Assembly (NCBI RefSeq): GCF_000092245.1
Contig: NC_014166.1
Location: 1,054,001 to 1,118,000 of the forward strand
Direction: 5' to 3'
Length of the DNA stretch: 64,000 nt
Origin: Arcobacter nitrofigilis DSM 7299
GTDB taxonomy: Bacteria > Campylobacterota > Campylobacteria > Campylobacterales > Arcobacteraceae
Each line of letters begins with the position of its first letter. Within the stretch, counting starts at the first letter, position 1. The notes beneath the pieces are model-generated. The model worked only from the letters and a program-made list of their open reading frames with translations, did not search any database and was not told where the DNA came from. The translations under genes and the position numbers were made by a program. Below are positions 1-64,000 of this stretch, one piece after another.

Positions 1-38
1 AATAAAACATTTTTAAACATGTGTTTTCCTTTGAGAAT

Positions 39-251
39 ATTGTTGACAATTTAAGATGATTATCTACAAGATAAAATCAACTTAGGTCAATCATGTGAAC
101 AATTCTAGACCATAAATTATGCAATGTCAATCTAAATACTGTATAAAAAGTATACAAATGGTAATTCAGTGGGTATTTTGAAAAAAACTGTATATTTTGT
201 ATACAATTACTGTCTAAGATAATTGTAGACAATACTGTATAATTGTATAAT
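39..251 (+). promoter_or_regulatory. Promoter with array of GntR-type operators
   Basis: The 213 bases before the GntR gene hold near-palindromes: ATTGTTGACAAT (39-50), TTGTATACAA (197-206, perfect) and ATTGTAGACAAT (222-233). An ACTGTATA motif begins at 138, 187 and 234; the first two continue into TATACAA. A plausible sigma-70 promoter is TTGTAG (223-228), a 17-base spacer and TATAAT (246-251), so the last operator covers the -35 box and the spacer. Known GntR/FCD regulators bind GT-N-AC type palindromes. Autoregulation and control of the downstream allantoate/urease genes is inferred. Confidence 0.6.
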
Positions 252-271
252 ATATGAAATAAGGAAAATTT

Positions 272-967
272 ATGGATAATAGTATTGAAGAACTTACAAT
301 AGAAGAAACAATCATTAAATATATTTTTGATGAAATCTTTGACAATAAATTTAAACCAGGAATGAAACTTTCAGAAAGCGTATTTGCACAAACTTTTAAT
401 GTAAGCAGGGATTCTGTAAGAAAAGCTTTTAGTCAATTACAAAGTATGGGTATTCTGACATATAAAAAGAATCAAGGATTTTACTTAAGATGGCTTAATG
501 AAGAAGATGCAAAAAATGTTTATGAAGCAAGAACTATACTCGAAGTTGGAATCATAACTGTTGTTACTCAAAAATATTCTTTAGGCTTAATTGAATTATC
601 TTCTCTTGTTTGTGAGGTTGAGAGAGAAAAATATTTAAAAATATCATCAAGAAATGGGGAATATGTTAATAGCTCTTGTAATTTTCATCTAGAATTAGCT
701 TTATTAACGAACAATGAACTTTTAATAAATGCAATAACTCCTTTAATTTCTTTAAGTATCTTAGCTAGATTAGTCTATGAAGATAGTACTTGTCTTTTTA
801 ATTCATATGATGAACATAATGAAATAATTACTGCTATTAAAACAAATGATGTGGAATATGCAAAAAGTGTGATGAACTATCATTTGCGTCATTGTTTAGA
901 AGCCTTAAACTTTAAAGATACTCCAAAGCAAACAAGTTCAATTATTAGTTTGCGAACAATGTTATAA
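272..967 (+). CDS. GntR-family (FCD) transcriptional regulator
   Basis: A 231-residue cytoplasmic DNA-binding regulator. Residues 10-75 form a GntR winged helix, with recognition helix near 44-62 (VSRDSVRKAFSQLQSMGIL). The rest is an all-helical FCD ligand-binding domain, with the FH and EH...H histidines that bind a metal in this family. An AAGGAAAA ribosome site precedes the ATG. It is the first gene of a same-strand run into allantoicase, ureidoglycolate lyase and urease, and its promoter carries an operator array. It probably senses a purine-breakdown or carboxylic-acid intermediate and controls the cluster. The effector cannot be read from sequence; an allantoin-related ligand is a guess from context. 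Confidence 0.85.
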   Translation: MDNSIEELTIEETIIKYIFDEIFDNKFKPGMKLSESVFAQTFNVSRDSVRKAFSQLQSMGILTYKKNQGFYLRWLNEEDAKNVYEARTILEVGIITVVTQKYSLGLIELSSLVCEVEREKYLKISSRNGEYVNSSCNFHLELALLTNNELLINAITPLISLSILARLVYEDSTCLFNSYDEHNEIITAIKTNDVEYAKSVMNYHLRHCLEALNFKDTPKQTSSIISLRTML

Positions 968-983
968 AAATAAAAGGATTTTG

Positions 984-1988
984 ATGATTAATGTTACAAG
1001 TTTAGATTTAGGAACAAAAATTTTATATGTTAGCGATGAATTCTTCGCAAATTCCCAAAGAATGTTGGAAGAAACACAAGCTGTATTTAAAGATGAATAT
1101 GATGAAAATGGTCATTGGATGGATGGTTGGGAAACCAGAAGAAGAAGAGATACCAAAAATGATTTTTGTATTATTAAATTGGGAGCAAGTTCTAAAATAA
1201 ACTCTTTTGAAGTTGATACTGCTCATTTTAAAGGAAATTATCCTTTAGCTGTTTCAATTAAAGCTTGTTATTCAAAAGATATAAATGACGAAGAGATTAT
1301 TAACAATCCAGAAAACTTCCATTGGAAAGAATTACTTGTACAAAGTGATTTACAAGGAGATACAAAACATAATTTTGATTCTTCTTGTCAAGATGAAATA
1401 ACACATATAAGAATGGATATTTATCCAGATGGTGGAATAGCTAGATTTAAAGCCTTTGGAACGATTTGTTTTGATGAGAAACTTTATGATATGGATAATA
1501 TCAATGTAATTTCTATGTTAAATGGAGCACGAGCAGTTAGAACAAATAATGAGTTTTTTGGAGCTTTAAAGAATATCTTAAAAGAAAAAGACTCTTTATA
1601 TATGGGTGATGGTTGGGAAACTAGAAGAAGAAGAACACCGGGATTTGATTGGGGAATTATAGAGTTGTCAAAACCAGCTATTATAGATAACATTATGATT
1701 GATACAAATTTTTTTAAAGGTAACTTTCCTGATTCTTTTTCTATTTGTAGCGCTTATATAAAAGAATCAACTGATAATTCAATAGAGACACAAAGTATAT
1801 TTTGGGAAGAGTTAATACCAAGTCAAAAACTTGAAATGGATAATAAACACTATTATAATAAAAGTTTTTTATTACATAATAAACCAATTACACATATAAG
1901 AATAAATATATTCCCTGATGGTGGAGTTTCAAGGCTTAAGCTTTTTGGTAAGTTTATAAAAGATGAAGAGTTGAAATATTTAATATGA
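984..1988 (+). CDS. alc: Allantoicase
   Basis: Allantoicase (allantoate amidinohydrolase) splits allantoate into ureidoglycolate and urea. The protein has the family's two tandem copies of a beta-sandwich domain: GWETRRRR occurs near residue 48 and again near 210, each followed by a (D)T-x-F-KGN-(F/Y)P segment, and each half ends with a THIR-x-x-I-(Y/F)PDGG motif. About 334 residues, normal for the family. TTG at 981 directly precedes ATG 984; ATG is chosen because AAAGGA at 973-978 is well spaced for it. It starts 14 bases after the regulator and overlaps the next gene by 4 bases, so translation is probably coupled. Product urea is a substrate for the urease encoded downstream. Confidence 0.93.
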   Translation: MINVTSLDLGTKILYVSDEFFANSQRMLEETQAVFKDEYDENGHWMDGWETRRRRDTKNDFCIIKLGASSKINSFEVDTAHFKGNYPLAVSIKACYSKDINDEEIINNPENFHWKELLVQSDLQGDTKHNFDSSCQDEITHIRMDIYPDGGIARFKAFGTICFDEKLYDMDNINVISMLNGARAVRTNNEFFGALKNILKEKDSLYMGDGWETRRRRTPGFDWGIIELSKPAIIDNIMIDTNFFKGNFPDSFSICSAYIKESTDNSIETQSIFWEELIPSQKLEMDNKHYYNKSFLLHNKPITHIRINIFPDGGVSRLKLFGKFIKDEELKYLI

Positions 1989-2500
1989 AAAGAGTTATAA
2001 AACCAGAGCTTCTTACAAGAAAAACTTTTAAAAAGTATGGAGAAGTGATTTCTACAGAAGATAGTGATTCAAAGATTATTAATGATGGCTTTGCTAAAAA
2101 ATATTATGAACTTTGCATTATGGATGCAAATGAAAATAATGGAAAATCTACACTTCATATATATGAAGCAAAAAAAAGAGAATTTCCTTTAAAAATCTCT
2201 ATGTTAGAAAAACATCCATTCTTTTCACAAACTTTTATGCCAAGAAGTACAAAACCTTTTTTGGTTGTTGTTGCTTTAGGAGAAGATGAACCAGATTTGT
2301 CAACTCTAAAAGCCTTTCTTACGAATGGCAATCAAGGAGTTTATTATAATAGAGGCATTTGGCATTTTCCCTTAATAAGTCTTGAAGATAATGAACAGTT
2401 CATAGTAATAGATAGAAGTGATTGTGCAGAAGAAGAGAATAAAATAATTGAGTGTATAGAACTTGAACTCAAAGGTGAAATATATCTTCTAAATGAATAG
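1985..2500 (+). CDS. allA: Ureidoglycolate lyase
   Basis: AllA-type ureidoglycolate lyase, converting ureidoglycolate to glyoxylate and urea, the step after allantoicase. The 171-residue length fits the family. The C-terminal half carries the conserved cupin-like signature NRGIWHFPL near residue 119 and the following FIVIDR strand. Its ATG overlaps the allantoicase stop (ATGA), typical of a translationally coupled pair. The 100 bases to the urease genes contain an AATAAG-N5-CTTATT inverted repeat (2535-2551) of unknown role. The order allantoicase, lyase, urease accounts for complete release of allantoate nitrogen. Confidence 0.9.
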   Translation: MKRVIKPELLTRKTFKKYGEVISTEDSDSKIINDGFAKKYYELCIMDANENNGKSTLHIYEAKKREFPLKISMLEKHPFFSQTFMPRSTKPFLVVVALGEDEPDLSTLKAFLTNGNQGVYYNRGIWHFPLISLEDNEQFIVIDRSDCAEEENKIIECIELELKGEIYLLNE

Positions 2501-2600
2501 TTTTTATACAAAATAAAAAAAGATAACTATACTCAATAAGCTATACTTATTATAACAAATAATTAAAGAGAAAAAAAGAGATTTAAAAAAGGAGAGCTAG

Positions 2601-3281
2601 ATGTTTTTAACAAATCGTGAACAAGAAAGATTGATGATTTATACAGCTTCAAAATTGGCACTTGAACGTAAAGAAAAAGGTTTAAGACTAAATTATCCAG
2701 AAGCTGTTGCAATCTTGAGTTCATACATTCTTGAAGGTGCAAGGGAAGGTAAAACTGTAGCACAACTTATGGTTGATGCTACGAAAGTTTTAGGTGAAGA
2801 TGATGTTATGGATGGAATTGCTTCTATGATGCATATGGTTCAAATAGAAGCTACCTTTGATGATGGTACAAAACTTGTCACTGTTCACAATCCTATTACT
2901 ACAAGTAAAAAAGCAAAAATAGAGCCGGGTGAATATTTTGTAAATGAAGGTGAAATAACTCTAAATGAAAACAAAGAACTTACCACAATAGAAGTAGAAA
3001 ACAGAGGTGATAGACCAGTACAAATTGGATCACACTATCACTTTTTTGAAGTTAATAAAGAACTTGCCTTTGATAGAGCACAAGCTTATGGTAAAAGACT
3101 TGATGTTCCAGCGGGAACTTCAGTGCGATTTGAACCTGGTTCAACAAAAGAGATAAATTTAATAGAGTTTAGTGGAAAAAGATATATGAGTGGATTTAAT
3201 GGTTTGGTTGAGGGATTTTTAGATGATGTTCCAACAAAAGAAAATGCCATGAAAAATTTAGAAAAGTTCCTAGGAGTATAA
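2601..3281 (+). CDS. ureAB: Urease subunit gamma/beta fusion
   Basis: Structural urease subunit in which gamma (about residues 1-100, starting [16 protein letters not shown]) and beta (about 125-226, with the IEPGEYF and [19 protein letters not shown] motifs) are one chain, as in Helicobacter UreA. In most bacteria these are separate UreA and UreB. With UreC it forms the nickel enzyme that hydrolyses urea to ammonia and carbamate. A strong ribosome site (AAAGGAGAG) precedes the ATG. The next gene begins one base after the stop. The fused form supports a Campylobacterota origin. Confidence 0.96.
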
Positions 3282-3282
3282 G

Positions 3283-4986
3283 ATGAAAATATCAAAAGAA
3301 AAATATGCTTCAATGTATGGACCAACAACTGGTGATAGATTTAGACTCTCTGATACATCTTTAATAGCTAAGATAGAAAAAGATTATACAACTTATGGAG
3401 AAGAGAGTAAGTTTGGTGGTGGTAAAACAGTAAGAGATGGTATGGCACAAAGTCCAACGGCTGTTGATGTTGCTGATTTGATTATTACAAATGCTGTTAT
3501 TATTGATTATACAGGTATTTACAAAGCTGATATAGGTATCAAAGATGGTGTAATAATAGCTATTGGAAAATCTGGAAATCCAAATCTTTGTGATGGTATT
3601 ACAGAAGGTTTAGAAATAGGAGCAAACACTGAAATATTGTCTGCTGAGGGTAAAATTATAACTGCTGGTGGTATAGATTCTCATATCCATTTTATAAGTC
3701 CTGGTCAAATTGATGTTGCACTAGCTAGTGGAGTTACTACTATGGTAGGTGGTGGAACTGGACCAAATACAGGAACAAATGCCACAACTTGTACACCAGG
3801 GGAGTGGAATATAGGTAAGATGATACAAAGTGTTGATAACTTACCACTTAACTTTGGTTTTATGGGAAAAGGAAATAGTTCTTGTAAAGAGGCTTTAGAG
3901 GTTCAAATAAAAGCTGGAGCTATGGGACTAAAACTGCATGAGGATTGGGGAAGTACACCAAAAGCTATTGATACTTGTTTAAGTGTTGCTGATGAATATG
4001 ATGTACAAGTTGCTATTCATACAGATACTTTAAATGAATCAGGTTTTGTAGATAATACAGTTGACTCTTTTAAAGATAGAACAATACATACCTTCCATAG
4101 TGAAGGAGCAGGTGGTGGACATGCCCCTGATATTATGAAAGTGGCTGGATTAGCTAATGTATTACCATCAAGTACTAATCCAACACTGCCATATACAAAA
4201 AACACTATAGAAGAACATCTTGATATGCTTATGGTATGTCATCACTTAAGTCCAAAGATTCCTGAAGATGTAAGTTTTGCAGAGAGTCGTATTAGAGGCA
4301 AGACAATTGCAGCTGAAGATGTGTTACATGACTTGGGAGCTATTAGTATCACAAGTAGCGATTCACAAGCTATGGGAAGAGTAGGGGAAGTACTTACAAG
4401 AACTTGGCAAGTGGCAGACTCTATGAAAAAACAAAGAGGTGCTTTAGATGGAGATGATGAATTAAGTGATAATAATAGAATCAAAAGATATATCGCAAAA
4501 TATACTATAAATCCAGCAATCGCTTGTGGAATAGATGAGTATGTAGGAAGTGTAGAAGTTGGCAAGATGGCTGACTTAGTTTTATGGAATAGAGCTTTCT
4601 TTGGGATAAAACCTGAGATTATTATCAAAGGTGGATTTATAGCACTTAGTATGATGGGTGATTCAAATGCCTCAATTCCAACACCTGAACCAAATATGTA
4701 TAGACCTATGTTTGGAAGTTTAGGGAAAGCCCCAGCAAAAACAAGTGCAATCTTTACTTCAAATATAGCAATTGAAGAAGGTATAAAAGAGAAACTTGAA
4801 ATCGATAAAGCTGTACTTGCTGTTAAAAATACAAGAAATATAGGTAAAAAAGATATGAAGTTAAATGACTTCATTGGAAATATTGAAGTTAATCCTGAAA
4901 CTTATGATGTAACAGTAAATGGTGAGATAATAGAGTCGAACTATGTGTCAGTAGTACCAATGGCAAAAAAATATTTTATGTTCTAG
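3283..4986 (+). CDS. ureC: Urease subunit alpha (catalytic)
   Basis: Catalytic urease subunit, 567 residues (full length; called UreB in Helicobacter). All key residues lie at the same numbers as in Klebsiella UreC: nickel ligands His134 and His136, Lys217 for carbamylation, His219, His246, His272, flap residues Cys319 and His320, and Asp360. The enzyme should be competent if its nickel centre is assembled. It sits between ureAB (one base away) and ureE (9 bases). The neighbouring allantoicase and ureidoglycolate lyase both release urea, so catabolic nitrogen supply is the likely role, although acid resistance is also possible. Confidence 0.97.
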
Positions 4987-4995
4987 GAGGATAGT

Positions 4996-5442
4996 TTGTC
5001 AAATTGTATGATAAAAAAAGTTGTGGAGATAAGTAAGGAGATTGAAGCAAATGATGAGGTTGAATTATCTTGGTTTGATATGCAAAAACCTAATTTAACG
5101 GCAGTGAGTAAAAGTGGAGTAAATTTTGTAGTAAAGGCAAAGTTTACTCATCTACATGAGAATGATATTTTAAAATGTGAAGATGGCTATACTATACAAG
5201 TAAAAAGAAGTGCCGATGAGATTTTTGTTTTAGAGTTTTCAGATGCTTTAGTTTTTGCAAAAACTGCATATGAAATAGGAAATAGACATCAGCCTGTGAT
5301 GATAGAAGAGTTTAAAATAACTGTTTTAGATGATATTTCATTAGGAGATATTATACAAGAGTGTTATAAAAATGATGATATAAATGTGGAAAAAACAAAA
5401 GGGTATTTTAAACCAAATGGTAAAGCACACCACTCACACTAA
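4996..5442 (+). CDS. ureE: Urease accessory protein UreE
   Basis: UreE, a nickel-binding metallochaperone that delivers Ni to the UreF/G complex. The 148-residue length is usual; the C-terminal half contains the GNRHQPV motif with the conserved interface histidine, and the tail KAHHSH is a short histidine-rich end. Start is TTG 4996, set by AGGAGG at 4985-4990. The 3' end overlaps the start region of ureF in another frame. Confidence 0.93.
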   Translation: MSNCMIKKVVEISKEIEANDEVELSWFDMQKPNLTAVSKSGVNFVVKAKFTHLHENDILKCEDGYTIQVKRSADEIFVLEFSDALVFAKTAYEIGNRHQPVMIEEFKITVLDDISLGDIIQECYKNDDINVEKTKGYFKPNGKAHHSH

Positions 5443-6115
5443 TCTCAAATCACTAAGTAGATTTTTACAAATACTTGATGGAACTTTTCCCTCAGGTATG
5501 TTTGTTCACTCTTTTGGTTTAGAGCCTCATATTGTAAAAGAGGTGGTTTATGATGAAAAGAGTTTAAAAATCTATTTAAAAAATTTAATCATAGATCAAT
5601 ACTCAAAGATGGAGTTTGTTTATATTAAAAAAGTATATGAAGCTTTGGAAAATGATAGATTGAATTTAATAAAAAAACTTGATAATGAGTATGGGGCATA
5701 TCTAACTTATGAGTATGCAAAAGCTTCTAAAGATATAGGGGAAAACTATTTTGCCCAAATAAAAAGTTTGCCTACAAAAGATATAGTAAAAAAGTATTTT
5801 AAAAATATAGAAAATAAAATTTGTGAAGTAAATGAAATCATAGTTTTAAGTGCATTGGCGTATGATTTGGATATTTGTATGGAAGACTTTATTGTTATGT
5901 GGACTAAAAAAAACCTTATAAATATAGCAGCAACGACGCTTAAAATATCAAGAATAAAACCCTCTCAAATACAACAAATGTTGTTTGAGTTTGATGAGAT
6001 ATTAGAGAATATTGTTTTTGAAAAGATTAATGAAAAGATTACAAACTTTAATCCTCTTTTTGAAGAGATAATATTTTCCCATAAAAATTTAGAACCTAAG
6101 TTATTCGTTACATAA
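5417..6115 (+). CDS. ureF: Urease accessory protein UreF
   Basis: UreF works with UreD/UreH and UreG to load nickel into apo-urease. The recognisable N-terminal motif LDGTFPSGMFVHSFGLE matches the family FPIG-x-(Y/F)-x-HSFGLE signature, and the rest is all helical. The frame is open from ATG 5384, but ATG 5417 leaves the shorter N-terminus expected for the family; neither has a strong ribosome site and both lie inside ureE, so coupling is likely. Ten bases separate it from ureG. No ureD, its normal partner, is seen in the window. Confidence 0.88.
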   Translation: MVKHTTHTNLKSLSRFLQILDGTFPSGMFVHSFGLEPHIVKEVVYDEKSLKIYLKNLIIDQYSKMEFVYIKKVYEALENDRLNLIKKLDNEYGAYLTYEYAKASKDIGENYFAQIKSLPTKDIVKKYFKNIENKICEVNEIIVLSALAYDLDICMEDFIVMWTKKNLINIAATTLKISRIKPSQIQQMLFEFDEILENIVFEKINEKITNFNPLFEEIIFSHKNLEPKLFVT

Positions 6116-6124
6116 AGGAAAAAA

Positions 6125-6712
6125 ATGAGTTTAAAAATAGGAATAGCAGGACCAGTAGGAAGTGGTAAGACTTCTTTAATTGAGAGTTTAACAAATATGC
6201 TAAAAGATAAATATTCACTTGCAATTGTGACAAATGACATATATACAACAGAAGATGCAAACTATCTTAAAAAAACACTTGATTTAGATGAAAATAGAAT
6301 CACAGGTGTTGAAACAGGTGGTTGTCCTCACACCGCAATAAGGGACGATATATCTATGAATCAAAAAGCAGTAGTAGAACTTGAAGAGAAGTTTAGTCCT
6401 GATATTACTTTTGTGGAAAGTGGTGGAGATAATTTAAGTGCTACTTTTTCTTATGAGTTGATTGATTATTATATGTATGTAATAGATGTGGCACAAGGGG
6501 CAGATATACCACGTAAAAAAGGTGCAGGACTTCTTTTTTCTGATTTACTTGTGGTAAATAAAACAGACTTAGCACCATATGTTGGAGTTGATTTAATCTC
6601 TATGAAAAGTGATGTTGAAAATAATAGAAAAAATAAACCCTCTGTTTTTATTTCAAATAAAGATGAAAAAAGTTTAGTTCAAGTTATTTCTTGGATAGAG
6701 GCTTTATTATAA
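6125..6712 (+). CDS. ureG: Urease accessory GTPase UreG
   Basis: UreG, the SIMIBI-class GTPase that powers nickel insertion into urease. It has P-loop GPVGSGKTS (residues 9-17), the TNDIYTTEDA region, the VETGGCPH nickel-binding Cys-Pro-His motif, ESGGDNLSATFS, and NKTD for guanine. 195 residues, full length. It is the last gene of the urease operon; its stop codon lies within a perfect hairpin shared with the convergent exbD. Confidence 0.97.
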   Translation: MSLKIGIAGPVGSGKTSLIESLTNMLKDKYSLAIVTNDIYTTEDANYLKKTLDLDENRITGVETGGCPHTAIRDDISMNQKAVVELEEKFSPDITFVESGGDNLSATFSYELIDYYMYVIDVAQGADIPRKKGAGLLFSDLLVVNKTDLAPYVGVDLISMKSDVENNRKNKPSVFISNKDEKSLVQVISWIEALL

Positions 6713-6747
6713 AAGTAAATAAAGATATTCTTTATTTACTTTTTGTA
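6711..6747. terminator. Bidirectional intrinsic terminator, ureG/exbD
   Basis: A perfect 15-bp stem (6711-6725 with 6729-6743) and a 3-base loop, with T-rich sequence on each downstream side. It overlaps both convergent stop codons. Confidence 0.85.
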
Positions 6748-7121
6748 TCAGTTAATAGTGAAATATTAAATAGCTCATGTTTTTGAAGTAAGTCTAAAAT
6801 CTCAACCACTCTTTCATATTTTACTTCTTTGTCTATTCTAAAGATAATATTTCTTTTTTTATCTTTTATTTTACTTATCTCTTCTTCAAGGTTAGATATT
6901 GAAACTTCTTTTCCGTAAATTGCAAGTTTATTTTTATCAAGTTCTATGATAACTTCTTTTTGTTTTAGTTCTATCTCTTTTGCACTTGAGGTTGGAAGAT
7001 TTAAAACCAAGGCTAATTCATCTTTTTTGAAAACAGAAGATACAATGAAAAATATTAAAAGAATAAAAACAACATCAATAAGAGGCGTAATATCCGGAGT
7101 TAAAATCTCTCTTTTTTTCAT
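6732..7121 (-). CDS. exbD: ExbD/TolR-family biopolymer transport protein
   Basis: Inner-membrane partner of ExbB that passes proton-motive force to TonB. 129 residues: short cytoplasmic N-terminus, one membrane helix (about 14-33) holding the essential protonatable Asp16 in PLIDVVFILLIFF, then a periplasmic domain. It overlaps the exbB stop by 4 bases and ends within the terminator shared with ureG. TolR is an alternative, but linkage to tonB and a Fur box favours ExbD. Confidence 0.9.
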   Translation of the reverse strand: MKKREILTPDITPLIDVVFILLIFFIVSSVFKKDELALVLNLPTSSAKEIELKQKEVIIELDKNKLAIYGKEVSISNLEEEISKIKDKKRNIIFRIDKEVKYERVVEILDLLQKHELFNISLLTDTKSK

Positions 7122-7627
7122 ATTTTTTTTAGAACCTCTTTTTGAATTTTTAGTTCAATATCATCTAATATTCCCACAATATAGTTGTACCCAATATAAT
7201 GTGGAATAGCAACAATTAAACCAGCCACAGTAGTAATAAGTGCTATTGAAATACCATTTGAAAAAATAGAAGGATCACCCAAACCACTTTTAGTAATAGA
7301 ATCAAATGAATTTAAAACCCCAATAACAGTTCCCAAAAGTCCTAAAAGAGGAGCAATTGATGCAATGATTTTTACAGTATTTAATCCAAACTCTAATTTT
7401 CTTATTCTTCTATTTATTACATTTTCAACAGATTCTTTCTCAAATGAGCTGTTTGTAGTTTTTACAAAAGCTAATATATCTTGAACAATTTTCTCTTTTC
7501 CCGCTCTAGAAGATAGAATAACAACTAATTTCCAAAGCATTATTGTAAACCCAATAATATTTAAAAATATAAGAATATATACTATAATTCCACCTCTATC
7601 AATGTAACTCATTAAATCAATTCCCAT
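7118..7627 (-). CDS. exbB: ExbB/TolQ-family proton channel protein
   Basis: MotA/TolQ/ExbB family channel protein, 169 residues and three membrane helices (about 13-36, 85-110 and 125-150). The conserved GLLGTVIGVLNSF and GISIALITTVAGLIVAIP segments line the proton path. It lies between tonB (6 bases upstream) and exbD (4-base overlap), giving the order tonB-exbB-exbD. Confidence 0.9.
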   Translation of the reverse strand: MGIDLMSYIDRGGIIVYILIFLNIIGFTIMLWKLVVILSSRAGKEKIVQDILAFVKTTNSSFEKESVENVINRRIRKLEFGLNTVKIIASIAPLLGLLGTVIGVLNSFDSITKSGLGDPSIFSNGISIALITTVAGLIVAIPHYIGYNYIVGILDDIELKIQKEVLKKI

Positions 7628-7633
7628 TTATTT

Positions 7634-8344
7634 TTAACTCCTAATAATTTGATATAAAACTGGAACTGTGATATTCCAAGAACTTTTATTTAGCTCTTCT
7701 GGAATTGGTTCAAAATGTTTTATTTTATTTATAATTTCGATTGCTGCTTTATCTAATCTTTTGTATTTTGACTTTTCCATTATTTTGATATTTACGATAT
7801 CTCCATTTTTTGCAATAGTAAAGTTTAAATATACTTTTCCTGTTTGATTAAGTCTTTTTGCACTATTTGGATATGTTTTATTTTTTTCAATTAATCTTTT
7901 CAATTTTAATAAATATTCATTTTCTATAGCTTTTAATTTATCCAAATCGATTTGTTTTGTTTTATTTTTAGTTTTTTGTTGAATTTTGTGTTCAACAACT
8001 TTTTCTTTAAAGACCTTTTCTGGCTCTTTTTTATGAACAAGTTCTTTTATTGGTTTTTCTTTTTTTATAAATTTCTTTTTCTTTGTATGTTTGATTATAT
8101 TTTTACTTTTAGTTTTATGAAGTTTTTTTCTTACTATTTCTTTTTTTATAATTTCTTTTTTGACTTCGACTTTTTTAACTTCTTGTTTTTTTATTACTAC
8201 TTTGTTTAGTTTTATTTGAGTAGTAGAATTTGTAGGTTTTGGTGCTACAATTTTATTTTCTTCAGTATGTAATTGTGCAAATAAATAAATGTGAGTAAAA
8301 ATAACAATTATAAATATTGATAATAGACTTTTCTTCTTTTCCAT
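7634..8344 (-). CDS. tonB: TonB energy transducer
   Basis: TonB spans the periplasm and energises outer-membrane receptors for iron chelates or vitamin B12. The 236-residue protein has an N-terminal signal-anchor helix (residues 6-24), a long lysine/glutamate/valine-rich spacer (about 40-130), and a C-terminal TonB domain with YPNSAKRLNQTGKVYLNFTI and a final VPVLYQI strand. It is first in its operon and has a Fur box 22 bases upstream of its start codon, so iron repression is expected. No receptor gene is adjacent. Confidence 0.92.
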   Translation of the reverse strand: MEKKKSLLSIFIIVIFTHIYLFAQLHTEENKIVAPKPTNSTTQIKLNKVVIKKQEVKKVEVKKEIIKKEIVRKKLHKTKSKNIIKHTKKKKFIKKEKPIKELVHKKEPEKVFKEKVVEHKIQQKTKNKTKQIDLDKLKAIENEYLLKLKRLIEKNKTYPNSAKRLNQTGKVYLNFTIAKNGDIVNIKIMEKSKYKRLDKAAIEIINKIKHFEPIPEELNKSSWNITVPVLYQIIRS

Positions 8345-8366
8345 TTGAGAATATTAACATAATATT

Positions 8367-8379
8367 GATAATGATTATC
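8367..8379. promoter_or_regulatory. Fur box upstream of tonB
   Basis: GATAATGATTATC is a perfect 6-1-6 inverted repeat matching the core of the classical Fur consensus (GATAATGATAATC). It lies between divergent tonB and thiL, close to the tonB start. Iron-dependent repression of tonB-exbB-exbD is inferred. Confidence 0.75.
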
Positions 8380-8451
8380 TTAATTATTGTTTAAATTAGA
8401 GAATTTTATTTTACGTACAATATGAAGTGAATTTATGCTAAAATCCCTCCC

Positions 8452-9282
8452 ATGAATAAAGAAGACTATTTTATAAAACAATTTAAAAATACTCATAAAA
8501 ATATTATTGGTGATGATGGAGCTGTTGTAGGCTCACATGTATATAGTATGGATGCTTTTTTTGAAAATGTGCACTTTAAACGAGAGTGGATGAGTTTAAA
8601 AGAAATTGCTAGAAAAGCAATGATTGTAAATATCTCTGATGCCATAGTTATGAATGCTATTCCAAAATATGCACTTATTAGTATAGCTATTCCTAAAGAT
8701 TTTTCTAAAGATGATTTAGATGAATTAGCAAAGGGTTTTAAAAGTATTGCCAAAAAATTTGGAATTAAAATAATTGGTGGTGATACAATTTCAAATATCA
8801 AACTTGATATCTCTATAACAATTATTTCAAAAACAAAAAAACCGATATTTAGAAAAGGTTTAAAAAAAGATGATTTTCTTTGCTTTACAGGGGAGTTAGG
8901 AACTTGTAAAAAAGATTTAGAATCTTTATTGCAAGGAAAAGAAGTCTCTAAAAAATCTAAGTTCATAAAACCGAAACTGAAACCTGAGTTTTTTTATGAA
9001 ATCTCTCCTTATGTTAATTGTGCCCTTGATATTTCTGATGGGTTGTTTTTTGAACTTGAAAGATTGTCAGAAACAAACAATTTAGGATTTGAATTTTTTG
9101 ATAAGATTAGTAAAGATATAGGATGTTCAGGAGAAGAGTATGAGATATTGTTCTCTTTTTCTCAAAAAAATAGAGATGTCATCTCTAAAATAGCAAAAAA
9201 ACATGAAGTAAAATTAAACATCTTTGCAAAAGCAGTTGATGGAACATATAAAGGTGATTGTAAAAATCATCATTTTAATTAA
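8452..9282 (+). CDS. thiL: Thiamine-monophosphate kinase
   Basis: ThiL phosphorylates thiamine monophosphate to the active cofactor thiamine diphosphate. The 276-residue protein shows IGDDGAVV (17-24), the metal-binding SMDAFFENVHF (normally a TD-x-x-x-x-xHF motif), the NISDAIVMNA and GGDTIS motifs, and LDISDGL near the C-terminal third. It is shorter than the E. coli enzyme, as in other Campylobacterota. An extended -10 (TATGCTAAAAT, 8434-8444) ends only 7 bases before the ATG and no Shine-Dalgarno is visible, so the message may be leaderless. Confidence 0.88.
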   Translation: MNKEDYFIKQFKNTHKNIIGDDGAVVGSHVYSMDAFFENVHFKREWMSLKEIARKAMIVNISDAIVMNAIPKYALISIAIPKDFSKDDLDELAKGFKSIAKKFGIKIIGGDTISNIKLDISITIISKTKKPIFRKGLKKDDFLCFTGELGTCKKDLESLLQGKEVSKKSKFIKPKLKPEFFYEISPYVNCALDISDGLFFELERLSETNNLGFEFFDKISKDIGCSGEEYEILFSFSQKNRDVISKIAKKHEVKLNIFAKAVDGTYKGDCKNHHFN

Positions 9283-9291
9283 GGGAAAATA

Positions 9292-10380
9292 TTGGAAGAA
9301 AACACAAACTTAAACAAACACAATTTACAATACTATTTAAATCACTCAAAAATAGATGTATTATTTAAACAAAATAAAGACGATTTCGTAGTTACAGAAA
9401 TACCTTTATATGACTTTACAGGTGAGGGTGAACATATAGTTGTTAAACTAAGAAAAAAAGATTTATCTACTTGGGATGCTTTACAAATTATTGCAGATAG
9501 TATTGGATGTAAATTAAGAGATATAGGATATGCAGGATTAAAAGATAAAAATGCAATGACTATACAACATATATCTATCCCTAAACAATTTGAAGAGAAA
9601 ATAAATAGCTTTACCCATGAAAATATTAAGTTTTTAGAAACTATTAATCATAATAATAAAATCAGAATAGGTCATCTAAAAGGTAATAAGTTTTTTATTA
9701 GGTTAAAAAGAGTTAGTGTAATGGATGCCAAAAAGATAGAACAAGCTTTAGGTAAAATTGCTACCTATGGTATTCCAAATTATTTTGGTGTTCAAAGATT
9801 TGGTGCATATGGTGATAACCATGAAAAAGGTCAACAAATAGTTGAGGGTACACTAAAAGAGAAAAGAAGAAATTTAAAACAGATGTATTTAAATGCTTAT
9901 CAAAGTTTTTTATTTAATTCTTGGCTTTCAAAAAGAGTTGAAATCTCAAAATTAATTGATGCCTTTGAACCAAAAGAGATTTGTGAAAAAGTTGGACTTC
10001 ATCAAGATATAGTAAAACAACTGAAAGCTCAAGTTCATCCTTTTAAAATGCTTCCTGGTGAACTTATGAGTCATTATCCTTTTGGAAAAATATTTATAGC
10101 TGAAGAGTTAGAAGTTGAAAGTGAGAAATTTTATAAAAAAGATAGAGTTCCTACTGGATTATTGCCAGGTAAAAGAGTGAAAATAAGTGAAGGTTTAGCC
10201 CAAGAATTTGAAAAAGAGTTTGACAAAAAAACATTTGAAGATGGAGCTAGAAGATTTGCTTGGGTTTTCCCAGATGAAATAGAATCTAACTACAAAGAAG
10301 ATAAAAATTGGTTTGAACTTTCTTTTACATTACCAAAAGGTTCATATGCCACACAAGTTATTTCTGAAATAATACATTAA
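9292..10380 (+). CDS. truD: tRNA pseudouridine(13) synthase TruD
   Basis: TruD makes pseudouridine at position 13 of tRNA-Glu. The N-terminal half carries KQNKDDFVVTEIP and the catalytic-Asp motif GYAGLKDKNAMT; the central NYFGVQRFG and the C-terminal LPGKRV and FTLPKGSYAT motifs are also family hallmarks. 362 residues. TTG start at 9292 is preceded by AAGGGAAAA. It is spaced 9 bases after thiL, suggesting co-transcription. Confidence 0.94.
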   Translation: MEENTNLNKHNLQYYLNHSKIDVLFKQNKDDFVVTEIPLYDFTGEGEHIVVKLRKKDLSTWDALQIIADSIGCKLRDIGYAGLKDKNAMTIQHISIPKQFEEKINSFTHENIKFLETINHNNKIRIGHLKGNKFFIRLKRVSVMDAKKIEQALGKIATYGIPNYFGVQRFGAYGDNHEKGQQIVEGTLKEKRRNLKQMYLNAYQSFLFNSWLSKRVEISKLIDAFEPKEICEKVGLHQDIVKQLKAQVHPFKMLPGELMSHYPFGKIFIAEELEVESEKFYKKDRVPTGLLPGKRVKISEGLAQEFEKEFDKKTFEDGARRFAWVFPDEIESNYKEDKNWFELSFTLPKGSYATQVISEIIH

Positions 10381-10470
10381 TAAATTATTAATAATAAATT
10401 ATATTTTTAAGCTTAGCTTTGATAAACTTTAAGTTAAATAAAAGTTAATGCTTTAAATAAAAGGTTTATC

Positions 10471-10806
10471 ATGAATTATGAAGAGGTAGTTGTCGAATTA
10501 GACCATGTTATAAAAAGTTCTGAGAAGGTAGCTGTATCGGTTTTTGATAAACTTGAATTAGCTTTATCATATACAAAAGAAAAAGAATCATGTGATTTAA
10601 TTATGGAAGTTATGAATACAATTCAAGAAGAAGATATCTTCAGACAAAAACTTGAAAGAGTTGTAAATTGTATTTGTGAAGCTCAAGGTTTAGATTGCTC
10701 AAGATTTAACATAGCACCAACTGCAAAACATATTTCAGGTGATAGTTATGAGGATGAGATATCTCAAGAAGACATCGATAAAATGTTTGCGAAAATCAAT
10801 AAATAG
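10471..10806 (+). CDS. Small CheZ-like chemotaxis protein (putative)
   Basis: A 111-residue, mostly helical, acidic protein. Residues 52-64 read QEEDIFRQKLERV, in which Asp55 and Gln59 reproduce the D-x-x-x-Q catalytic pair of CheZ CheY-P phosphatases. The C-terminus (97-109, ISQEDIDKMFAKI) resembles the CheY-P-binding peptides of FliM and CheZ (SQ-(D/E)-(D/E)-ID-x-L). It is much shorter than E. coli CheZ, lacking most of the long hairpin. It faces a chemoreceptor gene across a shared terminator. Seen: both motifs and the context. Inferred: CheY-P phosphatase or CheY sink. Another chemotaxis adaptor is possible. Confidence 0.5.
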   Translation: MNYEEVVVELDHVIKSSEKVAVSVFDKLELALSYTKEKESCDLIMEVMNTIQEEDIFRQKLERVVNCICEAQGLDCSRFNIAPTAKHISGDSYEDEISQEDIDKMFAKINK

Positions 10807-10829
10807 AAAGTTGAAACTTTCTATTTATT
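10798..10829. terminator. Bidirectional intrinsic terminator
   Basis: A perfect inverted repeat (10798-10812 with 10815-10829) includes the stop codon of the CheZ-like gene and the end of the convergent chemoreceptor gene. The T-rich arms serve both directions. Confidence 0.75.
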
Positions 10830-13007
10830 ACATACCTCTTTTTTAAGAGTATTTAAGGTTCCAAATATTCTTAAAGATTCAATTTCAACTTCTTTTGCTT
10901 TTTCATTTAAGATATTATTTGGTTCATTATTGGCATTTGCATCAGTTAATGCTTGTATTTTTTTTGCCAATGAATTATTTAAATTTTTAAGCTCTTCAAG
11001 TGAAGTAGATGCTTCAATATTGTAAGTTGTTTCAAAATTACTAATAAAGTTAGATAAAACTTCTGAAGGTGTTGCACTCCATTTAGTTTTTTCACCCAAT
11101 CTAGAATAAGCAATGTCTTTAAGTTCAAGAACATTTACTTTTACATTTGCTGCATCATAAACCAAGTCTACATTACACACTTGTTCTCTAGCATCTTGGA
11201 TGAAACTAGCTCTTGAAGCAGCTGTTACAAGAGAGTTTGACATATTGGCAATAAGATTTGACATATTTGAAATATCTTCTGCTACTCCTGCATTTTGTTG
11301 TGTAACTTGATCCAATGTTGTAACAGCATCATTGATTTGTCTTATACCACCTTCTTGTTCTTTAGCTGCATTTGAAACATTATCAATCATTACTATTGTA
11401 TCTGTAACATTTTGATTTAATTCATTATATCCTTCAATCATTTTATTTGAAATATCTTGTCCACCTTTTGCTTTCATCGAAGCAGCTTCAACTATATCTT
11501 TTATCTCTTTAGCAGCTTCTGCACTTCTTGATGCTAGGTTTCTCACTTCTGCAGCAACCACAGCAAAGCCTTTTCCAGCTTCCCCAGCAGTTGCAGCTTC
11601 TACAGCAGCATTAAGTGAAAGAATATTTGTTTGGAATGCAATTTGATCAATGATTTCAATTGCATCATTTATTGAGCTAACTTGTTTATTGATATCTTCC
11701 ATTGAATGAGCAGTTTGATTTGCCAAGTCTTGCCCATTTTTAGCAGAAACAGTAAGTTCTTGAGATAACTGTTTCATTTTGAAAGCGGCTTCATTTGTCC
11801 CTTTTATATTAGAAGTTATTTGTTCTAATGCAGCAGCTGTCTCTTCTAAAGATGCAGCTTGTTTATTTGATGATTTAGATAAATTACTTGCAGCATCTGA
11901 TAATGTTTGAGTATTTTCATTTAGTGAATCCCCAGTGTTCATAATCATTGCTAAAATTTCAGAGGTATTATGTCCTACAAGTTTTATTCCAGCTGTAAGT
12001 GAACCTAAATCTCCATAAATACCTTTATCATCAATTTGTGCATCAAATTTTGATTCTGAATATTGTTTTAATGTAGCATTTATTTTTTCTAAAGTAGCTC
12101 TAGTACCACTAATCATCGTGTTAAGTTTATTTTTTAAATCTTCAACATGAGGATTTGATGCTTTTGAATTTACATTATAAACAAAGAATCCATTACCTGT
12201 TTTTTCTAATACATCATTAGCTTCCTCAATAACTTTTGCATCAAGAGCAAGTCCTGCATTTACCTTATCCATATATGAGTTAAATAAATCGGCAACTTCA
12301 GAAATTTCATCTTTTGATTGAACACTTAATCTTATATTTGTATCATTTGATTCAATTAAGTTTGTAAAACCTGATTTTAAAGACTCAATAGGATTTGTAG
12401 CCCTTTTAACTAAAAAGAAAATTAGTGCAATAGTCAAGACACTAAGTATAAGTGAAGTAGTAGAAATACTTAGGACTAAATCAACTAACTCTCTATCTGA
12501 GTCTTGTAATGAAAAAGTTAAGTCCATTACACCAATTACATCACCAATTTGTTGATTAGCATGACACATAAGACAGTCTTTTTCTGCAATCATAGGTTTA
12601 ATCATTCTAATTTCATGATTACCATTATCTGTTGATTCAAGAAGTTGTGACTTTTTGCTTGCAAAAGATTCTAATATACTTGGATCATCTGTATATTTTG
12701 TACCTTGTGCATACATTTCAATTAAGGGCTTACTTTTGGCAACTGTCAAGTTTTTAACACCCTTTATAGTTGCTGCAGCTTTTTCTGCTTTCTGGATAGT
12801 TGCAACGTCACCTGTTGACATTGCATTTCTTAGACTTTGAAACATAGCTGTATTTAACATTGTTAAGTATTCTTTTGTGGTATTTAAAGAATCTCTTTTT
12901 ACTTCTGTTGTAGTAAAGTATATTACTGCTGTACTACTGATTGCCATTAAAATAATTAATGCAAATATTATTTTATTACTTATTTTTTTCGAGATGAATC
13001 CGAACAT
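10821..13007 (-). CDS. Methyl-accepting chemotaxis protein with periplasmic CxxCH haem motif
   Basis: A 728-residue chemoreceptor: membrane helix 1 (about 13-32), periplasmic sensor (35-170), helix 2 (about 172-195), HAMP, and a cytoplasmic signalling domain with the conserved tip [20 protein letters not shown]. The sensor ends with CLMCH (145-149), a c-type haem attachment site, followed by [10 protein letters not shown] as in PAS-like Tll0287/DUF3365 sensors. Covalent haem suggests redox, oxygen or NO sensing. The C-terminal 90 residues after the methylation helices form an extra helical region that I do not recognise, and there is no C-terminal WxxF tether. It is convergent with the CheZ-like gene. 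Confidence 0.92.
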
Positions 13008-13092
13008 TTATTTACCTTAATCTTTAAGTTGCAATAGTATATAATTAAATCTATTTATAAACAATAAAAACTTAAAGAGATTTGATAAAATA

Positions 13093-13653
13093 ATGATAGT
13101 TGGAATAAACGGAAAAATAATAAGAAAAGAACCGACTCTATTACATATTGATGTTAATGGACTAGTTTACGAAGTCTTTGTATCTGTTAATTGTAGTTCT
13201 AAAATAATAGAAAATAATGTTTCATTGCATACTACATACATAATAAGAGAAGACTCTCAGGCTTTGTATGGCTTTATCGATGTAAATGAAAAAAAACTTT
13301 TTGATACAGTGATAAAAATAAATGGTGTAGGACCTAAAGTAGCCCTTGCTATTTGTTCAACCTTTACTCCAAGTTCTTTTTCTCAAATAGTAAGTTCAAA
13401 TGATATCTCAATGTTAAAAAGAGTTCCAGGCATTGGTCCAAAAGGTGCTAGTAGAATTTTGGTTGAATTATCTGGATTTGTTATTGATGGAAATAGTGAT
13501 GAAGATTCAGTTGGAACAAATATGATGGAAGCATCTATGGCATTGGAATCATTAGGATTCAAAAAAGATGTTATAAGTAAAGCATTAAAAAGCTGTAGTG
13601 CTACAAATACAAGTGACTTGGTAAGAGAAGCACTTAAAAAATTACAAAAATAG
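13093..13653 (+). CDS. ruvA: Holliday junction DNA helicase subunit RuvA
   Basis: RuvA binds Holliday junctions and loads the RuvB motor. 186 residues with N-terminal OB fold ([14 protein letters not shown]), two helix-hairpin-helix motifs ([14 protein letters not shown] and [16 protein letters not shown]), an acidic linker and the C-terminal RuvB-binding UBA-like domain ([17 protein letters not shown]). ruvB and ruvC are not adjacent. Twenty bases separate it from ddl. Confidence 0.96.
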
Positions 13654-13672
13654 ATTTAAAGGTTAGATAAGA

Positions 13673-14707
13673 ATGAAGATTGCTATAGTTTTTGGTGGAA
13701 GTAGTTATGAACATGAGATTTCAATAGTATCTGCTATTGCGATGAAAGATGTGATAAAAAGTGAATTAGAGTATATATTTTTAGATGAGAACAGAGAATT
13801 TTATCATATTCCTACTAAAACAATAAAGTCAAAACTTTTTAGTACTGGTGAGTATAAAAAGTGTGATAAATTAAATATCAAAAAAGGTGGCTTTTCAAAA
13901 AAAGCTATGTTTGGAGAAAAAAATGTTGAGTTTGATATTGTCTTAAATTTAATCCATGGTGGTGATGGTGAAGATGGGACAGTTGCCTCTCTTTTTGAAT
14001 TTTTTGATATAAAATATATAGGTCCAAGAGTTGGAGCTTGTAGTGTAAGTTTCAATAAGTTTTTGACAAAAGGGTATGCTTCATCTTTAGGTATTAAGAC
14101 GATACCTTATAAATACTTTACAAAATTTGATGAAATAAGTGTAGATGAATTTCCAGTAATTGTAAAACCAGTTACTTTAGGAAGTTCGATTGGGGTTAGT
14201 ATTGTAAAAACAAAAGAAGAGTTAAGTTATGCACTTGATGTTGCTTTTGAGTTTGATAATGCAGTTTTAATAGAGACTTTTGTGCCAAATATAAAAGAGT
14301 ACAATCTTGCAGGTTATAAAATAGGAAATGAAATCAAATATTCAATAATAGAAGAGCCACAAAAAGCTGACTTTTTAGATTTTGATAAAAAGTATCTTGA
14401 TTTTGCAAGAACTGAGAGAGTAAGTGTTGCTAATATTAGTGATGAGTTAAAAGAGAAGTTAAAAAAAGCTTTTGCAACTATTTATAATACAACTTTTAAT
14501 GATGCGATGATTAGATGTGATTTTTTTGTAATAGATGATGAAGTATATTTAAATGAGATTAACCCAATCCCTGGTTCTATGGCAAACTATCTGTTTGAAG
14601 ATTTTGATGCAAGTATAAAAGAGCTATCAAAATCATTAAGACTAAAAGATAAAATCAAAATCTCATATGATTATGTAAACAAAATCCAAGCGGCTAAGGG
14701 TAAATAA
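13673..14707 (+). CDS. ddl: D-alanine--D-alanine ligase
   Basis: ATP-grasp ligase that makes D-Ala-D-Ala for peptidoglycan. 344 residues: FGGSSYEHEISIVSA at the N-terminus, LIHGGDGEDGTVAS, the KPVTLGSSIGVS glycine-rich loop, and metal-binding NEINPIPGSM near the C-terminus. It is followed by a hydrolase and a Mur ligase on the same strand; MurF uses D-Ala-D-Ala, so this is a cell-wall group. Confidence 0.95.
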   Translation: MKIAIVFGGSSYEHEISIVSAIAMKDVIKSELEYIFLDENREFYHIPTKTIKSKLFSTGEYKKCDKLNIKKGGFSKKAMFGEKNVEFDIVLNLIHGGDGEDGTVASLFEFFDIKYIGPRVGACSVSFNKFLTKGYASSLGIKTIPYKYFTKFDEISVDEFPVIVKPVTLGSSIGVSIVKTKEELSYALDVAFEFDNAVLIETFVPNIKEYNLAGYKIGNEIKYSIIEEPQKADFLDFDKKYLDFARTERVSVANISDELKEKLKKAFATIYNTTFNDAMIRCDFFVIDDEVYLNEINPIPGSMANYLFEDFDASIKELSKSLRLKDKIKISYDYVNKIQAAKGK

Positions 14708-14710
14708 ACC

Positions 14711-15430
14711 TTGGCTTTAAAATCAATCCAATACGATAATAAAACTTTTGATATCTCATATGAAATAATAAATCAATCTTCAAAAAAAGATATTATTATT
14801 CTTCATGGTTGGGGTTCAAATAAAGATATCATGAGTAAAAACTTCAAAAGCTATTTGCCAAGCTTTAGACAAATATATGTTGACCTACCAGGTTTTGGAA
14901 AAAGTCCTACGCAATATGTACTTACAACAGATGATTATACAAATATTATGGAGATATTTTTAAAATCTATTTCTGCTTCAAAAGATACAATTTTGGGACA
15001 CTCATATGGTGGAAAAGTTGCCACAAAATTGAATCCCAAAAATCTTATACTTCTAAGTAGTGCTGGAATAGTAGAAGAAAAATCAGCAAAAGTAAAAAGA
15101 AAAATCAAAATGGCTAAGTTATTTAAAGCCTTAGGATTAGGTGGTATTACTAAGATTTTTAGAAGTAAAGATGTGGATAATATGAGTGAAAATATGTATG
15201 AGACTTTTAAAAATGTATTAAATGAAGATTTTACAGAAGTGTTTAAAAACTTTTCTGGAAAAGCATATATATTTTGGGGTGAAAGTGATACTGCTGTTTC
15301 TCTAGAATCTGGTAAAAAAATAGCAAGACTTATAAAAAACAGTGAATTTAAATCATATGAAGGGACTCATTTTTTCTTTGTTGAACATGCAAAAGATATA
15401 AGTGAGAGAGTAGAAAATGGAATACTTTAA
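14711..15430 (+). CDS. Alpha/beta hydrolase
   Basis: A 239-residue cytoplasmic alpha/beta-hydrolase. Visible features are the HGWGSN oxyanion segment, the nucleophile elbow GHSYGG, an acidic residue in WGESDTAVS and the C-terminal catalytic histidine in GTHFFFVEH. TTG start at 14711, three bases after the ddl stop. Its 3' end overlaps the Mur ligase gene by 14 bases, so it belongs to the ddl-murF unit, an arrangement that suggests a cell-envelope substrate, but none can be assigned. Confidence 0.85.
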   Translation: MALKSIQYDNKTFDISYEIINQSSKKDIIILHGWGSNKDIMSKNFKSYLPSFRQIYVDLPGFGKSPTQYVLTTDDYTNIMEIFLKSISASKDTILGHSYGGKVATKLNPKNLILLSSAGIVEEKSAKVKRKIKMAKLFKALGLGGITKIFRSKDVDNMSENMYETFKNVLNEDFTEVFKNFSGKAYIFWGESDTAVSLESGKKIARLIKNSEFKSYEGTHFFFVEHAKDISERVENGIL

Positions 15431-16853
15431 TATATTTACACATTTAGTTTTAGTTATGTCACTTGGTTGGTATTTGATTACCAATTTACAATGGTATAGC
15501 TATAAGTTAGAAAGAGTTGTTTTTAAGCATCACAAACTACATTGGCATATTATATATTTTGTGACACCTTTTGTAATGTATTATTTATTGCCATCCTTAT
15601 ACTTTTTGGTTTATTTTTATGCTTTATATTTGCCATTATTGATTTTATGGAATATGAAACTTGATAAACCTTTGGTTTTAACTTCACGGGTTCAAAGATT
15701 TTTAGCGATACTTTTATTTGTAACATTTAGTATAAGTCTTTTATGTTTTGTAAGTGAAAATTGTAAATCTGCTGGTATTTTTATCCCACTATTTATAGCT
15801 TATTTGGTCTCTTTTTCATTGGAAAGAATATTTTTTATCTCTTTTAAACATAGAGCCAAAAAAAGACTTCAAAGTATAAAAGATTTAAAAATCATTGCAA
15901 TTACTGCGTCATATGGAAAAACATCTATAAAAAACTATTTATATCAAATCCTTAAATCAAAGTTCAATGCCTATAAAACTCCAAGAAGTGTAAATACCCT
16001 AGCAGGACTTGTATTAGATGTAAATAGAGACTTACCAGAAAATACGCAGATATATATAGCCGAAGCAGGGGCTAGAATGCAAGGTGATATAGAAGAGATA
16101 TCAAACTTCTTGCATCAAGATTATGCAATCTTAGGTCAAGTAGGGGAGCAACATATAGAGTATTTCAAAACTTTGGATAATATTATTCACACTAAAATGG
16201 AAATTTTAAAATCTCCAAAGATGATAAAAGCTTTTGTACATGAATCTGTACCAATTTTGGATTATGAAAAAATAGAAAAATTTCCAAATGATTTAAACAT
16301 AACAAAAAGTAATTTAGATGGAATCTGGTTTGATGTAAATATTGATGAAAAACAAGAACATTTTTACGCACCAATACTTGGAAGTTTCAACGCAGTAAAT
16401 TTAACAGCTTGTATTCTTATGGCAAAAGAGTTAGGTATGAGTATAGATCAAATAAAAATAGCCCTAGATAAAATCAAGCCAGTAGAACACAGACTTCAAA
16501 AGATAGAAGCAGGTGGAAAAGTAATCATTGATGATAGTTTTAATGGAAATTTTGAGGGTATGCTTGAAGCTGTAAATTTATGTAGTGAATATAAAGGAAG
16601 AAAAGTAATCATAACTCCAGGTCTTGTAGAATCAACAGATGAGACAAATATACTTTTAGCAAAAGAGATAAATAAACACTTCGATTTTGTTATTTTAACT
16701 GGTTCATTAAATACTCATCTTTTTAGTGATAATATTGATAAAAATAAACAGTTTATCTTAAAAGATAAATCAAAAATGGAAGAGACTTTAATAGAAAAAA
16801 CAAGAGCAGGGGATTTAATCCTTTTTGCAAACGACGCTCCTAATTTTATTTAA
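15417..16853 (+). CDS. murF: Mur ligase, probable UDP-MurNAc-tripeptide D-Ala-D-Ala ligase (MurF)
   Basis: The N-terminal 150 residues contain several hydrophobic membrane segments instead of the standard MurF uridine-binding domain. From residue 160 a Mur-ligase core follows: P-loop ITASYGKTSIKNYL, the YIAEAGARMQGDI strand, the MEIL-x-SPK region, NAVNLTACILMAKELG, VEHRLQKIEAGGKVIIDDSFNGN and an ITPGLVE C-terminal domain. The position after ddl and the DDSFNGNFEGM motif favour MurF. A membrane-anchored form is known in other Campylobacterota. Confidence 0.88.
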   Translation: MEYFNIFTHLVLVMSLGWYLITNLQWYSYKLERVVFKHHKLHWHIIYFVTPFVMYYLLPSLYFLVYFYALYLPLLILWNMKLDKPLVLTSRVQRFLAILLFVTFSISLLCFVSENCKSAGIFIPLFIAYLVSFSLERIFFISFKHRAKKRLQSIKDLKIIAITASYGKTSIKNYLYQILKSKFNAYKTPRSVNTLAGLVLDVNRDLPENTQIYIAEAGARMQGDIEEISNFLHQDYAILGQVGEQHIEYFKTLDNIIHTKMEILKSPKMIKAFVHESVPILDYEKIEKFPNDLNITKSNLDGIWFDVNIDEKQEHFYAPILGSFNAVNLTACILMAKELGMSIDQIKIALDKIKPVEHRLQKIEAGGKVIIDDSFNGNFEGMLEAVNLCSEYKGRKVIITPGLVESTDETNILLAKEINKHFDFVILTGSLNTHLFSDNIDKNKQFILKDKSKMEETLIEKTRAGDLILFANDAPNFI

Positions 16854-16874
16854 GCTTTTAGCTTAAATAAAATT
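16842..16874. terminator. Hairpin at the end of the Mur ligase gene
   Basis: A perfect 14-bp stem (16842-16855 with 16861-16874) and loop TTTTA span the stop codon. No T run follows on the plus strand, so it could be a terminator or an RNA end-protection hairpin. It directly abuts the left repeat of the four-helix-bundle element. Confidence 0.55.
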
Positions 16875-16877
16875 AAG

Positions 16878-17275
16878 TGAAAAATGAAAAGTGAAAAATG
16901 AAAAATGTTTTAAAAAATAAATCTTATCAATTTGCTATTCGAATTGTAAAATTAACTAAATATTTACAAGAAGATAAAAAAGAATTTATTTTATCTAAAC
17001 AAATTCTTAGAAGTGGTACTGCAATTGGTGCTTTAATTTCTGAATCTGAATTTGCTCAATCCAAACCTGATTTTATATCAAAACTACACATTGCTTTGAA
17101 AGAAGCAAACGAAACTAATTATTGGATAGCTTTGTTAAGGGATAGTGAATATATTAATGATAAAATGCATAAAAGTATTGAGCCTGAGATTAAGGAATTG
17201 ATAAGTCTTTTAGTAAGTAGTATAAAAACTTCAAAGGAAAATAATGCAAAATAATTTTTCACTTTTCATTTTTCA
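16878..17275 (+). mobile_element. Four-helix-bundle gene bounded by 22-bp inverted repeats
   Basis: Bases 16878-16899 and 17254-17275 are perfect inverted copies of a 22-base sequence built from TGAAAAA and TGAAAAG units; further units extend the right end to 17290. The only content is the four-helix-bundle gene, whose ATG lies inside the left repeat and whose stop codon touches the right one. The unit sits between the Mur ligase and HIT genes. A small cassette-like mobile unit is inferred; no transposase is present. Confidence 0.55.
16898..17254 (+). CDS. Four helix bundle protein (23S rRNA IVP family)
   Basis: A 118-residue protein of the four-helix-bundle/S23 family first known from intervening sequences in 23S rRNA genes. 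The signature LSKQILRSGTAIGALISESEFAQSKPDFISKLHIALKEANETNYWI covers residues 33-75 in part, including the SGTAIGA and KEANETNYW motifs. Four amphipathic helices fill the length. It starts within a repeat of GAAAAATG units. The molecular role is not known; nucleic-acid or protein interaction has been suggested from structure only. Confidence 0.85.
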   Translation: MKNVLKNKSYQFAIRIVKLTKYLQEDKKEFILSKQILRSGTAIGALISESEFAQSKPDFISKLHIALKEANETNYWIALLRDSEYINDKMHKSIEPEIKELISLLVSSIKTSKENNAK

Positions 17276-17305
17276 TTTTTCATTTTTTTTCCAAAGGAAA
17301 ATATA

Positions 17306-17797
17306 ATGGAAAGAATTTATGCACCTTGGCGATTTGAGTATGTAACAGAAGATAAGATAAAGGGGTGTGTATTTTGTCACATTTATGAAAATCCAAATGA
17401 TGATGAAAAACTAGGTGTTGTTTTTAGAGATAAAAACTGCTATGTGGTTATGAACAAATACCCATACACTCCGGGTCATATGATGGTAATCCCAAACTTT
17501 CATACAGAAAATATAGAGGATTTAGATGATGAAGTATGGATTGAGATGTCTTTACGTGTTAAGCAAGCTACAAAGATGTTAAAAGAGGTTTTAAATGCCG
17601 AGGGTATAAATATTGGTATGAATCTTAGTAAAGCTGCTGGTGCTGGTATAGCAGAGCATGTTCATTATCATCTTGTTCCAAGATGGGGAGGGGATACTAA
17701 TTTTATCACTACTATAGGAGATACTAGAGTTTATCCTGTTGATTTTGGGAAGATTTATAAGAAACTTTGTGAGAATGCTTTGGAGTATTTTGTATAA
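17306..17797 (+). CDS. HIT-family nucleotide hydrolase/transferase
   Basis: Histidine-triad protein, 163 residues, with the catalytic His118-Val-His120-Tyr-His122 triad in AEHVHYHLVPRW and the N-terminal Zn-type CVFCHIYENP segment. The family acts on nucleoside phosphates joined to other groups (for example Ap4A-type or aminoacyl-AMP). Ribosome site AAAGGAAAA. It follows the four-helix-bundle cassette and probably formed a unit with the Mur ligase before that insertion. Confidence 0.9.
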   Translation: MERIYAPWRFEYVTEDKIKGCVFCHIYENPNDDEKLGVVFRDKNCYVVMNKYPYTPGHMMVIPNFHTENIEDLDDEVWIEMSLRVKQATKMLKEVLNAEGINIGMNLSKAAGAGIAEHVHYHLVPRWGGDTNFITTIGDTRVYPVDFGKIYKKLCENALEYFV

Positions 17798-17806
17798 AGT
17801 TAAATA

Positions 17807-18349
17807 ATGAGATATATAAAAAAAATTGTTAATATAATAAGTGTATTTTTTATAGTTATGGTTTTTATTGGATGTGAGTTTAATGAGTCATTACCCCAAA
17901 AGTTTGTAGTATTTAAAAAAGATTTAATTGGTAAATGGAAAATTATAGATAATAAAGATTATCCAATTGTAATAATTTCAAATAATAATAGAGAATATAT
18001 TTTTAAAACTTATGAAACTAATAGTGATAAATCTCAGGAAATAAGTGCTTATCTTTACGATTTAGATTATTTAAAAATACTTCAATTAAACTTTGGCATT
18101 AAAAAAAAACCTTTTTTTGGAAGATATGAGTTATTGAAGATAGATTTTTTATCAAAAGATAAAATTCTTTTAACGCATATTGATTTTGCTAAGTTTAAAG
18201 AGATAGTTGATGATTATAATAAAAGTAATAAATTAAAAAAATATGATTATGCAGATGTACCTAGTAGTTTAATTTATAAATTGATTAAAGAAAATAAAGA
18301 TACCCTTTTTCTAAATACTAAACATGCATTATTAAAGAAAGTTGAATAG
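17807..18349 (+). CDS. Hypothetical lipoprotein
   Basis: A 180-residue protein not recognised as a known family. Residues 5-22 are hydrophobic and end in a lipobox-like FIGC (Cys23), so a lipid-anchored exported protein is likely. The mature part begins with a LIGKWKI segment reminiscent of lipocalin-like domains, but this is weak. It starts 9 bases after the HIT gene. The 0.5-kb repeat element begins about 20 bases beyond its stop. Confidence 0.6.
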   Translation: MRYIKKIVNIISVFFIVMVFIGCEFNESLPQKFVVFKKDLIGKWKIIDNKDYPIVIISNNNREYIFKTYETNSDKSQEISAYLYDLDYLKILQLNFGIKKKPFFGRYELLKIDFLSKDKILLTHIDFAKFKEIVDDYNKSNKLKKYDYADVPSSLIYKLIKENKDTLFLNTKHALLKKVE

Positions 18350-18368
18350 AGTTTTCTATTTTCTCATA

Positions 18369-18911
18369 AAAACTTAAAAGTTTTCGTTCTTCTTACTTTT
18401 TGATCTCGAAAAAGTAAGCAAAAAAGACTGCCGAATTGATGAAGGCAAAGCTACCTTCCATTTATATATTTATTTCCTGCCCTGCAAAACTCACTAAAGA
18501 GTGCATTTAGCACTCTTCTTAACGCTCAAACAGTTTCGGGCTTTACCGAAAATAAATATCTAACTTCCAGCTTCATCAAAGGCAGAAAGAAAAGACAATA
18601 GTTTTAACTGCTAGTTTATAAAGTAATATATAGACACCAAATAATATTACTACATCTACAGAAGCCGAACGTTTATTTTTCTCTTTTCTAAACAAGATTG
18701 GTAACTGTCTGAGTGTTTAAAAGTTCCTAAATGGAAGTTTTAATAAACGAGTTTTACCAATCAGAAAAGATAAAAATAATAAGTGAGGGAACCCGAAGGG
18801 CTTCGCAGCCGTAGTTGCTTTTGCTTACTTTTCGTCAATACATGCGGGAACGAAGTGACTAAATCCTGAAAGGTAAAAGTAAGAAAGCGGAGAGGTTTAC
18901 CTCTTCAAGAG
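18369..18911 (+). repeat. Dispersed 0.5-kb structured noncoding element, copy 1
   Basis: This gene-free stretch is homologous along its length to 62073-62585, same orientation. Conserved parts: hairpin CTTACTTTTTGATC..AAAAAGTAAG; a long-range stem CTGCC-GAA-TTGATGAAG (18428-18444) with CTTCATCAA-A-GGCAG (18571-18585); a hairpin at 18497-18517 and one at 18724-18736 that covary with copy 2; TTTCGG-GCTTTA-CCGAAA; GATTGGTAA (18696-18704) with TTACCAATC (18754-18762); and an outer TTATTTTT-x-TCTTTTC pairing. The left end is a different palindrome (AAAACTT..AAGTTTT) from copy 2, and 33 extra bases (18843-18875) lie in the right terminal hairpin. No ORF of note. A structured RNA or a nonautonomous mobile element. 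Confidence 0.85.
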
Positions 18912-18998
18912 TGAGAAAAATAAAGTTTATAATCTTCAAGCCAATATAACTTTACAATGCTATACTTAACACACAAAAACTCAAACTAGGGATTAAAC

Positions 18999-19358
18999 AT
19001 GGTAATTAGAAAACAAGTAAATGAAAGAATGAGTAGAATAGTTGAATATAGTGGGGTTATTTATTTAGCTGGAATTGTATCTGATGATAAAGACTTAGAT
19101 ATAAAAGGTCAGGCTCAAAGAGTGTTGGCTATGGCAGAAGAAAGATTAGCTGAAGCTGGAAGCAATAAAGACCATATCTTACGAGCTGAAATATTTGTAA
19201 AAGACATCGCTAGAGATTTTGCTGGGTTTAATGAAGTTTGGGATGCTTGGGTATCAAAAGAACAGCCACCTGCACGTGCTTGTGTTGAAGCAAATATGGC
19301 AAGCTCTAATACACTAGTAGAGATAATATTTACAGCAGTAAAGAGTAGAATATTATAG
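18999..19358 (+). CDS. ridA: RidA/YjgF-family enamine/imine deaminase
   Basis: A 119-residue RidA-family protein that hydrolyses reactive enamine/imine intermediates. Motifs: VIYLAGIVSDD, the central QAQRVLAMAEERLAEAGSNKDHIL in part, and the C-terminal PPARACVEANMASSNTLVEI, with the substrate-binding Arg and Glu. It begins 88 bases after the repeat element and precedes a D-amino-acid dehydrogenase, which generates imino acids, so a functional pair is likely. Confidence 0.92.
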   Translation: MVIRKQVNERMSRIVEYSGVIYLAGIVSDDKDLDIKGQAQRVLAMAEERLAEAGSNKDHILRAEIFVKDIARDFAGFNEVWDAWVSKEQPPARACVEANMASSNTLVEIIFTAVKSRIL

Positions 19359-19470
19359 TAAAAAGATTTTTTCTTTTTGTTAAACATTAAAATTTTTTAT
19401 TACATCTTATTTCTTCTTGAAGTATAATACTTGCATAGTATTATTTCAAATAAAATCTGGAGAATCATTT

Positions 19471-20712
19471 ATGAAAAGAGACACTATTATTATCGGCGCT
19501 GGAGTTGTTGGACTTATGTGTGCTTATCATTTACATAAAGCTGGACGAAAAGTAACTATTATCGATGAAGGTGATATTACTGATTGTACATCATTTGGAA
19601 ATGCAGGATTATTATCTGCTTTTGATAAAGGATGTTTAGCTTATCCAGGTGTTATCTCAACTACGATGAAGCAGATGTTAAAAGGAGAATCTCCTGTAAA
19701 TATTCATCCTAAACTTGACCCCAAACTCTTTACTTGGCTTTTTAAATTTGCAGCAAGTGCAAATGAAAAGAGATTTAAAAGAACTGTTATGCTTTTTGAA
19801 AAGTATGGGGAAGACACTTTAAAATTATATGAAAAGATGCAAAAAGAAGATAATTTGGATTTTGATTATCACAGAAAAGGTATGCTTTCTGTATTTACAG
19901 AAGATGCAACTTATGAGAAGAAGCTAAAAGAGTGTGAATCAAAAGATAAAAAAACATATAAAATATTATCAAAAGAAGAGACAAAAGAGTATTTGCCTTG
20001 TGGAAATGAGAAAATAAAAGGTTCAATTTTATTTACTAGAAATGCGCACTTCGACCCTAAAAGAGTTATGTTAGAGACAAAAGAATTTTTAGAAAAAGAG
20101 GGTGTGGAGTTTATTTTAAATGAGAAGATTATTGATATAAAATTTTCAAACAAAAAAGTAAAATCAGTAAGTTCACTTACAAACACTTACGAAGCAGAAA
20201 ACTTTATACTTTCAACTGGTTATCAAACACTTTTAGCTGATATTAGAAAAAAAAGTTTGATGATGACTCCTGCAAAGGGTTATAGTATTACTTTCTCTAT
20301 GCCTAATGAGCTTAAACCAAAAACATCAACACTCTTTAGTGATTTGTTTATAGTGATGACTCCAAGACGAGATAGCGTAAGACTTACATCAAAATTAGAA
20401 TTAGGTTCTACCGATACAAAAGTAGTAAAAGAGCAAATAGATAGTATAAAATCAAACTTTGAAAAATATACACTTCCCTTTGAGATGAAAGATATAAAAG
20501 AGTGGACAGGATTTAGACCACTTACTCCAAATGATATACCACTATTTGGAAGAGATGAAGAGTACAAAAACTTAGTATATGCTATGGGAATGGGTTGGCT
20601 TGGTATGACCTTTGCTCCTAGTATTGGGAAAATAGTTAGAAAAATTATCACAAAAGATTTAGAGAATAAAAATAGCGATGACGTTTTACTTTTCTCAGGT
20701 TTTTATCAATAA
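19471..20712 (+). CDS. dadA: D-amino acid dehydrogenase, FAD-dependent
   Basis: DadA-like flavoenzyme that oxidises D-amino acids (typically D-alanine) to imino acids and feeds electrons to the respiratory chain. Dinucleotide fold IIIGAGVVGLMCAYHL at the N-terminus, SFGNAGLLS, and the C-terminal WTGFRPLTPNDIPLFGR and MGMGWLGMTFAPSIGKI segments. 413 residues. The open frame extends to TTG 19417, but ATG 19471 is chosen because TGGAGA precedes it, the longer form has no family support and a TATAAT box (19423-19428) falls inside that extension. RidA upstream can clear the imine product. Confidence 0.9.
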   Translation: MKRDTIIIGAGVVGLMCAYHLHKAGRKVTIIDEGDITDCTSFGNAGLLSAFDKGCLAYPGVISTTMKQMLKGESPVNIHPKLDPKLFTWLFKFAASANEKRFKRTVMLFEKYGEDTLKLYEKMQKEDNLDFDYHRKGMLSVFTEDATYEKKLKECESKDKKTYKILSKEETKEYLPCGNEKIKGSILFTRNAHFDPKRVMLETKEFLEKEGVEFILNEKIIDIKFSNKKVKSVSSLTNTYEAENFILSTGYQTLLADIRKKSLMMTPAKGYSITFSMPNELKPKTSTLFSDLFIVMTPRRDSVRLTSKLELGSTDTKVVKEQIDSIKSNFEKYTLPFEMKDIKEWTGFRPLTPNDIPLFGRDEEYKNLVYAMGMGWLGMTFAPSIGKIVRKIITKDLENKNSDDVLLFSGFYQ

Positions 20713-20731
20713 ATAAAATAAAAGGTTATAG

Positions 20732-22066
20732 ATGTATTCAAAACTATTATCTAAGAAAAAATATTATGGTGAGGGTAAACAACTCTCAGAATCAAAAAAT
20801 GAAGAGTTTTATAGAAGTAGTTTCCATAAAGATTATGATAGATTGATATTTTCAAAGTCTTTTAGAAGACTTTCAAAAAAAACACAAGTTCATCCTTTAT
20901 CTAAAAATGACCATGTTCACAATAGATTGACCCATAGTTTAGAAGTAGCAAGTGTGGGGAGAAGTTTAGGTTTAAGAGCTGGAGAGATATTTAAAAGAAA
21001 AAATGAGAGTGTAAATCCTTATGATGTGGGCTACATAGTTCAAACAGCTTGTTTAGCACATGATATTGGTAATCCTCCTTTTGGTCATGCTGGGGAAGAA
21101 GTTATTAAAGAGTGGTTTTCAAAAAATAAAGAAGAAGATTTTTTAAATGCCTTATCAAGTGATGAGTTAGACGATTTTTTAAACTTAGATGGCAATGCCC
21201 AAAGTTTTAGAATAGTATCAAAACTTGAAAACAATAGTTTTAAAGGTGGTATGAATCTTACTTTTTCTACCTTGGGAGCACTTATAAAGTATCCTTATGC
21301 TTCAAGTAATTGTAAAAAAATAGGAAAGTCAAAATTCAACTTTTTTCAAAGTGAAAAAGAGTTTTTCGAACTACTTTTTAAGGAGCTTGATTTAGTAAAA
21401 AAAGATGGAACATATATGAGGCATCCTCTATCTTATTTGATGGAAGTTGCTGATGATATTTGTTATGGTCTATTAGATTTACAAGATGCCCATGAGCTCA
21501 AAATCATAACACTTAATGACACAATAAAAATCTTTGAGTATATACTAGGAGAAGAAGAGGTTGAAAACTCACTTGCAAATGAAAAGTATGATGATTTTCA
21601 AAGATTATCAAGATTTGTTGCTTTATCAATCAACAATCTTACCAATCATGCAATGGAAAAGTTTGAAGAAAATTTAGAGAATATTTGTAGTGAAAGCCAA
21701 GAAAAAGATTTATTATCATATTTTACAAATGATGATTTAAAACAAGGATTATTAGTAGCAAAAAGACTAGGTCACGAAAAAGTATTTAATGAGACTAGAA
21801 AAGTAGAGTTAGAACTTGGTGCTTATAATATAATTGAAATTTTGTTAGACAATCTAATAAAAGCTACTTATAGATTACATAACTGTAAAGATGAAAAAAA
21901 GTTATCTTTTAAAGATCAAAGAGCCTTACAACTAATGGAAAATGATAAACCAAATAAAAATGACTCATTATACAATATGTACCAAAGAGTAATTGATTAT
22001 ATCGTGGGTATGACTGACAATCATGCAAAATATATTGCTCATCAATTTATTGGTATGAGTTATTAA
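20732..22066 (+). CDS. dgt: dGTP triphosphohydrolase
   Basis: HD-domain enzyme that splits dGTP into deoxyguanosine and triphosphate. 444 residues: [32 protein letters not shown] (first His), [16 protein letters not shown] (HD pair) and [19 protein letters not shown] supply the metal ligands. Nineteen bases after dadA. Such enzymes balance dNTP pools, and some act in phage defence. The next gene is convergent. Confidence 0.94.
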
Positions 22067-22071
22067 AATAC

Positions 22072-22320
22072 TTATTTTAATAACTCATGTGGGGGTACAT
22101 TAAATAACTTTGCCAATTTATATACATGCTCCAAATTAAAATGCTTTCCATATTTTAAATTTTCACAATTAGAATAGAAAGCAACAGATTTTATTCCTAT
22201 TTCTAAAGCTACATCTAATTGTTTTAATCCATATTCTAACCTCTTTTGTTTTATATTGTTCGATACACTTTTATAAAAATCTATCACCTCTGTTTCTGTG
22301 CTATTAGAAAAAAAATCCAT
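22072..22320 (-). CDS. XRE-family transcriptional regulator
   Basis: An 82-residue single-domain helix-turn-helix protein: NIKQKRLEYGLKQLDVALEIGIKSVAFYS and FNLEHVYKLAKLFNVPPHELL fit the XRE/Cro fold. The start codon is preceded by a perfect palindrome TATCCTATAGGATA that overlaps the ribosome site, suggesting self-repression. Similar small regulators occur in phage remnants and toxin-antitoxin loci, but no toxin gene is evident beside it. Confidence 0.8.
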   Translation of the reverse strand: MDFFSNSTETEVIDFYKSVSNNIKQKRLEYGLKQLDVALEIGIKSVAFYSNCENLKYGKHFNLEHVYKLAKLFNVPPHELLK

Positions 22321-22324
22321 TTTT

Positions 22325-22393
22325 TATCCTATAGGATATTGTAAAATTACTACTATATAGTTATAATTTTTTTTTATCTTTACTCCATAGGAT
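22325..22393. promoter_or_regulatory. Probable operator of the XRE gene
   Basis: TATCCTATAGGATA (22325-22338) is a perfect 14-bp palindrome immediately upstream of the XRE start. A second partial copy, TCCATAGGATA, lies at 22384-22393 region, about 55 bases further. Binding by the XRE protein is inferred. Confidence 0.55.
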
Positions 22394-22599
22394 AAATTTT
22401 GATAATTAATGAGAAAGATTATTATAATTATTAAACTCTGAAGAAAGTAGAATTAAATTATATATAAAAATGCTTTTGAATTCAAAATTTTAAAAGTACT
22501 TGTTTGACTAATCTATGAAAATTATATTTATCGTTAGACCTATATTATAACTTAAATAAAGGAATAAATAATGGAACTTACAATTGAAAAGTCAGTAAA

Positions 22600-22911
22600 A
22601 TGCATAACTACAATTTTTTAACTCAAGAAGAATTTAGAATTCAAGTGCTAAAAAAAAAGATAGAAAAAGCTACTAATGAGTGGAAATATCCCTTATATGA
22701 AATATATACTATGTCTACTGGAACTTTACTGAACATTGAAGTATGTAAAATTGATGAAAGCATATATAAAGATACCCTTGAAAAAACAAATAAAAAAATA
22801 GAGCAATTAATATCAATAATAGATATTTTTAATGAAATTGAAATTGATAGTATTTTAAAGAGCAATTTATCACCAAATAATTATATATTTATTAGGAGGT
22901 GTACTTTATAA
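22600..22911 (+). CDS. Hypothetical protein, possibly frameshifted at its start
   Basis: A 103-residue acidic helical protein that I do not recognise. The ATG at 22600 has no clear ribosome site. In contrast ATG 22571, in another frame, follows AAAGGAATAAATA and reads MELTIEKSVK before running to a stop. One extra A in the AAAA tract before 22600 would join the two frames into a 113-residue product. Either the short form is real or the gene is frameshifted. Confidence 0.4.
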   Translation: MHNYNFLTQEEFRIQVLKKKIEKATNEWKYPLYEIYTMSTGTLLNIEVCKIDESIYKDTLEKTNKKIEQLISIIDIFNEIEIDSILKSNLSPNNYIFIRRCTL

Positions 22912-23120
22912 ATATTATACTTCTAGGATAAATATTCTGGTTAAAAATAGGAACCAACTTATATGTTACTTAATAATTAAATAAGTTATTAAGATAAAAA
23001 ATATTAAAATAGTTAGTTCGTTCGAATTTTTGGGTGTTATTAAGGGGGACAAGTGTTTGTTTCTAATAATTAAAATTATTAAATAATTAATTTAATAATT
23101 AATTAAGAAAAGGAAAAAGT

Positions 23121-25448
23121 ATGTTTAAAAATATGACAATTAAGATGAAGTTAGTCTCTTCATTTACCTTGATAGTTGGTTTGATAATCTGTTTAGCAGG
23201 ATATAGTATATATTCAGTTGATAAATCAGGTGATGGATTTAATTCATATAGAGAAATGGCAAAAGATACTGTTCTTTCCTCTCGTGTTCAAGCAAATATG
23301 TTAATGGCAAGAATTGACGTTATTAAGTATTTAAATTCAGGTACACAAAAAGAGATAGATAGTTTTGAAAATTCTTATAAAAGGACAAAAGAATTCCTTA
23401 CTAGAGCAAAGAAGGAGATCCAAAATCCAACTCGTGCTCCAAAAGTATTAAAAATGCTGGATGATTTAACATTATACAAAGATAGCTTTTCTGAAGTGGT
23501 TAAATATACAAAAGAAAAAGATAGAATATTGACTACTATATTAAATGTAGATGGTAAAAAAATAGAAATTATTTTATCTTCTGTTTTTGAAGCTACAAAA
23601 AATGAAAGAGATCATGAAGCCTCTTATATCACTGGTACTGCAATTAGAAGCTTATTATTAGCTCGACTTTATACAATGAAGTTTATAGATACTGAGTCTA
23701 AAGATGACTATAATAGAGTACAAAGTGAATTTGGTATTTTAGCAAAAAATTTGTCAACACTAAAAAGTACTATAAAAAACAGTAGTAGAATAACTCAACT
23801 TAATGAATCAATTGATTTAATACAAAGATATACAAAAGCTGTTACAGAGATATATGATAACACCCTCAAAAGAAGAGAAGTAATTAATGAAAAATTAAAT
23901 GTTATTGGTCCTGAAATTGCAAAATTAAGTGAAGAAGTTAAATTATCAATTAAGGCTGATCAAGATTTAATTGGACCAGCTGTAAAGAAATTGAATTCAA
24001 ATATAAAATCATTGATTACAACAATATCTATAATAATATTAGCTCTAGCAATCTTTTTAGCAGTAGTCTTACCAAGAAATATAGCTAACTTATTAAGTAC
24101 TTTCCAAACAGGACTAATAGACTTCTTTAAATACTTAAACCGAGAGATGCCAGAAGTAGAATTGATAAAAATCGATTCAACAGATGAATTTGGGATGATG
24201 GCAAAAGTAGTTAATGAAAATATAGAGAAGACAAAAGTAGGGATAGAAGAAGATAGAAAATTAATAGATGAAACTATTACAGTATTAGGAGAGTTTGAAC
24301 AAGGTGATTTAGTACAAAGACTAGATATAAGTGTGTCAAATCCAGCATTAATGCAACTAAAAGATGTATTAAATAAAATGGCAGATACTCTAGAAAACAA
24401 TATTAACAATGTACTAGATATTGTAGAAGAATACTCTTCATATAATTATTTAAATAAGATATCTACACAAGGATTAAAAGAACATCTTTTAAAATTAGCA
24501 TCTGGAGTAAATAATTTAGGTGATTCGATAACAGAAATGTTACTTGAAAATAAATCAAATGGATTGACTCTAGATAAAAGTTCGAATACCTTGTTAAAAA
24601 ATGTGGATAAATTAAATCAAAGTTCAAATGAAGCTGCAAGCTCACTAGAAGAGACAGCAGCAGCTTTGGAAGAGATAACAAGTAATATAAGAAGTAATAC
24701 AGAAAATATTGCAAAAATGTCTGAACTATCAAGTGGTGTAACAAAATCAGCAAATGAAGGTGAAGCATTAGCAAATGACACAACAGTAGCAATGGAAGAG
24801 ATAAATGCACAAGTAACAGCAATAAAAGAAGCAATTACAGTAATTGATCAAATAGCTTTCCAAACAAATATTCTAAGTCTAAATGCAGCAGTAGAAGCAG
24901 CAACAGCAGGAGAAGCAGGGAAAGGATTTGCAGTAGTTGCAGGAGAAGTGCGAAATCTAGCTTCAAGAAGTGCAGAAGCAGCAAGTGAGATAAAATCATT
25001 AGTAGAAAATGCTACAAATAAAGCAAATGATGGGAAAAATATAGCAGGTGAAATGATAAAAGGATATAAAGCATTAAATAGTAATATCTTAGAATCAACA
25101 AACCTAATTACAGATATAGAAAGTGCTTCAAAAGAGCAACTGTCAGGAATAGAACAAATTAATGATGCTGTAAATGAATTAGATCAACAAACACAACAAA
25201 ATGCAATGGTAGCATCTGAAACACAAGATATAGCAATCTTAACGGATGAAATAGCTAAACTAATTGTTAGTGATGCAAACAATAAAGAGTTTGCTGGAAA
25301 AGAGAATGTAAAAGCTAAATCAGCTGAGAATAAAGTAAAAGATACTCTTCCCGTTAAGAAAGAAGTTACAAAACCTGTAATAAAAAAAGAAGTAAAAAAT
25401 GAAGTTATGAAATCCCAAAAAGATAACGATGAGTGGGAGAGCTTTTAA
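23121..25448 (+). CDS. Methyl-accepting chemotaxis protein with HBM-like sensor
   Basis: A 775-residue chemoreceptor: membrane helix 1 (about 10-30), a long all-helical periplasmic domain (about 32-295) resembling the helical bimodular (HBM) sensor of McpS-type receptors for organic acids, membrane helix 2 (about 297-317), HAMP-like linkers, and the signalling domain with tip [21 protein letters not shown] charged flexible tail of 50 residues ends in DEWESF, matching the C-terminal WxxF pentapeptide that tethers CheR/CheB, so it can probably serve as a high-abundance receptor. Ligand unknown. Confidence 0.93.
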
Positions 25449-25462
25449 GCTCTCCTATTTCA
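25436..25462. terminator. Intrinsic terminator, chemoreceptor/GNAT gene
   Basis: GGAGAGCTT (25436-25444), loop TT and AAGCTCTCC (25447-25455) form a perfect stem across the stop codon, followed by a T-rich stretch. The convergent GNAT gene ends at its edge, so it may work in both directions. Confidence 0.75.
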
Positions 25463-26090
25463 AATCTCTTTTATTTATTTCATTTGATAAATCAGTAAAT
25501 TTAAAACGACTTTTCATAAGTTTTAAACAATCTTTGTGGATAATTATCTCTTTTTCATCAAAAGAGTTTGCATTATCCTTTAGTTTTTTGTATATGTCTT
25601 CTAACTCCACATCATTGAATTCATCAGTTGAACCCTCATAATTAATCTCTTCAATCTCTTTTATGTCCTCAGGCATTTTAAAATCACTATAATAAAGTAA
25701 CTCCTTAGTTACACCCCAATACCTAAGACCTAATTTATTATAAAATTTAATAGAGTTGTTCACGCTATATAATTTACATCTTTCGATTTTATTAGGTTTT
25801 ACAGAAGAAAAAAGATATTTTAATAATTTATATGCATAACCGTTTCTTCTATATTTAAAGGGAGTTAGAATATTGTTTATTGTTAGATATTTGTTATTTT
25901 TAGAGATATTATAAAAAAGATATGTAACATGTCGATTATTCACCTTTAAAGCAATGGGAGGAAAATTTTCCCAACTATAGTAGTTATCCCATAAATCAAG
26001 TGCATTTTTTAAAAACTTTAGATTCTCAAAATGGCTTAATTTTTGTACTGATTCTAGATATTCGTCCCTACTTAAAGTCACAACTTCCAA
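25455..26090 (-). CDS. GNAT-like acetyltransferase domain protein
   Basis: A 211-residue protein. Residues 55-150 look like a GNAT fold: a strand before YRRNGYAYKLLKYLF, which matches the acetyl-CoA-binding R-x-x-G-x-A loop, then SVNNSIKFYNKLGLRYW, typical of the last GNAT helix and strand. The C-terminal 60 residues are acidic and unassigned. Last of three minus-strand genes with 2- and 31-base gaps. Substrate unknown. Confidence 0.65.
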   Translation of the reverse strand: MEVVTLSRDEYLESVQKLSHFENLKFLKNALDLWDNYYSWENFPPIALKVNNRHVTYLFYNISKNNKYLTINNILTPFKYRRNGYAYKLLKYLFSSVKPNKIERCKLYSVNNSIKFYNKLGLRYWGVTKELLYYSDFKMPEDIKEIEEINYEGSTDEFNDVELEDIYKKLKDNANSFDEKEIIIHKDCLKLMKSRFKFTDLSNEINKRDLK

Positions 26091-26092
26091 AA

Positions 26093-26359
26093 CTAATGTT
26101 CTTTATGTTCATCTATTAAGGTCATAATTTTGTCGTAAACTTCACTTGCTTGTGTATCGTTTATTTGATTAGTATTAATTGATTCAACGATATTTTGTAG
26201 TTCTACCATGAAAGATTCCATCTCTTTTATAGCCTCCATATCATCTTCTGTTGCTTCATTATTTTCCAAGAGTATTAACAAGTCTTCCAAATATCTTTCA
26301 ACTTCTGGTAACATTGTTACCTCGACAACTTCTTTTAGCTCATCTTTAATATTGGACAT
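26093..26359 (-). CDS. Hypothetical small acidic protein
   Basis: An 88-residue, acidic, helical protein without recognised family. Heptad-like spacing of Leu/Ile/Met suggests a coiled coil. Two bases upstream of the GNAT-like gene, so likely co-expressed with it. No membrane segment or signal peptide. Confidence 0.55.
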   Translation of the reverse strand: MSNIKDELKEVVEVTMLPEVERYLEDLLILLENNEATEDDMEAIKEMESFMVELQNIVESINTNQINDTQASEVYDKIMTLIDEHKEH

Positions 26360-26390
26360 TTTTAACCTTTTAATTAACTATTTTATACTT

Positions 26391-26807
26391 TTAAAATACA
26401 AAAGCAATATCTGTTATAGAAATATTATACATTAAAACCTTTGTATTATCAGAATCAATAACACTATATTTTATAGTTAAATCATTTGGATTTTCAATTT
26501 CTTGATGCTTTTCTACAAATCTTTTGTATCTATTTTCATCTAAAATAGAATAAATAAAAAGTACCTTTTCTTTAAATTTTTCATTATTTATATATAAAGA
26601 AAAAACTTCAGGCTGTTTTTCCATATCATATTTATTTACAAAATTAATATCATACATTTTTTCTACAAGTTCATTTTTTATATATTCTTTTGAATTATAT
26701 GTGTAATAATCATCTGCTAATATCTCTTCTAATTCATCAGATATCTCAAAATAATTAAACTTGCTATAGTCGTTATCTTCTTCAATTAAATATCTTTTTT
26801 CAATCAT
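26391..26807 (-). CDS. Hypothetical protein
   Basis: A 138-residue protein, not recognised, rich in Tyr, Asp and Glu. It has a good ribosome site (AAGGAGA) just before the ATG, making it the first gene of a three-gene minus-strand set. The C-terminus (TKVLMYNISITDIAFVF) looks like beta strands. No signal peptide. Function cannot be inferred. Confidence 0.55.
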   Translation of the reverse strand: MIEKRYLIEEDNDYSKFNYFEISDELEEILADDYYTYNSKEYIKNELVEKMYDINFVNKYDMEKQPEVFSLYINNEKFKEKVLFIYSILDENRYKRFVEKHQEIENPNDLTIKYSVIDSDNTKVLMYNISITDIAFVF

Positions 26808-26878
26808 AAATCTCCTTTTTTAAATAAATATTATATCAAATATTACTTAGTGTTATAAGAAAGTATAATTCTGAAAAT

Positions 26879-27179
26879 ATGTCTTTTCAAAAGTTGATAC
26901 CTCTATATGATAAAGAAGAGGTTTTATTTTATCTTGACCCACCATATGTGAGTACTGAAAGTTACTATAAAAATACAGGTGGATTTGGTATCAAAGAGCA
27001 TAAAGAATTAGCAGCACTGTTGTCTCAAGTTTTTACTCTCTTATAATGACTGTGAGCTAGTGCGTGAGTTATATAAAGACTTTAAGATAGTAAGTAGTAA
27101 AGAGATAGAGTACACGCTGGGTAAAAATATGCATGGGAAGAATAAAAGTGTTCGGGAGGTTTTTGTTATGAATTATTAG
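26879..27179 (+). pseudogene. DNA adenine methylase (Dam/D12 class), truncated and frameshifted
   Basis: Two adjacent frames encode the C-terminal part of an N6-adenine methyltransferase. The first reads FYLDPPYVSTESYY (catalytic motif DPPY) and GFGIKEHKELAALLSQ, ending at a stop near 27045. The second continues with SYNDCELVRELYKDF and LGKNMHGKNKSVREVFVMNY to the stop at 27177-27179. The SAM-binding N-terminal part is missing and about 27035-27045 holds a frameshift. It is a decayed, probably phage- or restriction-derived gene. Confidence 0.85.
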
Positions 27180-27192
27180 TCTCTTAATTAGA

Positions 27193-27951
27193 CTAATATA
27201 CTGACATATCATTTAGTCTAGATTCACAAACTGATTTCTTTAGCTCATATTTGATAAGAATATCATTTATAAGTTTTTTAAACCAAAGTGGAGAAGATGG
27301 AGAAAGATGTATTTTTTCAATTAGTGAATTTAAATCTACATTAATATACTTACCTAAAGTACCATGACTTTCTAAAATAGTTTCTCCTTTCTTCTTCATG
27401 TACATAGTTTGAAGGACTAGTCTAACTTCTTCTTCATGTTTATAAGACATACCTTTGGAAGTAAAAGGGCTCATTACAGAAGAGAAAGAGTTTTTTTCAG
27501 TATTATAATCTAAATATGAAACTTCACTAATAAAAATATTAGTGGAAGGATTTACTAAAATGCTATTAATTAATTTAGTATAGGTTGTTTCTATTGCAAT
27601 AGCTTCTGGTACTTTTGAATACAACTTCCACATGGCATCAGATTCATATTCATTTTTATGCCAACAATTAATAAAAGTAAATTCTTTTATATGATTACAA
27701 AAATACCTTGTTGCCTCTATACCTTCGTTTTTAATTATGTTTTTTGTATTTTTTTCATTGTTGATTGTAAACATTTCGAGAAGTAGTTTGGAAGAGAGAT
27801 GACCCTCATATATATCTGGAAATTTATCTGAACGCGAAAAATATAATTGAGAAGTAGTTATTAATGACATGAATTTTGAAAAGTCCATGTATCTCCACAA
27901 TTTACAATCTTTATCTTCAGGCTGTTTATCAAAATCTGTTATAACTGGCAT
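27193..27951 (-). CDS. DUF2971-family protein
   Basis: A 252-residue protein with the DUF2971 hallmarks: LWRYMDFSKFMSLI near the N-terminus, FSRSDKFPDIYEG, FINCWHKNEYESDAMWKLYS in the middle and YKHEEEVRLVL later. The biochemical role of this family is unknown; members are frequent in mobile and defence-related regions. Its ribosome site (AAGG) is clear. It is divergent from a phage-type repressor, beside a dead adenine methylase, supporting an accessory origin. Confidence 0.75.
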   Translation of the reverse strand: MPVITDFDKQPEDKDCKLWRYMDFSKFMSLITTSQLYFSRSDKFPDIYEGHLSSKLLLEMFTINNEKNTKNIIKNEGIEATRYFCNHIKEFTFINCWHKNEYESDAMWKLYSKVPEAIAIETTYTKLINSILVNPSTNIFISEVSYLDYNTEKNSFSSVMSPFTSKGMSYKHEEEVRLVLQTMYMKKKGETILESHGTLGKYINVDLNSLIEKIHLSPSSPLWFKKLINDILIKYELKKSVCESRLNDMSVY

Positions 27952-27970
27952 ATGTAACCTTATTTTATTA

Positions 27971-27983
27971 TATAATTATATTA
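27971..27983 (+). promoter_or_regulatory. -10 box adjacent to repressor start; probable leaderless promoter
   Basis: TATAAT (27971-27976) lies six bases before the repressor ATG, at the position where transcription should begin. No Shine-Dalgarno is present. A leaderless transcript is inferred. The -35 region would fall over the start codon of the divergent DUF2971 gene, so the repressor could control both. Confidence 0.5.
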
Positions 27984-28630
27984 TGCAAAATTATAACGAA
28001 ATCATCGAAAAACTAAAAGACATACTATCTCAAGAGCATGGCAATAAAAAAGTATTAGACAAAGATGTTGCAGCAGCTCTTGGAATAGAAGAGACAAACT
28101 TCAGAAAACAAAAGCACCGTAATAGTATCCCATATTTTGAGATTATGAGCTTCTTAGCTAAAAGGAATATATCTATCAATTGGTTCTTCTTTAACCAACT
28201 TCCTGAGTCTCTGATTGAATCTACATCAAATTATATAATACTGAAGTATCAAAGAACTGTTACAGCTTCAGCTGGAGGTGGAGCTATAAACTATGAACTT
28301 GACTCAACTCCACTTGTAATAGATAAACAACTGCTAGACCATATTAATAGCAGATACAAATATACTGAAGTAATAAAAGTATTTGGTGAGTCCATGGAAC
28401 CTGATATAAAAGATGAAAGCCTAGTTTTTATAGACAAGAGTAAAACAGATATAAATAGTACAGGTGTATATCTAATCAATACAAATGATGGCTTATATAT
28501 TAAATGTATTAAAGTAGAAAATGATAAAGTTATTCTAAAATCAAACAACCAAGCTTTTGATGATATAACATTACATATAGATGATGTGGATATTGTTGGT
28601 AGAGTTTGTGGTGTGTTAGTAAAGGTATGA
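27983..28630 (+). CDS. Phage CI-type repressor, S24 peptidase family
   Basis: A 215-residue LexA/CI-like repressor. The N-terminal 75 residues form a CI-type DNA-binding domain (DKDVAAALGIEETNFRKQK; ISINWFFFNQ). The C-terminal domain has the S24 autocleavage pair Ser137 (FGESMEPDI) and Lys174 (GLYIKCIK). An A-G scissile candidate is in TASAGGGAI. Start chosen at ATG 27983; the upstream open frame overlaps the divergent gene and has no family similarity. Likely a remnant of a prophage switch or a stress-responsive regulator of the neighbouring accessory genes. Confidence 0.85.
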   Translation: MQNYNEIIEKLKDILSQEHGNKKVLDKDVAAALGIEETNFRKQKHRNSIPYFEIMSFLAKRNISINWFFFNQLPESLIESTSNYIILKYQRTVTASAGGGAINYELDSTPLVIDKQLLDHINSRYKYTEVIKVFGESMEPDIKDESLVFIDKSKTDINSTGVYLINTNDGLYIKCIKVENDKVILKSNNQAFDDITLHIDDVDIVGRVCGVLVKV

Positions 28631-28631
28631 A

Positions 28632-29240
28632 ATGGAACTAAGTGAATGTATTTCAATGACTAAAGATATAATTGTAGCACTTGCCGCAGTATCAACAGTT
28701 ATTATAGCCTATATGGGTCTCAATAAGTGGAAAGCTGAATTAAAAGGGAAAGTTTATTTTGATACTGCAAGAAATTTAATTAAAGTAGTTTATAAGGTTA
28801 GAGACCAAATAAGACTCGTAAGAAGTTCTTTTATGTTAGATTATGAATTTCCTTCAGATTATAATCCACTAGATAAAAATGCTGAGAAAAAAGCAAATGC
28901 ATATGTATATCTTTATCAAAACAGAATGAAACCTTTGCGTGATTCACTGCAGGAATTAGATGTCTATGTACTTGAATATGAAGCACTTTGGGATAATGAT
29001 ATTAAAGAAAAAGCTAAGAAATTAAGTAATTTATTTTTTCAGTTAGAAAGTTCTATAAAAATGTATATTGAAGATGTTCGTACAAATGGAGAATTTTTCA
29101 GAAAGAATGAAAAATTAGAGATTGAAATATGGAATAATATACATGAATCACTCAAACAGGACGATATGTTATCCCTAGAAATAAATAATAGTATTACTGA
29201 AATAGAAAAAATAGTAAGACCTCATTTAGATAATAGTTAA
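28632..29240 (+). CDS. Membrane-anchored hypothetical protein
   Basis: A 202-residue protein starting one base after the repressor stop, so probably co-expressed with it. Residues 11-28 are one membrane helix, followed by a cytoplasmic helical domain with conserved-looking AYMGLNKWKAELKGK and RDQIRLVRSSF segments. I know similar proteins as uncharacterised, phage- or island-associated. It marks the end of the accessory stretch before the ribosomal promoter. Confidence 0.6.
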   Translation: MELSECISMTKDIIVALAAVSTVIIAYMGLNKWKAELKGKVYFDTARNLIKVVYKVRDQIRLVRSSFMLDYEFPSDYNPLDKNAEKKANAYVYLYQNRMKPLRDSLQELDVYVLEYEALWDNDIKEKAKKLSNLFFQLESSIKMYIEDVRTNGEFFRKNEKLEIEIWNNIHESLKQDDMLSLEINNSITEIEKIVRPHLDNS

Positions 29241-29309
29241 ATAGAATATATTAATTTTGTTTATGAAATGTAAGTAAAATAAGCATGACAAAACCTTTTC
29301 CTTGAGGTG

Positions 29310-29366
29310 TTAACATTTCATAAGCAAATAATTAACATTTCAAAAGCCGTTTTACAGCCGTTTTAC
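29310..29366. repeat. Short direct repeats before the S10 operon
   Basis: TTAACATTTCA occurs at 29310-29320 and 29332-29342, and AGCCGTTTTAC occurs twice in tandem at 29345-29366. The rest of 29241-29592 holds the ribosomal promoter and no gene. The repeats could be regulatory or remnants of an insertion junction; nothing decides. Confidence 0.6.
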
Positions 29367-29497
29367 AATTTAAGATGCATAAAATAGTTTTTATTAGTTA
29401 AACTTCCATTTAACTTAATATATATCAAAAAAAAGCATAGTTATCCTTTTAAAAAGGAAATAAATATAGTAATTAATGATATGAAGACCCATATATA

Positions 29498-29526
29498 TTG
29501 ACATTGTATAAGAAAAAAGTTATAAT
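29498..29526 (+). promoter_or_regulatory. Sigma-70 promoter of the S10-spc operon
   Basis: TTGACA (29498-29503), exactly 17 bases, then TATAAT (29521-29526): consensus at both boxes, followed by GC-rich GCGCG and a 66-base leader to rpsJ. A strong constitutive promoter for the ribosomal operon. Confidence 0.9.
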
Positions 29527-29592
29527 GCGCGTCCATGAAAAATGGTTAGAGTGTGTTTATCGCACATTTAACGAGTTCTTTAAAGGAAAAAA

Positions 29593-29907
29593 ATGGAAAA
29601 AATAAGATTAAAGCTTAAGGCTTACGATCACAGAGTTTTAGACAGAAGTGTTGCTTCAATTGTTGAAGCTGTTAAGAGAACTGGTGCTGAGTTGAGAGGT
29701 CCTATACCTTTACCAACTAAAATCAGAAGATATACAGTAATCAAAGGTCCTCACGTAAATAAAGATTCAAGAGAACAATTCGAAATCAGAGTTCATTCAA
29801 GAATGATTGATATCGTATCTGCAACTCCTGATACAGTAGATTCATTAATGAAACTTGACTTAGCTCCTGAAGTTGATGTTGAAGTTAGATCTATGGGTCA
29901 AGAATAA
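29593..29907 (+). CDS. rpsJ: 30S ribosomal protein S10
   Basis: S10, 104 residues, of the 30S head; in E. coli also the antitermination factor NusE. Full-length match: [17 protein letters not shown] at the start and [14 protein letters not shown] in the tRNA-facing loop. First gene of the S10 operon, with AAAGGAAAA as ribosome site. Confidence 0.97.
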
Positions 29908-29920
29908 GAAAGGGTAACAA

Positions 29921-30496
29921 ATGGAATTTATCGTAGAAAAAATTGGTATGAGTAGAACTGTTTCAGTTCCTGCTGTTCCTGTTACACTTTTAAAAGTTCT
30001 TGATACAAAAGTATGTGAAGTAACTGATGGTGTAGCAATTGTATCATATAGTAATGGTAAGAAATTTAACAAGACTATAGAAGGGCAACAAAAAAAATAC
30101 AACTTATCTAAAGAGTTCAATAGATTTGCAACTATGGAAGTAGCAAATTCTGAAGCTGGAGATTTAGATGTATCTGGATTAGCAGAAGCTAAAATTTTAA
30201 AAACTACTTTTAAAACTAAAGGTAGAGGTTTCTCTGGTGCAGTTAAAAGATGGAACTTTGCTGGTGGTAGAGCATCACATGGTCATAGAATGGGAAAAAG
30301 AACTGGTTCAATCGGTAATGCTGAGTGGCCAGGTAGAGTTCAACCAGGTAAAAAAATGCCAGGACAATACGGAAATACAAATGTAAGTGTTAAAAATGAA
30401 ATTTTCTCTTTTGATGCAGAAACTGGTATTTTAGCTGTTAAAGGTTCAGTATCTGGACCAAATGGTGGATTAGGAAAAGTAAGGATTGCTAAATGA
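29921..30496 (+). CDS. rplC: 50S ribosomal protein L3
   Basis: L3, 191 residues, an early 50S assembly protein near the peptidyl-transferase centre. The [10 protein letters not shown]-type loop and [18 protein letters not shown] are diagnostic. It overlaps rplD by 4 bases. Confidence 0.97.
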
Positions 30497-31080
30497 GTAA
30501 TGCAGTAGTAGTAAAAACAAGTGAATTACCTGAAACATTTAAAGATGTTAATTCACATAACTTATACTTATATGTAAAATCATACCTAGCAGCTCAAAGA
30601 GCAAACACAGCTAGAGTAAAAAACAGATCTGAAGTTAGAGGTGGTGGTAAAAAACCTAAAGCTCAAAAAGGTTCTGGTGGTGCAAGATGGGGTTCTAAAA
30701 GATCACCATTATTTGTTGGAGGTGGACAAGTATTTGGACCATCTGCAAGAAATTACAATCAAAAAATAAACAAAAAACAAAAAGTATTAGCATTAAGATT
30801 TGCTATTAATACTCATGTTGAAAAAGAGTCTTTATTTGTAGTTGATTCTGTTACATTAGAATCAGGTAAAACTAAAGATGCAGTTGCAGTTATAAATGGA
30901 TTAAACCAAAGAGATACTTTAATCATCGTTGATACAATTGATGAGAAAACTTACTTAGCGTATAGAAACATTAAGAACTGTTATATGATTGAAAAACAAG
31001 AAGTAAATGCTTATATCGCAGCTGCTTATCACTCAATCTTAGTTGAGAAGTCAGTTCTTGAAGCATTAAAAGAGGCATAA
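30493..31080 (+). CDS. rplD: 50S ribosomal protein L4
   Basis: L4, 195 residues, lining the exit tunnel. The extended loop [20 protein letters not shown] and [12 protein letters not shown]-type segment identify it. In E. coli L4 represses its own operon through the S10 leader; the 66-base leader here is short, and I see no evidence for that control. Confidence 0.97.
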
Positions 31081-31081
31081 G

Positions 31082-31363
31082 ATGGCAGATATTACAGATA
31101 TTAAAGCAATATTATACACAGAAAAAACTATTGAGTTACAAGAAAGTGGTGTAATCGTTGTTCAGACTAGTCCTAGAATGACTAAAAGCGGATTAAAAGA
31201 TGTTTTTAAAGAATATTTTGGAGTTACACCTTCAAAAGTTAATTCATTAAAACAAAGTGGTAAAGTTAAAAGATTTAGAGGGAAAATTGGTAAAAGAGCT
31301 GATTTCAAAAAATTCTATGTAACATTACCTGAGGGCGCTGAAATAGCGAACCTTTCAGCATAA
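31082..31363 (+). CDS. rplW: 50S ribosomal protein L23
   Basis: L23, 93 residues, at the tunnel exit where trigger factor and SRP dock. Conserved [10 protein letters not shown] at the N-terminus and [19 protein letters not shown]-like basic loop. One base after rplD. Confidence 0.96.
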
Positions 31364-31372
31364 GGGGATAGT

Positions 31373-32200
31373 ATGGCAATTAAAAAATTTAGACCAATAA
31401 CTCCTGCTAGAAGATTTATGTCAGTTATGGATACTTCTGATATTACTTCAAAACCAACAGTTAGATCTTTACTTACAAGAGTAAAAGCTACAGCTGGTAG
31501 AAATAGTAATGGTAGAATCACTTCAAGACATAGAGAAGCAGGTGCTAAAAAACTTTACAGAATTATCGATTTCAAAAGAGATAAATTTGGTGTAGAGGGT
31601 ACTGTTTCTACAATTGAGTACGACCCATATAGAAACTGTAGAATCTGTTTAGTAACTTATTCAGATGGTGATAAAAGATATATTTTACAACCAAGTGGTT
31701 TAAAAGTTGGAGCAAAAATCTCTGCTGCTGAATCTGGTTTAGATATTCTTCCTGGAAATGCAATGAGACTTGTTAATATTCCAGTTGGTACTATGGTTCA
31801 TAATATTGAAATGAAACCAGGAAAAGGCGGTCAAATCGCTAGATCTGCTGGTGGATATGCTCAAATTATGGGTAGAGAAGATAAATATGTAATTATGAGA
31901 CTTCCTTCAGGTGAAATGAGAAAAATTCTTGCTGTTTGTATGGCAACTATTGGTATCGTTGGTAATGAAGATTTCTCTAACATGGTTGTTGGTAAAGCTG
32001 GTAGAAGTAGACACCTTGGAATTAGACCTCAAACTAGAGGATCTGCAATGAATCCAATTGATCACCCACACGGTGGTGGTGAAGGTAAAACTAACTCAGG
32101 TAGACATCCAGTTACTCCATGGGGTATGCCAACTAAAGGTTATAAAACTAGAAAGAAAAAAGCTAGTGATAAATTAATCATTTCAAGAAAAAAGAAGTAA
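31373..32200 (+). CDS. rplB: 50S ribosomal protein L2
   Basis: L2, 275 residues, required for subunit joining and peptidyl transfer. The [16 protein letters not shown] motif and the [14 protein letters not shown] loop near the C-terminus, with the functionally important His, are intact. Confidence 0.98.
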
Positions 32201-32209
32201 GGGTTTAAG

Positions 32210-32488
32210 ATGTCAAGATCAGTAAAAAAAGGTCCATTTATAGACGCGCACTTAATGAAAAAAGTTATCAAAGCAGTTGAGACTAAAGATAGAAAACCAA
32301 TTAAAACTTGGTCAAGAAGATCAACAGTTTTACCTGATATGATTGGCTTAACTTTTAATGTGCACAATGGAAGAAACTTCGTACCTGTAAATGTTACAGA
32401 GAACCACGTGGGTTATAAATTAGGTGAATTTGCACCAACTAGAACTTTTAAGGGTCACAAAGGCTCTGTTCAGAAGAAGGTAGGATAA
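32210..32488 (+). CDS. rpsS: 30S ribosomal protein S19
   Basis: S19, 92 residues, in the 30S head. Starts [19 protein letters not shown] and contains [17 protein letters not shown] and GHKLGEF-type ([16 protein letters not shown]) motifs. Confidence 0.97.
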
Positions 32489-32489
32489 G

Positions 32490-32822
32490 ATGGGTAAAGC
32501 TATATTAAGATTTATTAGAGTTTCTCCAATTAAAGCAAGACTTATTGCTAGAGAAGTTCAAGGTATGAATGCAGAGTATGCTATTGCATCTTTAGAATTT
32601 ACACCTAACAAAGCTGCTGGATTAATTTCAAAAGTTATTGCTTCTGCAGTTGCAAACTCTGGATTAGAAGCTGAAGATGCAGTTATTACATCTGCAAGAG
32701 TTGATAAAGGTCCAGTATTAAAAAGATTTACTCCAAGAGCAAGAGGTTCTGCTTCTCCAAAGCATAAGCCAACGGCACATATTTTTATTGAAGTAGAAGC
32801 TGCACCTAAAGGAGATAAGTAA
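32490..32822 (+). CDS. rplV: 50S ribosomal protein L22
   Basis: L22, 110 residues, with a long beta hairpin in the exit tunnel. [19 protein letters not shown] and [20 protein letters not shown] are diagnostic. Overlaps rpsC by one base. Confidence 0.97.
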
Positions 32823-33520
32823 TGGGTCAAAAAGTTAATCCAATTGGTTTAAGATTAGGTATCAATAGAAACTGGGAATCAAGATGGTTTCCTAAATTCT
32901 CTTCTATGCCTGCTAATGTTGCAGAAGATAGCAAAATTAGAAAATTCGTTAAAAAAGAGCTTTACTATGCAGGAATCGCTCAAACTTTAATCGAAAGAAC
33001 AGCAAAAAAAGTAAGAGTAACAGTTGTTGCTGCAAGACCTGGTATCATTATTGGTAAAAAAGGTGCAGACGTTGAGAAATTAAAAAATTCTTTAACTAAA
33101 TTAGTTGGTAAAGAAATTGCTGTAAACATTAAAGAAGAGAGAAAACCACAACTTTCTGGTCAATTAGCTGCTGAAAATGTTGCTCAACAATTAGAAAGAA
33201 GAGTTGCATTTAGAAGAGCTATGAAAAGAGTTATGCAAAATGCTATTAAAGGTGGAGCAAAAGGAATTAAAGTTTCTGTTTCTGGTAGACTTGGTGGAGC
33301 TGAAATGGCTAGAACTGAGTGGTACTTAGAAGGAAGAGTTCCTTTACATACTTTAAGAGCTAGAATTGATTATGGTTTTGCTGAAGCACATACTACATAT
33401 GGTTGTGTTGGTGTAAAAGTTTGGATTTTCAAAGGTGAAGTACTTGCTAAAGGTATTCCAGTTGAAAAAGAAGAAGCTGCTAAACCAAAAAGAAGACCAA
33501 CAAAGAAAAGAGGTAAATAA
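32822..33520 (+). CDS. rpsC: 30S ribosomal protein S3
   Basis: S3, 232 residues, at the mRNA entry site. KH domain with [17 protein letters not shown] and the C-terminal [16 protein letters not shown] and [14 protein letters not shown] motifs; a basic C-terminal tail. Confidence 0.98.
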
Positions 33521-33522
33521 TT

Positions 33523-33948
33523 ATGTTAATGCCTAAAAGAACAAAATATAGAAAAGTAATGAAGGGGCGAAATAGAGGTAAATCTATGAGAGCCAACACA
33601 TTAGCATATGGAAATATTGGAATTAAAGCTTTAGAGCATGGTAGAATTGATTCAAGACAAATTGAAGCTGCCAGAATTGCTATGACAAGAGCTATTAAAA
33701 GACAAGGTAAAGTATGGATTTGTGTATTCCCAGCTAAACCACTTACTGCAAAACCATTAGAAACAAGAATGGGTAAAGGTAAAGGTCCAGTTGACAAATG
33801 GGTAATGAACATTAAGCCAGGTAGAATTTGTTTCGAGATGGCTGGTGTAAGTGATGAAGTTGCTAGAGTTGCATTGACTTTAGCAGTTCACAAATTACCA
33901 TTTAAATGTAAAATTGTAACAAAAGAGAGCGAAAATGACTTATTCTGA
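33523..33948 (+). CDS. rplP: 50S ribosomal protein L16
   Basis: L16, 141 residues, near the A-site t[22 protein letters not shown] at the start supports ATG 33523 over the next Met. The motif [13 protein letters not shown] is typical. It overlaps rpmC by 14 bases. Confidence 0.97.
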
Positions 33949-34126
33949 TATTAAAGATAAAAGCCTAAACGAGCTAAACGAGTTATTAAAAGAGAAAAAG
34001 GTGCTTCTTTTTGAATTAAAAGCTAAGCTAAAAACTATGCAGTTGACTAATACATCTGAATTAAATGTTGCGAAAAAAGATATCGCAAAAATTCAAACAG
34101 CTATTACTGCAGTAAAAGCTAAGTAA
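33935..34126 (+). CDS. rpmC: 50S ribosomal protein L29
   Basis: L29, 63 residues, a two-helix protein next to L23 at the tunnel exit. [22 protein letters not shown] fits the family. Its start overlaps the end of rplP, indicating coupling. Confidence 0.94.
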
Positions 34127-34137
34127 GGATCTGTAGT

Positions 34138-34392
34138 ATGAGTACGCATAAAAGAGAGATTCAAGGTGTAGTGGTAAAAGTTTCTGGAGATAAAACTGCT
34201 TCTGTTTTAGTAACAAGATCAGTATTACATCCTAAATACCACAAAACTGTTAAGAGATTTAAAAAATATTTAGTTCATGATGAAAAAAATGAATTAGCTG
34301 AAGGTGATACTGTAATTGCGATTGAGTGTAGACCTTTATCTAAGACTAAATCTTTTAGATTAAAGACAATTGTTGCTACAGGAGTTAAATAA
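34138..34392 (+). CDS. rpsQ: 30S ribosomal protein S17
   Basis: S17, 84 residues, OB-fold 16S rRNA-binding protein. [21 protein letters not shown] and [19 protein letters not shown] are diagnostic. Overlaps rplN by one base. Confidence 0.97.
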
Positions 34393-34760
34393 TGATTCAA
34401 AGTTTTACTAGATTAAACGTAGCAGACAACACAGGTGCAAAAGAGATCATGTGTATCAAAGTTTTAGGTGGTTCTAAAAGAAGATATGCAACAGTTGGTG
34501 ACGTTATCGTTGCTTCTGTTAAAAAAGCTATTCCTACTGGAAAAGTTAAAAAAGGTCAAGTTGTTAAAGCTGTTGTTGTTAGAACTCACAAAGAAGTTCA
34601 AAGAGAAAATGGTTCATTAATCAGATTTGATGATAATGCAGCAGTTATTCTTGATGCAAAAAAAGAACCAATTGGAACAAGAATTTTTGGACCAGTTGCT
34701 AGAGAAGTTAGATATTCAGGTTTCATGAAGATCGTTTCACTTGCACCGGAGGTATTATAA
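34392..34760 (+). CDS. rplN: 50S ribosomal protein L14
   Basis: L14, 122 residues, at the subunit interface. [22 protein letters not shown] and the C-terminal GPVAREVR[15 protein letters not shown] are hallmark segments. Confidence 0.98.
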
Positions 34761-34761
34761 T

Positions 34762-35001
34762 ATGGCGGTTAAATTAAAAATTAAAAAAGGTGATACAGTT
34801 AAAATCATCGCAGGTGATGATAAAGGTAAAACTGGTGAAGTTTTAAGAGTTATCCCATCTAAATTACAAGTTATTGTAAAAGATTGTAAAGTTGCTAAAA
34901 AAACTGTAAAACCTGATCAAGACAAAAACCCTAATGGTGGTTTTGTAAACAAAGAGATGCCAATTGATATCTCTAATGTAGCAAAAGTAGAAGGTGAGTA
35001 A
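34762..35001 (+). CDS. rplX: 50S ribosomal protein L24
   Basis: L24, 79 residues, an assembly initiator. [20 protein letters not shown] is the KOW motif. ATG 34762 is chosen: GGAGGT lies about 10 bases upstream and it starts just after the rplN stop, whereas the longer open frame overlaps rplN. Confidence 0.95.
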
Positions 35002-35002
35002 G

Positions 35003-35551
35003 ATGGCGAACAGATTATACGAAAGATATAACGCAGAGATTAAACCAGCTTTACAAAATGAGTTTCCTAAAAACAAAATGTTAACTGCTAAGTTAGAAAA
35101 AGTAGTTATCTCTGTTGGTGCTGGTGAAGCAATGAAAGATACTAAATTGATGCAAAATATTCAAGATACTATCTCTTTAATTGCAGGACAACATGCAATC
35201 CAAATTATTGCTAAAAAATCAGTTGCTGGTTTTAAAGTAAGAGAAGGGATGCCAGTAGGTGTAAAAGTTACACTTAGAGGTGAAAACATGTACGCATTCG
35301 TTGACAAATTATGTTCTATTGCATTACCTAGAGTAAAAGATTTCCAAGGTTTAGATAGAAATGGTTTTGACGGAAGAGGAAATTTTAACTTTGGTCTTAA
35401 TGAGCAATTAATGTTTCCAGAAGTTGTTTACGATAACATTATTAAAACACATGGTATGAATATTTCTATTACTACATCTTCAACTTCTGATAAAGAAGCT
35501 TATAGATTATTAGAGTTAGTAGGAATTCCATTTACAAAAGGTAGAGAATAA
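35003..35551 (+). CDS. rplE: 50S ribosomal protein L5
   Basis: L5, 182 residues, holding 5S rRNA in the central protuberance. The [12 protein letters not shown] and RVKDFQGL motifs fit. ATG 35003 (MANRLYERY) is preferred over in-frame GTG 34994 because AAGGTG precedes it. Overlaps rpsN by one base. Confidence 0.96.
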
Positions 35552-35736
35552 TGGCTAAGAAATCTATGATTATGAAACAACAACGAACTCCTAAGTTCGC
35601 TGTTAGAGCATACACAAGATGTTCAGTATGTGGAAGACCACATTCAGTTTACAAAGACTTTGGTCTTTGTAGAATTTGTTTAAGAAAAATGGCTAACGAA
35701 GGTTTATTACCTGGTGTTAGAAAAGCTAGTTGGTAA
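35551..35736 (+). CDS. rpsN: 30S ribosomal protein S14, zinc-binding type
   Basis: S14 type Z, 61 residues, with the zinc knuckle [20 protein letters not shown] (C-x2-C...C-x2-C). The short zinc form, not the 101-residue C-minus form. Position between rplE and rpsH is standard. Confidence 0.97.
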
Positions 35737-35748
35737 GGAAATAAAGCT

Positions 35749-36147
35749 ATGATGAATGATATAATCGCAGATGCTTTAACTAGAATTAGAAATGCAGCAT
35801 TGAGAAAACTTGAAGTTACTACTTTGTTACATTCTAATACGGTTGTAGGTATCCTAACAGTATTAGAGGCAAAGGGTTACATTGACTCTTTTAAAGTTGT
35901 TGATGGAACTAATAATAAAAAAACTATTCAAGTTACATTAAAATATGATGAAAAAGAAACTTCTGCAATCAATGAGATTAAAAGAGTTTCTAAATCAGGA
36001 AGAAGAGTTTATAAAGCTTCTTCTGAGTTGAAAAATTTCAAAAACGGATATGGTACAATCATTGTTTCTACAAACAAAGGTGTTATCGCTAACGATGAAG
36101 CTTATGCTGCAAACGTTGGTGGTGAAGTACTGTGTACTGTTTGGTAG
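35749..36147 (+). CDS. rpsH: 30S ribosomal protein S8
   Basis: S8, 132 residues, a primary 16S rRNA binder and, in E. coli, the regulator of the spc operon. [14 protein letters not shown] at the start and the C-terminal GGEVLCTVW motif. Start is ATG 35749 or the adjacent ATG 35752. Confidence 0.97.
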
Positions 36148-36158
36148 GGAGTTAGATA

Positions 36159-36695
36159 ATGTCAAGAATTGGAAAACAACCTATTGCTATACCAGCAGGT
36201 GTTGAAGTAACAGTTGATGGTACAGTTATAAACGTAAAAAAAGGTAACAAGACTTCTTCAGTAGAGACTCACGGTAGAGTTTCTGTAGAAATTGCAAATA
36301 ACACTGTAGTTTTAGCAAGAGTTGGTGAAACAAAAGAATCATCAGCTTTCTGGGGAACATATAGAGCTTTATTAAACAATGCTATTGTTGGTTTAAGTGA
36401 AGGTTTCAAAAAATCTTTAGAAATCAACGGTGTTGGTTACAGAGCTGCTGTTAAAGGTAGTGTTTTAGAACTACAATTAGGTTATTCTCACCCAATTAAC
36501 TATGAAATCGCTGATGGATTAGAAATTACTGTTGAGAAAAATGTGATTAATGTTATTGGTGCTGACAAACAACAAGTTGGTCAAGCTGCTGCAATTATTA
36601 GAGGCTTTAGAAAACCAGAACCTTACAAAGGTAAAGGTGTTAAATATACTGATGAGCATATCATCAGAAAAGCCGGAAAAACTGCTAAGAAGTAA
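36159..36695 (+). CDS. rplF: 50S ribosomal protein L6
   Basis: L6, 178 residues, near the factor-binding site. [27 protein letters not shown] and [16 protein letters not shown] are diagnostic. Confidence 0.98.
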
Positions 36696-36705
36696 GGTGT
36701 AAAGA

Positions 36706-37065
36706 ATGAGTAGAGCAAAAGATATAGCTAAAAAAAATTCTTTAAGAATTAAAAGAAAAAGAAGAGTAAGAGGATCAATTTCTGGTACTGCTTCTAAGCC
36801 AAGAGTTTCAATTTTTAAATCAAACAAATATTTAAGTGCGCAAGCAATTAATGATGTTGAGGGTGTTACACTGGCTTCGGTTAGTTCAAAAGCATTGGAT
36901 TTAACAGTTAATAAAGATAATGCAGTTAAAGTTGCAGCACAGTTTGCTGAAAATTTGAAAGCTGCTGGGATTGATACAATCGTATTTGATAGAAATGGTT
37001 ACCTATATCACGGTGTTATTGCTGCATTTGCACAATCACTAAGAGATAATGGTATCAAATTATAA
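36706..37065 (+). CDS. rplR: 50S ribosomal protein L18
   Basis: L18, 119 residues, binds 5S rRNA with L5. [16 protein letters not shown]-like strand ([18 protein letters not shown]) and [23 protein letters not shown] are typical. Confidence 0.97.
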
Positions 37066-37071
37066 GGGTTA

Positions 37072-37518
37072 ATGATGGCAGCAGTAAATAGAGAAGATTT
37101 TCAAGAAGCAATCGTTAAAATCGGAAGAGTAACAAAAGTTGTAAAAGGTGGTAGAAGATTCAGATTTACAGCTTTAGTTGTTGTTGGAGATAAAAACGGT
37201 ACTGTAGGTTTTGGTATGGGAAAAGCTAAAGAAGTTCCAGACGCTATTAAAAAAGCTTTAGATGATGCATTTAAATCTTTAGTAAAAGTGTCTATTCATG
37301 GAACTACAATTGCACATGATATTGAGCATAAATATAATGCTTCTAAAATATTATTAAAACCAGCATCTGAAGGTACAGGACTTATCGCAGGTGGTGCGGC
37401 AAGACCTGTTCTTGAGCTTTCTGGAGTTAAAGATATTATCGCAAAATCTTTAGGTTCAAATAATCCTAACAACTTAGTGCAAGCTACAGTTGAAGCTTTA
37501 GCTAGAATAAAAGGATAA
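37072..37518 (+). CDS. rpsE: 30S ribosomal protein S5
   Basis: S5, 148 residues, a fidelity protein at the mRNA entry. [18 protein letters not shown] and [21 protein letters not shown] are diagnostic. ATG 37072 and ATG 37075 are adjacent. rplO follows directly; rpmD (L30), normally between them, is absent. Confidence 0.98.
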
Positions 37519-37521
37519 TAA

Positions 37522-37920
37522 ATGACATTAGAAACTTTAAGACCAGCAGATGGTAGTACAAAGAATGTTAAAAGAGTTGGAAGAGGACAAGGTAGTGGTA
37601 CAGGTAAAACTGCCGGTAAAGGTAACAAAGGTCAAAAAGCTAGATCTGGTTACAAAATAAAAAGAGGTTTTGAAGGTGGGCAAATGCCAATCCAAAAAAG
37701 ACTTCCTAAAATCGGTTTTGTATCAAGAGTAACTAAACCTTATTCAATTAATGTTGATAAAGTTAAGCAAGTTGCTGAGTTAAGTGAAATTACATTAGAA
37801 ACTATTAGATCTGTGTATAAATTATCAAAATCAGTAACAAAAGTTAAACTAGTTGGATCTTGTGCAAAAGATTTAACTTCTAAGATCAAAGATGAAAACG
37901 TTACTACAACTGGTAAATAA
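37522..37920 (+). CDS. rplO: 50S ribosomal protein L15
   Basis: L15, 132 residues, a late 50S assembly protein. The glycine-rich [21 protein letters not shown] and [15 protein letters not shown] motifs identify it. Two bases before secY. Confidence 0.97.
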
Positions 37921-37922
37921 CC

Positions 37923-39185
37923 ATGAGTAAAGATCTAATAAATAAGATTCTTATTACATTAGGTTTTATATTTCTATACAGAGTATTGGCATACGTGCCA
38001 GTACCTGGTGTAAATATTGACGTAGTAAAAGAATTTTTCGACTCAAATGCAAACAATGCATTAGGTCTTGTTAATATGTTTAGTGGAAATGCAATCTCAA
38101 GATTGTCTATTATTTCACTAGGTATTATGCCTTACATTACAGCTTCAATTATAATGGAGCTTCTAGCCGCAACTTTCCCTGCACTTGGTAAAATGAAAAA
38201 AGAACGTGATGGTATGCAAAAATATATGCAAATTATCAGATATGCAACTATTGTAATTACTTTAATACAAGCAGTTGGTGTATCAATGGGTCTTAATTCT
38301 TTAACTGGAAAAGCAGGTCAAAGTGCAATCACTATAGATATGGATACATTTGTTGCAGTTTCTGCAATCTCAATGTTAACTGGTACTATGCTTTTAATGT
38401 GGATTGGTGAACAAATCACACAAAAAGGTATAGGTAATGGTATTTCATTAATTATCTTTGCTGGTATTGTTTCTGCAATTCCTCATGCAATTGGTGGAAC
38501 TATTGAATTAGTTAATAATGGACAAATGAACTTCTTAACTGTTATTGCAATTTTAGTAATTATTTTTGCAACAGTTGGGGCGATTATTTATGTAGAACTA
38601 GGAGAAAGAAGAGTTCCTGTTTCTTATTCTAGAAAAGTTATGATGCAAAGTCAAAATAAAAGAGTAATGAATTATATTCCTATTAAAGTAAATTTAAGTG
38701 GTGTAATTCCTGCAATTTTTGCTTCTGCAATTTTAATGTTCCCGGCTACAATTTTACATGGTAGTCAAAATAAAATTTTATTAGCTATTGCTGACTTTTT
38801 AAGTCCAACTAGTTATACATTTAATGTTTTGATGTTTTTACTTGTAGTTTTCTTTGCATATTTTTATGCATCAATTACTTTTAATGCAAAAGATATTTCA
38901 GAAAACTTAAAAAAACAAGGTGGTTTTATTCCAGGTATTAGACCAGGAGAAGGAACAGCTGAGTTTTTAAATGAAACAGCAGGTAGATTAACACTATGGG
39001 GAGCTTTATACTTAGGAGCAATCTCTACAGTGCCATGGCTTTTAGTTAAGTCTATGGGTGTTCCTTTTTACTTTGGTGGAGTTGCAGTACTTATTGTTGT
39101 TCAAGTTGCTATTGATACTATGAGAAAAATTGAAGCTCAACAGTATATGAACAAGTATGATACCTTAAGTGCGGTTGGTTTATAA
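37923..39185 (+). CDS. secY: Preprotein translocase subunit SecY
   Basis: SecY, the membrane channel of the Sec translocon, 420 residues with ten membrane helices. LGIMPYITASIIMELL near the plug, and the cytoplasmic loop ELGERRVPVSYSRKVM and KKQGGFIPGIRPGEGTAEFL contact SecA and the ribosome. Encoded in the ribosomal operon as usual. Confidence 0.98.
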   Translation: MSKDLINKILITLGFIFLYRVLAYVPVPGVNIDVVKEFFDSNANNALGLVNMFSGNAISRLSIISLGIMPYITASIIMELLAATFPALGKMKKERDGMQKYMQIIRYATIVITLIQAVGVSMGLNSLTGKAGQSAITIDMDTFVAVSAISMLTGTMLLMWIGEQITQKGIGNGISLIIFAGIVSAIPHAIGGTIELVNNGQMNFLTVIAILVIIFATVGAIIYVELGERRVPVSYSRKVMMQSQNKRVMNYIPIKVNLSGVIPAIFASAILMFPATILHGSQNKILLAIADFLSPTSYTFNVLMFLLVVFFAYFYASITFNAKDISENLKKQGGFIPGIRPGEGTAEFLNETAGRLTLWGALYLGAISTVPWLLVKSMGVPFYFGGVAVLIVVQVAIDTMRKIEAQQYMNKYDTLSAVGL

Positions 39186-39190
39186 AAATC

Positions 39191-39949
39191 ATGGCAATTT
39201 CATTAAGAAAACAAAATGAGATAGAAAAGCTTCGAACTGCTTCGCATGCAGTTGGAAAGACTTTAAATTATCTAAGAGAAAACGTTAAACCAGGCATGAC
39301 TTTAATAGAAGTTGATGCTCTGGGTGATGCTTTCATAGCCAGTTTAGGTGCTAGACCTTCATTTAAAGGCCTTTATGGTTTCCCTAATGCAGTATGTACT
39401 TCTCTAAATGAAGTTGTAATTCATGGTATACCATCAAATACAGTTATACAAGAGGGTGATATTTTAGGTTTAGACATAGGTACTGAAATTGATGGTTGGT
39501 ATGGTGATGCTGCCATTACTATGCCTGTTGGAAAAATATCAAAAGAGGATGAGGATTTAATTGCTTGTTCGAAAGATGCATTATATTATGCTATTGATAT
39601 TATAAAAGAAGGTATGAGATTTAAAGAGTTATCTTTTGCAATAGAGCAATTTATTGTAAACAGAGGATATCAACCGTTAATAAGATTCTGTGGACATGGT
39701 ATAGGAAAAAAACCCCATACTGAACCTGAAATTCCAAATTATGTAGAAACTCCAAATATTAAATCAGGTCCAAAAATAAAAAATGGAATGGTATTTTGTT
39801 TGGAACCAATGGTTTGTCAAAAAGATAGAGAACCTATCATTTTAGACAATGGTTGGGATGTTGTATCAAAAGATGGATTAAGAACTAGTCATTATGAACA
39901 TACAGTCGCTGTTATCAATGGAAAAGCAGTGATTTTAAGCGAGGCATAG
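39191..39949 (+). CDS. map: Methionine aminopeptidase, type I
   Basis: Removes N-terminal Met from new proteins. 252 residues of the type Ia pita-bread fold. The metal ligands are visible in [17 protein letters not shown] (two Asp), [12 protein letters not shown] (His), CLEPMV (Glu) and the C-terminal HYEHTV (Glu). Located between secY and infA, five bases after secY. Confidence 0.97.
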
Positions 39950-39960
39950 AAGGAAAAAAT

Positions 39961-40182
39961 GTGGCAAAAGATGATGTAATTGTAATTGACGGTAAAGTTA
40001 TTGAAGCTTTACCAAATGCAATGTTTAGAGTTGAATTGGATAATAATGGACATGTAGTTTTATGTCATATATCTGGAAAAATGAGAATGCACTACATAAA
40101 AATTTTACCTAACGATAAAGTTAAAGTAGAAATAACACCTTATTCACTTGATAAGGGTAGAATTACTCACCGATATAAATAA
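39961..40182 (+). CDS. infA: Translation initiation factor IF-1
   Basis: IF-1, 73 residues, OB-fold: [18 protein letters not shown]-like segment and [25 protein letters not shown] start at 39961 with AGAAGGAAAA upstream. It is the last gene of the operon; a strong terminator follows, so rpmJ, rpsM, rpsK, rpsD, rpoA and rplQ are encoded elsewhere. Confidence 0.97.
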
Positions 40183-40187
40183 CAAAG

Positions 40188-40220
40188 AAGAAAGTATTTG
40201 ATTAATACTTTCTTTTTTTT
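40188..40220 (+). terminator. Intrinsic terminator of the ribosomal operon
   Basis: A perfect 11-bp stem (40188-40198 with 40204-40214), loop TGATT and a run of T to 40220, six bases after the infA stop. Confidence 0.9.
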
Positions 40221-40282
40221 AGCTTACCTTAATTACTTACTGATATAATCATTTAAATATATTTATTTATTATTGGAAAAAA

Positions 40283-41401
40283 ATGGAAGAAAATATTAAT
40301 AATCTTGATCAATTAGAAAATGATAAAAAGGCTAAATCTAGTTTTATATCTCATGATTTACTTATTTCTACAAAATCTGAACTTCAAAATATTGAAATAC
40401 TAAAATTTATTACTTATTTACCAGAACTCTTAAAACCTTCAATCGAACAATCAATTTATCATAAAATAGAAGAAGTCGTATTTGAGTTGATGAAAACTCC
40501 TGAAAAGCTTGATGATGAGTCAATGATTAATAAATTGATAAATATTACTAATGAAAGAGTAGATTTAGATAGAGCTGTTTTCAAATCGAAATCTGAAGAT
40601 ATTAAAAAATTTATAGCATTACTAATGAAAGAGTATGAAAATAGCTTACTTCTTAGTGATAACTCTTCATCAAAATTAGAAATTTTTAAAAATGATTTAG
40701 AAAGTTTGGAAATATCAGAACACTCAAATAGGGAGTTAAGAATATTGCATGCAAAACTTGCTGATTTAATATACAATATTGAAACTAATTTAGATGACTC
40801 AAAAGTTCAGTTAAAAAAGGGCAAGGAAACTTGTTCTAAATTAGAAAAAAATATTGTTAAATTACAAGATGACTTAGAAAAACTAAAAATAGAAAAAGAC
40901 ATTGACTTTTTGACAGGAGCTTTGAATAGAAGAGGATACACTTCAGTAATTTTAAAAGTTGAAAATCGTTTTGTTACTTTTAATTCTAATTATGCAATCA
41001 TATTTATTGATATTGATAATTTTAAAGAGATAAATGATGAAAATGGTCATGAATGTGGTGATGTTATATTAAAAAGTTTTTCTACTATACTTAAAAAACT
41101 TATGAGAGAAGAAGATGTTTTATGTAGATATGGTGGAGAAGAGTTTGTTATTCTTGTAAGTTATACCGAGGAAGAAGAAGTATATAAATACATAAAAAGA
41201 GTAAAAGAAATAATTGATAGTCATAAATTTATTTATAATAAAGATCTTAGAGTAAAAGTAGGCTTTTCTGCGGGAGTTGCTTATAGAACAAAATATAATT
41301 CATATGAAGATGCAATGAAATATGCTGATATTTTATTATATAAAGCAAAACATGAAGGGAAAAGTAGAATTATATTTGATAATTCTAAAGTTTTAGTTTA
41401 A
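40283..41401 (+). CDS. Diguanylate cyclase (GGDEF)
   Basis: A 372-residue cytoplasmic protein. Residues 15-200 are an unassigned helical sensor region ending in a coiled coil (about 165-205) that could dimerise it. The catalytic domain follows: DFLTGALNRRG, IDIDNFKEINDENGHECGD and active-site GGEEF (284-288). An R-E-E-D inhibitory I-site (275-278) lies exactly five residues before it, so product inhibition by c-di-GMP is expected. The signal sensed is unknown. Confidence 0.93.
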   Translation: MEENINNLDQLENDKKAKSSFISHDLLISTKSELQNIEILKFITYLPELLKPSIEQSIYHKIEEVVFELMKTPEKLDDESMINKLINITNERVDLDRAVFKSKSEDIKKFIALLMKEYENSLLLSDNSSSKLEIFKNDLESLEISEHSNRELRILHAKLADLIYNIETNLDDSKVQLKKGKETCSKLEKNIVKLQDDLEKLKIEKDIDFLTGALNRRGYTSVILKVENRFVTFNSNYAIIFIDIDNFKEINDENGHECGDVILKSFSTILKKLMREEDVLCRYGGEEFVILVSYTEEEEVYKYIKRVKEIIDSHKFIYNKDLRVKVGFSAGVAYRTKYNSYEDAMKYADILLYKAKHEGKSRIIFDNSKVLV

Positions 41402-41482
41402 TACTCATATCTATGAAGCCTTAGTCATTTATTTGCGCAATTTAAAAGTATAAAAATAACTAAAACTCCATAGAAATAAGTA

Positions 41483-41704
41483 CTAAATTTTTTCACTCAC
41501 CCTTTCTTTTGTTAAATCAATGTCTTTTTCTAATATCTGTTTTTGTTGAATAAATGAATTTAAATTATTTTTTAACATCTCTTTATCTTTATATGAATTA
41601 ATAATAAATTCAAAAAGTTTTGGTCTGTTTTTTTTCCAATTGTGCAAAGTTGTTTTATTTATCTCTAAATCATTTTCTAATTTTCTCAAACTTGGAACGG
41701 TCAT
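41483..41704 (-). CDS. Small HTH-like hypothetical protein
   Basis: A 73-residue protein. LRKLENDLEINKTTLHNWKKNRPKLFEFI looks like a small helix-turn-helix domain followed by a coiled coil. The open frame reaches 41758, but ATG 41704 is preferred: TAGGA lies 6 bases upstream and the extension is only hydrophobic residues. Regulator function is inferred. Isolated and divergent from the UDG gene. Confidence 0.55.
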   Translation of the reverse strand: MTVPSLRKLENDLEINKTTLHNWKKNRPKLFEFIINSYKDKEMLKNNLNSFIQQKQILEKDIDLTKERVSEKI

Positions 41705-41835
41705 AATTAATCCTATAATATAACTTATAATAATGTATTGTACAAATAAATGGAACAAAAGTCAATATAAATTTAATTATTGTTCCAATAATTTGAACAA
41801 ATTATAAAAAAAGGGATAATTTTGTACAATCACAC

Positions 41836-42504
41836 ATGACAAAAAATTTACAAAACAAATTACTTTATCACTTAAATTTTTTAAAATCCATAGGATATGA
41901 ATATGGACAAAATTTAAATTTCAAAAATAGTAATACTGAGCAAGTAAGACTACCTGATGATATAAAACAATTAGAAGAGTTAGTAAAAAATTGTCATTTA
42001 TGTCAATTATCAAAATATAGAGAGAATGTCTTATTTGGAAGTGGAAATATAAACTCCAATATTATGTTTTTAAAAGAATCACCTACTATTAGTGAAGATG
42101 AAGTTGATGCTTTTTATGTGGGGAAATCAGGAGAGTTATTAAAAAATATGATAGAAAAAGTTTTGAAAGTACCTTGTGAAACTGTTTATATTACAAATAT
42201 TGTAAAATGTATTTCTCCTAATAGTGAAATAAAAGCAGAACATGTCAATAACTGTAAAGCATATTTAGATAAACAAATAGAGTTAGTAAAACCAAAGTTA
42301 TTAGTGATTTTAGGTGAGAGTGTATATAGACATTTTACAAGTGATAATACAGCCTTTAGTGAAATTAGAGGTAAAGTTATACCTAATAATGATTTAGATA
42401 TTATATGCACTTATGAGCCAAGTTTTCTTTTACGAAATCCTTCATCTAAAGGTGAGGCTTATGAAGATTTATTAAAAATAAAAGCTATCATGGAGCAAAT
42501 GTGA
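41836..42504 (+). CDS. Divergent uracil-DNA glycosylase family protein (family 4-like)
   Basis: A 222-residue protein with the layout of Fe-S family-4 uracil-DNA glycosylases: first cysteine pair CHLC, then YITNIVKCISPNSEIKAEHVNNC holding the second pair, and KLLVILGESVYRHF. Two catalytic motifs differ from the consensus: GE-x-PG-x-x-ED is KESPTISED, and HP-x-x-LLR is EPSFLLR, with Glu in place of the His. Whether it still excises uracil is uncertain. A four-base overlap joins it to the lipoprotein gene. Confidence 0.75.
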   Translation: MTKNLQNKLLYHLNFLKSIGYEYGQNLNFKNSNTEQVRLPDDIKQLEELVKNCHLCQLSKYRENVLFGSGNINSNIMFLKESPTISEDEVDAFYVGKSGELLKNMIEKVLKVPCETVYITNIVKCISPNSEIKAEHVNNCKAYLDKQIELVKPKLLVILGESVYRHFTSDNTAFSEIRGKVIPNNDLDIICTYEPSFLLRNPSSKGEAYEDLLKIKAIMEQM

Positions 42505-43598
42505 AACATATTTATCTTATTGTCGCAATACTTTTCTTATTTACTGCTTGTGCTAATAAAGAAATGAAACTACCTAATCAAAATAGTTCAAAAAACACTA
42601 CTATTACTAACACAAATACTAATATATATACTCCAAGTTCAATTTTTACTCAAAATAATAATGAAGAAGAACCCGAAGATTTTAGAATAGCAATTATTTT
42701 CCCTTCTAAAGTAGTTGGGAAGTATGGTAATTCAACTATCAATAGTGTAATAGGATATTTATTATTCCAAAACAAAAAATTTGAAATAGAATCATTTGAT
42801 AGTGAAGATGAGAGTTTTGAAAATATATCTAATACAATGGATGAAATAAAAAACAAAGGTTACAAAAAAATTATTGCTTTATTTACAAGTGATGCTTTAA
42901 GTAAAATCAGAAATATTTCAACTTTTAGTGATATGGAAGTATATTTTCCTTTAATTAGTAGAAATGATGCTTATTTTATTACTTCACCTAATTTCATTTA
43001 TGGTGCTATTTCTTATGAAAATCAAATGAAAAAGCTTTTAGAGTTATCAACTGGCGATAATGCAGAGTTTTATGAAGAGTCAAGTATAGGAAATATGCTA
43101 AAAGGTATTTATGAAAGATTAGTTCCAAATATTGTTGTAAATCAAAATGTAATGCAAAGTAATAACAACTTTAAAAGTATGGTTACAAACGAAAAATTAA
43201 AACACACCAATTTGATGTTAAATACTACCTTAGTAAAATCTTCTATTATTCTTTCTCAGCTTTATGCTTATGAGACTGAAAATGGTGCTATTATGACTAC
43301 TCAACTAAATTTTGACCCTTTGATTTTATCATTAACTCAATATGAGGATAGATTAAATCTAATTTTGGCAAATTCTATTGAAGATACAGATCCTAAATTA
43401 ACTGAACTATTGTATTTACTTGATACGGATATTAAATATAATTGGGTAAATTATTCTACTTTAGTAGGGGTTAATTATTTATTTTCGAAAAACAAGAATG
43501 CTTTAATAAAAAATAAAATTGTAAATCAAGAAGTACTTTATAATACACATTTGTATTATTCTACAAAAAGTAGTTTCAAAAAACTAGAACTTAAATAA
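42501..43598 (+). CDS. Hypothetical lipoprotein
   Basis: A 365-residue exported protein with signal peptide and lipobox LFTAC (Cys17), then an Asn/Thr-rich linker (25-55). From residue 60 ([28 protein letters not shown]) the alternating strands and helices, with [12 protein letters not shown], suggest a periplasmic-binding-like fold resembling LpoA-type penicillin-binding-protein activators. That assignment is tentative. Its start overlaps the UDG-like gene. Confidence 0.6.
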
Positions 43599-43680
43599 CA
43601 CTTTAAAAAAACTCTCAACAACTTTTAGATATAATCGCGTATATTTTATAAAGGGCAAATGCCCTGTTTTGGAGCACGAA

Positions 43681-45432
43681 TTGAGAACGCATTATTGTAC
43701 AGAAGTTACAGAATCACTTATTGGTCAAGAAGTTACTGTTGCAGGTTGGGTAAATAGTAGAAGAGATCATGGTGGTATTATTTTTATTGATTTAAGAGAC
43801 AAGGGTGGTTTAGTACAACTTGTTGCTGATCCTGCTGATTGTAAAGATGCTTTAGAGACTGCTGAAAAAGTTAGAGACGAATTTGTTCTAATTGCAACTG
43901 GAAAAGTAAGAGCGAGAGGTGAAGGATTAGAAAATCCAAACTTAGTAACTGGAAAAATTGAAATTGTTTTATCTAATTTGATTATTGAAAATAGATCAAA
44001 ACCTATGCCATTTGATTTAGGTGATGAAAAAGTTAACGAAGAAATTAGATTAAGAAATAGATTTTTAGAACTTAGAACAAAAAAATCTTATGATATTTTT
44101 AAACTTAGAAGTACAGCAAATATAGCTATTAGAAACTGTTTAAATGAGATGGAATTTTTAGATGTAGAAACTCCAATTTTAACTAAATCTACACCTGAAG
44201 GTGCTAGAGATTATTTAGTTCCATCAAGAGTACATCCAGGTGAATTTTATGCTTTACCACAATCTCCTCAAATATTTAAACAACTTCTTATGGTAAGTGG
44301 TTTTGATAAATATTTTCAAATAGCAAAATGTTTTAGAGATGAAGATTTAAGAGCAGATAGACAACCAGAATTTACTCAAATAGATGTTGAGATGAGTTTT
44401 TGTACTCAAGAAGATGTTATAAAAGTTGCTGAAAAATTGATTCATGATACTTTTACTGCTTGTGGAAAAGATGTTCCTGAAACTTTTCCAAGAATGACTT
44501 ATAATGAAGCAATGGAACAATATGGAAGTGATAAACCTGATTTAAGATTTGATATGCCTCTTGTTGATGTTATTGATATCTTTGCTAGAAGTTCAAATGA
44601 AATCTTTGCAAGTATTGCAAAAGATAAAGCACATAATAGAATCAAAGCAATTAAATGTCCAAATGGAGATAATATTTTTTCAAAAAGACAAATGAAAGCT
44701 TTTGAAGATTATGTAAGAAAATTCGGAGCTCAAGGTTTAGGGTATTTTCAAATGAAAGAAGATGGATTAAAAGGTCCATTAACAAAATTCTTTACAGAAG
44801 CTGATTTAGAAGAGATTGTAAAAGTAACTGAACTAGAAGTAGGGGATGTTGTATTCTTCGGGGCTGGTCACAAAAAGATAGTTTGGGACTATATGGGAAG
44901 ATTTAGACTTCACTTAGCAGATCAAATGGAAATTGTTCCAGCAGATACTTTTAAATTTTTATGGGTAGTTGATTTCCCTATGTTTGAAGTAGAAGATGGG
45001 AGAGTAAAAGCTTTACATCACCCATTTACTATGCCAAAAGATTTAAATAAAGATAATCTTGAAGAGATAGAATCTATTGCTTATGATATCGTTTTAAATG
45101 GAACAGAACTTGGTGGTGGAAGTATAAGAATTCATAAAGAAAATATTCAAAAAGAAGTATTCTCTTTAATGGGAATTTCTGATGAAGATGCAAGAGAAAA
45201 ATTTGGTTTCTTATTAGATGCTTTACAATTTGGTGCCCCTCCACATGGTGGTTTTGCTTTAGGACTAGATAGAATGATTATGCTTTTAGCAGGAACTGAT
45301 TCTATTAGAGATGTTATTGCTTTCCCTAAAACTCAAAGAGCACAATGTCTTATGACTAATGCTCCAAGCCCAGTTGATGAAGAACAACTAAAAGAGTTAA
45401 GTCTAAGAATTAGAAAACAAGCTAATATCTAA
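43681..45432 (+). CDS. aspS: Aspartyl-tRNA synthetase
   Basis: Class II synthetase charging tRNA-Asp (in this phylum often also tRNA-Asn, non-discriminating). 583 residues: N-terminal OB fold, motif 1 around [23 protein letters not shown], motif 2 [23 protein letters not shown], bacterial insert, and motif 3 [12 protein letters not shown] 43681 (MRTHYCTE) is chosen over in-frame TTG 43669, since GGAG at 43671-43674 is the ribosome site and the family starts MR-x-HYC. A -10 box TATAAT is at 43630-43635. Confidence 0.96.
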
Positions 45433-45445
45433 GCATATTAGTTAT

Positions 45446-45480
45446 TTATAAAAAGGAAGTTTTAACTTCTTTTTTATAAA
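45446..45480 (+). terminator. Intrinsic terminator after aspS
   Basis: Stem TATAAAAAGGAAGTT paired with AACTTCTTTTTTATA (two-base centre, one G-U pair), followed by A/T-rich sequence. Ends just before the next gene. Confidence 0.75.
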
Positions 45481-45488
45481 CTATCATA

Positions 45489-46289
45489 ATGAAAAAATTA
45501 ATATTACTCCTAATCCTTTTATCTACTTTTATTTATGCCAGAGTTAGTTACACAGTAACTATTGAACCTCAAAAATTCTTCTTAGAGAAGATAGGGCAAA
45601 GTAAAGTAAAAGTTAGAACTTTATATGAGGGTGTAGATTATACTCAAAAATTAGATCATGTATATTTTAGAAAATTTGCTTTTTCTGAGGCTTATTTAAA
45701 AATAGGACTTCCAGTAGAAGAAGAGTATGCAAAAGAATTATTAGGATTTAATAGTGATATAAAAGTTATTGATACAAGTAAAGATGTTGAAAAAATTTAT
45801 GATAATGGGAAAATTAATCCTTATTTTTGGTTAGATCCTTTAAGAGTTAGAAAACTCACAAAAGTTATGCTTGATGTACTTATAAAAAACGACCCAAGTA
45901 ATAAAGAGTTTTTTGAGTTAAATTATCAAACTTTGATGGTGGAGTTAGACAAAATATTTTTAAGATTAAAAAATACTTTGTTTTATTCTACAAATGCTGT
46001 AATGGTTTTTAATGATAAATTAGAGTACTTTTTAAATAGATTTGATGTTAGATATTATAAAGCAGAAAATGAAATATTAAGTGGTCCAAAATTTACAGAA
46101 ATTTATAGACTAAGCAAAGAAAAAAATATAAAATATTTAATAGTTGATAAAACTATTAATTATAATGTTTATAGTAGCTGGTCAAATGCAAACAATATGG
46201 AAGTTATTCATACTGATATTTACTCTTTTAATTGGTTCGCCGATTTATTTGTTCTTTCAGACAAAATAGCCTCTAAAAAAGAGGAATAA
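45489..46289 (+). CDS. ZnuA/TroA-like metal-binding protein (divergent)
   Basis: A 266-residue exported protein (signal peptide about 1-18) of the zinc/manganese ABC-transporter substrate-binding family. NPYFWLDPLRVRKLTKVMLDVL matches the family DPHIWLDP segment, but the metal-binding His is Tyr, and the first ligand region (TIEPQKFFLEKI) lacks the usual His-rich loop. No permease or ATPase gene is adjacent. It may bind a metal differently or serve another role. One base separates it from ygiQ. Confidence 0.75.
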   Translation: MKKLILLLILLSTFIYARVSYTVTIEPQKFFLEKIGQSKVKVRTLYEGVDYTQKLDHVYFRKFAFSEAYLKIGLPVEEEYAKELLGFNSDIKVIDTSKDVEKIYDNGKINPYFWLDPLRVRKLTKVMLDVLIKNDPSNKEFFELNYQTLMVELDKIFLRLKNTLFYSTNAVMVFNDKLEYFLNRFDVRYYKAENEILSGPKFTEIYRLSKEKNIKYLIVDKTINYNVYSSWSNANNMEVIHTDIYSFNWFADLFVLSDKIASKKEE

Positions 46290-46290
46290 A

Positions 46291-48021
46291 ATGTTTTTAC
46301 CCACTACAAAAGAAGAGATGGAAAAACTTGGTTGGGAACAACTAGATGTTATCTTAATCTCAGGAGATGCTTATGTTGATTCTCCTTTTATTGGTGTTGC
46401 AGTTGTTGGAAGAATACTTGAAGACTTAGGTTATAAAGTAGGGATTATCGGACAACCAAATTTAGAAAATGGTGATATCACAAGACTTGGTGAGCCTAAA
46501 CTTTATTGGGGGGTTAGTGGTGGAAGTATTGATTCTATGGTTTCAAATTATACTGCAACTAAGAAGTTTAGAAATAGTGATGATTATACTCCTGGTGGAA
46601 AGAATAATAAAAGACCAGATAGAGCAACCTTAGTTTATACAAATCTTATAAGACGGCACTTTAAAAATACAGTTCCTATTGTACTTGGTGGAATAGAAGC
46701 AAGTCTTAGAAGAGTTACCCATTATGATTATTGGACAAATAAATTAAAAAAACCAATTCTTTTTGATGCAAAAGCTGATTATATGATTTATGGTATGGGT
46801 GAAATTGCAATAAGAGAGTTTACTAATGCTTTGGCAAAGGGTGAAGATCCAAGAAAGGTTAGGGGAGTCTGTTATATCTCTAAAGAACCAAGAGAAGAGT
46901 ATATTCAACTACCTAGTCATGATGATTGTTTAAAAGATAAAAATAAATATATAGATTTATTTGATCATTTTTATCAAAATAATGACCCTATAAATGCAAA
47001 TGGATTATGCCAAAAAGTTGATACCAGATTTTTGATTCAAAATCCTCCCTGTGATTATTTAGATGAAAAAGAGATGGATTATATTGCTGATTTTAAATAT
47101 ACAAGAGATTTACACCCTTATCACAAGCCAGAGGGAAAAGTAAAATGTTTAGAAACAGTAAAATTCTCTATTCAAACACACCATGGGTGTTGGGGAGAGT
47201 GTAACTTCTGTGCTATTGGAGTTCATCAAGGACGAACAATAAGAACAAGAAGTGAAGCAAATATTTTAAAAGAAGCAAAAGAGTTCACTACATACAAAGA
47301 CTTTAAAGGTATTATCTCTGATGTTGGTGGACCAACTGCTAATATGTATGGTTATGAGTGTGGCAAAAAGCTTAAAAAAGGTACTTGTGATGATATTAGA
47401 TGTGTAGACTTTGATAGGCTTTGTAAGGTTATGAAAGTGGATCACTCAAGACATTTGAAACTTTTACAAAATATTAGAAAAGTCCCAGGTATTAAAAAAG
47501 CCTTTGTTGCTTCTGGGCTTAGATATGATTTTATAAGTGCTGATAAAAAGCATGGATATGAGTATTTAAAAGAACTAGTTAACCATCATATATCAGGACA
47601 AATGAAAGTTGCACCTGAGCATACTTCTGACAGAGTTTTAAAACTTATGGGAAAACCGGGGAAACAACCTTTGATTGAATTCAAAAAGATGTACGATAGA
47701 TTGAATAAGGAAGCGGGAAAAGAACAGTTTTTAACTTATTATTTAATAGCAGCACATCCTGGTTGTGAAGAGAAAGATATGCATGAATTAAAACATTTTA
47801 CAAAACATGAATTAAAAATGAATCCAGAACAAGCACAAGTTTTTACGCCAACTCCAGGGACTTATTCTAGTGTGATGTATTATACGGAATTAGATCCAGT
47901 AACTAGAGAGAAAATTTTTGTAGAAAAAGATACAAAAAGAAAAGAAAAACAAAAAGATATAGTGATAGATAAAAGTTATTACCAAAGAAGAAAATCTGGT
48001 GGTGCTAGTTTTCAAAGCTAA
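46291..48021 (+). CDS. ygiQ: YgiQ-family radical SAM protein
   Basis: A 576-residue radical SAM enzyme with the iron-sulphur motif Cys300-x3-Cys304-x2-Cys307 (HHGCWGECNFCAIGVHQGR). The N-terminal half has the UPF0313 segments DVILISGDAYVDSPFIGVAV and LGGIEASLRRVTHYDYW in part. Shorter than the E. coli protein at the C-terminus. Reaction not established. Its stop lies at the base of a perfect terminator. Confidence 0.93.
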   Translation: MFLPTTKEEMEKLGWEQLDVILISGDAYVDSPFIGVAVVGRILEDLGYKVGIIGQPNLENGDITRLGEPKLYWGVSGGSIDSMVSNYTATKKFRNSDDYTPGGKNNKRPDRATLVYTNLIRRHFKNTVPIVLGGIEASLRRVTHYDYWTNKLKKPILFDAKADYMIYGMGEIAIREFTNALAKGEDPRKVRGVCYISKEPREEYIQLPSHDDCLKDKNKYIDLFDHFYQNNDPINANGLCQKVDTRFLIQNPPCDYLDEKEMDYIADFKYTRDLHPYHKPEGKVKCLETVKFSIQTHHGCWGECNFCAIGVHQGRTIRTRSEANILKEAKEFTTYKDFKGIISDVGGPTANMYGYECGKKLKKGTCDDIRCVDFDRLCKVMKVDHSRHLKLLQNIRKVPGIKKAFVASGLRYDFISADKKHGYEYLKELVNHHISGQMKVAPEHTSDRVLKLMGKPGKQPLIEFKKMYDRLNKEAGKEQFLTYYLIAAHPGCEEKDMHELKHFTKHELKMNPEQAQVFTPTPGTYSSVMYYTELDPVTREKIFVEKDTKRKEKQKDIVIDKSYYQRRKSGGASFQS

Positions 48022-48060
48022 AAAAAAGGGGCAAAACTTATAAGTTTTGCCCCTTTTTTT
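48021..48060. terminator. Bidirectional intrinsic terminator, ygiQ/adk
   Basis: A perfect 40-base palindrome (48021-48040 with 48041-48060): GC-rich core GGGGC with A and T runs at the two ends. It ends transcription of both convergent genes. Confidence 0.92.
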
Positions 48061-48078
48061 CTTTTATAAAATGATTTA

Positions 48079-48717
48079 CTAAAGTGCAGCAATCATATCT
48101 TTTGTTACATCTGATACATCTTTTGTACCATCAAGTTCAACAAATACACCCATATCAGTATAAAAATCAATAAGTGGTGCTGTTTGTGCATGATAAGCTT
48201 CTAATCTACTTTTTACAGTCTCTGCATTGTCATCTTTTCTAATAACAAGTTCTCCACCACAATAATCACATACATTTTCTTCTTTTGAAGGATTAAATTC
48301 TACATGAAATGAAGCTCCACATTTAGAACAAACTCTTCTTCCTGTAATTCTTCCAACAATTAGTTCATCTGGAACATTTAATGAAATTACTTTATCAAGT
48401 GATATTTCCATATTTGACATAAGTTCACTTAAAGCTTCTGCTTGTGCCAATGTTCTTGGAAAACCATCAAGAATAAAACCATTTTTACAATCATCTTCAG
48501 CCAATCTATCTTTAATAATACCAATAATAGTTGAATCAGGAACTAATTTCCCCTCATCCATGAATTTTTTTGCTTCCATTCCCATATCTGTTTTATCAGC
48601 AATTGCTGCTCTTAAAATATCTCCTGTCGAGATTTGAGGAATATTATATTTTTCAATTAAAAATTTTGCTTGTGTTCCCTTACCAGCTCCTGGTGCACCA
48701 AATAGCATTAAATTCAT
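48079..48717 (-). CDS. adk: Adenylate kinase, long form with zinc-binding LID
   Basis: Phosphotransfer between ATP and AMP. 212 residues: P-loop GAPGAGKGT (7-15), GDILRAAI, GFILDGFPRTLAQAEAL, and a LID with four cysteines (CSKC and CDYC), as in Gram-positive adenylate kinases. A second, shorter adenylate kinase is divergent and only 114 bases away. This one looks like the extra copy, given that other Campylobacterota carry the short form. Confidence 0.94.
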   Translation of the reverse strand: MNLMLFGAPGAGKGTQAKFLIEKYNIPQISTGDILRAAIADKTDMGMEAKKFMDEGKLVPDSTIIGIIKDRLAEDDCKNGFILDGFPRTLAQAEALSELMSNMEISLDKVISLNVPDELIVGRITGRRVCSKCGASFHVEFNPSKEENVCDYCGGELVIRKDDNAETVKSRLEAYHAQTAPLIDFYTDMGVFVELDGTKDVSDVTKDMIAAL

Positions 48718-48830
48718 AGTTTCTTTTCCTTAGTTTTTTTGTATTGTATAGAAAAAGCTTTTAATAACAAATAAAAAATTTAAACCATTTTCGATATAAT
48801 TTTAGCACTTAAATTCAACTAAGGGCATAA

Positions 48831-49400
48831 ATGAAAAAACTATTTTTGATTATTGGCGCACCTGGAAGTGGCAAAACTACAGATGCTCAATTAATAGCTG
48901 CAAAACATGATAATATCACTCATTATTCAACTGGAGATATGTTTAGAGCAGAAGTTGCAAGCGGAAGTGAAAGAGGAAAAATAATTGATACTTATATAAG
49001 TGTTGGAAATATAGTACCAATTGATATTGCTATTGAAACAATTTTAGGAGCGATAAAAAAAGCTTCTACTGATGTGGTAATTATAGATGGTTATCCAAGA
49101 AGTTTTGAACAAATGTCTGAGCTTGATAAATATTTAAAAAATGAAACAGAAGTTGAATTAGTAAATGTTATAGAAGTAGTAGTATCTCAAGAGGTTGCTT
49201 GTGATAGAGTTCTTGGACGAGCAAGGGGAGCTGATGATAATGTTGAAGTATTTAATAATAGAATGAAAATTTATACCGAACCATTAGCTGAGATTCAAGA
49301 GTTTTATAAAAGAAAAAACCTTTTGAAAAGAATTGATGGTGAAAGAACTATTGACGAGATTGTTGACGAAATCGATAACTTTATTCAATCAAAAATTTAA
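48831..49400 (+). CDS. Adenylate kinase, short Campylobacterota form
   Basis: A 189-residue nucleoside-monophosphate kinase: P-loop GAPGSGKTT (9-17), HYSTGDMFRAEVASGSERGK, IIDGYPRSFEQM, and a minimal LID (GRARGADDN) without cysteines. It closely resembles the single Adk of Campylobacter jejuni from memory. Its stop overlaps the start of the CinA-like gene by one base. It is likely the ancestral housekeeping enzyme; the long form beside it may be an acquired paralogue. Confidence 0.9.
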   Translation: MKKLFLIIGAPGSGKTTDAQLIAAKHDNITHYSTGDMFRAEVASGSERGKIIDTYISVGNIVPIDIAIETILGAIKKASTDVVIIDGYPRSFEQMSELDKYLKNETEVELVNVIEVVVSQEVACDRVLGRARGADDNVEVFNNRMKIYTEPLAEIQEFYKRKNLLKRIDGERTIDEIVDEIDNFIQSKI

Positions 49401-50155
49401 TGAAAAAAGAATTAAACTTTTACTGCGTTATTATTGGAACTGAGCTATTAAATGGACGTCGAAAAGATGCTCATTTCTCTTTTTTAAATGAGCAACTTCT
49501 CAAACGTGGTTGGATACACAAAGCCTCTTTTGTGATTGAAGATGATATAAATTTGATGAAAGACATTTTTAGACTAATTAAAGCTGATAAAAACTCTGTT
49601 ATGTTTTGTTTTGGTGGTATTGGAGCTACTCCTGATGACTATACAAGACAAATAGCTGCTGAAGTTTTTACAGATGGTCAAATGGAATACCATGAAAAAG
49701 CAAAAAACTTAATCACAAAACAATTTGGAGATGAAGCATATCCCCATAGAATAGAGATGTCAAATTTACCTATAAATGCAAAGCTTCTTAAAAATGTAGT
49801 AAATAATGTAGCTGGTTTTTATTTGGAAAATAGATTTTTCTTTACACCAGGCTTTCCCTCTATGAGTCAAAGTATGGTTATAGAAGCACTTGATAATCAC
49901 TATAAGATGAACAAAGTCAAAAAATTTAGATTAACACTTAGTGCTTTTTGTGGAGAAAATAACTTAATTGATATTATGAAAAAAGTTTCAAGTGAAGTTG
50001 AGTTATCATCTTTGCCTAAAATTATTGATGATAAAAGAATAGTTGTTTTATCTTTAATTTCAAAAGATGAAAAACTAGTAAAAGAGAATTTTTCTATGTT
50101 TACTAAATATTTAGATGATAAACAAATAGAGTACGAGCTAAAAGATTTTGATTAG
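49400..50155 (+). CDS. CinA-like molybdopterin-binding-domain protein
   Basis: A 251-residue protein of the CinA N-terminal (MoCF_biosynth/COG1058) type: IIGTELLNGRRKDAHFSFLNEQL and MFCFGGIGATPDDYTRQIAAE are the substrate-binding segments, and FFFTPGFPSM is another family motif. It lacks the C-terminal deamidase domain. Members act as pyrophosphatases or nicotinamide-related enzymes. It overlaps the short adenylate kinase and, at its 3' end, the convergent Sel1 gene. Confidence 0.88.
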   Translation: MKKELNFYCVIIGTELLNGRRKDAHFSFLNEQLLKRGWIHKASFVIEDDINLMKDIFRLIKADKNSVMFCFGGIGATPDDYTRQIAAEVFTDGQMEYHEKAKNLITKQFGDEAYPHRIEMSNLPINAKLLKNVVNNVAGFYLENRFFFTPGFPSMSQSMVIEALDNHYKMNKVKKFRLTLSAFCGENNLIDIMKKVSSEVELSSLPKIIDDKRIVVLSLISKDEKLVKENFSMFTKYLDDKQIEYELKDFD

Positions 50156-50802
50156 GGTTGATTGTAAAATTTAAACTTAAAGCCTTTATCTTCTTTGTAT
50201 TTAGCTAGATTAAAATCTTCCCAAACTTTTTTACAAAGATTATATCCTTTATCATATCCAGGTTTTGCAAAGGCATGGGCTCTTCCCATATTTTGCCATA
50301 CACCTTTTCCTGATGCATACATAAATGCTAAGTTACATTGAGCTTGAATATATCCTTGTTTAGATGAAGATTCATACCATTTAACAGCTTCTTTGTAATC
50401 TTTGTCTATAACTAATCCTGTTGTTAAAAACATACCTACTTTATTTTGTGCTGGAGCATAACCTTTTCTAGCAAGTTCTAAAAAATATGAAAAGGCTTTT
50501 TTGGGATCATAAAAATTTGTTTGATTACTTAAGTAAAAAAGTCCTAGGTTATATGTACCTTTTATGCTCCCCAAGTAAGAAGCTGCTCCAAAATACTCTA
50601 AAGCTTTTTTATAATCTTTAAAAACATATTTACCTTCAAAATATATCTTTCCTAACTCAAAAAAAGCATTTGGATCATTTTTTAAAGCAGACTCTTCATA
50701 TTTATTTATTAGTTCAAGACTTTTTAACTCTTCATTTGTTGAAAGATTATCTTGTGCTATTAATTTAACTACACAAAAAAGTGATAATAGGTATTTTTTC
50801 AT
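50152..50802 (-). CDS. Sel1-repeat (HcpA-like) exported protein
   Basis: A 216-residue protein with signal peptide (1-17) and about four to five Sel1/TPR-like repeats of 36 residues (e.g. [19 protein letters not shown]-type helices, [28 protein letters not shown]). Unlike Helicobacter Hcp proteins it has few Cys. Such repeats bind proteins or peptidoglycan. Its start overlaps the alr stop by four bases. Confidence 0.8.
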
Positions 50803-51821
50803 ATAACTTCCCTTTTTAATTCTGAACTTAGTGTTGTTACTATTTCATAAGAAATTGTATTATGTATTTTTGCTAAAGCTCTAGCATCATCAAACATACA
50901 AACTTCTTCATCTTGTGAATCTAGTGATAAGTTATCCATTGATATTCTTCCAAGAACTTTGTATCCTTTTGGAGTTTTATAAGATTGATTCTCATTGATT
51001 CTTAAAAATCCATCTCCATATCCAATATCATATGTTGAGACAATTATATTTTTGTCTGTTTTGTATGTTCCTCCATATCCAACAGATTGATTTTTTTTCA
51101 ATACTCTTGTTGTAACTTTTTGTGCCCAAAGTGATAAAACAGGTTTCAAATCTATTTTATCAAAGCTAGGGTGATTTTCAAAATAACCATAACTTGCTAT
51201 GCCAACTCTTGCAAAATCATCATCAAAATTAGCTGTTCTAAACAGCGCTGCAGAGTTGCAAGAATGGAACTTAGGAAGGGGTAAAAAAAGTTGTTCACAT
51301 ATTCTTTTCACTTCTTCTTTTACAAGCCTAAAATTGCGCTTTTGCCAAAAGAATTCACTGTTAAGTCCATCCGCACCTCTGTGGTGTGTCATGATACCAG
51401 TTAAGTTTAAGTTTTGTCTACAAATCCCATCAATAGCCTCTTTAAGCTGATTTTTAGATATACCATTTCTATGCATTCCAGTATCCACTTTAAGGTGAAC
51501 ATTCGTGTTTTTAGGAATTTTATGGATTTGTTCAATGCTATTAATTACGATGTGAAAAGTATGTGAATAAGTGTGAAAATTAATCTCTGATAAAATTATT
51601 ATATCTTCAAAAAAATCTTCAATTTTTAATGCTTCTTTAAGGTTTTTTACGACTGCTTTTTTTATTCCAAACTCTTTTGCTATTTTTGAGATTTCTATAA
51701 TCCCATGACCATATGCATTGTCTTTTAATACTACTGCAATTTTTTCTTTTGATCCAGCTTGTTTAGAAATAATATCTAAGTTATGAATATAATTTCTTTT
51801 ATTTATAATAATTTTAGACAA
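50799..51821 (-). CDS. alr: Alanine racemase
   Basis: PLP enzyme that interconverts L- and D-alanine for the cell wall. 340 residues: cofactor Lys33 in [18 protein letters not shown] substrate segment, [10 protein letters not shown] and VGYGGTYKT motifs. TTG start at 51821 with AAGGTAAAG upstream. With ddl and murF elsewhere in this window it completes D-Ala supply. It overlaps the Sel1 gene. Confidence 0.93.
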
Positions 51822-51839
51822 TAACTTTACCTTGTTAGT

Positions 51840-53672
51840 TTAGTTTTGATTAAAATGGTTTGATATTAGAATACTATCTTTTTCATTTAAAACCTCTTTT
51901 AGAGTTTCAATAGATGCTTCTTTTATCTTTTCAAAGCTTCCAAAATAAAGAAGTAGTTTTTTAACCTTTGCTTCTCCAATACCTTTTATATTTAATAAAG
52001 AGATTTGTTTATCTTCTGCTCTTTTTTGTTTTTTGTGAAAATTAATAACAAATCTATGGGCTTCATCCCTTTGTCTTTGAACAAAGTGTAATCGTCTATC
52101 TGAAGTTAATAGTTTGACTGATTTGAATTCATTACCTTGCTTATAATGAACAATATCTTTTGCAGCACCTTTTGCCCTATGTGCTTTAAAATCAATTTTT
52201 TCTTTTGCAACTGCTATAATATCTAACTTTACACCAACTGATTCAACTATGTCGTATGCAAGTTTTAACAAAGTAGAACCACCATCTATTATCCAAAGAT
52301 CTGGTGCTGGGTTTTTTTCAAAACTTTCAACTCTTCGTATTAACATCTCTCTCATTTGAGAGTATTCATCATGGGCTTCTAAGTTATAGTGTCTAAAATC
52401 ACTTTTTAGAAATTTGTCATTATCCCAGACTACCATTGCTCCAACTGTTGCTTGACCCATCATATGTGAGTTATCATAACTTTCAACTCTATTTGGAACT
52501 TGTGAGAGATTAAATAACTCTTTAATCTCTTCATAAAGTGTATTTGTACCTTTTGTACTATCTATTCTCAATAATTCATCACAGTTATTTAAAGCAACGC
52601 CTACTATATCTCTCTTTTTCCCAACTTTAGGATTGATAATATTTATTTTTTTTGTAAACTTATTTTTTAAGAATTCTTCTACATCTTCAATATCTGTAAG
52701 TTCATCTCCTATTAGTATCTCTTTTGGAATAATAGGAATATCATTTGAATAATAGTTTATAATAGCTCTTTTATATGCTTCTTCAAAATCAAACTCTTCT
52801 GATTCTTCAACATTTGATTTTAAGAAGTCATGGGATGAAGAAGCTAGTTTTCCATCTCTTATAAACATTCTTACAATTACAGCTTTTGAGTTGATATTTT
52901 TGATAGCAAATATATCTAAGTTGTCATTTGTGGCTAAATCCATACCAGTTTTTATTTCTGATTTTTCTATAGTTTTTATTCTATCTCTTATTTTCATAGC
53001 CTCTTCAAAACGAAATTCATCTGAATACTCTTGCATTTTTACTTTTAGTTTTGAGATAAGTTTTGATTTGTTATAGATGTATTCCATAGAGTCATTTAAG
53101 ATATTTGCATACTCTTCTTTTGAAATTCTATTTTCGCAAGGGGCTAGACATTTTTTGATTTGAAAAAATAAACAAGCCTCTTTTCCTTTTATACATGCTT
53201 TCTTTTGTACGAGAGGGAAGGTTTCGTATATAGAGTCTAATATATCCCTTGCACCAGTTGAGTAGGGACCAAAATATTTTATATTTGAACCTTTTAAAAC
53301 TTTTCTTGTAATCTCTAATCTTGGAAAATCCTCATTCAAGTCAACATAAATATAAGGGTAAGTTTTATCATCACGTAGAAGAATATTATATTTTGGTTTT
53401 AATTGTTTTATTAGGGAGTTTTCTAAAATCAGTGCATCATGTTCATTTGGTACTACAATCCATTCACATGATTCTACTTGAGTTATCATTTTATAAATTC
53501 TAGGACCTAATTTATCAGCTGGTCGAAGTTCGGGAGTAAATTTGAAGTATGATTTTACTCTATTTTTTAAAACTTTTGCTTTTCCAACATAAAGTAAATG
53601 TCCATCTTTATCAAAGTATTGATATACACCTGCATCATTTGGAAGCTGTTTAAGTTTGTTTTCTAAATCCAT
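51840..53672 (-). CDS. uvrC: Excinuclease ABC subunit C
   Basis: UvrC makes both incisions in nucleotide excision repair. 610 residues: GIY-YIG nuclease (GVYQYFDKDGHLLYVGKA), UVR motif (SDEFRFEEAMKIRDRI in part), RNase H-like nuclease (SYDNSHMMGQATVGAMVVW) and a C-terminal helix-hairpin-helix (IKGIGEAKVKKLLLYFG). Eighteen bases upstream of alr. Confidence 0.96.
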   Translation of the reverse strand: MDLENKLKQLPNDAGVYQYFDKDGHLLYVGKAKVLKNRVKSYFKFTPELRPADKLGPRIYKMITQVESCEWIVVPNEHDALILENSLIKQLKPKYNILLRDDKTYPYIYVDLNEDFPRLEITRKVLKGSNIKYFGPYSTGARDILDSIYETFPLVQKKACIKGKEACLFFQIKKCLAPCENRISKEEYANILNDSMEYIYNKSKLISKLKVKMQEYSDEFRFEEAMKIRDRIKTIEKSEIKTGMDLATNDNLDIFAIKNINSKAVIVRMFIRDGKLASSSHDFLKSNVEESEEFDFEEAYKRAIINYYSNDIPIIPKEILIGDELTDIEDVEEFLKNKFTKKINIINPKVGKKRDIVGVALNNCDELLRIDSTKGTNTLYEEIKELFNLSQVPNRVESYDNSHMMGQATVGAMVVWDNDKFLKSDFRHYNLEAHDEYSQMREMLIRRVESFEKNPAPDLWIIDGGSTLLKLAYDIVESVGVKLDIIAVAKEKIDFKAHRAKGAAKDIVHYKQGNEFKSVKLLTSDRRLHFVQRQRDEAHRFVINFHKKQKRAEDKQISLLNIKGIGEAKVKKLLLYFGSFEKIKEASIETLKEVLNEKDSILISNHFNQN

Positions 53673-53793
53673 ATTGGAATATTAGCGAAAAAAGCCTTTT
53701 TATATGTTGTAGTTTTGCTAAAATTTTAAGTGAAAATCTAAAGTTAAATCTAAAGCTTATTTAGTAAGAATAATATCATGTAAGGAGTTTCTA

Positions 53794-54186
53794 ATGCCAC
53801 ATTTGCAATTTGAAATAAATAAAAAAATAAGCGATGATATTAAAAAAAGTTTTTGTGAAAAGATAAGAGAATCTTTTGCAAAAATCATGGATACCCAAAC
53901 AGGACATATTGCTATTTCCATAAGAGAATATGAACCTTTTAACTTATCTATTGGAAGAGTTGATATTGGTGATGAAGTCTGTTTGATGAATTTAGATATA
54001 AGAGAAGGGCGAACAATCGAAAAAAGAAGAGAGTTGGCTTTAGTATATATGAGTATAGTAAAAGATGAATTTAAAATACCAAATAACAACCAGTATATAA
54101 CATTTACTCAACATAATGGAGAAGATTTTCACTTAATAGAAAAGTATTTATCCTCTTGGGCAAGTGGAGAAGACCCTCTGGCTTAA
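53794..54186 (+). CDS. Tautomerase-superfamily protein
   Basis: A 130-residue protein beginning MPHLQFEINKKI: the N-terminal Pro exposed after Met removal is the catalytic base of the tautomerase/CHMI/MIF superfamily. AISIREYEPFNLSIGR and LDIREGRTIEKRRELA resemble 5-carboxymethyl-2-hydroxymuconate isomerase. AAGGAG precedes ATG 53794. Substrate unknown. Followed by a small monooxygenase-like gene on the same strand. Confidence 0.75.
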   Translation: MPHLQFEINKKISDDIKKSFCEKIRESFAKIMDTQTGHIAISIREYEPFNLSIGRVDIGDEVCLMNLDIREGRTIEKRRELALVYMSIVKDEFKIPNNNQYITFTQHNGEDFHLIEKYLSSWASGEDPLA

Positions 54187-54236
54187 GTTATATTAATCAT
54201 ATATTTGATACATTTCTTTTTTAATTAGGAGTAATA

Positions 54237-54515
54237 TTGAGTATTATCAAACAAACAATTTATCAATCAAGAAAAAATAAAGAAAAAGAGTTAGAAATAA
54301 AGTTATACAATTTGAAAAATTTATTGGTAGATTTTGAGGCTTGTGATTATTTTGGCATATATAAATCAGATGATTGTGATGATGAGTTTTTAGTTTATGA
54401 AGAGTGGAAGAGTGAAGAAGATTATATAGCTTCACAAGATAGTGAAGCCTATAAATCTTTTCAAAAAACATACGATGAATTGGTATTAAAAAAACACAAT
54501 TTACTAGTTTTTTGA
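54237..54515 (+). CDS. Antibiotic biosynthesis monooxygenase (ABM)-domain protein
   Basis: A 92-residue ferredoxin-like ABM-fold protein: YFGIYKSDDCDDEFLVYEEWKSEEDYIASQDSEAYKSF in parts shows the family pattern of (E)-x-W followed by hydrophobic aromatic repeats. TTG start at 54237 after TTAGGAG. Possibly quinol or haem related; the reaction is not inferable. Confidence 0.75.
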   Translation: MSIIKQTIYQSRKNKEKELEIKLYNLKNLLVDFEACDYFGIYKSDDCDDEFLVYEEWKSEEDYIASQDSEAYKSFQKTYDELVLKKHNLLVF

Positions 54516-54528
54516 TTTAGTAAAATAT

Positions 54529-54999
54529 TTATTTATAAATATTTAGAAGTACATCTTTGTGATGATTTAGCTCTTGCATTAATTCATCACCATTATTATT
54601 AATATCTGGATGATACTTCTTGGCTAATTCTTTGTATTTTTTCTTTATCTCTTCTCTTGTTGGTTCACTTGTAAATCCAAAAAAATCTTTTGCTTTTTGA
54701 ACTTCGTTTATTGAAGGTTGTGCTTTAAAGTTACCACTTTGAAAATCTTCATAATTGAATTTAAACCCTTGATTTGCACCTCGGTTAAAATCCCTTCCAT
54801 TAAAATGAAACTCAAAACCTTGTGTTCTTGCCTGCTCTTTTATGCTTTTGATTTTTTTGTAAATGAAAAAATAAATAAGCAATACAACTACCGCTATTGC
54901 AATTAAAAAAGTACCAAAATTTGTAAATATAAGATATAGTATAAAAAATAGTATCGAAAATCTTATTAGTCTAGAAAAAAAATAGTCAATATTTCCCAT
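54529..54999 (-). CDS. Membrane-anchored DnaJ-domain protein
   Basis: A 156-residue protein: one or two N-terminal membrane helices (about 12-45), an Arg/Gly/Phe-rich linker, and a C-terminal J domain with HPD (KKYHPDINNNGDEL). The layout with the J domain at the C-terminus is that of DjlA/TerB-linked or membrane-tethered co-chaperones. It would recruit DnaK at the inner membrane. Confidence 0.83.
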   Translation of the reverse strand: MGNIDYFFSRLIRFSILFFILYLIFTNFGTFLIAIAVVVLLIYFFIYKKIKSIKEQARTQGFEFHFNGRDFNRGANQGFKFNYEDFQSGNFKAQPSINEVQKAKDFFGFTSEPTREEIKKKYKELAKKYHPDINNNGDELMQELNHHKDVLLNIYK

Positions 55000-55080
55000 A
55001 AAAAATTGTAATCCTTATAAAATTTATATTGAAGTATATCTACTTTTGTTTGTTTCTCTTATTAATAGGATTTGAAATTT

Positions 55081-57075
55081 TTATATACACTCAATTGGTT
55101 CCCCTAAATAATATCCTTGAGAATAATCAATATTTAGTGATTTAACTTTTTCATAAACAGTTTTTGAATGTACATATTCAGCAATAGTTTTTATGTTTTG
55201 TTTTTTTGCAAAAGAGATAATTAACTCTGTTAAAATCTGAGATTGTTCATCTGTATCAATATTTTTTATAAAGGCACCATCTATTTTGATAAAGTCAACA
55301 TTTAACTTCATCATATAATCAAAATTTGAGTATCCAGTTCCAAAGTCATCTATTGCAATTCTACAACCACAGTTTTTCATCTCTTTTATAAATAAAGAAA
55401 CCTCTTCGAAGTTATCAATACCCTCTGTTTCAACAATTTCAAATATAACATGGTGAGCAATTTTTGATGAAGCAAGTTTTAATTTTATAAAAGCAACCGT
55501 AGCTTCATCTAAAATATCATCTAAAGATAAATTTATGGAAAAATCGCATTTTTTATTTTTAAAGTGTATAAAGGCATTTTGAATTACTGCTCTTGTAAGT
55601 TTTGGATAAAGTTTAATCTTCTTTGAAACATCCAAAAATAAGTAAGGGGAGATAATTGATCCATCTTTTTGTTTTATTCTAACTAAACATTCATATTTAT
55701 TGATTTCATTGTTTTCATTAGAAATTATCGCTTGTTTAAATAATACTACTCGATTTTCGTTTATTGCATCTTTTAAGATTTTTGTCATTTTGATATTATT
55801 TTTAAAGTTTATATCAATGTTCTCATTTTCATTGTAAATAAAATAATCTTTATTTCTTTCTTTTGCAATTTTTAGAGCTGTATCTGCATTTATAAATGAA
55901 TGATTTTGATGTAAAGAGATTCCTCCTGTAATTGAAACAATAATTTCATCTTCACCAATTGTAAATGGATTGAACTCAATTTTGTTAATGGTTGTTTTAC
56001 AAATATCTACAAATTCTAATGAGGATAGATTTTTTGAAGTTGATAAAATAGCAAATTCGTCAACTGCAAGTTTATAAACTCTAATATCACTGTTATTTAT
56101 AAATAAGTTTTTAAGAAAATTAGCTATTTCTTTTAATAATTTGTCTGCAACTTTGTATGAATAGAAGTTATTTATATCAGTAAAGCGATTAATATTTAAA
56201 ATCATTAATTTGACCGCTGATTGTTTTTCTAAATCCTTTGACAATTTTAATCTATTTGGAAGTTCTGTTAATCGATCAATGTATATTATTTGTAGTTCAT
56301 ACTCTTTTTTTGTCCTTTTTTCTCTTTCTTGTGATGCCAGTTTTAGGAAATAATTATTAAGATTTTTCAATTTTTCTTCTTTTTCTTCTACTTCTTCTCT
56401 ATAAGCATTAAATCTTTTATTTACAATTGAGGCAATAAAATATGATATAAAAAAAATCAATAGTACAATTATTAGAGCAATTATTATTGTTCGTTGAATT
56501 TTGTTTTTAATTAATTCTTCTTCTTTATTTATTCTTTTAGAAATTTCAAGTTCAATATCCTTCATATACGTACCTGTGGCAATAATCCATTTCCAATCTT
56601 TCAAATAATATACGAAAGTAGTTTTTTCTTCTTTTTCTCCTTTTTTATTTTTTATCCAAAAGTATGTAAGATAACTCCCTTTTGGGTTTTTTATAGCTTC
56701 ACTTATAAGTTCATTTGCAATAGAAGCCTTTTCTTTTTTAGATAAGATAATTGACTTATCTGTAGATATAAGTTTTGGATGATAAATTGCTTTTCCATCT
56801 TCATTCAAAACAAATATGTAATTATCTTTAGTATTGATTACATTTTTAATAAAATTTAAAGTATTTTCTTGAAATAAAGAGGTGTTAGATTCTTTTTTAG
56901 AATATTTTATATATCTTAGTAATTCATCTATTTTGTTTTTTAATTCTTTCTTTTCTTCTTTTATGTAAGAAATTCGGATTTGTTTTGTTTCCGTATCTAG
57001 ATCTTTATAATCATTTTTTATTAATATAAATGTAATGATTATGCATGTAAATAAAATAGCAAAGGAAGGAATCAT
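55081..57075 (-). CDS. Cache-GGDEF-EAL protein, likely c-di-GMP phosphodiesterase
   Basis: A 664-residue protein: membrane helix (5-22), periplasmic Cache-like sensor (about 25-190, GKAIYHPKL and WKWIIATGTYMKDIE), second helix, degenerate GGDEF (AVDEFAILS) and an EAL domain (DDFGTGYSNFDYMMKLNVDFIKIDG intact in parts, but EAL is ECL). It is probably a phosphodiesterase. The assigned ATG has no ribosome site. ATG 57112, in another frame, reads MFKEK and would continue into NISKIIFMIPSF if an eight-A tract (57095-57102) lost one A, so the N-terminus may be frameshifted or phase-variable. Confidence 0.85.
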   Translation of the reverse strand: MIPSFAILFTCIIITFILIKNDYKDLDTETKQIRISYIKEEKKELKNKIDELLRYIKYSKKESNTSLFQENTLNFIKNVINTKDNYIFVLNEDGKAIYHPKLISTDKSIILSKKEKASIANELISEAIKNPKGSYLTYFWIKNKKGEKEEKTTFVYYLKDWKWIIATGTYMKDIELEISKRINKEEELIKNKIQRTIIIALIIVLLIFFISYFIASIVNKRFNAYREEVEEKEEKLKNLNNYFLKLASQEREKRTKKEYELQIIYIDRLTELPNRLKLSKDLEKQSAVKLMILNINRFTDINNFYSYKVADKLLKEIANFLKNLFINNSDIRVYKLAVDEFAILSTSKNLSSLEFVDICKTTINKIEFNPFTIGEDEIIVSITGGISLHQNHSFINADTALKIAKERNKDYFIYNENENIDINFKNNIKMTKILKDAINENRVVLFKQAIISNENNEINKYECLVRIKQKDGSIISPYLFLDVSKKIKLYPKLTRAVIQNAFIHFKNKKCDFSINLSLDDILDEATVAFIKLKLASSKIAHHVIFEIVETEGIDNFEEVSLFIKEMKNCGCRIAIDDFGTGYSNFDYMMKLNVDFIKIDGAFIKNIDTDEQSQILTELIISFAKKQNIKTIAEYVHSKTVYEKVKSLNIDYSQGYYLGEPIECI

Positions 57076-57337
57076 AAATATTATTTTTGATATATTTTTT
57101 TTCTTTAAACATCTTTTTCTTTTTGTTAATTTAATAAATTTAAGTGTAAGTCTACCCTTATAAACTTTAATTTACAAGAAATAAGATTGAATATCAATCT
57201 TATATAAGAACTCTTTAAAAATATTATTTTTATAAAATACATTAATTCTTAATAAGCAATTAAATTATATAGTTGTAATATAATTTACATAAGTATTTAA
57301 AAAATTTTGGTATTATTATCATAATTAGGATAATATA

Positions 57338-57604
57338 ATGGACTATGAAGAATTTCAAAAAGCAGTTGATGCCTTGGGTATTATAACAAAGCTTGATTAT
57401 AAAGGTTTGAGAAAAAACTATTTGCGATTATCTAAAAAGTATCACCCTGATACTGAAGATGGAAGTGAAGAAAAGTTTAAAGAGGTAAATGAAGCTTATA
57501 ATCTTTTAAAAGCTTATATTGAAAATTATAGATTTTCTTTTGAGAAAGATGAATTTTTAAGTCAATATCCCTCGTTTACAAATTATAAAAATTGGAATAG
57601 ATAA
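57338..57604 (+). CDS. J-domain protein
   Basis: An 88-residue protein that is almost entirely a J domain: LDYKGLRKNYLRLSKKYHPDTEDGSEEKFKEVNEAYNLLKAY (in parts) with the HPD tripeptide that stimulates DnaK ATPase. No other domain, so it is a class C-like co-chaperone. Its neighbour is 11 bases downstream (ADP-ribosylglycohydrolase family), suggesting co-expression. Confidence 0.87.
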   Translation: MDYEEFQKAVDALGIITKLDYKGLRKNYLRLSKKYHPDTEDGSEEKFKEVNEAYNLLKAYIENYRFSFEKDEFLSQYPSFTNYKNWNR

Positions 57605-57615
57605 AGGAAACTATA

Positions 57616-58485
57616 ATGTTTGATAAAAGAAAAGCGAAAGAACTTGTTTTAGGAGCTTTAATTGCTGATTCTTACTGTTTGGCTTCTCATTGGATATATG
57701 ATGAGAAAGAACTGAAAAATTTGCAAATTAATTGGGAAGATTTAAATAATGCTTGTTCAATTTGGCATAAAGGTAAAAAAGCAGGAGAATTCACACATTA
57801 TGGTGATCAACTTTATTTCCTATATGAATTTGTAAGCGAAAATGAAGATTTTGATTTAGAAAAATATGTTCATTTTTGGAAAGAAAAAATGGAAATATAT
57901 GATGGTTATATTGATGGTGCGACTAGAGTTACTCTAGAAAATCTAAATGCAAATAAACCTATTCCTTGCGGCTCACAATCAAGTGATATATCAGTTATAG
58001 GAAGAATTGCACCTTTATTACTTATTAGCAAAACTAAAAATCAATTTCTTCAAAATGTAGAAAAATATGTAAAAGCAACACATGATTCTCCAATAGTCGT
58101 AGAGGGTGCTAAATTTTTTGCAAAAGTTTTACTTGATGTATTAGAAGATATTGAGATGATGGAATCTATAAAAGAAAGAAAAGATGAATTTTCATCTACT
58201 ATTCAAAAATATGTTAAAGATGGATTGGCAACTATAGATGAAGAAAGTTTTGATGTAATAAGAAAATTTGGTCCAGCTTGTGGAATAGATGAAGCTTTTA
58301 GTGGAGTTATTCATCTTTTAGGTAAATATACAAACTTTAAAGAAGCGTTAATTAAAAATGCTCAAGCAGGTGGTGATAACTCTGCACGTGCGATGATTTT
58401 ATCAATGTTTTTTATAGCTAGATATGGCTTAAAAGTAATACCAAAAAATCTTACTAAAATAAAAGTTCAAATAGATATTTCTTAA
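57616..58485 (+). CDS. ADP-ribosylglycohydrolase-family protein
   Basis: A 289-residue helical protein of the ADP-ribosyl-hydrolase (DraG/ARH) family: LGALIADSYCLASHWIYD, HYGDQLYF, HDSPIVVEGAKFF and the metal-binding C-terminal AGGDNSARAMIL. The first Asp-Thr-Asp-type motif is divergent (YDGYIDGATRVTL), so activity on ADP-ribose is uncertain. AAAGGAAA precedes the start. Confidence 0.85.
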   Translation: MFDKRKAKELVLGALIADSYCLASHWIYDEKELKNLQINWEDLNNACSIWHKGKKAGEFTHYGDQLYFLYEFVSENEDFDLEKYVHFWKEKMEIYDGYIDGATRVTLENLNANKPIPCGSQSSDISVIGRIAPLLLISKTKNQFLQNVEKYVKATHDSPIVVEGAKFFAKVLLDVLEDIEMMESIKERKDEFSSTIQKYVKDGLATIDEESFDVIRKFGPACGIDEAFSGVIHLLGKYTNFKEALIKNAQAGGDNSARAMILSMFFIARYGLKVIPKNLTKIKVQIDIS

Positions 58486-58496
58486 AATATCTATTT
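58469..58496. terminator. Bidirectional terminator, ADP-ribosylglycohydrolase/DsbA-like
   Basis: A perfect 12-bp stem (58469-58480 with 58485-58496) and loop CTTA covers both convergent stop codons. The longer sequence around it is also symmetrical. Confidence 0.7.
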
Positions 58497-59118
58497 AGTA
58501 ATAGATATTTGAACTTAAATTCTCTATTTGTTTTAAAATCTTATTTACATTGTTATATTCGATATTTATTGGATACAACTCTTTTTTGTATTGTAAAATT
58601 AAAGATGGAAAATTAAAAACTTTTAATTCTCTTCTTTTACTTAACTCTTTTTGAAATAATTGTTCTATTTTTTCACTTCTTAAATCATTTGTAAATTGTT
58701 CTATGTTTAGATTTAAATCCTGTGCAAGATTGATTAAAGTTACTTCTTCACTTGGATTTTTTGCTTCAAGATAATATGCTTTTTGAATTGCATCTATCAT
58801 TTCATTTTCCATCTTTTGCTCTTTTGCACAAAGTACTGCTTTACAAGCAAGATAGGTTGAACGTCGAGGTTCACAAAGTTTCCAAAAATCGTGATTGAAC
58901 TTTGCACCTGTAAATTTTTCTATATCATGCCAAACTGCTTGTATTTTTTCTTGCATTTCTTTTGGCATTACTTCATCTGTTTCTTTTGCTAAACCACCTA
59001 ATATATTTATTATTTCAATATTAGTTGGTAATTTCTTTTTTAAGTTATCGAAATCTTTTTTAAAGGCATAACACCAAGAACACATAGGATCATGGATATA
59101 GTATAATTTATTTTTCAT
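58495..59118 (-). CDS. DsbA-family thioredoxin-like protein
   Basis: A 207-residue thioredoxin-fold protein with active-site CSWC near residues 13-16 in HDPMCSWCYAFKKDF and a helical insertion. No signal peptide, so it is probably cytoplasmic, as with FrnE-like DsbA members. Oxidoreductase or isomerase; partner unknown. Confidence 0.85.
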   Translation of the reverse strand: MKNKLYYIHDPMCSWCYAFKKDFDNLKKKLPTNIEIINILGGLAKETDEVMPKEMQEKIQAVWHDIEKFTGAKFNHDFWKLCEPRRSTYLACKAVLCAKEQKMENEMIDAIQKAYYLEAKNPSEEVTLINLAQDLNLNIEQFTNDLRSEKIEQLFQKELSKRRELKVFNFPSLILQYKKELYPINIEYNNVNKILKQIENLSSNIYY

Positions 59119-59217
59119 AAATTTATTTTACTCTTTATATCTTAAAAAACAGAAATTATAAAATTAAGTAAGATAAAATAAAATACTAATATAATATTAT
59201 TATAAATAGGAGTACTA

Positions 59218-59658
59218 ATGAAAAAGCTTATAGATACGTTAAATAAAGATAAACACTATATTGAGATTATACTTGCTGGAGGTTTATTTCTTATAGCATT
59301 ATACTATCATATGCTTATGGATTTTATAATCTACATGCTATATTTTGTAATATTTTTAGAGATAACAAGAACAGTAATAAATTATATTAGAGAAAAAACT
59401 GTTGTACTTTCAATAATAGTTGATGCCTTTATTATACTTACTTTAAGAGAATTAATAGTAAATGTTGTGAAAATCAATAATGAACATTTAGATTCCCTAG
59501 AAGCTCTTATGTCAAGTACTTTAAACTGGAATATTTTTATAATAGCTGGAGTAATTGTATTTTTATTAATAGTGAGATATTTATCAGTAAAAACTTCTGA
59601 AACTTATATATTAGGTAAAAAAAATAAAAACGATCATCTAAGAAACAATGAATTATAA
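59218..59658 (+). CDS. PsiE-like membrane protein
   Basis: A 146-residue integral membrane protein with four hydrophobic helices (about 18-35, 38-58, 65-80, 105-125). DFIIYMLYFVIFLEITRTVINYI and the VDAFIILTLREL region resemble PsiE, induced by phosphate starvation in E. coli; role unknown. AATAGGAG site. Overlaps the next gene by 11 bases. Confidence 0.75.
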   Translation: MKKLIDTLNKDKHYIEIILAGGLFLIALYYHMLMDFIIYMLYFVIFLEITRTVINYIREKTVVLSIIVDAFIILTLRELIVNVVKINNEHLDSLEALMSSTLNWNIFIIAGVIVFLLIVRYLSVKTSETYILGKKNKNDHLRNNEL

Positions 59659-60532
59659 CGAACCCTTATATAGACCGCCAGCTGAAGCTAACTCTTTAAT
59701 CTTACAAGTTACATTGGGCTGTAGCTTCAATAAATGTAGCTTTTGTTCAATGTATGAAACAAAAAAATTTGAAATCAAAAGTATAGATAAAATCATGAAA
59801 GAGATTGATGAGTTTTCTATATATAAAGATGTACGAAGGGTATTTTTAGCTGACGGTGATGCTTTAGCCTGTGATACAAAATTTTTGGTGCAAATTCTAA
59901 GTTATCTAAAAAAATCATTTCCAAAACTACAAAGAGTAGCTTCATATGCAAGTCCATATAACCTTTTAGAAAAAACTCAAGAAGAATTGAACTTATTAAG
60001 AGAAAATGGCTTGAGCTTAGTCTATTATGGGATAGAAAGTGGAAATCATGAGTTACTAAAATATATAAACAAACCTATGAAGCCAAGTAAAATGGTGGAG
60101 GGCATAAATAAAGCCCACTATGCAAATATGAAAATATCTGCCACAGTAATACTAGGACTTGGAGGAAAGAAATTATCTATACAACATATAGAAGATACTG
60201 CAAAATTAGTAAGTGAATGTGAACATATAAATTATTTATCTACTTTACAATTAGGAGTAAGTAGTACAAAAGAAGATGACTTTTTTAAAAGATTTGAAAA
60301 TAAAAATCAAGAATTTGTTTTTTGTAATGATAAAGATATATTGGAAGAACAAAAAAGATTTATAAATTTAATTACTCCAAAAAGTCCGATAATTTTTAGG
60401 TCAAATCATGCTTCAAATGCTTTAGCACTAAAAGGAACACTTCCCAAAGATAAGGATGAGTTATTAGAGACTTTAGACAAAGCTATAGAAGATGGTTCTA
60501 TACTTCGTCCAAAATTTTTACGAGGTTTTTAA
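59648..60532 (+). CDS. Radical SAM protein
   Basis: A 294-residue radical SAM enzyme (COG1032-like). The cluster motif is Cys25-x4-Cys30-x2-Cys33 (GCSFNKCSFC), the spacing seen in this subfamily rather than the standard x3. VFLADGDALACDTKFLVQIL and YYGIESGNHELLKYINKPM are further conserved segments. No other domain. Substrate unknown. Confidence 0.88.
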   Translation: MNYNEPLYRPPAEANSLILQVTLGCSFNKCSFCSMYETKKFEIKSIDKIMKEIDEFSIYKDVRRVFLADGDALACDTKFLVQILSYLKKSFPKLQRVASYASPYNLLEKTQEELNLLRENGLSLVYYGIESGNHELLKYINKPMKPSKMVEGINKAHYANMKISATVILGLGGKKLSIQHIEDTAKLVSECEHINYLSTLQLGVSSTKEDDFFKRFENKNQEFVFCNDKDILEEQKRFINLITPKSPIIFRSNHASNALALKGTLPKDKDELLETLDKAIEDGSILRPKFLRGF

Positions 60533-60545
60533 AACCTTGTTATTT
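60520..60545. terminator. Terminator between radical SAM gene and lysine-rich gene
   Basis: Stem ACGAGGTT with AACCTTGT (one G-U pair, 60520-60540) followed by T-rich sequence. It lies between two convergent genes. Confidence 0.6.
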
Positions 60546-60743
60546 TTTAGATTTTTTCTTTGAATCTTTTTTCTTAGACTTCTTTTTTGAGTCTTTTTTC
60601 TTAGCTTTTACAGCTTTTTTTGCTTTCTTTTTTTTATCTACTTTTTTCTTTTTGATAACTTTCTTTTTCTCTTTTTTAGTTGCTTTTTTCTTAGCAGCTT
60701 TTTTAGCTTTTAATTTTTTCTCTTCTTCTTTTTTCTTTGCCAT
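60540..60743 (-). CDS. Lysine-rich, histone H1-like basic protein
   Basis: A 67-residue protein of which more than half the residues are Lys, with KKDSKKKSK repeated twice at the C-terminus and (A)KKA units before it. The initial MAKKKEEEKKLKAKKA suggests a helix. It resembles bacterial histone-H1-like DNA-binding tails; binding of DNA or RNA through charge is inferred. The gene sequence itself is low-complexity, so it can vary in repeat number. Confidence 0.7.
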   Translation of the reverse strand: MAKKKEEEKKLKAKKAAKKKATKKEKKKVIKKKKVDKKKKAKKAVKAKKKDSKKKSKKKDSKKKSKK

Positions 60744-60903
60744 TTTATGACTCCTTATATAAAATATAGAGAATGGTACTACTTTATATGATTAATGTCA
60801 ATAAAATTTTAGTAAAATATCAAAATAATAACAGTTTGTAATATTTTTAAATCTTTTGGAAATAATATATTAAAATAGTTTCATAAATCATAGGAGTATA
60901 TTT

Positions 60904-61424
60904 ATGGAAGAACTAGTAATAGAGATAATAAATTCAAAGATATATACAATACGTGGTGAAAAAGTTATGTTGGATAGAGATTTAGCACAGTTTTATGATG
61001 TTGATACAAAAGTTCTTAATCAAGCAGTTAAAAGAAATATTGAAAGGTTTCCAGAAGATTTTATGTTTCAACTTTCTAAAGAAGAATTTGATGATTGGAG
61101 GTCACAATTTGTTACCTCCAAAAATGATAAGATAGGTTTAAGAAGAGCACCATATGCATTTAGTGAGCACGGAATATTAATGCTTTCATCTGTTCTTCGT
61201 AGTAAAACTGCAATAGAGGTAAATATACAAATTATGAGAACTTTTGCAGCACTACGAAGATATGCTTTGACCTATGATGAACTTGCTAAAAAAATAGAGC
61301 AGATTGAATCAAGAGTGAGAGAAGGGAAAAAACTGATAATAGGATTATTGAGGTTTTGAATGAGTTGATGAGGGAGGATAGTAATAATGGGGATAGGAAG
61401 ATTGGGTTTGTCAATAATCAATAA
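60904..61424 (+). pseudogene. ORF6N-domain gene with C-terminal frameshift
   Basis: The ORF6N domain (GEKVMLDRDLAQFYDVDTKVLNQAVKRN, RFPEDFMFQLS, APYAFSEHGILMLSSVLRS) of phage anti-repressor-like KilA-N/ORF6N proteins is intact to about residue 142. Then a run of six A (61326-61332 region) shifts the frame; the original tail, DNRIIEVLNELMRED to GFVNNQ, continues in another frame to a stop ending at 61424. Removing two A restores it. The shortened 151-residue form may still be made. Confidence 0.75.
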
Positions 61425-61447
61425 TGATGTTTTAAAGGAGTTTAATT

Positions 61448-62054
61448 ATGGAAAAAGAGCTTTCAAATATAATAGTTGATGATAAAATATTTATTATTAG
61501 AGGTATTCAAGTTATGATAGATAGAGATTTGGCAGATTTGTACCAAGTTGAAACAAAGAGATTAAATGAGCAAGTAAAAAGAAATATAAAAAAGTTTCCA
61601 AATGATTTTATGTTTCAACTAATGGATGAAGAAAAAAATGAACTAGTCGCAAAATGCGACCGGTTGGAAAAATTAAAACACTCGACTTAAAATCCATATG
61701 TATTTACAGAACATGGTGTATATATGTGAAACTTGTTAAGATAAAATGAACTGCTTCACTTTATTAAAGTTGAAACCGCAGATGATATACCAAAGGTATC
61801 ATCGTAGGCTGAAAGCTAATGTATTAAAAAGTAAAGTTGCTACAGAGGTGAGTTTATCTATTATGAGAACATTTGTTAGGTTGAAAAATCAAGCTGTACC
61901 GTATTTTGATATTATAAAAAGATTAGAAAAGTTAGAAACTAATGATAAAGAGACAAGAGAACTTTTAAGTAAAGTTGTACAAGTAGTTTCGAGTATGCAA
62001 GATATTCAAGAAGAAGCGAAAGAGGGGACAAATAAGATTGGATTTGTTAGATAG
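61448..62054 (+). pseudogene. Second ORF6N-domain gene, broken by a stop and an insertion
   Basis: The N-terminal half (IRGIQVMIDRDLADLYQVETKRLNEQVKRN, KFPNDFMFQLM) is intact to an in-frame TAA at 61688. The same frame continues NPYVFTEHGVYM, then about 89 foreign bases intervene, and LKSKVATEVSLSIMRTFVRLKNQAVPYFDIIKRLEKLE in parts continues to the stop at 62054. The C-terminus GFVR resembles the first copy. Tandem paralogues, both decayed. Confidence 0.85.
61727..61815. repeat. About 89-bp insertion with an internal hairpin
   Basis: This stretch interrupts the ORF6N gene between codons expected to be adjacent (Met then Leu-Ala-Asn). It contains GATGATATACC-AAA-GGTATCATC, a near-perfect hairpin. 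No open frame. It looks like a miniature insertion element or an excision scar; I see no second copy in the window. Confidence 0.5.
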
Positions 62055-62072
62055 GTTTTATTTTAATATTCT

Positions 62073-62585
62073 CTCTTGAAGAGGTAAACCTCTTCGCTTT
62101 TCTTACTTTTTGATCTCGAAAAAGTAAGCAAAAAAAGACTGCCGAATTGATGAAGGCAAGCTCCCTTTCAGTTATATGTTTATTTTCTGCCCTGCAAAAC
62201 TCACTAAAATGACCGTTTAGGTCATTTCTTAACGCTCAAACAGTTTCGGGCTTTACCGAAAATAAACATCTAACTTCCAGCTTCATCAAAGGCAGAAAGA
62301 AATACCTATAGTTCAAATTCTTATTTATAAAGTAATATATAAACACCAAATAATATTGCTACATCTACAGGAGCCGAGCGTTTATTTTTCTCTTTTTGAA
62401 ATAAGATTGGTAACTGTCTGAGTGTTTAAAAGTTGCTAAACGCAAGTTTTAATAAACGAGTTTTACCAATCAGAAAAGATAAAAATAAAAAGTGAGGGAA
62501 CCTTTGGCTTCGCAGCCGTAGTTGTTTTTGCTTACTTTTCGTCAATACAAAAGTAAGAAAGCGGAGAGGTTTACCTCTTCAAGAG
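62073..62585 (+). repeat. Dispersed 0.5-kb structured noncoding element, copy 2
   Basis: Second copy of the element at 18369-18911, in the same orientation, 18 bases after the ORF6N pseudogene. Its ends are inverted repeats: 62073-62110 against 62549-62585, built from GAAGAGG-TAAA-CCTCTTC-type palindromes and CTTACTTTT. Internal: long-range stem (62139-62155 with 62281-62295), hairpin AAATGACC-GTTTA-GGTCATTT (62207-62227), hairpin TTGC-TAAAC-GCAA (62433-62445). The loops and flanks match copy 1 while the stems differ in compensated positions. The rest of 62586-62837 shows nothing I can support. Confidence 0.88.
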
Positions 62586-62837
62586 AATAAATATAAGAAA
62601 ATGTAGTTTCATCACAATTTTTGACAAATAGATATACATTATGTTGTTTTATTGGGTAAATATAAGAGTAAATGATACATAAAATTTTAAGAGAACTCTG
62701 AGTATAGAATTTATTAATCACAATAAAGTAATATTTATTATATTATAAATACTACTAATTTAAGGCTATTTTATATAAAATATATGTTCAATTTAAATTT
62801 AATATTAGTACTTAAACAATTAAAATAAGGATTGGAA

Positions 62838-63278
62838 ATGGAATATGAAACGCCCAGTAAGGCATGGATTATATTGGTTATGATAGCTTTAGTAAATATT
62901 TTTTTTATATTATCACAAGTAAAACTTGTTAATACTTTGAAAGTAAGTAACCACACAAAAAAAATAAGTAAAGGATGGCTATGGTCACAACTTATTCCTT
63001 TATGGAGTTATTTGGCATTTATGGTAGTTCTTTTTAAAATTGAAAGTCAATTTCAAACATATCTTAAAGAAACTTCCAATGAGCAAAATGATAATATAAA
63101 ACATTATTCTACAACATGGGGTTTAGTATATATTGCAGGAGTAGGTATTTCAAATTATTTTCCATTATTTTATATAATGATACCTATAGGGTTTATAGGA
63201 TTTTGGATACATATTTACAAAGTAAAAAAATCTTTAATTTTAGCTCAATATTCACAAAATTTGAAAAGAAATAGCTGA
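62838..63278 (+). CDS. Hypothetical membrane protein
   Basis: A 146-residue integral membrane protein, not recognised. Hydrophobic helices at about 10-28, 47-65, 94-110 and 112-130. It has a WxxxxxPLWSY motif between helices 1 and 2, suggestive of DUF4234/superinfection-like families, but this is weak. TTG 62832 is also in frame; ATG 62838 is chosen because AAGG (62827-62830) is correctly spaced. Confidence 0.6.
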   Translation: MEYETPSKAWIILVMIALVNIFFILSQVKLVNTLKVSNHTKKISKGWLWSQLIPLWSYLAFMVVLFKIESQFQTYLKETSNEQNDNIKHYSTTWGLVYIAGVGISNYFPLFYIMIPIGFIGFWIHIYKVKKSLILAQYSQNLKRNS

Positions 63279-63330
63279 CTTTGTGGGTCTATTTGTAAAG
63301 TTATTTTCTTCTAGGGGGAGAAAAAGATTT

Positions 63331-64000
63331 CTATATCTCCATCTCCAAAGCAATAGGACAATGGTCACTTCCCATAATATCACTCATAATATAAGCATTT
63401 GAAATATGCTCTTTTAAGTCTTCACTTACATAGAAGTAATCAATCCTCCAGCCAACGTTATTGGCTCTTGCATTTGCTCTGTAAGACCACCAGCTGTAAT
63501 TATCTGGCTCATCACCAATAACATGTCTTAGAGTATCTATATATCCATGAGATAAGAACTTGTCTATCCATTCTCTCTCCATAGGTAAGAAACCTGATGT
63601 CCCTTCATTTGCTTTTGGTCTTGCCAAGTCTATCTCTTTGTGAGCAGTGTTTACATCTCCACATACTATTATTGATTTACCTTGTTTTTTTAAAGACTCA
63701 CAATGATCTAAAAATCTATCATAAAACTCCATTTTATATACTAGTCTCTCTTCTTTACTTTGACCATTTGGAAAATATACATTAAAAAATGCAATATCTT
63801 TATCTCCTAAAGTAAAGTGAACCTCGTTGATTCTTCCTTCATCTAATACATCAACAGTAGGGCAAGTACATTCAAAAGTTATATCTATATCTGTAAATAG
63901 GGCTGTTCCTGAACGCCCTTTTATCGCTGATTCACTAGCTGTTATATTTTTGAAGTTTTTTTCAAAAATAGTTTCTGGGATTTGTGTTTTCATTGATTTT
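63331..64000 (-). CDS. xth: Exodeoxyribonuclease III, N-terminus beyond window
   Basis: Partial gene. Visible residues include SGTALFTD, INEVHF, FFNVYFPNGQ, VCGDVNTAHKEIDLARP (catalytic Asp/Asn), the GWRIDYFYVSED and C-terminal SDHCPIALEM motifs of ExoIII/APE1 nucleases that repair abasic sites. The frame stays open to the window edge (residues KS before the first Met), so the true start, with the SWNVNG and LQE motifs, lies outside. The Met at 63993 is not the start. Confidence 0.93.
   Translation of the reverse strand, partial: KSMKTQIPETIFEKNFKNITASESAIKGRSGTALFTDIDITFECTCPTVDVLDEGRINEVHFTLGDKDIAFFNVYFPNGQSKEERLVYKMEFYDRFLDHCESLKKQGKSIIVCGDVNTAHKEIDLARPKANEGTSGFLPMEREWIDKFLSHGYIDTLRHVIGDEPDNYSWWSYRANARANNVGWRIDYFYVSEDLKEHISNAYIMSDIMGSDHCPIALEMEI

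Follow-up and report, generated by a model that had tools for sequence, protein, structure and literature searches.

Two inverted module pairs lie in the window

In the window, a stretch of 64,000 nucleotides from the genome of Arcobacter nitrofigilis DSM 7299, a HIT-family gene and an accessory gene are followed by a 0.5-kb element, and a second copy of this element lies to the right of ORF6N-domain gene fragments (Table 1). The two copies align end to end (18363-18911 and 62073-62585). Both had been located by the initial annotation, and its bounds could be kept except that copy 1 truly starts at 18363 and not at 18369. Each copy consists of two homologous modules of ~222 nt, here named M, in inverted orientation. 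The right half, once reverse-complemented, aligns to the left half over the full length, with the helices kept and the sequence different. Since a copy is an inverted pair, which the initial annotation had missed, the two halves of one copy covary with each other. A 38-bp terminal match, found in inverted orientation in copy 2 and in other elements, represents terminal inverted repeats, as in MITEs of DDE transposons.

Table 1 Features of the two copies of the element and of adjoining genes in the window
Feature	Position	Strand	Basis
Accessory gene, 180 aa, between the HIT-family gene and copy 1; a different gene there in other species	17807-18349	+	hot-spot comparison
Copy 1, left module M(+)	18363-18585	+	nhmmer module profile, L001 1495-1717; CM R1 154.6 bits on core
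Terminal hairpin HP-A, copy 1 (AAAACT TAAA AGTTTT)	18369-18384		sequence; HP-A columns covary
Hairpin HP-B, copy 1 (CTTACTTTTT..AAAAAGTAAG)	18392-18418		sequence; covariation
Folded core of M(+): P1/P1b (18428-18444 with 18571-18585) enclosing P2, P4, P5 and apical hairpin	18428-18585	+	covariation
Apical hairpin P6, copy 1, stem AAGAGTGC/GCACTCTT	18497-18517	+	pairing retained in many variants of the stem
Copy 1, right module M(-), reverse-complement homologue of the left module	18650-18911	-	nhmmer L001 2043-1782; CM R1 111.9 bits
Apical hairpin of copy 1 M(-), inner part	18724-18736	-	sequence; module alignment
ORF6N-domain gene fragments left of copy 2, in tandem, apparently decayed; PADLOC candidate PDC-S05	60904-62054	+	
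Copy 2, left module M(+)	62073-62295	+	nhmmer L008 1489-1711; CM R1 138.7 bits
Terminal hairpin HP-A, copy 2 (GAAGAGG TAAA CCTCTTC); inverted repeat of the same at the right end	62078-62095		sequence; TIR matches
Apical hairpin P6, copy 2, stem AAATGACC/GGTCATTT	62207-62227	+	sequence
Copy 2, right module M(-)	62359-62585	-	nhmmer L008 2001-1775; CM R1 116 bits

The compensatory changes described earlier between the two copies were found again in the sequence. The apical stems P6 of copies 1 and 2 differ in four pairs, all of which are still paired, and in the second hairpin (18724-18736 and 62433-62445) a C-G pair has become G-C. The long-range stem of 14 bp is formed by 18428-18432 and 18436-18444 pairing with 18571-18579 and 18581-18585. 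Elsewhere in the window, a match to the Rfam family of the 5' ureB sRNA lies at 3431-3712 on the minus strand, antisense inside an ORF that is apparently a urease gene, and in the region 27869-41401 small collinear genes form a run behind a gene for a CI-like repressor. A prophage in the latter region was unsupported, with almost no PHROGs matches.

M forms a multicopy family in Arcobacteraceae

The element had been described as present in two copies, which proved wrong. A DNA search of the 3,192,235-bp genome returned 48 matching places, and the covariance model of the module core gave 40 module matches, 37 of them strong; ~15 tight inverted pairs were among them, besides four modules that clearly stood alone. 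The same type of search detected M in 42 of 104 Arcobacteraceae genomes, with up to at least 28 matches per genome, and the named records carrying the motif belong to Arcobacter, Aliarcobacter and Malaciobacter. In a draw of 298 genomes of the phylum, one convincing match was obtained outside Arcobacteraceae (E 2.4e-12), together with a handful of marginal ones. This match (G272, L379 4744-7759), from another family of the phylum, is a single module beside AAA-ATPase and UvrD-like genes resembling Gabija. Another genome (G030, L373 7080-8355; also L372 and L374-L378) has M-like modules on the flanks of rRNA operons and also a threefold tandem repeat spaced by 559 bp.

The collected elements comprised 66 tight pairs, M(+) and then M(-), and 39 solitary modules. 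Spacers in the tight pairs were mostly 50-126 nt, and the ends of the 66 pairs are defined by CTC(A/T)TGAA...TTCAAGAG. Modules were up to 99% alike between different loci of one genome, a likeness that could stem from gene conversion. They were also 96-98% alike at non-orthologous loci of congeners, of which the flanks were ~86-94% alike. No M was found in the plasmid and phage collections searched. Candidates from a loose pattern scan of viral contigs were not upheld by the module profile.

The initial annotation did not recognize the family, and Rfam gave no match at gathering score and nothing meaningful at a lax E-value. Our search of the literature on Arcobacter repeats, defence cassettes and REP elements found no description of M, and passages retrieved from the A. 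nitrofigilis genome paper mention repeats only as one CRISPR (PMC3035288).

M keeps a fold of nested helices through paired changes

When 169 distinct modules were aligned, the strongest covarying pairs after APC correction were nested, with z up to 19.6, and they outlined the terminal hairpin, the second hairpin, P1, P1b, P2, P4, P5 and the apical hairpin. At the column pair 64-216, for example, TA occurred 77 times, AT 65 times and CG 18 times, while wobble pairs numbered 0. Dozens of complementary variants of the apical stem exist, with short loops that often read ATTTA. Folding of the module cores as single-strand DNA gave z of -3.7 to -4.7. This nested covariation and the folding scores uphold the claim that the structure is more than chance repetition.

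The 22 columns with the best pairing comprise 3569 cells, of which 3376 were Watson-Crick, 31 G-T and 82 A-C. These counts are biased, since well-paired columns were selected and relatedness among the sequences makes them non-independent. On a tree, the same columns showed ~161 independent changes from one Watson-Crick pair to another and 66 origins of G-T or A-C mismatches. Selection on a folded structure of the single-strand type is thus strongly supported; further copies whose differences break pairing as often as they keep it were sought and not found. The mismatch origins were divided into 19 G-T and 47 A-C (p = 0.0008), whereas tRNAs of the same loci, used as a control, had 18 G-T and 4 A-C in 276 pairs. 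An RNA made from the M strand should have the wobble pattern of the tRNAs. This pattern was absent, which leaves DNA as the substrate or a fold of the opposite strand. Selection therefore looks to be at the DNA level, or on the opposite strand. The initial proposal of selection on "RNA or single-strand structure" stands for the folded structure, while the wobble pattern argues against the M strand itself as RNA.

M borders defence genes 3' of core genes

M was located 3' of core genes, which were named by reading their translations, and its inner side borders exchangeable cargo; the solitary modules also have accessory genes on their inner side. The same hot spots recurred from genus to genus, with other genes next to the module. 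Behind the HIT-family gene, the 180-aa gene and the pair are found in the window, and an AbiZ-like gene and a pair in the congener G002. At this hot spot a kinase gene was found in G020 and G110, other genes in G107, G098 and G109, and nothing in G106 and G108. The element of G109 (L125 1350-3142) is split by an IS110-like gene. Similar series were observed after nrdB, radC, guaB, secF, valS and others. Many cargo genes aim their 3' end at the inner side of the module, 13-60 nt away, and several (TIR, RM, OLD, SEFIR) face away from M. At L057, a complete type I RM system (hsdM, hsdS, hsdR) is enclosed by two modules that share one rare terminal-hairpin allele, and this unit sits between radC and a ThiF-like gene. 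Another module pair, at L163, brackets two small genes.

The cargo was compared with PADLOC and also with Pfam. In a hand-picked sample of flanks with sizeable ORFs, which includes one locus with no detectable module (L126) and one outside a pair (L108), 18 of 25 cargo proteins matched PADLOC (E < 1e-5), compared with 1 of 10 outer neighbours, the latter weakly (Fisher p = 0.002). A further neighbour set from the genome of the window gave 3 of 10. The matching cargo included type I RM, type IV restriction, CAP12-type TIR, SIR2, PDC-M62AB, OLD/GajA-like and SEFIR proteins, a PD-T4-6-like kinase, AbiGi, AbiZ and AbiP/AbiC-like proteins, and KAP and DUF2971 candidates.

A further folded element of ~120 nt, N (CAAGGC..GGAGCnTAC..GTAnGTGA..AACGCAGA), was observed just 3' of core genes, near the stop codon and often opposite M (L112 577-697, L060 11477-11583, L174 6588-6709 and others). 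Its central stem also varies in complementary fashion. The order N-cargo-M in fixed orientation was found for 23 of 26 nearby N elements. N occurred in 48 of 347 genomes of the phylum, also where M is lacking, and beside rRNA operons in some genomes, and a reversed-pattern control was nearly empty. The idea of N as the second end of a mobile unit was dropped, and N is treated as an independent 3'-end element, because it is widespread across the phylum without M. Integron integrases were seen at L352, L357 and L360 (G010, G104 and G110), where guaA/guaB 3' ends carry cassette arrays with attC sites, and L339 2086-2364 is an intI fragment beside guaB in the genome of the window.

Cargo is replaced while the module is kept

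Comparison of the window genome with its congener G002 showed that homology spans the outer flank and the module, breaks 0-28 nt from the inner end of the module, and resumes on the core-gene side of the cargo. At L058/L174 a TIR gene stands against an OLD-type nuclease, and at L061/L175 and L060/L176 the cargo genes differ as well, with module and outer flank retained in every case; this comparison covers three sites in two congeners. At the valS site, the window genome has the pair and both congeners have a 657-aa gene, a replacement and not an insertion. Homologous recombination of the ordinary kind at hot spots could also account for such cargo exchange, and M would then be a bystander.

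No clean empty site was found for the pair. The one near-empty site (G001, L002) was a deletion remnant that keeps 68 nt of the module. Target-site duplications were not visible at 15 element borders of the genome of the window, and the subset of module loci read held no autonomous copy or relative with the same ends or a linked recombinase. No enzyme dedicated to M was found among the candidate classes checked. Y1/RAYT transposase did not track M over the 104 genomes, and PF01797 was absent from the M-rich G001 and G010. Reverse transcriptase occurred in only 3 of 8 M-rich genomes, in one as cargo beside a module pair, and all 8 had several tyrosine recombinases, none specific for M.

Discussion

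The reading that we prefer, and to which we give an even chance, is that M is a folded, non-autonomous DNA recombination or transposition end that marks exchangeable defence cassettes. M would act as a DNA site in folded single-strand or cruciform form and would terminate a mobile unit that is itself non-autonomous. An "empty" 0.5-kb element would then consist of two inverted modules set ~50-130 nt apart, and at other sites the same modules would enclose or adjoin accessory genes, mostly anti-phage systems, that were inserted behind the 3' end of core genes. The enzyme that recognizes the folded ends would be encoded elsewhere, act in trans and move or exchange the DNA on their inner side. We infer this mobility, the acting enzyme and its chemistry from the inverted pairs with defined ends, the copy number, modules up to 99% alike, covariation with few wobbles, the bracketing at L057 and L163, cargo swaps at the module edge, the PADLOC enrichment and the N-cargo-M order. 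Points on the other side are the lack of target-site duplications, of an autonomous copy, of a clean empty site and of a correlated Y1, the absence from plasmids and phages, the hand-picked cargo, the 3-of-10 neighbour set, and the possibility of gene conversion or of a bystander role.

The main alternative, which we consider somewhat unlikely, takes M for a passive or transcription-related 3'-end element (terminator or insulator) at hot spots. Homologous recombination of imported DNA between the core gene and a dispersed M would swap the cargo, and M would spread by gene conversion and hitch-hiking. In its favour, M is located just 3' of core genes together with N, and within 750 bp of copy 1 there are four terminator-like hairpins compared with 0.3 expected. 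The use of the same hot spots with different cargo in different genera, the M-like modules at rRNA operons of one genome, and the integrons occupying the same sites (guaA, guaB) are also consistent with it. However, one short stem suffices for a terminator, whereas M has preserved six helices across ~161 paired changes; if M acted as RNA, G-U would be expected to exceed A-C on the transcribed strand, and for M it did not; and the close likeness of modules at non-orthologous congener loci suggests real movement.

In our judgement it is improbable that the functional molecule is an RNA from the other strand, rc(M), which would be transcribed outward to form the 3' UTR of cargo genes and would serve stability, processing or partnership with a defence system. 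An A-C in M is a G-U in rc(M), so the excess of A-C origins would fit, as would the many cargo genes whose 3' end points at the module; but wobble amounts to only 2.3% (82/3569 cells) compared with 6.5% G-T (18/276) in the tRNAs, and TIR, RM, OLD and SEFIR genes are among those pointing away. The inverted pair moreover carries both strands, and Rfam has no match. That M is an unusual attC-type site used by the IntI integrases of Arcobacteraceae is very unlikely. True integron integrases (TIGR02249 over cut-off) are present in 16 of 104 genomes and decayed in more, an intI fragment lies beside guaB-N in the genome of the window, and M is likewise a candidate folded recombination site that borders cassettes, with structure conserved over variable sequence. 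Yet the attC sites of Arcobacteraceae, taken from cassette arrays, are ~60-150 nt with TAACAAA...AAACGTTA, unlike M; M has no complementary RYYYAAC/GTTRRRY ends and was not found near any intI, and the M-rich G011 and G016 have no intact IntI.

Among known systems, REPINs or BIMEs are REP doublets mobilised by RAYT, that is TnpA-REP (PMC3116915, PMC2817692, PMC8266576). Like M, they are non-coding and intergenic, consist of two inverted folded units separated by a short spacer, occur in many copies and are non-autonomous, and are thought to act as folded single-stranded DNA. Their unit is a palindrome of 20-40 nt, whereas M has ~222 nt and six or more helices; their GTAG/CGTC tags were not noticed in the M alignments, and they need a cognate RAYT/Y1, whereas Y1 does not track M and M borders defence genes. 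Integron attC sites resemble M in conserving structure over sequence, in bordering exchangeable single-gene cassettes and in their 3'-end hot spots, but M is larger, comes in inverted pairs, has no TAAC/GTTA ends and no integrase linkage, and its cargo orientation is not fixed. The ends of IS200/IS605 and MITEs share subterminal hairpins or terminal inverted repeats and are non-coding and multicopy, but for M no matching autonomous element, target-site duplication or correlated Y1 was found. Defence hot spots and islands likewise hold variable anti-phage systems between conserved core genes; the M sites differ by a specific folded repeat at the inner edge of the variable segment, at many unrelated sites and in many genera. 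The module pair is thus nearest to REPINs in anatomy and nearest to integron cassette sites in position, and the tested defining features of both fail; for this reason M is assigned to the folded, non-autonomous DNA repeats.

Coming back to the reading of M as a DNA end, what surrounds M favours a mobile or recombination element over a stand-alone ncRNA: exchangeable defence genes, the inverted-pair layout and the position of the hot spots 3' of core genes. A more specific form of this reading, which we put forward tentatively, is that M may be the folded-DNA recombination site of an unrecognized cassette-exchange system that swaps anti-phage genes at core-gene 3' ends throughout Arcobacteraceae, with a role like that of attC, but with inverted paired sites.

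Covarying base pairs in an intergenic repeat are not in themselves proof of RNA, and the wobble test tells the cases apart. For the entry and exit of defence genes at hot spots without a visible recombinase, M gives a concrete handle. Its position points to new defence candidates among the unassigned cargo genes, and M offers a testable substrate for an enzyme acting on single-strand DNA.
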